A stretch of DNA of 39,689 nt from a virus: IMG/VR virus record IMGVR_UViG_3300025941_000055, positions 1 through 39,689 of that record. The stretch is one strand, 5' to 3'. The notes below the pieces were generated by a model. The model ran no database searches and was not told the DNA's origin. It worked only from the letters and a program-made list of their open reading frames with translations. Both the position numbers and the translations under genes were made by a program. How positions within the stretch are numbered: position 1 is the first letter of the stretch; each line of letters begins with the position of its first letter. Shown one piece after another: positions 1 through 39,689 of this stretch.

Positions 1-37
1 AAGTAGATTCCAAGCACTCCGTTTCTGTCCAGTGCAA
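1..37 (-). CDS. possible 5' end of the next gene (partial)
   Basis: A strong Shine-Dalgarno core (GGAAGGAG) lies 25 nt below the HAD gene stop and is followed 7 nt later by TTG opening a frame that stays open to the window edge (12 codons). TTG is a rare start and the peptide is too short to identify. The alternative GTG nearer the edge has a weaker ribosome site. What is seen is only the ribosome site and an open frame; that a gene continues to the left is inferred. Confidence 0.3.
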   Translation of the reverse strand, partial: MHWTETECLEST

Positions 38-61
38 GCGGTCGCTCCTTCCCCTGTCAGC

Positions 62-733
62 TTACACTAGGTCCGGCGATGTGTCAAGTGTCCCGCTCAC
101 ATGCGCCTGCCGCCATTTGGCGACACGTTCCTCGACCAACCGCTCTAGCTGCCGATGCGTGTAGCGAAGGGACGGACTGACCCAGGAGTTGTGTGCATTG
201 GCATATAGCGCAATCCGTTCGCGACCGTACTGTATGGTGGCCGAGGCAGCCTGCTCCGTCAGATCATCGATCACCAGCACAACACGCTCGCGGTCGATCG
301 TCCTGACCAGGCGCTCGTACTTGTCCTCGTCGTACAACAGGCCGCTGTAATGGATGTTGTGCCTCTCTAGCCAGAAGCGCGTGTCGGGGTCGATCCCATC
401 GAGCCGCAGGTACGGCCGCGTCGTCGTCAGCCAGAGTTCGCAGCCCGATTCCTGGATTGCGCGCAGCAGGGACAGGGAACCCGGGAACAGGGGCATGGAA
501 CGTTTCATGCCGCCCTGCCTGTAGGCCAGCTTGATCGTGCGGTACTCGGGCAGGCTAATGCCAAGGTACTCGGCAAAGCGCCGGTTGCTCTGGTAGCCTT
601 CGGCCGATGGCAGCTTGCGCTGTAGGTACTGCTGGGCGAAGTTGATGAAGTGCCCGTGGTAGTCGCCTAGCGTGCCGTCGATGTCGCAGGCGACGACCGG
701 TGTGATTGGCCTACTGCATTGCGTACAGAGCAT
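62..733 (-). CDS. HAD-superfamily phosphatase / nucleotidase-like protein
   Basis: This 223-residue protein carries the haloacid dehalogenase motifs in order: motif I DIDGTLGD with nucleophile D17 and acid/base D19, motif II TTTRP at 103-107, a candidate motif III lysine K138, and motif IV VIDD with D156/D157. The compact size and a helical cap between motifs I and II resemble 5'(3')-deoxyribonucleotidases or the phosphatase half of polynucleotide kinases, but no P-loop kinase domain is present. A CxxC pair (C3, C6) precedes motif I. The ATG overlaps the flavoprotein gene by 23 bp, so it is translated from the same message. A role in nucleotide salvage or 3'/5' phosphate removal is inference; HAD family membership is well supported. 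Confidence 0.75.
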   Translation of the reverse strand: MLCTQCSRPITPVVACDIDGTLGDYHGHFINFAQQYLQRKLPSAEGYQSNRRFAEYLGISLPEYRTIKLAYRQGGMKRSMPLFPGSLSLLRAIQESGCELWLTTTRPYLRLDGIDPDTRFWLERHNIHYSGLLYDEDKYERLVRTIDRERVVLVIDDLTEQAASATIQYGRERIALYANAHNSWVSPSLRYTHRQLERLVEERVAKWRQAHVSGTLDTSPDLV

Positions 734-1487
734 GGGCCACCTGAATCCCCGTGTCGTATCCGTCGTGTGCCAGAACGCCCTTCTGCCAGCACCCGTACCT
801 GCCTGCCCGGAAGTAGCGCGGGCTCAGGTGACAGTCGCAGTCCGTCCAGAGAGGCTTGCGTACGTGCGACCCTCCGAGTACCTCCAGGTCAGCCGGGTAC
901 TCGGTGCTGCCATGCCCGAACAGGTTGCTCGACCTGTACCAGTTATCGTACTCGGTGCCGTTGTAGATGATCTGGTTGTGCGCGATCACGTCATGTGCCT
1001 CGCCGATGATGGTCACGCCGACGTCCGGGAATACGTGTAGCCCCGGATACTCACAGAACACCTTGGCAGGTGCGGTGTTGATGATGGCGCTGTACGTACG
1101 CAGGATCATTGGTATGTGCACGGGCTGGACGTGCCGGATGACGATCTTGTCTCTGAACAGATCAAGCAGCTTGCGATTGGTATGTGTCATGTTCCAGACC
1201 GCTAGTGCGCCCTGATACTCATCCCAGCTTGTCGGCCCGTCCAGATTGACCGACCCATACACCTTGTCCCGGTAGACCGACTCCTCACCCCACTTCGTGA
1301 TCTGCACCATCGCGTCTGCGAACACGCCGGTCAGGCCAGGGATCGCCCGGTGTAGCACCTGCGCACCAAGAAACCTCTCGCGTACCTCGGGCGCATAGAT
1401 CGTGGCGGCGCAGCCCTGCGACTCGACCGCGTACGCGGCGAGCAGGCCCGCAGGCCCCGCACCGATGATTGCTACTTTTGGATTCAC
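711..1487 (-). CDS. FAD/NAD(P)-binding Rossmann-fold oxidoreductase-like protein
   Basis: I start this 258-residue protein at GTG 1487, where GTGA overlaps the primase stop and GGAAGGAGAG sits just upstream; an open frame extends further upstream but only inside the primase gene. The N-terminus is a dinucleotide-binding fold: GAGPAG at 9-14 after a hydrophobic strand and an acidic residue (E34) at the end of the second strand, the usual FAD/NAD ribose contact. The C-terminus (YGCWQKGVLAHDGYD) looks like the closing flavin-contact segment of FAD oxidoreductases. The protein is short for a complete FAD oxidoreductase, so the substrate domain is minimal. Its partner is the downstream HAD protein, with which it is translationally coupled. 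The substrate is unknown; a nucleotide or DNA modification role is only one possibility. Confidence 0.7.
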   Translation of the reverse strand: MNPKVAIIGAGPAGLLAAYAVESQGCAATIYAPEVRERFLGAQVLHRAIPGLTGVFADAMVQITKWGEESVYRDKVYGSVNLDGPTSWDEYQGALAVWNMTHTNRKLLDLFRDKIVIRHVQPVHIPMILRTYSAIINTAPAKVFCEYPGLHVFPDVGVTIIGEAHDVIAHNQIIYNGTEYDNWYRSSNLFGHGSTEYPADLEVLGGSHVRKPLWTDCDCHLSPRYFRAGRYGCWQKGVLAHDGYDTGIQVAHALYAMQ

Positions 1488-4400
1488 GTCTCTCCTTCCC
1501 TCTGCCGTAGTGCTTCGCCAAGTGCCTTGCGGAACTCGGGGTGCATCACCAGCAACCGCGATGCCCCGCCCTTGTCTTTTACCAAGAGTCCTTGTCGCAC
1601 GAACTCTCCGATCTGCTCCTGAATCGAACCCCAAACGGGATCGTTGCGCAGATTGTTGGGATCGATGCGCAGCGCTGAGTCATTCCAACCCCCGACGAAA
1701 GCCTTGGCCGTACTCTGCTGCACGCTTGTCAATCCTCGGGTACTGAACAGCAGCCGAACCGCGCTATTGATGGCGGTCTGTAGTGCTTCATGCTTCGCCT
1801 TGCGCTCTCGCATGAGGCCAGCGTAGCCAGACTCCTCATTGACCTCATCGATGAACAGTTTGGCACATTCGAGATGCGCGGCCGTTACCAATACCTTCTC
1901 GTGTGCGTCGTCTAGGCTCATCGTCAGATTCGCGATCGCAGCCGCACACTTGAGGAGTGTCTGTCTATTGGTCTGAGGGTGCATCACTCCGATGTGATCG
2001 AAGTCTGGGTTGTATAGCTCGGCGTACTCGTCGCAGTATTCATCCAGCAAGGTAACGAACCTGCCGCCGTGCGGGAAGACGATGTTCTCTGGCGGGAAGG
2101 TTCGGGCGACATACGCGATCCATTCGCGCTGCTCCTGCGGCATAAAGGGCAGGTCACTACCGACCAGGTCTTCCTCGGCCTGCTGTTGCTTTGGCCTGCT
2201 GACTCCCGGCACTGTCACCACTAGGTCGGTGCGGGCACGTGTCTCGGGCTCCGGATAGTTGAGGATCATCGCCTCGACCAGCCGTACCTTCATCGACTCG
2301 GGCGGGTTCATGATGGTAGCAAACCGAGCCTCGGCATCGAAGCGGCCGACCGCTGCCATCTTCACGTCTACAAAACCAGAAGCCCGCACGGTGTTCAGCG
2401 CACTCATCGCCCCAGGATCTTTGCGCACCAGAGTCTGTTGCTCATCCAGAAACACGTACCCACCGTGATTGCGAGGGAACACTCCGGGCTGAGTGTACCA
2501 TTTCTTGCCGATCTGCTGCGATGATGCCGTGAGTCCCGCCTTGGTCGTGTTCTCACCCGACACCATCGAGTCCTCTAGGTCTAGGCCGTCATGCCCGAAT
2601 GCCTTGGCGACCTCACGCACGGTCGTCGTCTTGCCCGTACGGGTCGGCCCCGCTATGGCAGTATCGAGACGTCCCGACTCTATCTGCCCGCGCTCACCGA
2701 TCCTGATCCTCTGGAAGCTAGCGAACAGCATGGACATGATGACATGCAAGCGCGTTTGCTGGTAGATACCGGTACACTTCAAGGCTAGGGTATCGGCCGT
2801 GTTGTGCAGCCATGTCAACAGAGACGAGGCATCGCCATCCGCCGGTGTCACATAGGACTTTGGCATCATCATCGCCCGCTTGACCGGCTCCTCGACGGCA
2901 ATGACCAGAAGCGACTTTGTCCTGTCCTTGGATGACACTGACACCCGTGCTGTCATCTGGTAGATGCCGAGCGGCCTGACCTGTAGATTGCGCTCGTAGG
3001 CACAGAACACCAGATGGACGTCATTCCTACCCCGTTCCCTCACGACCATTGGGCGATAGGTGATGTTCTTCTGCACCTTTGACTCTGCCCACTTACAGAT
3101 GTTCCGCTCTGAGTGAATCTTTGGTAGGCACTGACCGACGGTGAGGCCAAATAGGTCGTCAATGAGTCCCGCATCCTCATCGTTGGCTATCGATAGCTCC
3201 CAGCGGGACGGACCGAACTCCCCGTTCTTTGGGCAGGTTGCGCAGGGTGTCACCTTGGTGACGTCCCTCTTACACTTGACCACCACACCTTGCTTGGGGA
3301 TTGTCAGTACGTCGTCCAGGAAGCTGAGTATCTCGATATTGGACAGGGCGATGAGCTTGCCATCGTATGCGGCATCGGTTAGTGCCGAATGTAGCGAAGG
3401 GCAGTGAACCGCTGTAAGCGATTCTACGGGCAGGTCCGCCCGACCCTGTACCCTCCCCCGGGGGCGGCGCGCGGCCCGTACAGGCGTGCTCACGGCGGTT
3501 CCCTGCCGCTTTCCGGGGCGACGGGGCGAGGCGCCCCCGGCAGGATCGGCCGAACGTCCGTTCGTGTCATCGGTCACGAGGTCGAGCAGTTGGCGCTCTG
3601 CCTCATCGGGCCTGCCCCTCCTGTCCTGCCAATAGTCGGTCAGGTCTTTGCCGCCATCATCGGTGACAGGGTAGGGCAGTAGCACATCTTTGGTATCGAA
3701 CAGGCGGCCAAGGTGAGCGGCTGCCGCCCGACCCGGCTCGTCGCAGTCGAAGATGGTGATGACCTCGGCGGGCTCGCTCGCGAGGATGCGCTTGACGGCC
3801 ATGTTGTCCGAGTACAGCTTGCGAATGGCTCCCGTCCCGTTCGTGAAGGTGCGGACGGTGTAGCCGTACTTCTCCAGATGTTGCATTGTCGCGAGGCAGT
3901 CCCACTCCCCCTCGACAATCACGAGCTTGGCGTGCTCCGGGATATCGTTGTCCGGAAAGAGGCCGATCGATCCATACCCGGTGTGATTGAGAATCTTGGG
4001 ATTCCGTGCCGGGTTGTAGTACCTCACGTTGACCAGTGCGCCGTCATGCCACATCGGCAGGATATAGTCCCCGCCGTTCTCTCTTGGCCTGTAGCCGATC
4101 TTGAACCGCTCAATGGTCTTCGGCTCGATCCCGCGCTCGGTCGCTAGGTACTCTAGCGGGTCACGGTATCTGGTGAGGAGGCGATTACTGTACTCCTCAA
4201 GATCCTTGGACTGCGGCAGGCTCTCCTCGGGCAAGGGGGTCTTGACAACCATTCCCGTAGGCGCCCACTCCGAGTCCTCTCCGACGATGCGATTGTAGTC
4301 CGGCGGCTTCCACTCCTGCTGCCTGGCGATCAGGCGGGCGATCGTCCCGCGCTCGCCGCAGGTATGACATACCCACCAACCGGTGATGACGTTGACTCCT

Positions 4401-4549
4401 GCCGACGGACTCGCATCACCGTGGATCGGGCAGTGCATCTTGAGCCAACCCTCGGCGTTCGCCTTAGTGCTGGCGAAGTAGGGTGCGAGGATTGCCCGCT
4501 GCTCACCAGACATCGACAGTTCGGTGAGGTCAACCTTTATTTTGGTCAC
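1484..4549 (-). CDS. DNA primase-helicase fusion (CHC2 zinc finger, TOPRIM, MCM-like AAA+)
   Basis: This 1021-residue replication protein starts at GTG (AAGGGAGGG upstream). Residues 37-70 form a CHC2-type zinc finger (C40, H43, C61, C64). Residues 205-300 are a TOPRIM domain with IVEGEWD (E213) and the metal-binding DCDEPG (D268, D270). A low-complexity Arg/Pro/Gly linker (about 328-375) joins this primase half to a second Cys-rich region (C426, C436, C439) and an AAA+ motor: Walker A GPTRTGKTT at 634-642 and Walker B VFLDE at 699-703, followed by MCM-like sensor and lid regions and a probable winged-helix C-terminus. The motor looks MCM-like rather than DnaB-like. It would make primers and unwind DNA at the phage fork. 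The primase call is firm; the exact helicase class is less certain. Confidence 0.85.
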   Translation of the reverse strand: MTKIKVDLTELSMSGEQRAILAPYFASTKANAEGWLKMHCPIHGDASPSAGVNVITGWWVCHTCGERGTIARLIARQQEWKPPDYNRIVGEDSEWAPTGMVVKTPLPEESLPQSKDLEEYSNRLLTRYRDPLEYLATERGIEPKTIERFKIGYRPRENGGDYILPMWHDGALVNVRYYNPARNPKILNHTGYGSIGLFPDNDIPEHAKLVIVEGEWDCLATMQHLEKYGYTVRTFTNGTGAIRKLYSDNMAVKRILASEPAEVITIFDCDEPGRAAAAHLGRLFDTKDVLLPYPVTDDGGKDLTDYWQDRRGRPDEAERQLLDLVTDDTNGRSADPAGGASPRRPGKRQGTAVSTPVRAARRPRGRVQGRADLPVESLTAVHCPSLHSALTDAAYDGKLIALSNIEILSFLDDVLTIPKQGVVVKCKRDVTKVTPCATCPKNGEFGPSRWELSIANDEDAGLIDDLFGLTVGQCLPKIHSERNICKWAESKVQKNITYRPMVVRERGRNDVHLVFCAYERNLQVRPLGIYQMTARVSVSSKDRTKSLLVIAVEEPVKRAMMMPKSYVTPADGDASSLLTWLHNTADTLALKCTGIYQQTRLHVIMSMLFASFQRIRIGERGQIESGRLDTAIAGPTRTGKTTTVREVAKAFGHDGLDLEDSMVSGENTTKAGLTASSQQIGKKWYTQPGVFPRNHGGYVFLDEQQTLVRKDPGAMSALNTVRASGFVDVKMAAVGRFDAEARFATIMNPPESMKVRLVEAMILNYPEPETRARTDLVVTVPGVSRPKQQQAEEDLVGSDLPFMPQEQREWIAYVARTFPPENIVFPHGGRFVTLLDEYCDEYAELYNPDFDHIGVMHPQTNRQTLLKCAAAIANLTMSLDDAHEKVLVTAAHLECAKLFIDEVNEESGYAGLMRERKAKHEALQTAINSAVRLLFSTRGLTSVQQSTAKAFVGGWNDSALRIDPNNLRNDPVWGSIQEQIGEFVRQGLLVKDKGGASRLLVMHPEFRKALGEALRQREGET

Positions 4550-4590
4550 GGCCCTCCCTTCTTAGGTTAGACCATTTGAACGAGGTAAGC

Positions 4591-4624
4591 ACAGGGGGCC
4601 AGCCCGACGCGACTGACCCCCTGT
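4591..4624 (-). terminator. stem-loop between SSB-like and primase genes
   Basis: Inverted arms ACAGGGGG and CCCCCTGT (8 bp, loop 18) lie in the 100-bp gap after the SSB-like stop. No U-tract follows, so it may be an actinobacterial-style terminator lacking a U-tail, an attenuator or an RNA-processing site. TAACCT about 15 bp above the primase ribosome site resembles a -10 hexamer but has no good -35. Confidence 0.4.
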
Positions 4625-4625
4625 T

Positions 4626-4640
4626 ACCGCTGGCAGCGGT
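4626..4640 (-). other. small perfect hairpin next to the 4591 stem-loop
   Basis: Perfect 6-bp arms (ACCGCT/AGCGGT) with a 3-nt loop lie ten bases below the SSB-like stop codon, directly before the larger stem. The two together form a double hairpin in the message. Confidence 0.4.
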
Positions 4641-4649
4641 CTGACTCGC

Positions 4650-5459
4650 CTACGCCAGCGGGTCTTCGGCGGCGGCGTCGTCCTCGTTCAGCGCGTCGAT
4701 CATGGCCTTGCGCTTCGCCTTGTCCGCACGCGGGAGGGTCAACTGGAGCTTGCGCACCTTGACCTCGTCCTCCAGCTCCTGCGTCGTCCAGTCCGGGTAG
4801 TCCGGGATGGACTCGTCCTCGTCCTCCTCCTCGGGCTCCGGCTCCGGAGCCTTCTTGGAGGCGCGCTTCGTCGCGGGCGCGGCGGCGGCCTTGGTCGAGC
4901 GGCGGGACTTGGCGGGCGCGGGCTCGGGCTCCTCGTCCTCCTCCTCGTCCTCCTCGTCCTGGTCGTCGTCCTCGTCCTCGTCGTCGGCCTCGTCGCTGGC
5001 CTCGTCCTCGGGCTCGTCGTCCTCGTCCTCGTCCTCCAGCTCGTCCTCGTCCTCGTCGGACGCGGGCAGCCAGGTGTCGAGCTTGAGGCGGTTCTCGCCC
5101 TTCCAGTCCTCGACCTTGCCCTTGAACTGGAACGGCTCCTCGGGCGGGTTGTCGGTGTCGATGGTGACCTTGTCGGTGCCGTACAGGGCCAGGAGCATCT
5201 GCACGACCTTCCAGGCCGACGGCGACTCCTTCGACCAGGTCTTCGTGCCCTTGTCGTAGGGGAAGTAGCTCCAGAGCGGGTAGCCGTTGTACCGCTCGTC
5301 GTCGGCGTTGATGATCTGGGAGCGGATCACCAGGCGGGGGTCTTTCCCGTTCGACGGCTTGTCGTCCAGCATCTCGACGACCTCGGCCATGTACACGCCG
5401 TCCGGCGGGCAGACCCGCCCGCGGTCCGCGCCCGTCAGGTCCGCTTTGATCTTTGCCAT
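4650..5459 (-). CDS. SSB-like DNA-binding protein with acidic linker and SAP-like C-terminus
   Basis: This 269-residue protein has three visible parts. Residues 1-132 are a compact beta-rich domain resembling phage DUF669-type single-strand DNA-binding proteins. Residues 134-218 are almost entirely Asp/Glu broken by one basic Ala/Lys/Arg patch (183-204). Residues 224-260 resemble a SAP/HeH helix-turn-helix that binds DNA. It sits between the Sak4-like ATPase and the primase, the expected place for an SSB serving both recombination and replication; SSB acidic tails commonly recruit partner enzymes. Its first residues (MAKIKADLT) nearly match those of the primase (MTKIKVDLT). ATG follows GGTAAGGA, and only 4 bp separate it from the ATPase stop. 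No sequence search was possible, so the SSB call rests on context and composition. Confidence 0.65.
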   Translation of the reverse strand: MAKIKADLTGADRGRVCPPDGVYMAEVVEMLDDKPSNGKDPRLVIRSQIINADDERYNGYPLWSYFPYDKGTKTWSKESPSAWKVVQMLLALYGTDKVTIDTDNPPEEPFQFKGKVEDWKGENRLKLDTWLPASDEDEDELEDEDEDDEPEDEASDEADDEDEDDDQDEEDEEEDEEPEPAPAKSRRSTKAAAAPATKRASKKAPEPEPEEEDEDESIPDYPDWTTQELEDEVKVRKLQLTLPRADKAKRKAMIDALNEDDAAAEDPLA

Positions 5460-5463
5460 TTCC

Positions 5464-6360
5464 TTACCTCTCCGCCCGTCCGTTGTCGCGGGCTATCGGT
5501 TGACGCGCCCGTGTACCGGGACGCCTACTCACCTTAGCAGCTTCCGCCGCCCCGTCAAGTGACCCGGCCGACAATTCGCGCTCGGCGTTCACTTGGTCGA
5601 TGACCTTGATGATCTTGGGCATCGTCGGGGCCAGCATTCTGCCTTTGAACGCACCAAGGTACTGATCCTTGGCGTAATACTTGTCCGTCAGGTCGGTATA
5701 CATGACCCGATATTGGTCTCCCTTCTTGTAGTTCTCACCATCCTTCGTCCGTGCGAGCACCGCGAGGCGCCCGACCAGATTCATGTAGCCGCATATCTTC
5801 TGCGGCATGGCACGACCCTGCACCCAGGGCATCCACAGTGGCCGACCGTTCTCGTCCTCGTCCTTGAATGCCCAGGCGGTCACGCCGACGTTGACGGTAT
5901 CGAGACTGACCATGCCCCGCACCCACTCTGTCAGGCGGCTCATGTTCTTCCAGTATTCGAGCCGATCCAACTGCGTGTTCTTGCGGTGCGGGTTCGCGTC
6001 GATCAACTCCTGCCAGATCGCATCGAGGCCGAAGTCCTGGAAGGCACTGATCGAGTCGAGCCACACCCAATCGAAGTGATCGGAGCCCTCGTCATGGCGG
6101 AAGTAGTTCGCGACGTCGGTGATGTCGTTCCAATCACGAACGACCCATTCCTGCGCCTTGCTGTCCATTGGCACGCCGACGGTGTGATCTGTCGGGGGCC
6201 GCACGATAAGGCAGCGGGGTGACGTTGCCGCCAGGACAGTCTTGCCGCAGCCGGGATGCCCGTAGACCAGCATCGCAATGTTCTTGCGCGCGCCGATCGG
6301 CTGAATCTGCGCAGGCAGTCCACTGCGAGGAGCCGTGCGGCCTCTACTTCGCGCTGGCAT
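5464..6360 (-). CDS. Sak4-like RecA-fold ATPase (phage recombination)
   Basis: The frame is open further upstream, but I choose ATG 6360 (298 residues) because AGGAAGGGC precedes it and it overlaps the 35-residue gene by only 17 bp. A Walker A P-loop GHPGCGKT lies at 34-41 and a Walker B strand WVWLDS near 98-103, followed by an ATPase core of the Sak4/RecA-like type found in phage recombination modules. Sak4 proteins anneal or exchange single strands together with a phage SSB (known for the family), and here an SSB-like gene follows directly and an exonuclease precedes it. The last 25 residues are basic and probably disordered. A plain AAA-type nucleotide-binding protein is the alternative. 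Confidence 0.75.
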   Translation of the reverse strand: MPARSRGRTAPRSGLPAQIQPIGARKNIAMLVYGHPGCGKTVLAATSPRCLIVRPPTDHTVGVPMDSKAQEWVVRDWNDITDVANYFRHDEGSDHFDWVWLDSISAFQDFGLDAIWQELIDANPHRKNTQLDRLEYWKNMSRLTEWVRGMVSLDTVNVGVTAWAFKDEDENGRPLWMPWVQGRAMPQKICGYMNLVGRLAVLARTKDGENYKKGDQYRVMYTDLTDKYYAKDQYLGAFKGRMLAPTMPKIIKVIDQVNAERELSAGSLDGAAEAAKVSRRPGTRARQPIARDNGRAER

Positions 6361-6451
6361 TGCCCTTGCCCTTCCTGCCATCATAGATGACCTTGCCGTC
6401 GATGATGAACGTTCCACCAGGCGGCACATAGATGCCCAAGATCATCGGCAT
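6344..6451 (-). CDS. 35-residue small protein of the recombination operon
   Basis: A short frame begins at ATG 6451, sharing one base with the exonuclease stop (TAATG), with GAGGAGA placed 7 nt upstream. It ends inside the start of the Sak4-like gene. The peptide has a hydrophobic beta-hairpin-like core (ILGIYVPPGGTFIIDGKVI) and a basic tail (GRKGKGNASAK). The ribosome site and the overlaps at both ends argue it is real. The function is not recognisable; it may only couple translation or may modulate the nuclease or ATPase. Confidence 0.6.
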   Translation of the reverse strand: MPMILGIYVPPGGTFIIDGKVIYDGRKGKGNASAK

Positions 6452-7500
6452 TACTGGGTCTCCTCGGCGTAGACGACGTGTGCGTCGTAGGGATTCCAAG
6501 GCTTGTACATGAGGCGCAGGAACTCTTGGTAGTCCTCGCCTATCTCGTGTAGCTCGCACGGGTCACGGTAGACACACATATTGCACGAGAATGGCCCCGT
6601 CGTCTTGAGGATCGCGACGTGTCCTGCGCGAGCGTCCTGCATCTCGATGAACTGGTCGATCGCCCGGTTCATGATCTGGTACCGAGAGTTGTTGTTACGG
6701 TACACCGGCTCGCGATGGTAGCGCGCCGTCGGCTGCCGCATGGACACGCTGCCGTCCTTGTTCAGCGATCGGCCGTCGGCATCGGTCGGCCGCTCGTCTG
6801 GCAGCTTCTTGACAAGGAAGTTGAACAGGATTTGGCTGATCGAGGCATCCTCGGCCAGCAGGCCCTCCCGCTTGAGCGCGTCTACGCCGAACGTGTAGTA
6901 GGCATTGGCCTGCTCATCGAGGCGCAGGTAGCCGACGTCCAGACGGCTCGTTGTCTTGTAGTCGTTGAGCAGGAGTGGCTTGCGCTTGTCGGCCCGATCC
7001 TTCCAAATCCCGTCGAAGGTGCCGACGTAGTAGGCCACAGGCTTGCCGTCCTCACCAAGTACAGGACACTTGAAGCTGTACTCCGAGGCGATGACCTCGT
7101 ATTGGAGGTCGTGCTCGTGATACAGGTCGTAGTAGCCCTCCAGCATTGCGACGCCGAGGGAGAGGCCGTCAGCCCACTCGCCCTTCTCGTCCTCGTCGTC
7201 CAGGGCTTCCCCTCGTGCCCCTAGACCAATGCCGCCCTCTGCCAGATGTCTCGCGTACAGGGCCTCGAAGGTCTTGGCAGGATGAGGCCCGCGCTTCCGG
7301 CCTGGCGGCATGTATAGCTCCAACGCCTTGTGAATGAGCGTGCCGAAGGCCAGGGCCTTGCGCTCATCCTTTGGCTTGAGCCTCTCGACATACTCCCACC
7401 ACCAAGCTTGCCTGCATCGAAGATAGCTGCGGCGCTCACTGGTGCGGAGCAAGGGGAGTTTCTTGGTAGGGCGTCGAGCCCCGTTTCCGTCCGCTGGCAT
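6451..7500 (-). CDS. Cas4/RecB-like PD-(D/E)XK exonuclease with Fe-S cysteines
   Basis: This 349-residue nuclease has the RecB/Cas4 signature: H57 in GTLIHKALE, D163 in GTFDGI, D180-x-K182 in LNDYKTTS, and Q197/Y201 of the QxxxY motif. C29 near the N-terminus and C306, C309, C315 at the C-terminus are placed as in Cas4/AddB-type 4Fe-4S clusters. Such enzymes resect DNA ends to give single strands. It is the first gene after the 7578-7606 promoter and is followed by a small protein, a Sak4-like ATPase and an SSB-like protein, so it probably supplies ssDNA for phage recombination. ATG 7500 has AGTAGGA upstream. No CRISPR array or other cas gene is present, so an adaptation role is not suggested. 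Confidence 0.85.
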   Translation of the reverse strand: MPADGNGARRPTKKLPLLRTSERRSYLRCRQAWWWEYVERLKPKDERKALAFGTLIHKALELYMPPGRKRGPHPAKTFEALYARHLAEGGIGLGARGEALDDEDEKGEWADGLSLGVAMLEGYYDLYHEHDLQYEVIASEYSFKCPVLGEDGKPVAYYVGTFDGIWKDRADKRKPLLLNDYKTTSRLDVGYLRLDEQANAYYTFGVDALKREGLLAEDASISQILFNFLVKKLPDERPTDADGRSLNKDGSVSMRQPTARYHREPVYRNNNSRYQIMNRAIDQFIEMQDARAGHVAILKTTGPFSCNMCVYRDPCELHEIGEDYQEFLRLMYKPWNPYDAHVVYAEETQ

Positions 7501-7577
7501 TCCTACTCGCTTCCGTCCGTTAGCCGTCCGTTATATATCGGGTGCCCGGGAAGGGGGTTTCCCGCGCCTGTAGCGCG

Positions 7578-7606
7578 AGGCTACCCGATCAGCGTACCTG
7601 AGTCAA
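7578..7606 (-). promoter_or_regulatory. sigma70-type promoter for the recombination/replication operon
   Basis: On the minus strand TTGACT (7606-7601) is followed after exactly 17 bp by TAGCCT (7583-7578). Predicted transcription starts near 7571, about 70 nt above the exonuclease ATG. The spacing and -35 match the other promoters in the window. Confidence 0.75.
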
Positions 7607-7696
7607 CCCCGATCGGACCCCCGTCTAGGATCGCCCCGCATAGCCCCGGATTCGTGCGGCGAACGGGGGACGTCCGGGCGCCTGTAGCAGCGCGCC

Positions 7697-7710
7697 CGAA
7701 CGCATGTTCC
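7697..7710. promoter_or_regulatory. LexA/SOS-type box
   Basis: CGAACGCATGTTCC matches the Gram-positive DinR/LexA consensus CGAACRNRYGTTYC at every position. It sits in the intergenic space 5 bp past the helicase stop and about 90 bp upstream of the exonuclease-operon promoter. Two more perfect matches occur near 39 kb. Confidence 0.6.
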
Positions 7711-7714
7711 CGTC

Positions 7715-9622
7715 CTAATGGTCTGCCGAAGATCCAGGCTCGATGTCGTCGGCCACCGGAATGTCTTCGAGGTTGATGGGGGCATCGGGGTCGATGCCCT
7801 TCTTCTTTAGCTGGGCCTTGAACACGTCCAGCGCCGTCTCCTCAACGACTCCCGTCCCGCGTACGCCAAGGCGCCGCAGATCGAGAATGTTGTAGTTTAT
7901 GGTTGCCTTGTCCTTCGTCGTCGCGTTGACGTAGTGCTCGATCGTCTGGTACGTCCTGATGTAGTAGATAGTGGCCGAGTTGTTGCGGTTGCGATCCTCG
8001 GCCTGCGTCTGGTCGTCAGGGTTCCAAGTCTCGTCCATGAACACGATCGCGTCGCTCTTGTTCAGGGTAATGGACATACCCCCGGCGGTCGTCGTCATGA
8101 GCAGGACGCGGATCTTGCCGCCAGCCTCGAAGTCTGCGATGATCGGGCCACGGTCGCGTTCCTTCGTGTCGCCCGTGATCGCAGCCATCTCGTCGGGGCT
8201 GACGCCCTTCGACTCAAGCCAGGGGCCGATCATGTTGATGACCTTCGAGAACTGGCTGAACACGATGATCTGCTCGGTGCCGTCGTGATCGAACAGGCCA
8301 TGCTCGTCGAGGATGCGCTCCAGCTGCGGCAGCTTGCACGAGACTTCCGTCGGGTACGGGACGATCGTCTCAGTGTGCGTGCCATCCGCGTGCGCACGGC
8401 GCTCCTTGACCAGCCGCTGCTTCGCGATCGCGAACTGGCGGAGGCGCGTGTACTCCGCGAGGATACCGATGGCCGAGAGACTGTCCTCCTCGATGCGAAT
8501 CTCGGCCTCAGCCGCGAACTTCTGGTACTGCTCGTTCTGCTCGGCTTCCATCTCGACCCAGATGTCGATGCGCTGCTTCTCTGGGAGTTCGGTGCGGACC
8601 TCCTCGCGCAGACGGCGTACCATGTACTGCGCGTGAAAGTCGTTGAACTCCTCCAGCTTGAAGCGCTTGATGCCGCCCGTCTCTAGGTGACCGCCGTAGC
8701 CGACCGTCGTGTTGAGCCAGGTGCGGATCCAGTTCGACTTCGACTTGAACTTCTCCGGTTCGAGCCAGTTGAGCACGGCCCACAGCTTCTCGACCTTGCC
8801 GCCGATCGGCGTGCCCGACAGGGCCATCTTCTTCTGCGCCTTGAACGACTTGAGAATGGCGGAGGTCTTCGTGTTCGGATTGGAGAGCCCGCACTTGTGA
8901 AACTCATCGATCGTGATCGTCGTCCAGTTCGTCGCGGCCAGGTGTGCCGCATCCTTGCCGCGTAGCTGCGCGGGGTTGACGATCAGGAAGAACGGCTCAC
9001 CGACCTTCGCCATGTGAACCGCCTCCATGATAATCTCGTGTCGCGCACGCTGCGATCCGAGGCTCATCATCATCGCGTGCGGCTGCCAGCGGTCAAGCTC
9101 GAACCACCACACCGGCTCCATCGACGTGAGCGGGGCGACGATCAGGTGCGCGCCCTCGTCCAGACCCGCCTCGAAGATCGCACCCAGCGTCTCGACTGTC
9201 TTGCCGAGGCCAGGCGCGTTCGCGTTCAGCGGGTTCATCGCCTCGGCCATGAACGAGATGTCGGCCAGCTGATAGGGCCGACTGGAGACGAAGTCGTGTA
9301 GCTCCGGGAGGACGTCGGGCAGGCGATGGAGTTCCGCCGTGCTCGCCGCGTTGACCTTGAGGAGCACCTTCTCGCGGCGCACCATGTCATGCGCCCACTC
9401 ACGCACCGCGTTGTCGAGCACGAGGCGCTTGCCAAGCTGCCTGCGCAGGTCGCGCATGATCGCGATGTCGCGGGGCACCGTCCAGTACGGGCCGCCGCGC
9501 TCGCGCGGGACGAACGATCGCCCGGGCGCCCGCTCGACAATGGAGTATGCCTCCCTCTCGAACGGGAAGCGGAGGATGATGCGATCCCCGTCCATTTCGG
9601 CGTTGACGTTGACTAGATCCAT
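7715..9622 (-). CDS. SNF2-family DNA helicase/translocase with HARP-like N-terminus
   Basis: This 635-residue SF2 enzyme has motif I APGLGKT (136-142), motif II IDEFHK (DE at 239-240), motif III SGTP (269-272), motif V TTTAGGMSITL (510-520) and motif VI around QAEDRNRN (540-547). Residues 10-65, with GGPYWTVPRD, resemble the HARP domain of SMARCAL1-type annealing helicases. Such enzymes remodel forks and reanneal strands, fitting a replication/recombination neighbourhood. Motif I has NAPGLGKT where DEMGLGKT is usual, and motif VI lacks the typical RIGQ ending. ATG 9622 has AGGAGAAAGG upstream. An extended -10 promoter may lie about 40 bp above. Confidence 0.85.
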   Translation of the reverse strand: MDLVNVNAEMDGDRIILRFPFEREAYSIVERAPGRSFVPRERGGPYWTVPRDIAIMRDLRRQLGKRLVLDNAVREWAHDMVRREKVLLKVNAASTAELHRLPDVLPELHDFVSSRPYQLADISFMAEAMNPLNANAPGLGKTVETLGAIFEAGLDEGAHLIVAPLTSMEPVWWFELDRWQPHAMMMSLGSQRARHEIIMEAVHMAKVGEPFFLIVNPAQLRGKDAAHLAATNWTTITIDEFHKCGLSNPNTKTSAILKSFKAQKKMALSGTPIGGKVEKLWAVLNWLEPEKFKSKSNWIRTWLNTTVGYGGHLETGGIKRFKLEEFNDFHAQYMVRRLREEVRTELPEKQRIDIWVEMEAEQNEQYQKFAAEAEIRIEEDSLSAIGILAEYTRLRQFAIAKQRLVKERRAHADGTHTETIVPYPTEVSCKLPQLERILDEHGLFDHDGTEQIIVFSQFSKVINMIGPWLESKGVSPDEMAAITGDTKERDRGPIIADFEAGGKIRVLLMTTTAGGMSITLNKSDAIVFMDETWNPDDQTQAEDRNRNNSATIYYIRTYQTIEHYVNATTKDKATINYNILDLRRLGVRGTGVVEETALDVFKAQLKKKGIDPDAPINLEDIPVADDIEPGSSADH

Positions 9623-9662
9623 TGCCCTGCCTTTCTCCTACGGGTTGAACGTACGTCAGTAC

Positions 9663-9679
9663 AGATTAGCATAGGTCAA
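9663..9679 (-). promoter_or_regulatory. possible extended -10 promoter for the helicase gene
   Basis: On the minus strand TGC precedes TAATCT (9668-9663), an extended -10 identical in hexamer to the resolvase promoter. TTGACC (9679-9674) is too close to serve as its -35, and the base pairs 17 bp upstream match poorly. A start near 9656 would give a short leader to the helicase ATG at 9622. Confidence 0.35.
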
Positions 9680-9717
9680 CGCCCCGGAACGTGTGCTGCG
9701 ACACACGAACCGGGGCG
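9680..9717. terminator. long hairpin between HTH and helicase genes
   Basis: CGCCCCGG-AA-CGTGTG / CACACG-AA-CCGGGGCG forms a 14-bp stem with one 2-nt internal bulge and a 6-nt loop. On the plus strand it is followed by TCTTTTAT, so a canonical U-tract exists only for rightward transcription; leftward it ends in GGGGCGTTG. It could end HTH-operon messages without a U-tail, act bidirectionally, or stop antisense transcripts. Confidence 0.55.
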
Positions 9718-9730
9718 GGTCTTTTATGGA

Positions 9731-9937
9731 CTACTTCATCTCGGCAATGGCGGCGCGGACATAGCCGATCTTGATACCAGCATAATCGGCTATCTCCTCC
9801 TCTGTCCAGCCGTTCTCGTGCGCCTCGCGAATGACCTGGTAGAGTTCAGCCTTGACCTCGGCCTGCTCTTGCGCCGCCATCCGGTACTCCATGTCTGTCT
9901 CCCAGACGTTCCTGAGCGCGTCGTCGTCGTCGTTCAC
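9731..9937 (-). CDS. small helix-turn-helix protein
   Basis: The frame runs from GTG 9937, whose GTGA overlaps the upstream stop by 4 bp, giving 68 residues; a longer frame exists only inside the preceding gene. The N-terminus is acidic (NDDDD). Residues 41-68 (GWTEEEIADYAGIKIGYVR) fit a helix-turn-helix of the sigma-region-4/LuxR type, with the recognition helix at IGYVRAAIAEM. A small DNA-binding regulator or helicase accessory factor is plausible. It is translationally coupled to the DUF6011-like gene and followed by a strong hairpin. No target site can be assigned. Confidence 0.6.
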   Translation of the reverse strand: MNDDDDALRNVWETDMEYRMAAQEQAEVKAELYQVIREAHENGWTEEEIADYAGIKIGYVRAAIAEMK

Positions 9938-10605
9938 GACCAGCCCCGCATCTCGCGGCAGATCGGGCCGATGCCCAGGCGGCGAGACAACTCGTTCGTC
10001 AGGCGACGGCCACACGCGCCGCACTGCCCGATGTGATGCCCGTACAGGGCCATCGCCGCCTCGGGATCGTCACCGATGCGGCGCAGGATGCCCAGAATCG
10101 CCGCCTGCGGGACGTTCTCCAGGTTCGGCCCGACGACTTGCTTGAGGCGCCAGACCGTGCCCGCGTCGTTGACCCAGACCGACCAGAACGACACGTCATT
10201 CTCGGTGTTGGTCGGCGCGTTCTCCAGCGCGTACTTGCCGACCGGGATCAGCGTGCCGCCCTCGGCAGCCAGACGCAGGGCGAAGTAGCCCTCCCGTATG
10301 CCCGTCTTGGGGTCTTCCTTGATGACGACCCACTCGATCACGACGCCCTGCGGGAAGCGCGGCGTGCTCTTGAGCTTGGTGATGAGGTCGCTTGCCTCAG
10401 ACCGCGTGCGCACGTTCGGGATTTCCAAACCCCGCTCACTGCACAGATCAGCGATGTACACGCGCTGGCGGTCGCTCGGCGGGGGCTCCGTCGGGTTTGG
10501 TGCCGCCGCCTCGATCGTGCCGATGATGCCAACGCCCGCGAGCGGGTCGTCCACCATCTTGCGGGTCGGGCGCCTCGGGGCGCGATGTTCGTCGTACGAG
10601 TCCAT
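9934..10605 (-). CDS. DUF6011-like zinc-motif phage protein
   Basis: I start at ATG 10605, which has GAGGAGC 7 nt upstream; the frame is open above that but has no ribosome site. The 223-residue protein ends in a zinc-ribbon-like signature, C195-x2-C198 GRRLT ... GIGP-x-C216, typical of the DUF6011 family in actinobacteriophages. The preceding 150 residues contain a probable HeH/SAP-like segment (RQRVYIADLCSERGL) and a beta-rich domain with many aromatic residues (VSFWSVWVNDAGTVWRL). The function is unknown; nucleic-acid binding is plausible from the zinc motif and its place upstream of an HTH protein and a helicase. Confidence 0.7.
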   Translation of the reverse strand: MDSYDEHRAPRRPTRKMVDDPLAGVGIIGTIEAAAPNPTEPPPSDRQRVYIADLCSERGLEIPNVRTRSEASDLITKLKSTPRFPQGVVIEWVVIKEDPKTGIREGYFALRLAAEGGTLIPVGKYALENAPTNTENDVSFWSVWVNDAGTVWRLKQVVGPNLENVPQAAILGILRRIGDDPEAAMALYGHHIGQCGACGRRLTNELSRRLGIGPICREMRGWS

Positions 10606-10700
10606 TGCCGTGCTCCTCTGCGGGTAGCTGCGCGCCGTGAATCGACGCACCCCCGGACAGTAGCACGGCGGGACGGCCCGTACCTAACGATTGTGTTACG

Positions 10701-10716
10701 GCTCACGTGAGTGAGC
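10701..10716. other. 16-bp palindrome upstream of the DUF6011-like gene
   Basis: GCTCAC-GTGA-GTGAGC, with perfect 6-bp arms and a 4-nt loop, lies in the gene-free 221 bp between the histone-like and DUF6011-like genes. It could be an operator or a small hairpin. I see no convincing -35/-10 pair around it. Confidence 0.4.
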
Positions 10717-10723
10717 GCACAGC

Positions 10724-10766
10724 AACGCCCCGCCTCTCTGCTGGGGTGACAGAGAGACGGGGCGTT
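10724..10766 (-). terminator. 17-bp-stem terminator-like hairpin after the histone-like gene
   Basis: Arms AACGCCCCGCCTCTCTG and CAGAGAGACGGGGCGTT pair over 17 positions with a single mismatch and a 9-nt loop. It lies 60 bp below the histone-like stop and ends, in the direction of transcription, in GGGGCGTTG exactly like the 9680 hairpin. It lacks a U-tract, as many actinobacterial terminators do. Confidence 0.6.
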
Positions 10767-10826
10767 ACAGCCAAGTGACGGTGCAACGCGGGCCGGTTTG
10801 GGGTCAGCCCTGCGCGCCCCCTTCCA

Positions 10827-11540
10827 TCACTCGGCTACCTGCCGCGCGGGGCGACGCGGGGCGCGAACCGGCGCCTTGGCCTTGACCTTCGGGGCCGGAG
10901 CCTTGGACGCCTGCGCCGTGCGGCGCTTGCCGGACGTCGCGGGCTCTGCCACCGCGCGGGTGACCCGGCGCCGACCGGTGGGCGCCTCGGCCGGGGCCTC
11001 GGCCTTGGCCTTGCGGCCGTTGGTCTTCACCTTCGGCGCAGCCTTGGCGGGCCGACGTGTCGCGGCCTTGGCCTTCGGCGTGCTGTCGCCGACCAGGCGC
11101 CCGCCCTTGCCGATGCGGTTGCCGACCACCGACTCGCCGGTCGTCTCCTCGTAGACCGCCTTGACCAGCGACTCGCTGACCTCGTTGCCGTCGGCGTCGC
11201 GAGCGTACGCGGCGATCTTGCCCCAGCTGAGCAGCTGGTTGTCGCGAGCGCGAACGACCTTCTTGCCCAGTTCCGCACGATTGCGGAAGTTGATCTGGAG
11301 CGCCGGATCGCGCTCGGCGTCCTCCTGGAAGTAGAGGAACTGGAGCCGACCCTCGGCGTCGCTGTACTCCCAGCCGACGGCCTCGACGATGTCGCTCCAG
11401 GACGAGCCGCCCTCGCGCATGTCGTAGACCGGGACGCGTAGCGCCCGACGTGCCTCGGCCTTGGCCTCTCGGCCGCTGGCGTTGACGTAGGCGTCCGCCA
11501 GAATGCGGATATCGCCCTTCGCCCGTGCCTTACGTGCCAT
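10827..11540 (-). CDS. histone H1-like basic protein with globular N-terminal domain
   Basis: This 237-residue protein has an ordered, mixed-charge first half (about 1-150) with aromatic clusters (WSDIVEAVGWEY, LQFLYFQ) and a second half (150-237) almost wholly Ala, Lys, Arg, Pro and Thr with repeated KAK/KAPA units, like histone H1 tails and actinobacterial nucleoid proteins. It probably coats or condenses DNA or acts as an abundant regulator. It is preceded by the best promoter in the window, which is wrapped in a perfect 15-bp inverted repeat including the ribosome site AGGAGG, so expression is probably high and tightly controlled. The monocistronic unit ends at the 10724 hairpin. The specific family is not recognised. 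Confidence 0.75.
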   Translation of the reverse strand: MARKARAKGDIRILADAYVNASGREAKAEARRALRVPVYDMREGGSSWSDIVEAVGWEYSDAEGRLQFLYFQEDAERDPALQINFRNRAELGKKVVRARDNQLLSWGKIAAYARDADGNEVSESLVKAVYEETTGESVVGNRIGKGGRLVGDSTPKAKAATRRPAKAAPKVKTNGRKAKAEAPAEAPTGRRRVTRAVAEPATSGKRRTAQASKAPAPKVKAKAPVRAPRRPARQVAE

Positions 11541-11546
11541 TTCTAA

Positions 11547-11587
11547 CCTCCTGTCCGTGTGCTGACAGTATACACACGGACAGGAGG
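11547..11587. promoter_or_regulatory. perfect 15-bp inverted repeat operator around a promoter -10
   Basis: CCTCCTGTCCGTGTG (11547-11561) and its exact complement CACACGGACAGGAGG (11573-11587) flank 11 bp that contain the -10 hexamer of the histone-like gene. One arm also contains the ribosome-binding AGGAGG, the other fills the -35/-10 spacer. The geometry suits a dimeric repressor blocking RNA polymerase. Confidence 0.75.
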
Positions 11588-11595
11588 CTAGTCAA
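11567..11595 (-). promoter_or_regulatory. strong sigma70-type promoter of the histone-like gene
   Basis: TTGACT (11595-11590), a 17-bp spacer and TATACT (11572-11567) on the minus strand. The predicted start near 11560 gives a leader of about 20 nt carrying AGGAGG six bases before the ATG. Confidence 0.85.
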
Positions 11596-11596
11596 G

Positions 11597-11619
11597 ACCC
11601 ACCTTTGCAGGGGGTTTTT
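11597..11619 (+). terminator. possible rightward terminator
   Basis: On the plus strand ACCCaCC / GGGGGT forms a six-pair stem with one bulged A and a TTTGCA loop, followed by TTTT. No rightward gene is visible, so it may stop antisense transcripts, or it may be incidental. Confidence 0.3.
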
Positions 11620-11639
11620 GTGCAGCTACTCCTGGACGA

Positions 11640-12086
11640 TCAGCCGCCGCGCTGGGGCGGCAGATCGCCGGGCAGCGTCTGGTCGGGATGCGGCTGGTCG
11701 GGCGTGCCCAGTCCGCCGTTGCCGGGCAGGTCGCCCGGGAGCGTGTTGTCCGGGTACGGGTCGCCACCCTCGGGCGGGTCGGTGCCGGCCAGCTGCTTGA
11801 CGGCCTGCGTCATGTTCTGGACGGCGTTCTTCATGCCGTCGAGCTTGGTATCCTCGACCGCATCGTCGGCGCGCAGCTTCTCCAGCTCCTGCTGCATCTG
11901 GCTGACGCCGCTGCCCGCGCTGTCGAGGAAGTCGCGGATTGCTCCGTCCAGCTCGTCGATCGATGCCTGTAGCTCGTCCACCTTGGCCATGAGTTCGATG
12001 TGCTCCTCGTCGTCGTCATCGTCGCCGGTTGGCACGATGATGTTGAAGTTCAGGTTGATGGTGACCGGACGCTTGCTACGCGCCAT
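11640..12086 (-). CDS. coiled-coil protein with TLPGDLP repeats (unknown)
   Basis: This 148-residue protein begins with a short beta-like basic segment (RPVTINLNFNIIV), then an acidic DDDDDEE run, a coiled-coil region (about 30-98, heptad-like with Gln/Asp), and a Pro/Gly/Asp tail in which TLPGDLP occurs twice, preceded by PDN and PDQ. ATG 12086 has GGGGAGGG upstream and overlaps the preceding gene by 11 bp. Its composition suggests an extended oligomeric structural or scaffold-like protein. It lies downstream of the lysis cassette, outside the main virion cluster. The function is not recognised. Confidence 0.6.
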   Translation of the reverse strand: MARSKRPVTINLNFNIIVPTGDDDDDEEHIELMAKVDELQASIDELDGAIRDFLDSAGSGVSQMQQELEKLRADDAVEDTKLDGMKNAVQNMTQAVKQLAGTDPPEGGDPYPDNTLPGDLPGNGGLGTPDQPHPDQTLPGDLPPQRGG

Positions 12087-12516
12087 CGCCCTCCCCGCCC
12101 TCCTCGGGCTGCTCCTGGCGGGCCTGCCGCGCTTCCTGCCGCTCGGTCGATCGCTGCTCGCGATCGGCCTGGCGCTCCTGTCGGCGCTGCTCGCGGGCCG
12201 CGTCGCGTGCCTCCATGTCCTGCTGCGACTGCTGCGCAGCCTCCTCGTCCTTCTTGGCCTGCTCCTCGCGCTGCTCCTCGGTCTGGGCCTTCATCTCCTC
12301 CTCGGACTGCATGGCCCGATCCTCGAACTCCTCGTTGGACTCGCCGAGCATCTGCTCGTGCGACTGGGTGTACCCCGGCTGCTTGGGGCCGGTGCCGGGC
12401 TCGGGGTAGTTCGCCTCGGGCTGGTTGACGACGTTCTGCGTCTCCGGGCCACCCGGGGCCGGGATCGGCGTCTCGCCTTCCTGCCGGGCGCGATCGCCCC
12501 TCGTCTGCCGTGCCAT
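12076..12516 (-). CDS. highly charged Glu/Gln/Arg-rich coiled-coil protein (unknown)
   Basis: Two adjacent ATG codons are possible; I choose the second (12516) because AAAGGAG then lies at 4 nt rather than 1 nt. The 146-residue product has a Pro-rich, disordered first half (about 1-50) and a second half that is a continuous charged helix with runs such as EEQREEQAKKDEEAAQQ and RQERQADREQR. No enzyme motif is present. Together with the next gene it forms a two-gene unit behind the probable 12539 promoter, so expression may be separate from the late virion genes. It could be an adaptor or virion-internal protein; this is speculative. Confidence 0.6.
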   Translation of the reverse strand: MARQTRGDRARQEGETPIPAPGGPETQNVVNQPEANYPEPGTGPKQPGYTQSHEQMLGESNEEFEDRAMQSEEEMKAQTEEQREEQAKKDEEAAQQSQQDMEARDAAREQRRQERQADREQRSTERQEARQARQEQPEEGGEGDGA

Positions 12517-12538
12517 CATGCTCCTTTCGTGGGTCTGT

Positions 12539-12566
12539 AGTATACCCGATCTGCCGCCACGGGAAA
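12539..12566 (-). promoter_or_regulatory. probable promoter for the two charged-protein genes
   Basis: TATACT (12544-12539) on the minus strand is a near-perfect -10, and TTTCCC 16 bp upstream is a partial -35. The start would fall about 16 nt above the chosen ATG, with AAAGGAG in the leader. Confidence 0.5.
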
Positions 12567-12573
12567 CCCCTGC

Positions 12574-13512
12574 TCAGGTCTGATCGAGCTTCTGGAAGAG
12601 AGCAAGGAACTCGCGATCGACGGCGGCCACGTTGCCCGACCGGCCCTCGTACTTGGCGATCAGGTCGTTGATCTTCTTCGTGGTGGCCGGAGTCAGGACG
12701 GGCGCCTCCAGAGCGGCGATCCTGATCTGCGCGTTGTTGAGGTCTTGGACGGTCGTCGTCAGCAGGGCTTCGAGGCGCTGCACCTGTGCGGCCAGATCAT
12801 TGATCGGCGGCTCGATCACGGGATCAGGCGGCGAGGGCTCTGGCTGGGGCGGGATCGGCGGGGCATTGTCGCCCGGGAACGCGGGCCAGGCGACACCGTT
12901 CGGCACGACGAGAATGCCCGGCTGGCCGCCGTAGGTGACGGTGCTGAACCCCTTAGGCAGGTGGATGGCGAAGTTCGTGAGGTCGGTGCGTACCTGCGGC
13001 TTGTCCACGTTGCCCCGGCACTGGCAGTCGATCATTCTGCTGTTGGGGCAGTCGGTCAGGTTCTCGTGATAGTGAATCGCCCAGTAGTTCTGCCGACCGA
13101 GCGCGTCCTTGCCCGACTCGTTCACGCCCAGCCCGCCGAAGCGGTTGCGGACAATCTCGATGCCGTTGGTCGGGTCTGCCTGCGTGTCCGGGTCGTCGCC
13201 GTCAACCCAGACCGTCAGGAACAGGTGCATGACATCGTTTGCCTTCCATTCGATGTCATACAGCTTGAGGCCCTGCGTGCCAGCGACATGCAGGCCCTCG
13301 ACGTGATCGGCCGACGCGCTCGCGCGCACGTTCTGGATCAGGCCCCGCTCGAAGCGAATGCGCTGGTCGGCGTACAACTGGGGCTTCTCGCCTGGCGGAC
13401 ACTTGTCGATCACGAAGTCCTTGAGCGCAGCATCCTGCACGTTCATGGCCCAGATGCCGCTGAACTCACCTGGCCCGCTGACCTTGCCGTCCTGTAGGGT
13501 TACTCCTGCCAT
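12574..13512 (-). CDS. beta-helix-like protein with Pro-rich hinge and coiled-coil tail
   Basis: In this 312-residue protein, residues 1-210 show the spaced short hydrophobic strands and Asn/Asp/Gly turns of a right-handed parallel beta-helix (WAMNVQDAALKDFVI, HVEGLHVAGTQGLKLYDIEW, GIEIVRNRFGGLGV), the fold of phage spikes and pectate lyases. A Pro-rich hinge (about 217-236) leads to a coiled coil and helical C-terminus (240-312). It begins 12 bp after the holin stop, so it shares the lysis message. A secreted or virion glycan-binding or depolymerase role is possible, but no catalytic residues can be assigned. Four cysteines are present, including an NCPN...CQC cluster. Confidence 0.55.
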   Translation of the reverse strand: MAGVTLQDGKVSGPGEFSGIWAMNVQDAALKDFVIDKCPPGEKPQLYADQRIRFERGLIQNVRASASADHVEGLHVAGTQGLKLYDIEWKANDVMHLFLTVWVDGDDPDTQADPTNGIEIVRNRFGGLGVNESGKDALGRQNYWAIHYHENLTDCPNSRMIDCQCRGNVDKPQVRTDLTNFAIHLPKGFSTVTYGGQPGILVVPNGVAWPAFPGDNAPPIPPQPEPSPPDPVIEPPINDLAAQVQRLEALLTTTVQDLNNAQIRIAALEAPVLTPATTKKINDLIAKYEGRSGNVAAVDREFLALFQKLDQT

Positions 13513-13524
13513 CCGTCCGCCCTT

Positions 13525-13737
13525 TCAGTTGTTCTTGGACTTCTTCCTATGCTCGACATACAGCCAAGTGCTGATGATGCCGATGAACGCACCGAATGTT
13601 GCCGATATGGCTCTGCCCGTCGCCCCGTGAAAGGGCACCGGCGAGAATACCACAGCTACTAGGCCGATGATGAACGCAATCCCAAGGAAGATCGCGAGCA
13701 CGAACACGGTGCGCCCCGGCCATTCATCAGCAGTCAT
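13525..13737 (-). CDS. holin candidate (two transmembrane helices)
   Basis: The 70-residue protein has two membrane-spanning segments, about 11-32 (VFVLAIFLGIAFIIGLVAVV) and 43-61, a short periplasmic loop and a Lys-rich C-terminus (EHRKKSKNN). The size, topology and location one base after the endolysin stop are those of a class II holin, which permeabilises the cell membrane at the end of infection. Holins share little sequence, so the call rests on topology and context. Another small membrane protein remains possible. Confidence 0.75.
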   Translation of the reverse strand: MTADEWPGRTVFVLAIFLGIAFIIGLVAVVFSPVPFHGATGRAISATFGAFIGIISTWLYVEHRKKSKNN

Positions 13738-13738
13738 C

Positions 13739-14689
13739 TCAGAAGTAGCTCCTTACCTCGTCCACTTTGCGGTAGTCCCAAGCCCGCTCCCCCGGCGGGT
13801 TGGAGCCGAAGCTGTAGCTGCGCCCGGCACCCAGGTACATCGTGACGTGCTGCGCGCCCTCGGTGTTGCCGTGAAACACGAGGTCACCTGGCTTGCGCTG
13901 ATCCCGATCGATGCGGCGCCCGTTGTTCTTCTGGGTGCCGGTGTAGCCGTGCCCGTCGAAGTCCCGGCCATTCGGATCGGGACCGCCCGCCACGCAGTAG
14001 AAGCAGCTGGTCGATCCGGAGCAGTCGGTCAGGAACGGCAGCACCAGCTTGCGCGGATAGGGCCTGATCTGGCGGTAGCGCGAGTTGCCCGCATTCGCGA
14101 TCGACCATCGCGCAGCCGAGACGAGTGCCTGTCGGATGCGGTCCTCGTTGTTGGGCGGCGGCGGCGTCTTGTGACCACGGTACTGCGTCTTGTCGTCGTC
14201 GTTCGCGAACTGCCAGAGTTGCGTGAAGGTGCTCTGGCCCATGTTCCCGGTGCCCTGAATGCCGTAGCTGCGCTGGAACAGGATCATGTCGTTCACGGTC
14301 TTCTGGCCGTACTTCCCGTTCTTGGCGTTCGTTGCCTGCCCGCCGAGCGACCGATACAGCATCCGCTGGACTGCCCGCACATCGTCGCCGTGATCGCCAG
14401 AGTACAGCGCACGGTGGATCGCCGGAGCCTGCGGCCTGTAGGACTGGTAGCCCTCCTGCTGCGCTGCGCTCATCATCGGCCAGAGCGTATCGAGGCTGAT
14501 CTGCCCCATCATGCCGGTCGGCTGAATGCCGTGATCCTTCTGGAACGCAGCCATGTCGGCGACGGACTTGTCGCCCCAGTTGCCGTTGCGCGCGTTCGTG
14601 TCGTAACCCGCGCGATGTAGTCCCTGCTGGATGGCGAGAACGTCGGCGCCGAACTCACCGAACTCGATGGGTCGCTTGAGCCTAGCCAT
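13739..14689 (-). CDS. endolysin: two PG-binding repeats plus NlpC/P60-type peptidase
   Basis: This 316-residue lysin has two tandem PG_binding_1-like repeats, about 13-70 and 97-160, each with a D(D/V)xAIQQ / VRAVQRM helix and a GxWGDKSVADMAAFQ / GKYGQKTVNDMILFQ helix. A Pro-rich hinge (173-181) leads to the catalytic domain (185-316) with nucleophile C223 in TDCSGST and H281 in AQHVTMYLG, the NlpC/P60 arrangement. It should cut peptide stems of the wall after release by the holin encoded next. Cys226-232 (SCFYC) are extra cysteines. The start overlaps a small upstream gene by 8 bp. The N-terminal placement of the wall-binding repeats is less common than C-terminal. Confidence 0.9.
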   Translation of the reverse strand: MARLKRPIEFGEFGADVLAIQQGLHRAGYDTNARNGNWGDKSVADMAAFQKDHGIQPTGMMGQISLDTLWPMMSAAQQEGYQSYRPQAPAIHRALYSGDHGDDVRAVQRMLYRSLGGQATNAKNGKYGQKTVNDMILFQRSYGIQGTGNMGQSTFTQLWQFANDDDKTQYRGHKTPPPPNNEDRIRQALVSAARWSIANAGNSRYRQIRPYPRKLVLPFLTDCSGSTSCFYCVAGGPDPNGRDFDGHGYTGTQKNNGRRIDRDQRKPGDLVFHGNTEGAQHVTMYLGAGRSYSFGSNPPGERAWDYRKVDEVRSYF

Positions 14690-14822
14690 CGGGATTGCTC
14701 TCCTCGTCGCCCTCGTCCGGCTTGGCGCCGACCTCCTCGTCCGTGCCGATTGGCATCTCGGTGTCCTCGTTGACCACCTGCCCGTGCAGCACGTCGATCT
14801 GGGATTCTACCATATCCGTCAT
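14682..14822 (-). CDS. 46-residue acidic protein ahead of the endolysin
   Basis: ATG 14822 follows AAAGGAG by 6 nt, and the frame closes 8 bp inside the endolysin start. The product is strongly acidic (EDTEMP, DEEVG, PDEGDEE) with no membrane segment or cysteine. The good ribosome site and coupling make it a probable gene. It may simply couple translation or regulate lysis; no family is recognised. Confidence 0.6.
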   Translation of the reverse strand: MTDMVESQIDVLHGQVVNEDTEMPIGTDEEVGAKPDEGDEESNPDG

Positions 14823-14877
14823 CCACTACTCCTTTGGATGGACTCCTAATATCGAACTTGTCCGGAACTTTGGAAAG

Positions 14878-15675
14878 TTACGGAGTGATTCGCATCGGGT
14901 GAAACTCGATGAACCGTTGCTCGATGGAAACCTGATATCCGGCCAGGGCCACTTTGGCACCGAGCGACAGCACATCGTTCTTCGCTACGTTGGTGAACAC
15001 CTGCGAACCTGCGAGCGATGCATTGACCAGAACGTAGGCCGATACCGCCGGTCCGACTACCCACTCCTCCGACGCTGTGAGCACCCCGCCCTGATTGCCA
15101 TTGAGCATCGGCCCCACATCGACGCGCTGCACGGAGTTGGGCGTTAGCAGGCCGACATTGCGCACGAGCGCGCCCCAGCTGACCCTCCATGCTCCGGCGC
15201 AAGGCAATGCGGGAGGGGTGGGGCCGACGTTCCAGACAGTCGGGCTGCCGGATGCGACAAAGCCAGTCGGTGTTCCCATCCATACCGGCGGCCCGCCGAC
15301 ATACTCCCAGACCCCGACCGTCTTGTTGAAGCGCATGTGCCAGGCAACGGCCGGATTCAAGGTGGCATCGTACTGCCAGAGCACTTCATCCCCGTCAGGC
15401 GGGCTGGCCGGAAGGGCGCCCGTGACGCGCGGAATGTAGTTGAACTTGCGCCAGGCCGTACCATCGTCACGGTAGGTGGTGACGCCCGCACCCTCGTTCG
15501 TGCTGGTGAAGTACCTGCCCTGCACTCCTGCGGCCGGACGCGAGCCGATCGCACCCTGCAAGTCGATGGCACACTGAGGATCCAGGTCAAGCGCAAGGTC
15601 GCGCATCCACGTCGGCACATCAGCCGGATTGGCATCGACAGGATAGGACAAACCCATGCGCGGGGTATCGGTCAT
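14878..15675 (-). CDS. tail fibre / minor tail protein
   Basis: The frame is open far upstream, but ATG 15675 is the only start with a ribosome site (AGGAG) and it sits 7 nt after the preceding stop, giving 265 residues. The N-terminus (MGLSYPVDANPADVPTWMRDLALDLD) is of a type common at the start of actinophage minor tail proteins. A beta-rich receptor-binding-like body follows, with GRYFTSTNEGAGVTTYRDDG resembling the short motif that attaches phage side fibres to WxY modules. Placement after tail protein I is the usual site of the tail fibre gene. The receptor is unknown. Confidence 0.65.
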   Translation of the reverse strand: MTDTPRMGLSYPVDANPADVPTWMRDLALDLDPQCAIDLQGAIGSRPAAGVQGRYFTSTNEGAGVTTYRDDGTAWRKFNYIPRVTGALPASPPDGDEVLWQYDATLNPAVAWHMRFNKTVGVWEYVGGPPVWMGTPTGFVASGSPTVWNVGPTPPALPCAGAWRVSWGALVRNVGLLTPNSVQRVDVGPMLNGNQGGVLTASEEWVVGPAVSAYVLVNASLAGSQVFTNVAKNDVLSLGAKVALAGYQVSIEQRFIEFHPMRITP

Positions 15676-15682
15676 GATGCTC

Positions 15683-16348
15683 CTACGGAGATGGTGCGTT
15701 CTTGAGAACGCCGAAGTTGGCGTAGTTTGTCTTGACCTGTCCGAAGTTCTGGCCTGTTGCCTTGAGTTCCCCGAACAGCATGGTTCCTGCCGTCGTTGCG
15801 TACGTCCATATGATGCCCGCCGGAAGAATCGCATTCGGGCCATCGTCGCTGAGCAGCGCCGTGACAGCCGCAGGATCAGGTGTCTCTGCCGTCCAGGTAG
15901 TGATCGCAACCTTGTACGGGTCACCATCGGCGCGCTCGATGATGCCGACATGCTTCGTTCCCGTGAGCAGGCGACCGATGGCCTCTTTTATTCCTCTTGG
16001 TGTGCCACGACGGAAGTTGACCTGATCCTTGATGATGGCGCGTGCCTCGCCTGCCGTGATCTGCTGCGGCAAACGGATACCCACAGTCTGTGCCAGCCAC
16101 CCTAGCGCCTCGGGCGGGCATAGATCGGGATCGACAAGATCGGCCCATGCCGACGGCGCACGCGACAGATCGATGATGTCCTGGATCATGATACCGATCG
16201 ATGCACAGTACCGTGCCAGCGCGAAGCCGTTCTCCTTGTCCTCGATCGCGAGCGGCGCCAGCTCCTCGTACAGATCATGCGCGAACGTGTCCAGAGGAAC
16301 CTCATCCTGGAGGTCGATGAAGTCATGCGCCCAGGGGAGATTGCTCAT
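15683..16348 (-). CDS. tail protein I-like baseplate wedge component
   Basis: This 221-residue protein follows baseplate J with an ATGA overlap, the conserved place of the P2 gpI / PBSX XkdU-type protein. The middle region (PPEALGWLAQTVGIRLP ... FRRGTPRGIKEAIGRLLTG) fits the family pattern of an aromatic LxxLAxxxGV helix followed by an RGTxxGI helix. It forms part of the wedge together with the J and gp25-like proteins and connects to the fibre encoded next. Confidence 0.8.
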   Translation of the reverse strand: MSNLPWAHDFIDLQDEVPLDTFAHDLYEELAPLAIEDKENGFALARYCASIGIMIQDIIDLSRAPSAWADLVDPDLCPPEALGWLAQTVGIRLPQQITAGEARAIIKDQVNFRRGTPRGIKEAIGRLLTGTKHVGIIERADGDPYKVAITTWTAETPDPAAVTALLSDDGPNAILPAGIIWTYATTAGTMLFGELKATGQNFGQVKTNYANFGVLKNAPSP

Positions 16349-17538
16349 GGCGATGTGATGGTCATGACGCCCGGATTCGGCAGCGGCCCGACACCTGTCA
16401 TGGTGATGTCAGCAGTGCCCCCGTTGATGGTCATCGAAACGATGTAGTCCACGGACGGCACATTGTTGACGACGGTCGTGAGTTCCAGGTAACGCACCTT
16501 CGTCTCGTTCTTCCAAGGGAAGGGATCGCCGAACTGGCCTCCGACATGCGGAGCACCCCAGTTTGCCGGACTGAGATACAGGCGCAGCGCGTCCGCAACC
16601 TCCACAGCCATCGCTGCCGGATCGTACCCGGGCACCGGCACCACCGATGCCGTGACGTTGATGGTTGTGTACGTCGGGTCGATGACAAAGACGTTGAAGG
16701 TGACCTCGCGGTACGACTGGAGCAGCGCATCGACTTCTGCCTTGACTGGCGCGCTCAGCGCGTGCCCCGCCTCGTCAGCCGCAACGACCGTGACAGTGCG
16801 CGCTTGGCCAGTGAGCGGCCCGGTCGGGTTGTATCCGTCAATCGCCACGGCCCTGCCGACACTCGGATGGTCTAGCGAGAGGAGGGCGAAGTCCTGCGGC
16901 AGAATAGGTGCTGGCGAGAGCAACGTGAGCCGCTGCGACAGGCGGCTCATGTACTCGACGTTGGTCTCGGCGTCCTGCCCGCCCGCAGACGTGCTTGCCA
17001 GAACAACGCCGACCACACCCGTCCAGGAATCGAGGAGTACGGCCGGGTTGGTCGGGCCGAGCCCGTTATAGTACGGCCCCGTCTCTAGGGCAACGACCAT
17101 AACCTCGTGTGTCAGGCTGCCCGCAGGGACAAAGGCATCAATCTCAATCTGGAAGCCCCGCTGAATGCCGAGTGAGTCTGTCACGGCGAAGGTCAGGCCA
17201 GCCGGAAGCGCATAGCCCGCCACATTGGAGTCCAGCGTGAACGTCGCCGTGGCGCGGGAGTAGGTTGCGTCTTGGGGCGGTGTGTTGAACAGGTCGTTCC
17301 CGAGACGCATGAAAATGGTGTCCGGCACGTCGGCCGCGACGTCGCGCGCCTCAGCAACCATGCGCGCCATCGCTTCGAGCATCCAGACGTCGAGATTGCC
17401 CGATGCCGGTGCCCACCCCGGAATGTTGAACTCCAGGTAGGCGTAGGCGTCTTCAAGCAACCGATCGGGATCGGTCGTGATGGGGTAGGGAATGTAAGGC
17501 ACGCTAGAGGGCCATTCGTACGTTTGCAACGAACTCAT
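16345..17538 (-). CDS. baseplate J-like protein
   Basis: This 397-residue protein has the baseplate_J features: an N-terminal helical region ending in WMLEAMARMVAEARD, a PAGLTFAV beta domain, the G-T-x-NPAVLLD region, a middle domain with AGGQDAETNVEYMSRL (typical GxDxExDexxRxR), and a C-terminal beta domain with IDPTYTTINVTASVVP. It forms the wedge arms of the contractile-tail baseplate. The start overlaps the gp25-like gene by 35 bp; GAGGAG lies 10 nt before the ATG. It corresponds to PBSX XkdT / P2 gpJ. Confidence 0.9.
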   Translation of the reverse strand: MSSLQTYEWPSSVPYIPYPITTDPDRLLEDAYAYLEFNIPGWAPASGNLDVWMLEAMARMVAEARDVAADVPDTIFMRLGNDLFNTPPQDATYSRATATFTLDSNVAGYALPAGLTFAVTDSLGIQRGFQIEIDAFVPAGSLTHEVMVVALETGPYYNGLGPTNPAVLLDSWTGVVGVVLASTSAGGQDAETNVEYMSRLSQRLTLLSPAPILPQDFALLSLDHPSVGRAVAIDGYNPTGPLTGQARTVTVVAADEAGHALSAPVKAEVDALLQSYREVTFNVFVIDPTYTTINVTASVVPVPGYDPAAMAVEVADALRLYLSPANWGAPHVGGQFGDPFPWKNETKVRYLELTTVVNNVPSVDYIVSMTINGGTADITMTGVGPLPNPGVMTITSP

Positions 17539-17827
17539 CGCGGGTCATCTCCTCGCCAACGGTGAGGTCAAGCACCGCTTGGGCACGTGGTTCATCAGCA
17601 TCTATCTCCGTCATGAGAAGATCCACGTCGATTGGTGCCGTGAAGGTCGGATCAGTGATGCCGAACTCGGGCTGATCGACCCGCCAACCTCGCGGCGTCA
17701 GCGCCGAACACACCACGCAGTCGGCAACCTCCTCCGGTGAGTCCTGCTCATTCACGACGGCGTGCCTCGTCGGTCCCCATCGGAACGGATAGGCAAAGTG
17801 CATCGGGATTGGATCATCGATAGGCAT
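17504..17827 (-). CDS. gp25/GPW-like baseplate wedge protein
   Basis: At 107 residues this has the size and position of the gp25/XkdS lysozyme-like wedge protein, directly before baseplate J. The sequence includes a beta-hairpin with a GI-DPTF segment and the late RAQAVLDLTV core helix/strand. The ATG shares one base with the spike stop (TAATG). In contractile tails this protein joins the sheath to the wedge. The sequence signature is moderate, so the call leans on order. Confidence 0.7.
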   Translation of the reverse strand: MPIDDPIPMHFAYPFRWGPTRHAVVNEQDSPEEVADCVVCSALTPRGWRVDQPEFGITDPTFTAPIDVDLLMTEIDADEPRAQAVLDLTVGEEMTRDEFVANVRMAL

Positions 17828-19071
17828 TATGCCGCCAGGTAGTGAATGTTGTCGATACTGATAACGCTCGCGATGCCGCCACCTACACCGGCCACCCCAG
17901 CGCCGAGAATTGTCATCGTTCCGTCAGTGCCAATCTGTAGGGCAATCGGACGAGGACCATTGCTCACGTCATTGTCGATTACGGTGATGAGCTGGTTCAT
18001 GATCGGACGAGCACCGGTGGGCACATCACCCATAATTGCGTTCGCTCCACCAAAAGCGAATGCTGCGGTATTGCGAAACTTGCCTTCAAGAAACACCGTA
18101 CCCGACGAGTCCTTACGCCAACGAGGCGACGAGCCTGTTGTGTCTGCGACCCAGTTCGCCCTGCCCGCGATGTTCGTCCACGACCCAGGACTAACGGTGC
18201 CTGCCGCGCCCGTAGCACCCGTTGGACCCGTGCTGCCCGTTGCGCCAGTCGGCCCCTGTGGGCCAGTCAGGTTATCTCGCAGCGTGTAAGTGCTGGCGCC
18301 AGTCTTTTCATAGATGTCACCATTGGCATCGTTCTCGTACCAATCCCCGATGATGCCGAGCGAGCCCGCCGGAGAGCCCGTGCCTGATCGCCAGACCGAA
18401 CCAGGAGCACCAGGAGCACCGGTAGCACCTGTCGAGCCAGGTGCGCCGGTGCTGCCCGTACTGCCAGTCGCACCGGTCGGCCCCCGGAGGTTACCCCGAG
18501 ACGTCCAAGTGCTCGTGCCAGTCTTTTCGTAAATGTCACCGTTCGCCGTATCGAGGTACCAATCCCCGACAATGCCCGTCGCTCCTGCGGGAGCGCCTGA
18601 GCCGCTGAACCATTTCTCACCCGGCGTGCCTGCCGCACCCGTGCTACCAGTTGGCCCGGTTGCGCCCGTTGCTCCGGTCGAACCCGCCGGTCCCTGCGGG
18701 CCAGTAGTTCCCGTGGCACCGGTCGGCCCCTGCGGGCCAGCCGGCCCTGTCGGCCCCGTCGGCCCTGCTGGTCCCGTAGGCCCTGGCGGACCGACCTCTC
18801 CACCACCCGCAGCCGCAGAAGGAATAACCAGCCAGTGCCCTCCCGGCTCGGGCGTGATCGCGATCAGACACTCCAGGCCGACCTCGGGCACGATGTCCTG
18901 CGCAATCAGCGGCCCCCATTCGACACGAGCATCCTGCGTGGGGATCGTTGCGAAGACCTCGTTCGATGGGCCAATACGCGATATAGTTGCAGAGTGAACA
19001 CCCTGCGGGAGCCTTGGCTTGACGCTCGCGTGCGCCTGATCGCGACGAACCTGGAGGTCAAGGTCGGTCAT
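17827..19071 (-). CDS. collagen-like baseplate spike/fibre protein with OB-like N-terminus
   Basis: This 414-residue protein has a beta-barrel-like N-terminus (about 20-85), as in gpV/gp5-type spike proteins, then Gly-X-Y collagen-like tracts at 91-150, 197-224 and 270-292. Between them two near-identical modules (151-196 and 225-269) share WY-(L/E)-(N/D)-ANGDIYEKTG, a motif seen in phage tail proteins. Residues 293-414 are a beta-rich trimerisation or tip domain. The collagen tracts predict a trimeric rod about the tail axis. It is coupled to the hub (ATGA) and to the gp25-like gene (TAATG), placing it at the spike position, but it could also be a side fibre. Confidence 0.7.
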   Translation of the reverse strand: MTDLDLQVRRDQAHASVKPRLPQGVHSATISRIGPSNEVFATIPTQDARVEWGPLIAQDIVPEVGLECLIAITPEPGGHWLVIPSAAAGGGEVGPPGPTGPAGPTGPTGPAGPQGPTGATGTTGPQGPAGSTGATGATGPTGSTGAAGTPGEKWFSGSGAPAGATGIVGDWYLDTANGDIYEKTGTSTWTSRGNLRGPTGATGSTGSTGAPGSTGATGAPGAPGSVWRSGTGSPAGSLGIIGDWYENDANGDIYEKTGASTYTLRDNLTGPQGPTGATGSTGPTGATGAAGTVSPGSWTNIAGRANWVADTTGSSPRWRKDSSGTVFLEGKFRNTAAFAFGGANAIMGDVPTGARPIMNQLITVIDNDVSNGPRPIALQIGTDGTMTILGAGVAGVGGGIASVISIDNIHYLAA

Positions 19072-21851
19072 GAAAGCCTGGCCCGTGGATCAACCTGGTC
19101 GGGATCATTCGTATTGGCATGGATCTTGTACTTGTCGGGCATGAGCACGCCGGGGCGCGCCCAGAACTGAACAGAATCCGTTGCCTTGTTCGTGACCTTC
19201 AAGCCACAGACCGTGCAGGAGGCTTCGACTGTTTCTGTCCCGTTACCTGTCGCCATGATGATGTGCTGACCAGTCGTGTCGTGCGGCCAGATCAGGTCAC
19301 CCGGCTTCCAGCCATCCTGCGGCCTACCAATACCGTTGACCTGTGTGCCGCCACGGGGCACGTTCCTGCGCACCATCTCGTTCCACTGATCGCCGGTCGT
19401 GCCGCCGCATGACGCCAGATCAACCTCGATGAAGCTGTAGGCATGGGTGCAGAAGGAGGAGCAGTCCCACGGGCCATCGTAGTTCGGGTACTGCCGGAAC
19501 CATGCATAGCTGTAGTGTCCGCCGCCGTAGTGATACGAGTTCGGCCCTGGCGCACGCGGTGCCTTCGACTGGGCCCAGCGGATGACGCGGTTTACACCAT
19601 CCATCAGCGAGTCGTCCCACGGAAGGCTCTGCCCTGGTCCACCACCTGGCCCGTGATTCTCGCCGCCTGGCCCGTCCGGATCGATGCTCTCGACATGGGT
19701 ATCGGGCGCAGGCTCCTTCAACTGCGGCGTCTCACCGATCAGCGTGATGGTTGCCTTATCGCTGAACATCGACCGCTCGAAGGTCTGGGTTATGTAGCGG
19801 CCCGTCGCAGGCCCCATATCCTTGATGACGACGCACAGGCCCGGGATCGTGTTCCAGCGATCAGCCCGACACTGTACGGTAATCATTGACATTGGCTTGC
19901 CGACATCATAGTCGAAGTCGATGAAGTCCACGCCGTCATCGAACTCGCTTATCGTATCCATTGCCTTGTTCTTGAGCAACACCTTGTCGCGACAGAAGTA
20001 GATGGTACGGTTGACGCAGAAACAGCGCCAATTCACTTCGTCTGCGAGTCGCTGCAAGCACTCCCAGGAGTTCTCGGGTCGCTCCGGTGTGCCGCGCGTG
20101 AATTCATATGGCTCAGAGACAACGGTCTGCCGAGGGCCAGCATTGACCTCGAAGTTATAGTCTTCCTGGTCATAGCTGTCGGCGTCCGGGCCGAACGATG
20201 GGCCTACCGGCCGACCTCCGTATGCGAGATGACGATGCAGGAACAGCTGGGTTGCCTTGAACGCCTCCTCGGGGTACGGGGCTTCCTTGTACCTGGCCCC
20301 GTAATCATCAAAGCTCTCCATGCTGCGGCGTGTCACGTCGTTGACGGTGCGCCACAGCGGAGGTATGGCCTGCGAACTCTGCGGGGTATCGTGATGTGCG
20401 GCCATGTCCAGATCGAAGAAATACTTGGCCTTCTGGAAATACTTCTCGGCCTGCTGCTCGATTGTCCACCCCTGAATGCCGGGATAGTCGCTGATCTTGA
20501 ACTGGAACAGTCCGAATCGAGGCGCGTAGTCGGCCGCATCCTCGTCGGCAGTCGGACTATCCTGGATGTAAAGGTTGAGCGCGCCCGAATCACGCATGGC
20601 ACACAAGACACCGCCTGCCAACAGCCAGTCATTCATGCCCATCTTGTCGCCCTTCTTCAAGATGCGCTCGATGTTCCTGATCTGCTGCTTATTGGCCGCG
20701 GTGCCGCCTAGTTGGAATGTAGTGCCGTCATCAAACCCTGGCCCCTGCCCCTGCTGATTGTTCTCATTCTGGCTAGTGTCGTTCTCGTTGCGATTGCGCG
20801 CGGGGGTTGCCGACGATCCCGCCACGACGGCATTCTCGTATCGCGCACGATTGGCTTGCACGGCGGGCAAGGTAGCAGCCGCGTGCTGTGTGCCCCAGCC
20901 GCTGACATCAATCGCCTGACACGTTGCAAGCGCGTTGTTGCCCAAAGCGAAGTATCCGCGCACCGTTGCGTATCCTGCCGAAGCATCGGACGCGAGGGTC
21001 AGATGGTTTGCTTCCAGGCCGACGTCCCAGTTCGGATAATTCTTGACGTGCGCGGACGTGTTGAAGTCAGAGATGGCACCCTGGCTGTGTGTAGTGTTCA
21101 AAGGGTTGAACGCTGCACCACGGCCATCAGTACCGGACTCGGCCGCCATCCAGGCGAGCAGGGCGTCGAAATTCTGCGCCGTCTGCGGCCAGTTGAACTT
21201 GCTGAGAAAGTCGCGTGCCCAGTTTTTCCAGGTGCCTGACCCGCCGCCACCACCAGAGCCACTGACAGGCGTACCGGTTGGCGCCTCGGTTTCGGTGACA
21301 TTATGGTCGTCGATCGGGTATATTTCCTGGACTATGTTCTTCTCCGGTGAGTAGAACGTGAGCCCTTCGACTTCCTTTACCAGCTGCTCGGCAAACTGCG
21401 CACGAGTGACCTGCCCGCGCACTGCCTTCTTTGGCCCAGTCTTCTTGCGAAGCTGATTGACCGCCCAGTCTTCAAAGGTTAGCTCCAAAGATTCTCCCGT
21501 CTTGCGTACTTTGACCAACACGAACTTCATGTTCTGGATCACTAGGTCGGACGCCTCATTGACCATCGCCGATCGCGTCATCTTACGGTCGTAGTCGGTG
21601 ATGGTAATGACGAGAGTGCTCGCACCCTCGATCGTGCGTGTCAGACGGGCACTGGTGACCTGCTCCTCAATGACCGTCTTGGCATCCTTGCCCCGGATTG
21701 TGATCCCGGCCAAGGTCACATCGCTGAGCGTTCCCGCCTTGCCCGTGCCGAACTGGTCATCGTCGGCCGGGCGCTCGATCTTGCCGCCCGGCACCGAAAT
21801 CCTGATGGTGCGCTCAGAGTAGCCCTCGGTGATCTTACTTGTTGGGGACAC
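19068..21851 (-). CDS. baseplate hub with two lysozyme-like inserts and a C-terminal NlpC/P60 domain
   Basis: I start at GTG 21851 (AAGG 6 nt upstream, 17-bp overlap with the LysM gene; a TTG 24 bp upstream is the alternative), giving 927 residues. Residues 43-177 and 585-712 look like the two halves of an XkdQ/gpD-type hub. Between them are two wall-lytic-like domains: about 207-345 (E238 in AAESG, then NPLNTT, NYPNWDVGLEA) and about 390-545 (DSG at 421-423, GLFQF at 446-451). After a Gly/Pro linker comes an NlpC/P60 domain (742-905) with C797 in WDCSSF and H863 in QHIIMA. It would form the tail tip and open the wall during DNA entry. The second lytic domain has Asp where Glu is usual. Confidence 0.85.
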   Translation of the reverse strand: MSPTSKITEGYSERTIRISVPGGKIERPADDDQFGTGKAGTLSDVTLAGITIRGKDAKTVIEEQVTSARLTRTIEGASTLVITITDYDRKMTRSAMVNEASDLVIQNMKFVLVKVRKTGESLELTFEDWAVNQLRKKTGPKKAVRGQVTRAQFAEQLVKEVEGLTFYSPEKNIVQEIYPIDDHNVTETEAPTGTPVSGSGGGGGSGTWKNWARDFLSKFNWPQTAQNFDALLAWMAAESGTDGRGAAFNPLNTTHSQGAISDFNTSAHVKNYPNWDVGLEANHLTLASDASAGYATVRGYFALGNNALATCQAIDVSGWGTQHAAATLPAVQANRARYENAVVAGSSATPARNRNENDTSQNENNQQGQGPGFDDGTTFQLGGTAANKQQIRNIERILKKGDKMGMNDWLLAGGVLCAMRDSGALNLYIQDSPTADEDAADYAPRFGLFQFKISDYPGIQGWTIEQQAEKYFQKAKYFFDLDMAAHHDTPQSSQAIPPLWRTVNDVTRRSMESFDDYGARYKEAPYPEEAFKATQLFLHRHLAYGGRPVGPSFGPDADSYDQEDYNFEVNAGPRQTVVSEPYEFTRGTPERPENSWECLQRLADEVNWRCFCVNRTIYFCRDKVLLKNKAMDTISEFDDGVDFIDFDYDVGKPMSMITVQCRADRWNTIPGLCVVIKDMGPATGRYITQTFERSMFSDKATITLIGETPQLKEPAPDTHVESIDPDGPGGENHGPGGGPGQSLPWDDSLMDGVNRVIRWAQSKAPRAPGPNSYHYGGGHYSYAWFRQYPNYDGPWDCSSFCTHAYSFIEVDLASCGGTTGDQWNEMVRRNVPRGGTQVNGIGRPQDGWKPGDLIWPHDTTGQHIIMATGNGTETVEASCTVCGLKVTNKATDSVQFWARPGVLMPDKYKIHANTNDPDQVDPRARLS

Positions 21852-22512
21852 GCGGCACCTTGATCTTGTCGCCAACCTTCATCGCATGACCCGGGCGGAA
21901 GTTATTGAAGTCAATGATCTTGATGGCGTACTTCTTGTCCCCCATCAGCCTGAGCGCAACGATCGGCCAGGTGTCGCCCTTCTTCCAGGTGTACCTGCTC
22001 GGCATGTTCCGATGAGGATTGCGCGCCTCGGTGGGCTTCGGCACGATGCGACCATACTCGACCGTGTTCGCTTGCATGAACGTGATCTGCACCGTCTGGC
22101 GCTTCGTCTCGCCCTCGCTGTTGCGAATTGTCGTGCCCCACGTAATGTCCGTGATGACCCACGGCACCGACCGTGGCTTGGGCACGGCCTTGCAGTCGAT
22201 GTAGACTCGCGGCGGTGGTCGATTATTGCTTGTCGGTATGGTCATTGCCTCCAGGTTGGACAGGGCGGTGTCAACATTCGTGATCGCCACGTCCTCACCC
22301 CAAGCATCGAAAACAATCTCCAGTTGCATCTCAACCGGACTGAGGCCCTTGTACTGGATGCGTCCCCGCTTGCGCGGGCGATCGATTGTCTCCCACCCGC
22401 CGTATCCGCCCGTGATGCGCGGAGTGTCCTCGCCCATCAGACCCTTGACCGGGGGATCGATCTTGAGCGCAGGGCATGTGATGGTGATGTATACAAAGTC
22501 AGGAGGAGTCAT
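21835..22512 (-). CDS. LysM-domain tail protein (XkdP-like)
   Basis: This 225-residue protein has a beta-rich N-terminal two thirds and a C-terminal LysM module (about 173-222: YTWKKGDTWPIVALRLMGD ... MKVGDKIKVP). It starts with an ATGA overlap at the end of the tape measure gene and overlaps the hub gene. The order tape measure, LysM protein, hub equals PBSX xkdO-xkdP-xkdQ, where the LysM protein sits in the hub and contacts the tape measure or peptidoglycan. Confidence 0.85.
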   Translation of the reverse strand: MTPPDFVYITITCPALKIDPPVKGLMGEDTPRITGGYGGWETIDRPRKRGRIQYKGLSPVEMQLEIVFDAWGEDVAITNVDTALSNLEAMTIPTSNNRPPPRVYIDCKAVPKPRSVPWVITDITWGTTIRNSEGETKRQTVQITFMQANTVEYGRIVPKPTEARNPHRNMPSRYTWKKGDTWPIVALRLMGDKKYAIKIIDFNNFRPGHAMKVGDKIKVPRVPNK

Positions 22513-24548
22513 CGCCGTGCCGCCACGTCTCCGTATCGGGTAGCTACGGCGCGCCCAACCTCACGGCCGTCGATTTCGACATGGACATGCACCGGCCGGT
22601 CCAGGTCACTCGTCCTGCCCCTGCTGGTAGGGTCGGTGAAGCTATCAGCCGACACCCGAGGGAAGATACCTGGCATGGGCGATACGGGAACAGGCACGGC
22701 GACCGCGCCGCCACGCGGCCCGCCGGGATATCGGCGCGGCAGGTTACCAGGCGATCTATCGCCGCCGCCCTGGGACAGCGCACTGAACGCGGCGATGTTC
22801 GATCCGATGACCCAACCGACGCCGGGCATCCCAGTCAGTGCAGCCGCCGGTCGCAGCACATCTGGAACATTCGCGGCGCCGAATATCTTGTCCCAAACAA
22901 CTGCGTGCGCTGCCTGCGCAGCAACACCCGCTGCGATGATCGGCGTGGCGACACCGGCAACCTTGGGGAGTCCGCCCTTCGGAGAGCCCGGAATGCCCGT
23001 GCCCTGTCCCTGCTGCGCCCTGGTGACCGCAATGATCGATGTCGCCAGCACGAAGTTCGCGATCGAGTTCGCTATCGCGAGCGCCTTCATCGTTGTCCAG
23101 TACCCGATGAGGATCGCAAGGATTGGCTCTAGTAGCCAACTGTTGTCAGTAATGACCTTGAGAGCTTCGCCCGTCAATTGCAAGATCGGGAGTAGCACTG
23201 GCGCCAGCGCATCGTGCATCTTGAAGAACGCATCCACCAGCTCAAGAGCTATTGTGCCCGCAGCCTCAGCCGAAGTGGCAACGCCATCGATCGTATCCTT
23301 GTGCTCCTCCATCCACACGTTCAGGTCAAACTTCTGGATGCGCTCCGTGATGTCGTCCAACCACCCCTGCATCGGGCCAGTCTTCTGCATCAACTGGGTG
23401 TCGCCGATCTTCGTGATCGAGCCCCACAGCCGCTCAAAGGACGCACTGACCGTCGAGTTCATGATCTTGGCCGTTTCCTCGGCCTGGCCCGCGTAGTCCT
23501 TCATCTCTGCCTTGTTCTGCTCGACCAAATCCTTGTTGTTCAGTTGCAGGTTGAGCAGCGTGCCCCAGACGTCGGCCGCGTCCTTGCCGAACAGATTGCC
23601 AAGCACCTCTGCCTGATCGGTGCGGCTCATGCCGCCGATGAGTTCGGCCACCTTCTCGATGATGCGCGGCAGCTTGAGCAGATTGCCAGCCGTATCTCGG
23701 AAGTACCACATGCCCTTGCCGAGATTCTTCATCATCTTCTCGGTTTCGGGTGTCGCGTCCGCTAGACGCGCCAGACCCGTTGCCAGACCGGTGCCGACAT
23801 TCTGTCCGCGCATACCGGCGCGACCGAGCAGGGCCACCGTCTCTAGCACGTCCTCAAGCGACTGATTGGCGATCGCCGCCGGACCGGACAGGTACTTCAT
23901 GGTATAGCCGAGGTCTTCCATGTTGATTGCAGACACGTTGACTGCCTGCGTCAACAGGTCGGCAATCTTGGCCGAGTCCTCGACCTTCATGCCCCACGAG
24001 TTCATGATGCCCAGCTGCAACTGCGCGGACTCGGCCTGCCCGTAGCCTGACGCTTGTGCCAGATTCAACGAGTTGCGAAGCACGACCATCGAGTCGCTAG
24101 CACTGACGCCTGCGGCCTCGATCTGGTACAAGGCGTCGGCTGCCTCAGCACCGGTCGCGCGAAACTCCTGCGCGATGTCTAGTGTCTCGCGCCAAGTCCT
24201 GTTGAACAGGCCAGGAGTCTTGGCAAATTCCTCGCGATTGATCGCATGAACCTTCGCCATCGCATCCTCGAAGCCCAGAGCCTCGCGCGTGATGGCGCCG
24301 ATACCAGTAGCCACGGTTGCAAAGCCCGCATACGATAGCCACCGGAAGGCGCCCATCGTCTTGAGGGACTGATCGAGATGACCAACATCTCTGCTCGCCG
24401 CCTTCGACTTGGCAGCGGTCTTGTCAATCTCCTTGCCTAGCTTCTGCTGGGCCCGGGTCACCTTGTCGATATTCCCGGCCGCGTTTGCCGCGCCGGTCGC
24501 CCGAATATCCATAGTGACCCGATTGTAGCCGCTACCTGTGCTGGACAT
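22509..24548 (-). CDS. tail tape measure protein
   Basis: This 679-residue protein opens with a coiled-coil (20-55) followed by a TP901-type tape measure core (about 60-380) with ATGAEAADALYQIEAAGVSA and GLATGLARLADATPETEKM. Residues 470-560 include Ala/Ile-rich hydrophobic helices that may insert in the host membrane. At about 1.5 A per residue the length implies a tail near 100 nm. It follows the frameshifted chaperone gene by 10 bp, as expected, and is coupled to the LysM gene. It sets sheath/tube length and leaves the tail at infection. Confidence 0.92.
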   Translation of the reverse strand: MSSTGSGYNRVTMDIRATGAANAAGNIDKVTRAQQKLGKEIDKTAAKSKAASRDVGHLDQSLKTMGAFRWLSYAGFATVATGIGAITREALGFEDAMAKVHAINREEFAKTPGLFNRTWRETLDIAQEFRATGAEAADALYQIEAAGVSASDSMVVLRNSLNLAQASGYGQAESAQLQLGIMNSWGMKVEDSAKIADLLTQAVNVSAINMEDLGYTMKYLSGPAAIANQSLEDVLETVALLGRAGMRGQNVGTGLATGLARLADATPETEKMMKNLGKGMWYFRDTAGNLLKLPRIIEKVAELIGGMSRTDQAEVLGNLFGKDAADVWGTLLNLQLNNKDLVEQNKAEMKDYAGQAEETAKIMNSTVSASFERLWGSITKIGDTQLMQKTGPMQGWLDDITERIQKFDLNVWMEEHKDTIDGVATSAEAAGTIALELVDAFFKMHDALAPVLLPILQLTGEALKVITDNSWLLEPILAILIGYWTTMKALAIANSIANFVLATSIIAVTRAQQGQGTGIPGSPKGGLPKVAGVATPIIAAGVAAQAAHAVVWDKIFGAANVPDVLRPAAALTGMPGVGWVIGSNIAAFSALSQGGGDRSPGNLPRRYPGGPRGGAVAVPVPVSPMPGIFPRVSADSFTDPTSRGRTSDLDRPVHVHVEIDGREVGRAVATRYGDVAARR

Positions 24549-24558
24549 CTCTCACCCC

Positions 24559-24825
24559 CTACCTGAACATTTTGGCGAGTATACTCGCGAGCTTATTGGC
24601 GATCATGATTGACTGCTGTTCCTGATTGAACTGATGTATCTCCAATGCCTTGTTGAGTATGGACATCCAGACCTCGCGCTCTACCTCGTCAGTTGAGTGC
24701 AGAAGGACGTGCGCAGCCTCCTGGCTCCCTACATTGACGGCGTATGCTATTGCCTTGATGGTAGGCGCGCGGGTTATTCCCCCTGGAAGTCCTCCGAGAT
24801 TTCGGGCTGACTCGACTGCATCCAT
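24559..24825 (-). CDS. second reading frame of the tail assembly chaperone (T part, via -1 frameshift)
   Basis: This open frame lies in -1 relative to the chaperone gene and has no ribosome site of its own at its first Met. Read from the slippery site it adds 73 residues (GITRAPT ... LAKMFR), giving a fusion of about 237 residues. The added part is helical, with VWMSILNKALEIHQF and SIMIANKLASILAKM, typical of the T domain that binds the tube while the G part binds the tape measure. It ends 10 bp before the tape measure gene, the conserved arrangement. Independent translation as an 88-residue protein seems unlikely. Confidence 0.75.
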   Translation of the reverse strand: MDAVESARNLGGLPGGITRAPTIKAIAYAVNVGSQEAAHVLLHSTDEVEREVWMSILNKALEIHQFNQEQQSIMIANKLASILAKMFR

Positions 24826-25271
24826 GCCAGCACCTGATTGCTGTGCGCCGCCATCGCAAGGTCATTGGCGAACATATACGCGACGACATCGCGAGCGCGA
24901 TCGGTGTCATAGCCGAAGAACTTGGCCAGTGTCATATCGTAGCCGTCCGAGATGTGCGTACCGTCCACGGCGTCCATCGATACGCAGGCCCGGATGAGCA
25001 GGTCCGCGTGCGCGCCCAGGACTTCCTTCGACTTGTCCGTGCTGGATACGCGCCGGACGATCTGCATGACGTCGCCGTACTCCATGCGCTTGTAGGTCGC
25101 CTGGAGCAAGTTGTCGTATCCGGGCACGTCGAACGTCTTGGTCGTATCGTTTGCAATCGCAGTCCGCCGGGCGCGAAGCTGGTCCATGAAGGACTGCTCC
25201 GCGTCCGACGGCTGCTCATCGGGCTCTGGCTCGTAGCCGTCGCCCTGTGTGATCTGAGATTCGGTTGCCAT
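24774..25271 (-). CDS. tail assembly chaperone (G product)
   Basis: This acidic 165-residue protein lies between the tail tube and tape measure genes and ends in EDFQGE-stop, directly at the slippery GGGGGAA. It has a disordered acidic N-terminus (1-28) followed by helices (DQLRARRTAIAND, ADLLIRACVSM, DRARDVVAYMFANDLAM). Position, size and the overlapping -1 frame identify it as the gpG-type chaperone that keeps the tape measure soluble until tube polymerisation. Confidence 0.82.
   Translation of the reverse strand: MATESQITQGDGYEPEPDEQPSDAEQSFMDQLRARRTAIANDTTKTFDVPGYDNLLQATYKRMEYGDVMQIVRRVSSTDKSKEVLGAHADLLIRACVSMDAVDGTHISDGYDMTLAKFFGYDTDRARDVVAYMFANDLAMAAHSNQVLAWMQSSQPEISEDFQGE
24777..24783 (-). 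other. programmed -1 frameshift slippery site GGGGGAA
   Basis: In the zero frame the message reads CAG GGG GAA TAA. The Gly tRNA on GGG can re-pair one base back on GGG, after which reading continues GGA ATA ACC into the T frame. The site sits one codon before the zero-frame stop, as in many phage tail chaperone genes. Confidence 0.7.
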
Positions 25272-25295
25272 GTTACCGCTCCTCGGTTGTCGTTG

Positions 25296-25715
25296 CTAGC
25301 CCAACGTCCCGTTGCACGAGACTTCGAGCGTCATGAGTCCTGCCTCGCTGGATTCCGAGTCCACTTCGGGGAAGCTGACGGTCTTGAGCTTCCCCGTGTA
25401 GACCAGGCGTACACCGTAGGCGTTCTTGTCCACGTCCAGGTGAACCTTCGTGACGGTCACCGTTGCGCGACCGACTGCCTTGGCCAGCTGATGTGCCTTG
25501 GGCAGATCGGTGTCGTACTCGAACATCTTGCCGACGATGACGTTGTTGATGGACTTCGTGCCGCCGAGCGACACCGCTTCGGCCATGCCTCCCGGCCGGT
25601 ACTTCAACTCCTCCGAGTCCACTTCGCCACCCGTGAGAGTGTCGAAGGTGCCCAGATCGCCCAGCTGCGGGTAGTCCACGTACACGTTGACGAGGTACTG
25701 GTCACGACGCGGCAT
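25296..25715 (-). CDS. tail tube protein
   Basis: This 139-residue protein comes immediately after the sheath (TGATG, one base shared), in the place of PBSX XkdM / P2 FII tube protein. It is mostly beta strands with conserved-looking segments (YPQLGDLGTFDTLTGGEVDSEELKYRPGGM, SINNVIVGKMFEYDTDL). It would stack as hexamers forming the inner tube inside the sheath. Confidence 0.85.
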   Translation of the reverse strand: MPRRDQYLVNVYVDYPQLGDLGTFDTLTGGEVDSEELKYRPGGMAEAVSLGGTKSINNVIVGKMFEYDTDLPKAHQLAKAVGRATVTVTKVHLDVDKNAYGVRLVYTGKLKTVSFPEVDSESSEAGLMTLEVSCNGTLG

Positions 25716-27151
25716 CAGACCAGCACCTCCGTGACGGCCTGCTTCACGATGTCGATGTGAACCAGCTCGGCGAACGGGCTGGTCCTGATGTAGATGACCG
25801 CCCTGATCTGGCCGTCAGCGATCGTCTCGCTCGTGTTGACCGCGTTGCCGACGTCCACGAAGAACGCCTCGTCGGCAGCGGTGCCATAGAGCGCACCCGA
25901 CTCGAAGTACGGGATGAGCATCCCGGTCAGCTGGCCGGCGAACTTCTCGAACACGATCCCCTCGCCGTCGATCTGATGGAAGGTGAAGTCCTCGGCGATC
26001 GCGTACGCCTTGGCCTTGATCTCCATCACGAGCCGCACGTTGTTCAGGCCGATCCAGCCCCTGAGCTTCGCCGGATCAGCCAGCGTGCGGTAGCCGTAGG
26101 TGCGCACGCCACCGAACATCTCACGGGCGATGTCCACACCGCCTGTGTTCAGTTCCTCGCGGTCTGGGTCGGTGAAGCCGCCGACGACGCCGATGGCGTA
26201 GCGGGACTCGCCGTTCTTGCCCGCTGCTGGCACGTTCGCGTTCGGCTGCCTTGCCATCAGTGCGGCCTGCACCGCGCTGTACGGGACGAGCCGCACCGTG
26301 CCTGCGACCAGGCCCGGAACCTCTGCCCACGGCGCGAACAGGGCACCGTAGCGTGCGTTGGGATCGTCACGCAGCCCTGCGGCCTGGGCGAGCAGGGTTG
26401 CCTTGCTCGGCGTTGCCGCGTACGCCGTGTCCATGACGGCGACCCTGTTCATGTCGTAGGCGTGCTGGAGCAGCGCCTTCTGGATGGCCGACGACGTGCG
26501 ACCCGGAGCCGACACCTGACCTGGCCCTAGCTCGATCGTCAGCTTCGCGAGCGCCGTGACCCACTGCGGGTCGGTTGCCGTTGCCACGTCGTCGGTGCCC
26601 GCCGACAGCGCAGTGGCCGTGACCGCGACCGGATCGAGTGCGCTTGGCCCTGCCGACAGGACGTTGATGTAGTCGGACAGGTTCGACCAGTCGATGGCGT
26701 CCTGCTTGACCGCGAACACCGGACTCGTCTCCAGGATCGCTGCGGTCACCGCATCCGTCAGCGTGAACTGGAAGTTGCCCGCACTCGGGATGGTCACTGC
26801 GATCTTGATGCCCGACGACCACGCACCTGCGTTCTTGGCCTCGATCCTGAACAGGTCGGCCACGGCCGAGTCCTTGAGCAGCAGGAAGCCCTTGGTCGGG
26901 GCGACGCCGAACACGCGCTGGAAGTACACGCGCGAGCCACCGTCCCGGAAGAACGTCTCCATCGAGTCGTACGAGGTCTGATACCCCGTGCGGCCCCCGT
27001 ACTTGCTGGTGTACTCCGAGAACGAGCGCACCAGCGCTGGCGTGTCGGGGCCGTTCTCGGCCGTCCCGATCACGAACCAGGTGTCGATGCTGACAGGCGC
27101 CGAACGAGGCGGTGCCGCATCGACCACATTGACTTCGACACCAGGCCTCAC
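25715..27151 (-). CDS. contractile tail sheath protein
   Basis: This 478-residue protein begins at GTG 27151 (GTGA overlap) with MRPGVEVNVVDAAPP, the usual PGVYVxExD-type sheath N-terminus that donates a strand to the neighbouring subunit. The middle has a sheath protease-like domain (VTALAKLTIELGPGQVSAPG, ALLQHAYDMNRVAVMDTA), and the C-terminus (FVDVGNAVNTSETIADGQIRAVIYIRTSPFAELVHIDIVKQ) is the conserved tail sheath C-domain. Its presence proves a contractile tail. Confidence 0.93.
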   Translation of the reverse strand: MRPGVEVNVVDAAPPRSAPVSIDTWFVIGTAENGPDTPALVRSFSEYTSKYGGRTGYQTSYDSMETFFRDGGSRVYFQRVFGVAPTKGFLLLKDSAVADLFRIEAKNAGAWSSGIKIAVTIPSAGNFQFTLTDAVTAAILETSPVFAVKQDAIDWSNLSDYINVLSAGPSALDPVAVTATALSAGTDDVATATDPQWVTALAKLTIELGPGQVSAPGRTSSAIQKALLQHAYDMNRVAVMDTAYAATPSKATLLAQAAGLRDDPNARYGALFAPWAEVPGLVAGTVRLVPYSAVQAALMARQPNANVPAAGKNGESRYAIGVVGGFTDPDREELNTGGVDIAREMFGGVRTYGYRTLADPAKLRGWIGLNNVRLVMEIKAKAYAIAEDFTFHQIDGEGIVFEKFAGQLTGMLIPYFESGALYGTAADEAFFVDVGNAVNTSETIADGQIRAVIYIRTSPFAELVHIDIVKQAVTEVLV

Positions 27152-27351
27152 TCCGCGACCTCCTTGAGAGAGCCGCTGTCCACCAAGAACTTGTTGTGCC
27201 GGTTCATTGGTAGGTCACGAAATGCGATCTGCTCGTCGGGCTGGAGCATGGTCCCATCCGAGAGGTCGATGGCGACGGGAGCGGCGTTGTAGTACATCTT
27301 GTCCGCGCCCTCGCCGGCCTTGGTGGAGTCCTTCTGTTCCTTGTCGCTCAT
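27148..27351 (-). CDS. small neck/tail protein of 67 residues (unknown)
   Basis: It starts directly after the upstream stop (TGA ATG abutting) and overlaps the sheath gene by GTGA. The first 18 residues are charged and disordered; the rest contains YYNAAPVAIDLSDGTMLQPDEQIAFRDLP, a small beta fold. Small genes just before the sheath are common in PBSX-type modules. It may aid sheath assembly, but no family is recognised. Confidence 0.6.
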   Translation of the reverse strand: MSDKEQKDSTKAGEGADKMYYNAAPVAIDLSDGTMLQPDEQIAFRDLPMNRHNKFLVDSGSLKEVAE

Positions 27352-27921
27352 TCACTCCTCCGCTTGGACTGCGATCTGTACATCGACGAGGGCACGACCC
27401 CACGGGTCTTCGAGCACCGGAGGCTTTGGCCCCAACTTGTCATTGATTAGCACGCTAAAGAAAGCTGTGCCAGCCAACAGCGAACGATTGTGATCCGGAT
27501 CAACCAGTTCGTTGTACCGCTCATCGACGTAGATGACTTCCTCCACGATGCCCGCATCGAGTCCCAAAGACTGATACTGCAACATGAGATGGCGGATGCA
27601 GGCGGTGTAGTCCTCCGCCAGATCACGCGTGTCCGTCTGAGTTGCGGCGGACACTACGGTGCCAATCCCTACGCCGAATGGTAGCGTGTACATTGCCCTG
27701 TGTGCGTCTCCTCTCTTGCGCGGTGCGTCACCGACGAGGCCGATGCTGGCAACGACGATGCAGGGAAGCTGTTCCTCGACCCAGTTCGTGATCGTGTTCC
27801 GGCGCGTGATGCTGCCAGGAGGCGCGGTCCCAGGGAAGAACGTGTCAAGATATTCCATGACGTGCAGATCGAGCGTGTCCACGATCGCCCGCTCTAGCTG
27901 CTTGGCGCTAAAAGGTGTCAC
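27352..27921 (-). CDS. tail terminator/completion-like protein
   Basis: This 189-residue protein occupies the slot between the gpG/gp10-like neck protein and the sheath, where tail terminator proteins lie. It shows an alternating alpha/beta pattern (LPCIVVASIGLVGDAPRKRG, YTLPFGVGIGTVVSA, AEDYTACIRHLMLQY, LLAGTAFFSVLIND) like gpU-type terminators that cap the tube/sheath and bind the neck. The start shares ATGA with the upstream stop. Confidence 0.6.
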   Translation of the reverse strand: MTPFSAKQLERAIVDTLDLHVMEYLDTFFPGTAPPGSITRRNTITNWVEEQLPCIVVASIGLVGDAPRKRGDAHRAMYTLPFGVGIGTVVSAATQTDTRDLAEDYTACIRHLMLQYQSLGLDAGIVEEVIYVDERYNELVDPDHNRSLLAGTAFFSVLINDKLGPKPPVLEDPWGRALVDVQIAVQAEE

Positions 27922-28385
27922 ATGCGCCCAGTCATGATGTAGCGATTCAGGACTGCAACCCAGTGCCGCTGAGCGTTGGCCGGTAGGCGCATGAAGTTGC
28001 GACGCGGCATTCGACCGGTGCCCTCGATGTGGAAGATTGCGTACGGGATCGATGTACCAAGAACTACCTCGTCATTGCTGACTCGGCGGACGGCACCAGG
28101 CGCAGCACTATTCGTCAGCGAATCGACCAGCTTCTGATTGTACTGGAGGGTGCCATGATCCTTGCCGACGTTGACCTTGTGCTCCCACCAATCATCCGAT
28201 AGCGGCGCCCACTCGGTGCCGGTCGATGCACCCTCGCTCGCGAACTGATCCTCCATCATCATCTCGAAGTCGTGCGCGATGTATTCCATGACCGGGTACA
28301 GATTGCGTGTACGGACGCCCATGCCGTGGAACGCGCGCACGCTGCGCTCCAGACCGATCACCGACACGTCAAGGCGCATGGTCAT
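27918..28385 (-). CDS. head-tail completion protein (HK97 gp10 / virion morphogenesis-like)
   Basis: Of the possible starts I choose ATG 28385 (155 residues), since the longer frame runs through a short repeat and into the previous gene without a ribosome site. The pattern IAHDFEMMMEDQFASEG ... EWAPLSDDWWEHKV ... LVDSLTNSA resembles phage virion morphogenesis/gp10-like neck proteins (F-xx-G-xxWxPL-xxx-K ... L-xx-S). It lies in the neck gene cluster between the connector and terminator and would help join head and tail. Confidence 0.65.
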   Translation of the reverse strand: MTMRLDVSVIGLERSVRAFHGMGVRTRNLYPVMEYIAHDFEMMMEDQFASEGASTGTEWAPLSDDWWEHKVNVGKDHGTLQYNQKLVDSLTNSAAPGAVRRVSNDEVVLGTSIPYAIFHIEGTGRMPRRNFMRLPANAQRHWVAVLNRYIMTGRM

Positions 28386-28437
28386 CGGGTAACACCGACG
28401 GCTAGCCGCTGCCCGTACATGGCATTCAGGTTCACGG

Positions 28438-28965
28438 CTAGCCGCCAGTTCCTTCGAGACGCCGGATGACATCGTTCAGCGTCCAGATCGATCCGTCGTT
28501 GCCGGTGACACCCACGCCCGCGATGTCGCCTACATTGAGCCAGACCCAGCCATAGCCGGGGAAGTCTCCTGTCGGAATGTCCTGGCTCGTGCCCGTAACG
28601 CTCGGGTCGTCCCCGATGGACGAGCACAGGGCTTCCTTCATGTACGTGTGCATGGTCTCGTACTCGGCATAGGCGCTGCGATCCTGCGCCACCTGCTCGG
28701 GAAAGTACGAGAGTTCGATCAGCATGGCCGTCTTCATCGCGACAACCAGCGACAGCGACTCGTGATACTTCACGGGCAGCGTGTCCGGGTCACCGATGCA
28801 CGGGGCCATGTCTACGGCAGCGAATGCCATTAGTCGCCGCACTTCAATATCCGTAGGCCTGGTATCCGCCGTGAACATGCCGACCTCGCCACCCATGCGC
28901 GACTTGGTACGAGCACGCAGCAGCGCGGCGACATCTTCGAGCGACGGATACCAGACCTGTGTCAT
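28438..28965 (-). CDS. head-tail connector/adaptor protein
   Basis: I use ATG 28965 (AGGAG at 5 nt) rather than the GTG one codon upstream, giving 175 residues. The N-terminal half is helical (PSLEDVAALLRARTKSR, YHESLSLVVAMKTAMLIELSYFPEQ), like gp6/gp15-type adaptors that dock on the portal; the C-terminus has a small beta segment. It directly follows the 181-residue head gene. The final 3' bases contain one copy of a 12-bp direct repeat. Confidence 0.6.
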   Translation of the reverse strand: MTQVWYPSLEDVAALLRARTKSRMGGEVGMFTADTRPTDIEVRRLMAFAAVDMAPCIGDPDTLPVKYHESLSLVVAMKTAMLIELSYFPEQVAQDRSAYAEYETMHTYMKEALCSSIGDDPSVTGTSQDIPTGDFPGYGWVWLNVGDIAGVGVTGNDGSIWTLNDVIRRLEGTGG

Positions 28966-28967
28966 CA

Positions 28968-29513
28968 CTACTCCTGATCCGACCCGGGATCGGTCTGTGT
29001 GGTCAGGTCTTCGGGCTCCTCGTCCTCGGGCGTGTTGCCCTTGGCCGCCTCCACGGAGGCGATGACGGCCTCCATCAGAGATACGAGGGACGTGCGAGGA
29101 TCGTTGTTGGTCGTGACGTTCTCGGCAACGAGCACGCGCTGGGCGTCCCGTGCCGTGACGACGGCCGATGCGATGTCCTCTGGCGAGTTCGACTGCACGA
29201 ACACGGCCAGCGTGTCGTCGCCGTACTCGGCTAGTGCGTCGTTCAGGGCAGGAGAGGCCAGCGGGATCGTTGCCGTCCCGCCGTACTCCGGCCCCATCAG
29301 GTCGGGGGTCGGCTGATCGTGGTACTCGACGAACGCACCAGCGTTCTTGCCCCGTTCCAGGTCGTACCCGCCGACGTCCACCACCGCGCCGCGCCGGACC
29401 CGACGAGTGACTCCCTCAGCGTCCTCGTACTGGAATCCGGCGTGACGGATGGTGACCTTCTCGCGGCCATCGGCCGGAGCGTCGGTGTCCTTCTTGCTCT
29501 GCCTGCGTGCCAT
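28968..29513 (-). CDS. head-associated protein of 181 residues (unknown)
   Basis: It follows the major capsid gene by 3 bp. The protein has a basic/acidic disordered N-terminus, a small beta fold (TIRHAGFQYEDAEGVTRRVRRGAVVDVG), an alpha region (DIASAVVTARDAQRVLVAENV) and an acidic C-terminal tail. The location suggests a capsid-associated or connector-region protein. No family is recognised. Confidence 0.55.
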   Translation of the reverse strand: MARRQSKKDTDAPADGREKVTIRHAGFQYEDAEGVTRRVRRGAVVDVGGYDLERGKNAGAFVEYHDQPTPDLMGPEYGGTATIPLASPALNDALAEYGDDTLAVFVQSNSPEDIASAVVTARDAQRVLVAENVTTNNDPRTSLVSLMEAVIASVEAAKGNTPEDEEPEDLTTQTDPGSDQE

Positions 29514-29516
29514 GAC

Positions 29517-30407
29517 CTACAGCCCCGTCAGCTTCTGGCACGCGTAGGGGTTGACGATGTACATGACGCCGCGCCAGGACGTCTGCGTCCAGTTGCGCTC
29601 CGTCTTCTGCTCCCGCCACGTCTCCGTGCCCATCGGCTTCTCGACGCGAAGCTCGCCCAGCTGGCCGCGAGCGACCAGGTAGGCGGTGCCCGCGACGACG
29701 CGGTTGGAGACGACCGGCGTCAGGCCCACCGAGGACAGCATCGCCTCGTAGCGATCGCCGTACGCGATCACGAGTGCCGTGCGCTGGGCCGGGTTCATGA
29801 TGAGCGTGTCGAACACGATCCCGAGTTCCAGGATGTCCTGCTCCAGCTGGGCGTTCAGGAAGTCCGCCGTCGGCCGCAGGGTGGGCAGCGTCGGGCTGTT
29901 GCCCTCCAAGATGACCGCGTCCCAGTCGTGCCCGGCCATGTCGTGCGCCCCGCCGCCTGCCGTGATGGCCGCTTCGAGGATCTGGATGGCCCGCTGATTG
30001 AGCTTGCGGACCATGGTGTTCGCAAGCTTGCGAAGCTCGCGCTGGTACACGGATGCCTGGTTCCGCTCGACGGCCTCGTCGGGGATCCAGATCTTGCCGC
30101 CCCACTTCTCGACCAGGGCGACCTTCGGGATGCGGCGATCCGCCGTGATGACGGGGAACTCCGCACCAACCTCGACCTGCTGGACGTCGCGCTCGGAGTA
30201 CAGTTCGTTCACCGTCGGCTGGTCGTAGACGACGGCCCCGCCGGTGACGCCACCGGCCGAGTTGAACAGGTACTCCAGCAGGAACGACTGCGCGGTGATG
30301 TCGGAGAGGAAGCGCGTCACGCGCGTCGGGTTCTCCACCATCATGTCCACGGTGATGTCGCTACCCGTGACGACGGGCGGCCCGAGTGGATGCTGTGCGA
30401 CTGGCAT
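29517..30407 (-). CDS. major capsid protein (HK97-fold)
   Basis: This 296-residue protein follows the decoration protein with a strong GGAGG and lies two genes after the protease. The pattern fits the HK97 fold: an N-arm (ITVDMMVENPTRVTRFL), E-loop beta hairpin, P-domain spine helix (ASVYQRELRKLANTMVRKLNQRAIQILEAA) and A-domain (FDTLIMNPAQRTALVIAYGDRYEAML). No long N-terminal delta domain is visible, consistent with the separate scaffold nested in the protease gene. Confidence 0.85.
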   Translation of the reverse strand: MPVAQHPLGPPVVTGSDITVDMMVENPTRVTRFLSDITAQSFLLEYLFNSAGGVTGGAVVYDQPTVNELYSERDVQQVEVGAEFPVITADRRIPKVALVEKWGGKIWIPDEAVERNQASVYQRELRKLANTMVRKLNQRAIQILEAAITAGGGAHDMAGHDWDAVILEGNSPTLPTLRPTADFLNAQLEQDILELGIVFDTLIMNPAQRTALVIAYGDRYEAMLSSVGLTPVVSNRVVAGTAYLVARGQLGELRVEKPMGTETWREQKTERNWTQTSWRGVMYIVNPYACQKLTGL

Positions 30408-30422
30408 GTTCTCGCCTCCTTC

Positions 30423-30815
30423 CTAGAGGTTGATGGCGACGAAGCAGGCTTCGTTCGTCAGCGCGTTGGTGAGTGCGACTCCGGCCACGATGCCGGTGCC
30501 GAACGGGACTGCCTTGCCCGCCGCACCGACCTCGACGGCCTGGCCGCTCTGGATGGCCGCCCCTGCCGTGATGGGGACGACCTTGTTGCCGCGTACGACC
30601 TTGCGCGTGTTGCCCTGGACGGCGTCACCGTTCAGGACGCCGATGGGCCGTGCCGCTGCTGCGGCCTGGACGCACTTCTGGAGCCCGGTCGTGATGTCCA
30701 CGACGTTGTTGGCCTTCGGTGCGACGAAGGTGCAGCCCGCGATCGTGGCGTCCGCGACCATGGTGATGTCATCACCGGGCTCGAACAGCGCGATGCACTG
30801 GTTGGCGAGGGCCAT
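30423..30815 (-). CDS. capsid decoration protein (DUF2190-like)
   Basis: This 130-residue beta-rich, Ala/Gly/Val-rich protein lies between protease-scaffold and major capsid, the usual site of DUF2190-type or gpD-like decoration proteins. Segments such as PIGVLNGDAVQGNTRKVVRGN, ITAGAAIQSGQAVEVGAAGKAV and GIVAGVALTNA are characteristic of that family. It would bind capsid three-fold sites and stabilise the head after expansion. It has few charges and three cysteines. Confidence 0.75.
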   Translation of the reverse strand: MALANQCIALFEPGDDITMVADATIAGCTFVAPKANNVVDITTGLQKCVQAAAAARPIGVLNGDAVQGNTRKVVRGNKVVPITAGAAIQSGQAVEVGAAGKAVPFGTGIVAGVALTNALTNEACFVAINL

Positions 30816-30817
30816 GA

Positions 30818-31402
30818 CTACTGCACCTTCCCGTTGCGGGCCGCCACGACGGCCTGCTCCGACTCGGTCAGCCAGCTGCCCGGGTAGGTGCTGGCCGCGA
30901 CGGTCGTCTCCTCGGAGCCGCCGATCGACCGCTGCTCCACCGGGATGACGTTCTCGGCAAGCACGTCGATGATGGCCTCCGTCCCTGCCGCGTCAGCCGC
31001 CCAGAGCTTCTGGAAGTGCTCGACCTGGGCAGGGGCGAACTTGCCCCGCTCGACGGCTGCCGCGATCTTGGTGTCGCGGTGCCGATCGAGCTGGACCTTG
31101 CGGGCCTCGCGACCGGCGGCGACGCCGGACTTGAGGTCGTCCAGGACGGCCGTCGGGACGAGGCTCATGCCATCGGGCACGACGAGCGTCGTCTTGGCGG
31201 GCTGCGACGGGTCGTCCGGACCCGTGCCATCGCCCTGCTTCTCGGCACCGCTGTCATCGTCGCCGTCGTCCAGCGTCTCGTCGGTGTCGTCGTCGTTCTC
31301 GTCCTCGGGGTCGGTCTGGCCGGGTGTCCTCGGCTCCTCGACCGCCCCCGCTGCCTTCGCGTCCTTCTTCTTGGACGGTCGGCGAGCCTTGGTGTCCGGC
31401 AT
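30818..31402 (-). CDS. nested in-frame scaffold protein (internal start of the protease gene)
   Basis: ATG 31402, in frame with the protease, has GAGGGAG six bases upstream, a far better ribosome site than chance placement would need. The 194-residue product (protease residues 279-472) has a basic start, a very acidic stretch (DPEDENDDDTDETLDDGDDD) and helices (AGREARKVQLDRHRDTKIAAAVERG), as expected of a scaffold. The layout parallels lambda C/Nu3. It is inferred from the ribosome site, not from homology. Confidence 0.6.
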   Translation of the reverse strand: MPDTKARRPSKKKDAKAAGAVEEPRTPGQTDPEDENDDDTDETLDDGDDDSGAEKQGDGTGPDDPSQPAKTTLVVPDGMSLVPTAVLDDLKSGVAAGREARKVQLDRHRDTKIAAAVERGKFAPAQVEHFQKLWAADAAGTEAIIDVLAENVIPVEQRSIGGSEETTVAASTYPGSWLTESEQAVVAARNGKVQ

Positions 31403-32236
31403 GTCGTTCTCCCTCTGTCGGTCGTTGGGCCGCGACTCCGCTGCCGTTGCGAAGACCACGACCATCGCTCCCTCGGTATCGGCCGCGTCTGCGGCGACCG
31501 CCACGTCTTCGTACACGATCTTGACTTCCTGTGGATCGCCCCACTCGATGCTCTCGCCCGAGATGGTGTAGGGGACACGGTAGAGGTCGCCATCGTCACT
31601 GTCGCAGATCACCTGCGACGGATCCAACTGTACCTCGCGCACCCACCACCAGAGCTGATCCCCGGCCGCCACGTTGTCGTAGAAGTCGCGGCGAAGCTGC
31701 TCGACGCTCACGGCCGCGTCCAGGCGCGGCACTGGCTTCCCTCCCTTGTAGTTTGCCAGGACGACACCATCGGGAACGTCCTCGGTGGTGTAGAGCGCTG
31801 CCAAGTCCGGCAGCGTACTCACTCCGGGCATCGACACGCCGAGCAGGCTCAGCGCACTCAACACCAGTGAATAGGTCTTGCCCGAGTTGGCCTTGAAGCT
31901 GAATAGCCCCTCGACCGATCGGTTCGGGAATGCTGTCTCCCAAATCTTGTCGAACCAGGACGGGACGCCTGCGATATCCGCATACAGCGTCATCTCATCC
32001 AGTTCGTAGTTCGTCAGCGTGCCGAACACGGGCTCCTCGGCAAAGGTCACCATGTTCTCAGGCGCATCGTCGCCCCAATGCCCTACCTTGAGGCGTGCCG
32101 AAGGGACATGCGGATCATCCTGGCTTGCGATGATCGCCTGCAAGTCCTCCAATGTGAAGGTCGTCTCGCCCGTGGACAACGGGAACGTGCCGACCTCAAG
32201 GATCGGGACACGGTGTTTGGTGATGAAGTCAGGCAC
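30818..32236 (-). CDS. prohead protease fused to scaffold domain
   Basis: I start at GTG 32236 (GGAGG upstream, 8-bp overlap with the portal), since the N-terminus FITKHRVPILEVGTFPLSTG is typical of actinophage capsid proteases; the longer open frame is shadow of the portal. In the 472-residue product, candidate catalytic residues are H53 (LKVGH) and S107 (NRSVEG), followed by SALSLLGVSMPGV, the usual strand after the S78-type active site. Residues 230-275 are a beta domain. Residues 279-472 are the acidic, helical scaffold part, which probably also is made alone. It would guide prohead assembly and then be removed. Confidence 0.8.
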   Translation of the reverse strand: MPDFITKHRVPILEVGTFPLSTGETTFTLEDLQAIIASQDDPHVPSARLKVGHWGDDAPENMVTFAEEPVFGTLTNYELDEMTLYADIAGVPSWFDKIWETAFPNRSVEGLFSFKANSGKTYSLVLSALSLLGVSMPGVSTLPDLAALYTTEDVPDGVVLANYKGGKPVPRLDAAVSVEQLRRDFYDNVAAGDQLWWWVREVQLDPSQVICDSDDGDLYRVPYTISGESIEWGDPQEVKIVYEDVAVAADAADTEGAMVVVFATAAESRPNDRQRENDMPDTKARRPSKKKDAKAAGAVEEPRTPGQTDPEDENDDDTDETLDDGDDDSGAEKQGDGTGPDDPSQPAKTTLVVPDGMSLVPTAVLDDLKSGVAAGREARKVQLDRHRDTKIAAAVERGKFAPAQVEHFQKLWAADAAGTEAIIDVLAENVIPVEQRSIGGSEETTVAASTYPGSWLTESEQAVVAARNGKVQ

Positions 32237-33668
32237 GGCGAGTGGGCCTCCGAGGCCCCGGGACGCGGCCGTTGGACGGCGCACGGAGGGCCGACGCACG
32301 GACGGCGACGTCGGCTGGAGGAACGCTGACCGGTCGGCCGCGCCCCGAGGCTGTCGAGGGGGAGCCATTGCTAGACGGCGCGGGTGCCGTCTCTTGTGGA
32401 GCAATGGTCCGCGAAGGGCTGTTCGGGTCGCGCTGGGGCAGATTCCAGCGCTTCCGGATCCAACCCTCCGTCTCGTCATCGAGAACCAGTATCTGACTCT
32501 CGAACAGAGCGATCAGGTCAGCGACCGCCAGATCGGGGTCTTCGTCGCGCTCGAACCCGATCATGGGTGCGTTCGCGTTCGGCCCCGAATTCCAGTCGGT
32601 GTAGTCCTCTAGCATGTGAGCGTTGAAGGTGTCGCGGATATCCTCTGCCAGCGACATCTGGCTCAGGCTAAAGAAGTCGATGAACCCTTCGCTCAGAGCG
32701 CGCGAACCATAGGACGTCGTCCCTAGCTGCGCGAACATTTGGAGGAACTTGCGAGCGGTCTGCTCGTCCTGGTAGCGGATGGAAGCGAGCACGTCCGACA
32801 CGGTGCCCTCGACGCCCTTGAGCGTGAGGTCCATGCCATCGGTCAGCGTGCCACCCGAGAACTCGCCCGCCTTGTAGCCAGAGGCGATCTTCTGCGCTGC
32901 CTCGATCTGCTGCTTGGATGCGCGTGTCGGCAGGGTCACGATCGGCACGCCCATGCTGTTGCGCTCGTGCCGCAGGATATCCAGGCGCAGGAGACGATCC
33001 TTGAGGAGCCAATTCTTGTAGACCGACCGCAGCATCGAGCGACCGAGCCAGTTGGCCCCTTCCTTGTCGTTGACGTACCCGACCAGGCGGTTGACCGGCA
33101 GCTTGCGGATGCCCGTGGGATCGTTGGCAGTGTAGATGCCCGCTTCCTGCCCGACCCATTCCAGGCTGCCCTGCTCGCTAACCTTGACGTCAGTGATCGT
33201 CTTGGGATGGACATAGGCGAGCTTGCGCAGGCGCCACATGCCGCCGCGCACTTCGCCTACCTGCTCGAAGAAAGCATGGCCGTAAATCTTGCTCAGCAGT
33301 GCCAAGCGAACGTGCTCGCGCCAGTTGAACCTGTCGCGGGAGCGAGGAATGTCGGTCTTGGGCGCGTCGAGTACCGGCAGGCCGATGTCCTCGTGCGCTG
33401 CCTTGACCAGACGTGCCGGAGCGCCGTTCGGGTCGATGAACCAACGGTAGCGCAGGATCGGCAGGATCGTGCCCATCCATAGGGCATCGATCTGCGAGTC
33501 GGTGCGCATCTGCTCGTAGGTCAGGCGCGACTTGGGCCAGCGCAGTTCCGGCACGCGCTCGGCGTCGTTTGCCCACTCCTGCCAGTTGCCGCCCCACATA
33601 TCGGTGCCCGGCACCCACGGAGAGACGAAGTCCTTGGACTGCTGCCGCTTAGAGGGAGCCGTACTCAC
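32229..33668 (-). CDS. portal protein (DUF935/Mu gp29-like)
   Basis: This 479-residue protein starts at GTG 33668 (GTGA overlap with TerL). Its segments WQEWANDAERVPELRWPKSRLTYEQM, TILPILRYRWFIDPNG, HAFFEQVGEV, RKLAYVHPKTI, NWLGRSMLRSVYKNWLLKDRLLRLDILRHERNSMGVP fit DUF935-type portals. The last 70 residues are Pro/Ser/Arg-rich and probably disordered. It forms the dodecameric DNA channel at the vertex, binding TerL during packaging and the adaptor afterwards. Confidence 0.88.
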   Translation of the reverse strand: MSTAPSKRQQSKDFVSPWVPGTDMWGGNWQEWANDAERVPELRWPKSRLTYEQMRTDSQIDALWMGTILPILRYRWFIDPNGAPARLVKAAHEDIGLPVLDAPKTDIPRSRDRFNWREHVRLALLSKIYGHAFFEQVGEVRGGMWRLRKLAYVHPKTITDVKVSEQGSLEWVGQEAGIYTANDPTGIRKLPVNRLVGYVNDKEGANWLGRSMLRSVYKNWLLKDRLLRLDILRHERNSMGVPIVTLPTRASKQQIEAAQKIASGYKAGEFSGGTLTDGMDLTLKGVEGTVSDVLASIRYQDEQTARKFLQMFAQLGTTSYGSRALSEGFIDFFSLSQMSLAEDIRDTFNAHMLEDYTDWNSGPNANAPMIGFERDEDPDLAVADLIALFESQILVLDDETEGWIRKRWNLPQRDPNSPSRTIAPQETAPAPSSNGSPSTASGRGRPVSVPPADVAVRASALRAPSNGRVPGPRRPTRRA

Positions 33669-35221
33669 CAGACTACCTCCAGGACATTGAATGGATCGCT
33701 CTGCCCGTAGTTCAGGCCGTCGGGCTCCAGCTTGCTGCGCGTGAGTGCCGAATCGATGGACTCGTGCTCCTCGGCCCGAATCATCGGCATCTCCTCACCG
33801 ATGAAGGCCATCATGAGTGCATCGGCCTCGTCTGGCGAGCCCGCACGAGTGCGCTTGCGGTACTCATCTTTGGTCTCGACCTCGATCTTGTTGCGGCCGT
33901 TCATGCGCCACTTCAACTGCAACAGCTGGTTGATGAGGTCTTCGTCGTCGGGGAGACTGATCGTGCCTTCCTGGAAACGCTCGCGCAAGTACCAGAAGTC
34001 CTCGCTGCGCGCGTTCAGGAACCGCTCGGTGTCACGGGGCGTCCTACCTCCATTATAGCCGTAGAGGTCGAAGCCGTCGTGCTGCATGATGTCGATGACA
34101 CCAGCGCCGACTCCTGCCTCATCCCCTACTGCCCGGAGTCCGACCTTGCCCCGCATGGCCTCCTTCATCATGTTCGACAACTCGACTAGATCGCCCGTAC
34201 CAGTCTTGAACACTTCGCTCACATACCCACCACGTTGACGATAGCAAACGGAGCGGTCTTGACCGGTACGGGCGATGTCGAGTCCCATTACCCCAGGCTC
34301 ACGCCCCGTACGCCCTGGAATCTTGCGACCCACGGCGTCGTACAGCCATGCGGGCGGGACGAGCGAGTCATCGGAGAAGATTGGAAACGCTCCGCGCACC
34401 TTGGAGGTGTAGAGCGGAGAGTTCTGCCCCCACCGGAGTTTCCTCTCCTCGACCCACTCTTTGGAGAGCAGGAGGTCGCGCAGGTACTCGGGCACCCACT
34501 CGTTCGTGAAGTTTGGCGTCTCGAACCCGTCGATGCGGATGACGTTCCACCCGGAGTTCGCCTTGCAGACCGATGCGAAGTGCGACGATGGGTTGTCGGG
34601 GTTGCCGATCGCGAGCACGCGGCAGTACACGTTGGTCACGATCGTATCGACCGCATCCCACAGGTTTGCCGGAACGCCGTTGGCCTCGTCGATGAGCACG
34701 AGCACGTACTTCTGATGGATGCCCTGGAAGGCGTCGGGGTTGTAGTCGGCAGGCTTGCGGCCGTAGCCAACAATCTCGCCGTACTGCTTGCTGCCGAGGC
34801 GCCACACGCAGTCGAGCGTGACCTTGCCTTCCAGCCCACCCCTCGCGTGTGCGCGTGCTATCTCGCGCCAAAGGATGGCCTGTACCTGCGGCCAGGTCGG
34901 TGCGGTGCTGACGACGAATGCCGACTGCGGCGGATGCGCGTCGATCCACCATGCCGCAGCGCGCGAGGCGATGAACGACTTGCCCGCATCATGGCACGAC
35001 TGGACGGCGGTGTAGCGATTGTCGCGCACCGATTCCAGAATCGTTGCCTGCTTCGACCAGACATATTCCCGCAGGACAGTGTTGACCCAACCTACCGGGT
35101 CTGCCTCCCAGACCGACGGCTGCGGGTCGAGACGTTCCGCTACCAGCGCAAGCGCATCGCTCAGCGCGCGGTCAGCGAATCCTGCCTTGCGGACATGCCG
35201 CACCATGTCGGTGCCGGTCAT
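33665..35221 (-). CDS. terminase large subunit
   Basis: The frame runs 225 codons further upstream, but that part is an out-of-frame reading of the repeat gene. ATG 35221 (ATGA overlap) gives 518 residues. The ATPase domain has a Walker A-like SCHDAGKSF (75-83) and Walker B VLVLIDEA (173-180); the nuclease domain has GLDIARTGQDRSV (D315), VGDEAGVGAG and DEADALMMAF acidic motifs of the RNase H-like fold. It pumps and cuts DNA through the portal encoded next. The upstream gene order TerS ... TerL is interrupted by four small virion-protein genes, which is unusual. Confidence 0.92.
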   Translation of the reverse strand: MTGTDMVRHVRKAGFADRALSDALALVAERLDPQPSVWEADPVGWVNTVLREYVWSKQATILESVRDNRYTAVQSCHDAGKSFIASRAAAWWIDAHPPQSAFVVSTAPTWPQVQAILWREIARAHARGGLEGKVTLDCVWRLGSKQYGEIVGYGRKPADYNPDAFQGIHQKYVLVLIDEANGVPANLWDAVDTIVTNVYCRVLAIGNPDNPSSHFASVCKANSGWNVIRIDGFETPNFTNEWVPEYLRDLLLSKEWVEERKLRWGQNSPLYTSKVRGAFPIFSDDSLVPPAWLYDAVGRKIPGRTGREPGVMGLDIARTGQDRSVCYRQRGGYVSEVFKTGTGDLVELSNMMKEAMRGKVGLRAVGDEAGVGAGVIDIMQHDGFDLYGYNGGRTPRDTERFLNARSEDFWYLRERFQEGTISLPDDEDLINQLLQLKWRMNGRNKIEVETKDEYRKRTRAGSPDEADALMMAFIGEEMPMIRAEEHESIDSALTRSKLEPDGLNYGQSDPFNVLEVVW

Positions 35222-36468
35222 GCCGACCACGCCAGACTGGCGCCTGCGTAGACGCGATCGACAACCTTGCTGCCCATGTACACCGCGTCGGCCGCATTGA
35301 GAACCGTGCCGTCGATGGCATCGATGCGGGTGGTGATGTTCATCGTCAGCGGCAGGGCAACCTTGCCAAACGTCTTGCGCCGCGCCTGCGTGTCCGAGGC
35401 AAAGAGGGACTGCCGCGCCACGACGCCGAAGGTCTGCCGCTTGGCCTGCACTACCGCGCCGAACGTCACTGGCATATCGACGCGGCTGAATGCGTGCTTC
35501 TTGGCCTGCACCGCTGCGGCAAAGGTGAGCGGCAGCGCGACCTGGCCGAAGTGCGTGACCGGTATGTGCGCAGTAAGCCCACCGTGCGTGAAGATGCTGG
35601 CCGTGAGAGGCGTATTGGTATTGCTGAACGTCTTGCGCCTGGCCTGCGTCACCGCACCGAGCGCGAGCGGCATCGCTACCTGGCCAAATGTCTTGCGCAG
35701 GCCCTGGACGACGGCGTTGACCGTCGAGGGCCGCGCGACGACACCAAACGTCTTGCGCTTTGCCTGCGTGACCGCTGCGAACGTGGCCGGGAGTGCCGTT
35801 GCTCCAAAGTACGTCGTCGGTGCGGCGACGCCCTCCTGCAAGCCAAGGATGACTCCGGCCGACGAGGACATGGACGCGGCGCCCGTGAAGATGCACTCGG
35901 CTGCGGTGCTGGCCACCCCGTTGCGCGTGGCAACGTGTAGCGGCTGTCCGGTGTTGCCGTCGTACCGCTCGGTCCAGCCAGCGGTGACGCTGTTGACCAG
36001 GGTGCCGGTGTCCTCGGTGATCGCTGCCACCAGGAAGGATGCCGACGCTGGCGTCACCGAACCGGAGCGAGACGTCGTTCCTGCGGCCTGCGCCTGGACG
36101 ATGTTATTGACCTCGACCGCCGTCGGCACCTTGATTCCAGATACCTCCATGATGAAGACTTGGAAGTATTCGCAGTTCGGCACATCGACCTGGAGCGAGT
36201 ACGGCGAGCGGGCCGGAATGTTCAGCGCGTACTGGATCTGACATACGCCGTTGAAGGTCGTCCACGACCACTGATCGGCGCCCGGGAGCCAGGAAGCGTT
36301 GGCGTCGTTGATGTAGGGCCATCCCGGCGAATTGCTGGTGTCGTAGGCCGAGAAGCACGCGATCAGGGTGTTGCCAGCAACCGTCGGCGAGTCCAGGATG
36401 ACCATGGTCACCTGTGGCCCCGTGCCGAGGAGGTTGATTGCCTTGCCCTGAACGAATGCTCCAGCCAT
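35218..36468 (-). CDS. virion protein with 20-residue tandem repeats
   Basis: In this 416-residue protein, residues 1-215 form a beta-sandwich-like domain (VAGNTLIACFSAYDTSN, YFQVFIMEVSGIKVPTAVE, SFLVAAITEDTGT) of the lectin/adhesin kind. Residues 219-378 consist of eight repeats of about 20 residues with consensus (K/Q)TFGxVAxPLTFxAVxQAxR; phase is exact except for a six-residue insertion near 299. The C-terminus (380-416) is a small cap. The TFG-VA-P pattern suggests a repetitive beta structure. Its location just before TerL, with other fibre-like genes, suggests a tail fibre or capsid fibre. No family is recognised. Confidence 0.65.
   Translation of the reverse strand: MAGAFVQGKAINLLGTGPQVTMVILDSPTVAGNTLIACFSAYDTSNSPGWPYINDANASWLPGADQWSWTTFNGVCQIQYALNIPARSPYSLQVDVPNCEYFQVFIMEVSGIKVPTAVEVNNIVQAQAAGTTSRSGSVTPASASFLVAAITEDTGTLVNSVTAGWTERYDGNTGQPLHVATRNGVASTAAECIFTGAASMSSSAGVILGLQEGVAAPTTYFGATALPATFAAVTQAKRKTFGVVARPSTVNAVVQGLRKTFGQVAMPLALGAVTQARRKTFSNTNTPLTASIFTHGGLTAHIPVTHFGQVALPLTFAAAVQAKKHAFSRVDMPVTFGAVVQAKRQTFGVVARQSLFASDTQARRKTFGKVALPLTMNITTRIDAIDGTVLNAADAVYMGSKVVDRVYAGASLAWSA
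35335..35814 (-). repeat. 60-bp in-frame tandem repeats (20 residues each)
   Basis: Degenerate repeats with a 60-bp period encode the KTFG-VA-P-...-QA-R units at residues 219-378. The GTCTTGCGC(C/T)..GCCTG(C/G) core recurs in most copies on the plus strand (for example near 35371, 35629, 35689 and 35749). Such repeats can vary in copy number by slippage or recombination. Confidence 0.65.
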
Positions 36469-36471
36469 GAG

Positions 36472-36867
36472 CTATGCGGCCACCGGAGCGATGCTCAGAT
36501 CGACGTCGCCTGCCAAGATCGTGAAGTTGTCGCCGACCATGACGGTGCGCGCGATGGCGAGGTCGTCGGAGCCGAGGAAGGTGCCACCTGTCGATGCCGA
36601 CCAGAACGAGACGTGCGTGAGCGTGCCCGCCGCCGTGAAGTTCGTCCAGTTGACGTCGGCCGACGTGGTGATCGTGCCATCGGCAGCAGCGGCAGAGAAC
36701 GTGGCAGCCTGTCGCGTTGCATCGCCAAATGCGTTCGCCGCGCCCGCAGAGCCCGGGTCGCCAGTGTGGAGCTTGATGAAGAAGCCTGCCGGCTGCGTCC
36801 ATGCCACGTTGCGGCATAGCGCATTCAGCATCGACTGTACGACACCAACTGCTAGTCCTGTTGCCAT
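36472..36867 (-). CDS. small virion/tail-fibre-family protein
   Basis: This 131-residue protein contains FFIKLHTGDPGSAGAANAFGDATRQAATF, a motif common to a family of phage tail fibre or decoration-like proteins, followed by a beta-rich half (VSFWSASTGGTFLGSDDLAIARTVMVGDNFTI). ATG 36867 is preceded by GGGGAGGGGAG. It belongs to the four-gene cluster between TerS and TerL and probably partners the repeat protein encoded 3 bp later. Confidence 0.65.
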   Translation of the reverse strand: MATGLAVGVVQSMLNALCRNVAWTQPAGFFIKLHTGDPGSAGAANAFGDATRQAATFSAAAADGTITTSADVNWTNFTAAGTLTHVSFWSASTGGTFLGSDDLAIARTVMVGDNFTILAGDVDLSIAPVAA

Positions 36868-36878
36868 GCTCCCCTCCC

Positions 36879-37097
36879 CTACCCAATGATGACGTAGAGA
36901 GTGTGCGAATCCTTGATGGGCAAGGCATCGAACTCGGCCTGCGTCATCTCGATCCAGATACCGGGCGGCCCCGGAGGCCCGGGCGGACCTTGTGGCCCTT
37001 GTGGCCCTTGCACGACAGTCGGAGGATGGGTTACCGTGCTGCCGTTGCCGCGCACGAGAACATGCTCCGAGCCCTGGGTGTACTCCGATGCCCTCAT
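36879..37097 (-). CDS. 72-residue collagen-like small virion protein
   Basis: A Gly-X-Y tract (GPQGPQGPPGPPGPPG, about 31-46) joins a disordered N-terminus to a short C-terminal unit WIEMTQAEFDALPIKDSHTLYVI, a motif frequently found at the end of phage minor tail and fibre proteins. Coupled by ATGA to the upstream gene. It probably forms a short trimeric rod; the partner is unknown. Confidence 0.7.
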   Translation of the reverse strand: MRASEYTQGSEHVLVRGNGSTVTHPPTVVQGPQGPQGPPGPPGPPGIWIEMTQAEFDALPIKDSHTLYVIIG

Positions 37098-37510
37098 GGC
37101 ACGGGCACCGCGACGGGCATGAAGGCTGGGAAGATCGAGACGGCGCCCCGGAACACTTTCTCCGACCAGTCGGGTGTCGGAGGCGTGCCGAACGGGTACA
37201 GGTAGTCCAGTTCGTGCACGTACATGCCCGGCGTCCAGAGTTCCGTGACCATCGAGGGTATCTGGACGGTGATGTTCGGCAGCGCGTCCGAGAGCATGAT
37301 GATGTCCAGCTCGCCGGGGTTGCCCTCGTCAGCGATGAACATGGGGTCGCCAGGAGGGTCCATCGGCCAGGGGTAGCGGCGAATGACGTAGCGCACGCGC
37401 GTGGCCTGGGTCATGACCGGCACAGGGGAGCCATCGACGTTGACGTAGGAGAACTGGTGGTAGAAGACTTGGCCAGCGATGAGGCTCAGGTTGAGTTCAG
37501 CCGGTAGCAT
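37094..37510 (-). CDS. beta-sandwich virion protein (baseplate upper protein-like)
   Basis: I start at ATG 37510 (GAGGAGGACGAGG upstream, 14-bp overlap with TerS), giving 138 residues. The sequence alternates strands in a pattern like the N-terminal domain of BppU-type proteins: AELNLSLIAGQVF, ATRVRYVIRRYP, ELDIIMLSDALPNITVQIPS, LWTPGMYVHELDYLYPFG, RGAVSIFPAF. It may attach the small fibre proteins encoded next to the virion. The similarity is by pattern only. Confidence 0.55.
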   Translation of the reverse strand: MLPAELNLSLIAGQVFYHQFSYVNVDGSPVPVMTQATRVRYVIRRYPWPMDPPGDPMFIADEGNPGELDIIMLSDALPNITVQIPSMVTELWTPGMYVHELDYLYPFGTPPTPDWSEKVFRGAVSIFPAFMPVAVPVP

Positions 37511-38339
37511 CCTCGTCCTCCTCATCCATGTCCTCTGCCTCCACGACCTCGGCATCGACCGTGATGGGGGCTTCGGGAGCGGGGAGCCGACCGCCTTCCA
37601 GCAGCGCCAAGTGCTTTCTAACGATCGGCCCCACCGCAGCCTGCTGATCCCGATTCAGCCGCAGGTCTGCCAGAACGCCTTCGAGGACTGCGACGATCGG
37701 CTGGCTCAGCTTCTCGGCGAGGCCCGTCTGACGCTCGCGGAAGTCCATGTCGATCATGCTCTTGGCGGTGCGGGTCAGCCTGTCCCGCTCCTGCCCGAGC
37801 AGCCGCATTGCCACACGGCCCTCAGGTGTTGCCTCCAAGTCCCGCAGCGGCATCTCGGCTACCAGCGCTGTGAGGACGGCGATCGCTGATTGGCTCTGGG
37901 CCAGTTGGCGCTCTAGCGCGTCCTCGGGATCAGTGGGGGCGCCCCGGTACAGGTCGGCCAGGTACACGCCCTGCTCGCGTGCTGCGACGATCTGGTGTGT
38001 GGCGCAGTAGCCGACGCCAGCGTGCAGGGTGCCTTGGCCTGCCTGGTTGCGACAGACCGTGCCCTGAGATGGTGAGACTGGAAAGCCGCAGAGCTGACTG
38101 GTGGGATCAGTGGACTGCGGCTCCCAGCCGTACAACATGACATCGGGAGCGACGCCATACAGCGACTTCCGGCGCTGCTGTTCTACCTTGGTTAGACCTT
38201 CGTCCTCGTCGGGAGCTACATACGCCACCTTCCTCCGGACATGGAAGCGGGCATTGCCCTGCTCCTCGGGGGATAGCTCCGCCTCGGCTGGGTTGGTCGA
38301 GTTGGAGGCTATCGGGCGGGGAGCGAGGCGTCGAGCCAC
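37497..38339 (-). CDS. terminase small subunit-like protein with zinc motif
   Basis: This 280-residue protein starts at GTG 38339, exactly at the predicted transcription start, with no ribosome site: a leaderless message. Residues 84-115 contain C84, C96, H106, C112 and H115 in the C-xxxAGxGTxHxGxGxCxxH pattern frequent in actinophage small terminases. Residues 130-240 are helical (RMLLGQERDRLTR, QPIVAVLEGVLADLRLNRDQQAAVGPIVRKHL), like their oligomerisation/TerL-binding region, and the C-terminus is acidic. It should recognise phage DNA for packaging. It follows the resolvase gene and its own strong promoter. Confidence 0.75.
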   Translation of the reverse strand: MARRLAPRPIASNSTNPAEAELSPEEQGNARFHVRRKVAYVAPDEDEGLTKVEQQRRKSLYGVAPDVMLYGWEPQSTDPTSQLCGFPVSPSQGTVCRNQAGQGTLHAGVGYCATHQIVAAREQGVYLADLYRGAPTDPEDALERQLAQSQSAIAVLTALVAEMPLRDLEATPEGRVAMRLLGQERDRLTRTAKSMIDMDFRERQTGLAEKLSQPIVAVLEGVLADLRLNRDQQAAVGPIVRKHLALLEGGRLPAPEAPITVDAEVVEAEDMDEEDEDATG

Positions 38340-38345
38340 GCCCGG

Positions 38346-38374
38346 AGTGTACGCCCCTCGCGCGAGCCTGTCAA
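38346..38374 (-). promoter_or_regulatory. strong late promoter with leaderless start
   Basis: TTGACA (38374-38369), a 17-bp spacer and TACACT (38351-38346) on the minus strand; the GTG of the small terminase begins 7 nt after the -10. This is the only strong promoter I see above the late genes, so it probably drives the head and tail operon. Confidence 0.85.
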
Positions 38375-38396
38375 TAGTGGATGCGCGTTTCCCCTG

Positions 38397-38996
38397 CTAA
38401 TCAGCATCTTCTGACACCGTCTCTGGGGCTCCGAATCGCCACTTGAGCCCCTGATAGGTGCCGAAATCGTGCCGCTTGAGGTACACCAACAGGTGCCGTA
38501 ACGCGTCGCGAGCGTGAGGCTGCGCAGGGGCCAGAGTGAGGTCATATAGCTTGGGAAACATGGCCTTGATCCGTACATCGGAGAATGAGGCCATTTCTGA
38601 GGCTTGTTGTGGGAAAAATGTGGGCATTTGCACGGGTTTTCGGCCCGATTCCATCACTCCGACCATGTATCCGTGGATAAAGACCGGGGATAGGGCCTTT
38701 TGGGCCTCTGCGCCCACCAATCCGTGCCGGGAGGGCCTGGCGACGTACTGTTCGTACACGATGATGGCGGGATTGCCAGCGGGACTGAGCCCGCGCAGTT
38801 TGGTAGCCAGTTCCCGGTGCTGCTCATGGGTGTATTGGTGGACTTGGATGATCTTGCTGGGCGCAACATTGGTGCAGATCGCCACCAATCCCGTTGTGCG
38901 ACCTGGATCGACCGCAACGATGTTTTGGAGGAGAACTCCATTCTCGCTGGGTTTCTGTGGGGAACGTATGTTCGGACGTCTCGGTTTTTGACTCAT
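38397..38996 (-). CDS. RuvC-like Holliday junction resolvase
   Basis: This 199-residue protein has an RNase H-fold nuclease core: D30 in VAVDPGRTTGLV, E82 in IIVYEQYVARPS and a C-terminal H161-x2-D164 (HARDALRH), matching the RuvC-type carboxylate set. The first 24 residues are basic and disordered. Phage resolvases trim branched DNA before packaging, which fits its place just ahead of the small terminase. ATG 38996 is 7 nt after the promoter -10, so its message too should be leaderless. A LexA-type box lies inside the first codons (38961-38974). Confidence 0.85.
   Translation of the reverse strand: MSQKPRRPNIRSPQKPSENGVLLQNIVAVDPGRTTGLVAICTNVAPSKIIQVHQYTHEQHRELATKLRGLSPAGNPAIIVYEQYVARPSRHGLVGAEAQKALSPVFIHGYMVGVMESGRKPVQMPTFFPQQASEMASFSDVRIKAMFPKLYDLTLAPAQPHARDALRHLLVYLKRHDFGTYQGLKWRFGAPETVSEDAD
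38961..38974. promoter_or_regulatory. LexA/SOS-type box within the start of the resolvase gene
   Basis: Read on the minus strand, CGAACATACGTTCC fits CGAACRNRYGTTYC exactly. It lies at about +23 to +36 relative to the predicted start, where a bound repressor would block elongation or initiation. Confidence 0.55.
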
Positions 38997-39002
38997 AGAG
39001 CG

Positions 39003-39031
39003 AGATTAGACGGTCTGTCGGCCCGTGTCAA
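39003..39031 (-). promoter_or_regulatory. strong promoter of the resolvase gene (leaderless)
   Basis: TTGACA (39031-39026), a 17-bp spacer and TAATCT (39008-39003) on the minus strand, followed by six bases and then the ATG. The start codon therefore coincides with the predicted +1. Confidence 0.85.
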
Positions 39032-39100
39032 GGACGACTTTTTGGCAGGTTTATGGTTGCAAGGTCGGGATAGCGGTTTTGCAGGGGTTTTGTCTCACCC

Positions 39101-39292
39101 TCGCGCGTATGCGCGTGCGCGCTGGTATGCGCGTCCCCCCGCACAGTAGAAAAACGTATAGAGATAATGACTCATGATACGTCCTGGGAACATATGTTCG
39201 GGTGTTCTCTGGTCGGCCTCGGTTTCTGGCTGTGGCGGCCTGTCCTTCTACGCGATAATCTCTACCGCGCGGGGGGATGCGCATACGCGCGA
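39101..39292. repeat. interrupted long inverted repeat
   Basis: TCGCGCGTATGCGC (39101-39114) is the exact complement of 39279-39292; TCCCCCCGC (39134-39142) mirrors GCGGGGGGA (39269-39277); TAGAGATAAT (39159-39168) nearly mirrors ATAATCTCTA (39255-39264). The left arm has an 18-20 bp insertion containing a second GTATGCGCG (39107-39115 and 39125-39133). The centre contains a LexA-type box. Confidence 0.7.
39187..39200. promoter_or_regulatory. LexA/SOS-type box inside the inverted repeat
   Basis: Minus strand CGAACATATGTTCC fits CGAACRNRYGTTYC at all positions, with the core GAACATATGTTC a perfect 12-bp palindrome. It lies about 155 bp upstream of the resolvase -35. Confidence 0.6.
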
Positions 39293-39418
39293 GGGAGCGC
39301 GCCAATGAACCGTGGTAAATCCAGCTAAATGAGCCCGATTTGGCCGCCCTGCGCGTTGCCAGCCAAGCGCGGCGAAAATTTTTGCAAAATTCGGTGGTCG
39401 CGCGGCCTCATTTCGCGG

Positions 39419-39450
39419 ATCGGGGGAGGCCGCCTCCGGCCTCCCCCGAT
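39419..39450 (-). terminator. 13-bp-stem terminator-like hairpin after the rightmost gene
   Basis: ATCGGGGGAGGCC and GGCCTCCCCCGAT are exact complements with a 6-nt loop, 20 bp below the stop of the partial gene. No U-tract follows directly, though an AT-rich stretch begins about 27 nt later. It likely insulates the control region from upstream transcription. Confidence 0.6.
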
Positions 39451-39464
39451 TTCTGCCCGCGAAG

Positions 39465-39480
39465 GGGGCGCTAGCGCCCC
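39465..39480. other. 16-bp perfect palindrome over a stop codon
   Basis: GGGGCGCTAGCGCCCC spans the TAG stop of the partial right-hand gene. It may add a second hairpin to the terminator or may be incidental to GC-rich coding. Confidence 0.45.
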
Positions 39481-39689
39481 TTCCGGCCCGGGCGACGCGG
39501 TGCCTTGACCGTAGCCGCCTCCGGAGTGACCCCCTCCGCAGCGGGCTTCGCAGCCCCCTTCGCGGGCTTCGGCTTCGCAGCCCGCGTGCGGGCGCGCTCC
39601 GCGCGCTCCGCCTCCGCCTGCTCACGCGCCTGAGCCGCAGCCCCGCGCGCCCGGTAGACCGCGGTCGGAGCGTTGACGCCGGAGCGGTT
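39471..39689 (-). CDS. C-terminal part of a basic Ala/Lys/Arg-rich protein (partial)
   Basis: The frame is open from the window edge to TAG 39471 (72 codons). The visible part is alanine-rich with an Arg/Glu helix (AREQAEAERAERARTRAA), then Lys/Pro/Ala repeats (AKPKPAKGAAKP) and a basic end (PRRPGRKGR). The composition matches the tail of the 237-residue histone-like protein near 11 kb, so a nucleic-acid-binding tail is plausible. The N-terminal domain is outside the window, so the function is not known. Confidence 0.65.
   Translation of the reverse strand, partial: NRSGVNAPTAVYRARGAAAQAREQAEAERAERARTRAAKPKPAKGAAKPAAEGVTPEAATVKAPRRPGRKGR

Follow-up and report, generated by a model that had tools for sequence, protein, structure and literature searches.

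A gp27-like phage tail hub interrupted by two different lysozyme-superfamily-like domains and extended by an NlpC/P60-like peptidase

Introduction

The tail-tip hydrolase gp13 of phage phi29 has a dual activity, cutting both glycan and peptide. Its structure, discussed in PMC10394673, joins a lysozyme-type and a peptidase-type domain in one tail-tip protein; gp13 is, however, a podophage knob protein and has no gp27-like hub. The diffocin hub-hydrolase CD1368 (8v3w) is a gp27-like hub of a contractile machine directed against the Gram-positive wall, in which a glycan cutter and a peptide cutter are likewise carried by a single tail-tip protein (PMC10996793). The diffocin enzymes, an MltA-like glycan cutter and an NlpC/P60 domain, form a C-terminal tandem and neither is inserted between the hub halves. 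Among cultured phages, Gordonia phage ScarletRaider encodes two paralogous hub-like proteins, gp50 and gp51, one with a GH184-type domain and the other with NlpC/P60, both placed C-terminally rather than inserted. The GH184 muramidases themselves are represented by the fungal KsGH184 (8b2e) and by TtGH184 (8b2h), and Glu41 of KsGH184 is essential (PMC10394673).

Here we describe a hub encoded in a 39,689-nucleotide viral stretch (IMG/VR record IMGVR_UViG_3300025941_000055; hereafter the window). This hub is a variant of an already known type of wall-piercing device, and differs from diffocin in that two unrelated lysozyme-type domains are inserted between its halves, one of them without its catalytic Glu. 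The initial annotation had proposed that combining glycan and peptide cutting on one hub would suit a thick or unusual cell wall; that proposal was not borne out, as such cutters on one tail-tip protein are already known.

Results

The hub and its surroundings

The features of the locus are collected in Table 1. The hub lies between the TMP/LysM genes and those for the spike and baseplate wedge, as expected of a gp27/XkdQ-like hub, and the gene order (sheath, TMP, LysM, hub, spike, gp25-like, J, I) is that of actinobacterial myophages. Its gene and the 3' end of the LysM gene overlap, and the LysM gene product matches in position the LysM proteins of ScarletRaider and Cantare. The start of the hub is uncertain, the same frame being open up to a TTG at 21875 (ORF 19068-21875, minus). 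Translation places D421, C797 and H863 at the residue numbers given originally. Since a sheath gene is present the tail is contractile, and 95 phage records match the sheath, almost all of them with actinobacterial hosts. We infer a Gram-positive, probably actinobacterial, host.

Table 1. Coordinates of the hub, its domains and proposed functional residues, and neighbouring tail genes in the window
Feature	Position	Strand	Basis
Tail hub gene, 927 aa	19068..21851	-	GTG at 21851, stop at 19068
Hub N-half, gp27-like beta domain, residues 45-183	21303..21719	-	pLDDT mostly 63-95 from residue 61; Foldseek
Gly-rich linker ahead of insert 1, residues 198-206	21234..21260	-	sequence; Gly-rich in L004 too
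Insert 1, NPxNTT domain, lysozyme-superfamily/GH73-like, residues 206-340	20832..21236	-	alignment of 38; AF2; Foldseek 3fi7/7qfu
E238, proposed catalytic Glu of insert 1	21138..21140	-	38/38 in alignment; helix C-end in model
Insert 2, GH184-type muramidase domain, active-site loop rebuilt, residues 376-545	20217..20726	-	hhalign; family profile; model
D421, at place of GH184 catalytic Glu	20589..20591	-	hub alignment
Hub C-half, residues 576-715	19707..20126	-	pLDDT mostly 77-91
NlpC/P60-like peptidase, residues 745-905	19137..19619	-	PF00877; L109 homology
C797, proposed nucleophile	19461..19463	-	DCSSF motif conserved in L109
H863, proposed catalytic His	19263..19265	-	conserved in L109
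E876, candidate third polar residue of NlpC/P60 site	19224..19226	-	VEA conserved in L109
LysM-type tube-tail/baseplate protein, upstream of hub	21835..22512	-	weak hits to LysM and GpU
Collagen-like spike/fibre protein, downstream of hub	17827..19071	-	Pfam Collagen 1.6e-16
Tail sheath	25715..27151	-	phrog_23 1.6e-30
Baseplate J wedge	16345..17538	-	Pfam Baseplate_J 4.9e-17

The gene encodes the gp27/XkdQ-like hub of a phage with a contractile tail. Two domains break up the hub portion of the chain, and an NlpC/P60-like peptidase comes after it. The XkdQ-type assignment made originally is upheld by the AF2 model, which matched gp27-like hubs of contractile systems in Foldseek at probability 1.00 (E 2.3e-4 to 1e-3; monocin 9j1k, diffocin 8v3w and Streptomyces CIS 9gtr), with T4 gp27 (1k28) a weaker match at E 0.028. 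The full-length model has a mean pLDDT of 56.1, and its quality is poor except in the hub and insert 2.

Three enzyme-type domains on one hub chain are unusual, which could suggest a chimeric reading frame or an artefact of assembly. A separate metagenome contig, L004, encodes a protein 51% identical to the window hub with both inserts at equivalent places; the arrangement is therefore more than chance, and an assembly chimera was rejected because the inserts of the two proteins match. We regard an artefact as having a negligible probability.

Relatives of the hub

The tree joins the window and L004 hubs (support 99/97) and then the hub of L109 (100/100), which has no insert 1, keeps the Glu in insert 2 and has a homologous NlpC/P60 domain. 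In the hub N-half, 91/139 residues are identical to L004 and 70/139 to L109, and the C-half is the best-conserved portion of the hub family. The uncultured family represented in IMG/VR by L010-L024 and L109 shares with the window hub its two halves, the insertion site of insert 2 and a variable C-terminal module, and differs from it in having no insert 1 and in keeping the Glu. All 11 other distinct homologous hubs compared have insert 2 with the Glu and are without insert 1; insert 2 played no part in their retrieval, which relied on the hub C-half or the J gene. Judged from these sequences, insert 2 appears to be the ancestral insert of the hub family and insert 1 a newcomer.

Among cultured phages, tblastn with the whole hub protein gave no match, as did tblastn of each window insert against phages. 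A DNA similarity search with the tail region returned a single short stretch, in four Streptomyces phages. When insert 1 of L004 was searched against phages and plasmids, only chance-level matches came up, among them a Deinococcus protein adjoining a VgrG gene, which was examined and dropped. Scanning viral sequences with the hub or insert 1 yielded nothing, or the contig of L004 alone, and scans of genome contigs gave no match and hence no host genome.

Insert 2 is a GH184-type domain that lacks the catalytic Glu

The initial annotation had described both inserts as lysozyme/transglycosylase-like domains, at residues 207-345 and 390-545, with an Asp for the usual Glu in the second. These boundaries were nearly right, except that insert 2 begins at about residue 376. 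Structure prediction did not contradict lysozyme-type folds, and the inserts are two different lysozyme-superfamily-like domains. By hhalign, insert 2 of the window and L004 matches the Glu-type inserts with probability 98.3 and E 2e-14, placing D421 over the Glu. The family profile in turn matches the GH184 structures 8b2h (E 1.8e-15) and 8b2e (E 5e-13), and the full hub model matched 8b2e in Foldseek at probability 1.00. A PDB search with the window and L004 pair profile of insert 2 alone returned no significant match; for both inserts, PDB searches with such two-sequence profiles gave noise, and deeper alignments were required.

The Asp noted originally is confirmed. At the catalytic position the window and L004 have Asp, as against Glu in 11/11 other distinct homologous hubs, and three copies in Streptomyces phage tape measures keep the Glu as well. 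Thus window insert 2 lacks the catalytic Glu, Glu41 of KsGH184, that characterises GH184; it has Asp421 in its place and the following loop is replaced. The insert/hub identity ratio is 0.62 for Asp-Glu pairs versus 0.80 for Glu-Glu pairs, so insert 2 diverges faster in the Asp lineage.

The changed loop is common to the window and L004 (22/37 identical versus 54/123 in the remainder of insert 2), with the shared pattern DSPT..ED.....PR.G.FQF.ISDYP. Aspartate serves as the general acid in some enzymes. For this reason, and because insert 2 retains Gly447 and Gln450 and has the new acidic residues E437 and D438 in common with L004, some activity of insert 2 is conceivable. On such a reading Asp421 would still be the acid, perhaps aided by E437/D438, and the hub would carry two muramidase-type enzymes and a peptidase, all active. 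The retained fold and the shared loop, which indicates a site that is not freely decaying, fit that reading; the Glu in every other hub and in the tape measure copies, the requirement for Glu41 in KsGH184 and the faster divergence of insert 2 in the window/L004 lineage make it rather unlikely. Based on the sequence comparison, we consider a loss of cutting by insert 2 probable; most likely the domain now serves in glycan binding or as a spacer, and is at best weakly active.

A further alternative, drawn by analogy, is that insert 2 is purely structural, holding the retracted hub to the baseplate wedge and neither cutting nor binding the wall. The hydrolase lobes of diffocin do bind the wedge, with a proposed pyocin ripcord-like action (PMC10996793), and the fold of insert 2 persists without the Glu. 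A structural role by itself, however, leaves the retention of Gly447 and Gln450, part of a glycan-site fold, unexplained, and we consider it unlikely.

Insert 1 is a different and uncatalogued domain

We asked of insert 1 whether it is a duplicate of insert 2, and rejected this since the profiles do not match (probability 0.1). By sequence and model it is a different domain, uncatalogued and lysozyme-superfamily-like. Its AF2 model has a pLDDT of 91.5, and the best Foldseek matches are the GH73 autolysins Auto (3fi7) and AtlA (7qfu), with probabilities of 0.97 and 0.85 but weak E values of 0.14 and 0.52 (TM 0.50-0.56). E238 is invariant in 38/38 members of the domain alignment, and in the insert 1 model it lies where helix 23-37 ends on its C-terminal side. 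The NP.NTT and V.NY columns of this alignment (A8) were imposed by the search pattern, while E238, G278, T285 and W319 were free. The GH73 N-acetylglucosaminidases, the nearest solved folds, likewise have a helix-end Glu that may be equivalent to E238. In contrast to them, window insert 1 has no significant sequence match to the family, and the NPxNTT and VxNY motifs are peculiar to the insert 1 domain.

Pfam Glucosaminidase (PF01832) gave weak matches to 4 of the 38 members (best E 0.0034, 18.5 bits versus a cut-off of 30.2) and none to the window's own insert 1. The family has no dedicated entry in Pfam, PHROGs or NCBIfam, no solved relative was found by sequence, and the NPxNTT motif strings had no match in the literature. 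The domain is nevertheless widespread in phage proteins, with some fusions to M23, NlpC/P60 or VanY peptidases.

It could be argued that insert 1 is a wall-binding domain and no enzyme, as no enzyme family with a solved structure or a curated entry matches it above threshold and the best Foldseek E is just 0.14. The invariant E238 at a lysozyme-type helix end, the catalytic nature of the nearest (GH73) folds and the weak Glucosaminidase matches in four members argue against a binding-only domain, which we find improbable.

The C-terminal peptidase

The NlpC/P60 extension predicted earlier, with C797 and H863, holds: PF00877 matched the isolated residues 736-927 with E 4.8e-5 and 23.7 bits, barely over the cut-off of 23 (19.7 bits in the full-protein scan), and both residues are conserved in L109. 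The window domain is identical at 57/150 positions to that of L109, which itself scores E 2.7e-6. E876 is a candidate third residue of the site. In L004 the C-terminus has instead H39, D50, H108 and H111, invariant in four sequences and resembling a zinc site (H...D...HxxH); no Pfam match was found for this module, and from the motif we infer an M15-like (LAS) peptidase. The C-terminal peptidase thus appears to be swappable, NlpC/P60 in the window and M15-like in L004.

Discussion

Together, the results favour a hub in which insert 1 and the NlpC/P60 domain are the predicted cutters, while insert 2 has been demoted to binding or spacing and replaced by insert 1; we give this model a probability of roughly 0.6. 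The diffocin hub serves as its mechanistic model (PMC10996793). The two hub halves would form a trimeric gp27-like ring between tube and spike, with the two wall-directed domains hanging between the halves and the peptidase behind. Contraction would drive the hub into the wall, where insert 1 (E238) is predicted to cut glycan strands and NlpC/P60 (C797/H863) to cut stem peptides, jointly opening a local hole for the tube.

In evolutionary terms, the ancestral GH184-type muramidase, insert 2, would have lost its catalytic Glu (now Asp421) and had its loop rebuilt, and insert 1 would have arisen on the same branch and assumed the glycosidase role. The gain of insert 1 and the Glu-to-Asp change map to one well-supported branch, and since they share it the predicted new glycosidase probably replaced the old one, leaving the latter as a domain that binds, spaces or is weakly active. 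The Asp/insert-1 form is found in two genomes, the window and L004, so the coupling of the two changes is read from that one branch, and the order of gain and loss stays conjectural. A more specific proposal, for which we put the odds somewhat below even, is that insert 1 represents an uncatalogued family of phage peptidoglycan glycosidases whose acquisition freed the GH184 insert to become a glycan-binding pseudo-muramidase in the hub. If true, this would be an enzyme replacement in a tail tip in which the old domain was not lost.

The hub family illustrates concretely the evolution of tail-tip wall cutters. The hub stays fixed, the inserted muramidase is ancestral and the C-terminal peptidase is swappable; in one lineage, a second inserted domain coincides with the old catalytic Glu having been lost. 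Characterising insert 1 would put a name to what is likely the wall-cutting component in many phage proteins.

Results

Hub, tail genes and host

The hub gene belongs to a series of tail genes on the minus strand (table) of an uncultivated virus record in IMG/VR. The sheath matched proteins in 95 phage records, nearly all from phages of Arthrobacter, Gordonia, Streptomyces and Brevibacterium, and three of these phages have a similar tail gene order. Thus the window derives from a contractile-tailed phage whose host is probably actinobacterial.

Selected genes of the window
Feature	Coordinates	Strand	Remarks
Sheath	25715-27151	-	first in tail series, reading along minus strand
Tube-like ORF		-	after sheath
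Two chaperone-like ORFs	24559-24825, 24774-25271	-	overlapping, directly upstream of tape measure gene; resemble the two tail assembly chaperones that a programmed frameshift usually joins
Tape measure	22509-24548	-	after chaperone-like ORFs
LysM-type protein	21835-22512	-	between tape measure and hub
Hub	19068-21851	-	GTG 21851 to stop 19068, 927 aa; exact start uncertain because frame stays open to TTG at 21875
Collagen-like spike/fibre	17827-19071	-	after hub
gp25-like wedge, baseplate J, Tail_P2_I protein		-	in this order, after spike/fibre
Endolysin-like protein	13739-14689	-	two PG_binding_1 domains, C-terminal NlpC/P60 (Pfam 1e-20 and 1e-7)
312 aa ORF	12574-13512	-	adjoins endolysin-like gene; no match in Pfam or PHROG
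743 aa ORF from GTG	33665-35896	-	probably overlong, because terminase-like part seems to begin well inside and upstream part overlaps ORF 35218-36468

In an AF2 model of the hub (12 sequences), both hub halves and insert 2 were well predicted and the remainder poorly. Foldseek placed the hub with the gp27-like hubs of monocin, the Algoriphagus and Streptomyces injection systems, diffocin and Listeria gp18; T4 gp27 was also matched, at a lower rank.

Searching cultured phages with the full hub protein gave no match. A sheath scan identified L004, an independent metagenome contig that is sister to the window. Its hub (L004:6889-9492, 867 aa) shares 51% identity with that of the window and contains both inserts. 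Sixteen viral loci were found with an alignment of the hub C-half; setting aside L009 (L004's contig again), L012, L013 and L017 (each an exact duplicate of L011), L022 (nearly the same as L021) and the partial L024, ten distinct hubs were used (L010, L011, L014, L015, L016, L018, L019, L020, L021, L023), and L109, found by a scan with the J protein, makes eleven. Insert 2 is present in 11/11 of these hubs and insert 1 in 0/11.

Insert 2 of the window and L004 lacks the GH184 glutamate

The family profile of insert 2 (residues 376-545) matched fungal GH184 muramidases (8b2h, E 1.8e-15; 8b2e, E 5e-13), and the full hub model matched 8b2e (Foldseek probability 1.00, E 7.5e-3). The domain also occurs in Streptomyces phages, within tape measure proteins. 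Mutation has shown Glu41 of KsGH184 to be essential (PMC10394673); this column holds Asp in the window and L004, and Glu in 11/11 other hubs and 3/3 tape measure copies. When the Asp pair was compared with the Glu group by hhalign (probability 98.3, E 2e-14), the Glu aligned to D421. Additionally, the motif GDxDSxGxFQQRPSxGW is replaced in both Asp proteins by a common DSPTxxEDxxxxxPRxGxFQFxISDYP. The two are identical at 22/37 positions of the replaced region and 54/123 of the remaining insert, a difference that is not significant (p=0.13). The mean ratio of insert to hub identity was 0.62 for Asp-Glu pairs and 0.80 for Glu-Glu pairs, the pairs not being independent. By sequence comparison, insert 2 diverged faster than the hub in the window/L004 lineage; with the replacement motif shared, it thus looks constrained yet altered.

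Insert 1 is an uncatalogued domain

The pattern NPxNTT...V[KQR]NY retrieved 78 viral stretches, nearly all with one same domain, that of insert 1 (residues 206-340). Across 38 aligned members E238, G278, T285 and W319 are invariant, beyond the NPxNTT and V[KQR]NY columns forced by the search pattern. In the AF2 model (pLDDT 91.5) a helix ends at E238. The closest solved folds are the GH73 autolysins Auto (probability 0.97, E 0.14) and AtlA (0.85, E 0.52), with phi29 gp13 ranked below; among predicted viral structures, two uncharacterised proteins and a protein annotated as M23 matched best (E 4.1e-5 to 1.8e-4). The domain was unrecognised in PDB sequences, PHROGs and NCBIfam, and Pfam Glucosaminidase gave weak matches in 4/38 members. 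Profile comparison of insert 1 with insert 2 gave no match. Other phage proteins carry the insert 1 domain on one chain with M23 (L086), NlpC/P60 (L089) or VanY (L076, L088). The domain is common across many kinds of viral contig (L027-L104), in open frames of about 100 to more than 2000 aa.

The C-terminal module varies

In isolation, the hub C-terminus matched Pfam NlpC/P60 (E 4.8e-5). It is identical to the L109 module at 57/150 positions, and C797, H863 and E876 are kept there. The L004 module is unrelated and has an M15-like metal site, also found in L014, L015 and L024; one other hub matched M23. Since the modules differ across hubs, this part of the protein is exchangeable. Module types in the uncultured hub family (L010-L024 and L109) comprise NlpC/P60, M23, M15-like and a papain-like type with DCS(S/G)S, and the hub itself is conserved. 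The endolysin-like protein, by its NlpC/P60 domain, would be a second such enzyme in the phage besides the hub.

Discussion

As in diffocin, tail contraction would drive the hub into the wall; the diffocin hub combines a lytic transglycosylase with an NlpC/P60 peptidase proposed to act like scissors (PMC10996793). A hub with both glycan and peptide cutters is therefore already known. In the Gordonia phage ScarletRaider, the GH184-type and NlpC/P60 domains lie on separate proteins within tandem hub-like paralogues (gp50, L005:21906-23270; gp51, L005:23281-24633), the former being C-terminal on a protein annotated only as a minor tail protein. As far as our searches show, what is new here is the inserted arrangement of two unrelated lysozyme-type domains in one hub, the coincidence of an additional domain with loss of the old catalytic-site Glu, and insert 1 itself, an uncatalogued domain.

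The enzymatic roles of the hub domains are those predicted from sequence and models. A tree of the hub halves groups the window with L004 (99/97) and then L109 (100/100), and one inner branch carries both the gain of insert 1 and the Glu-to-Asp change in insert 2. The simplest reading is that a new glycosidase, insert 1, took over, and that the old insert 2 was kept as a binder or spacer.
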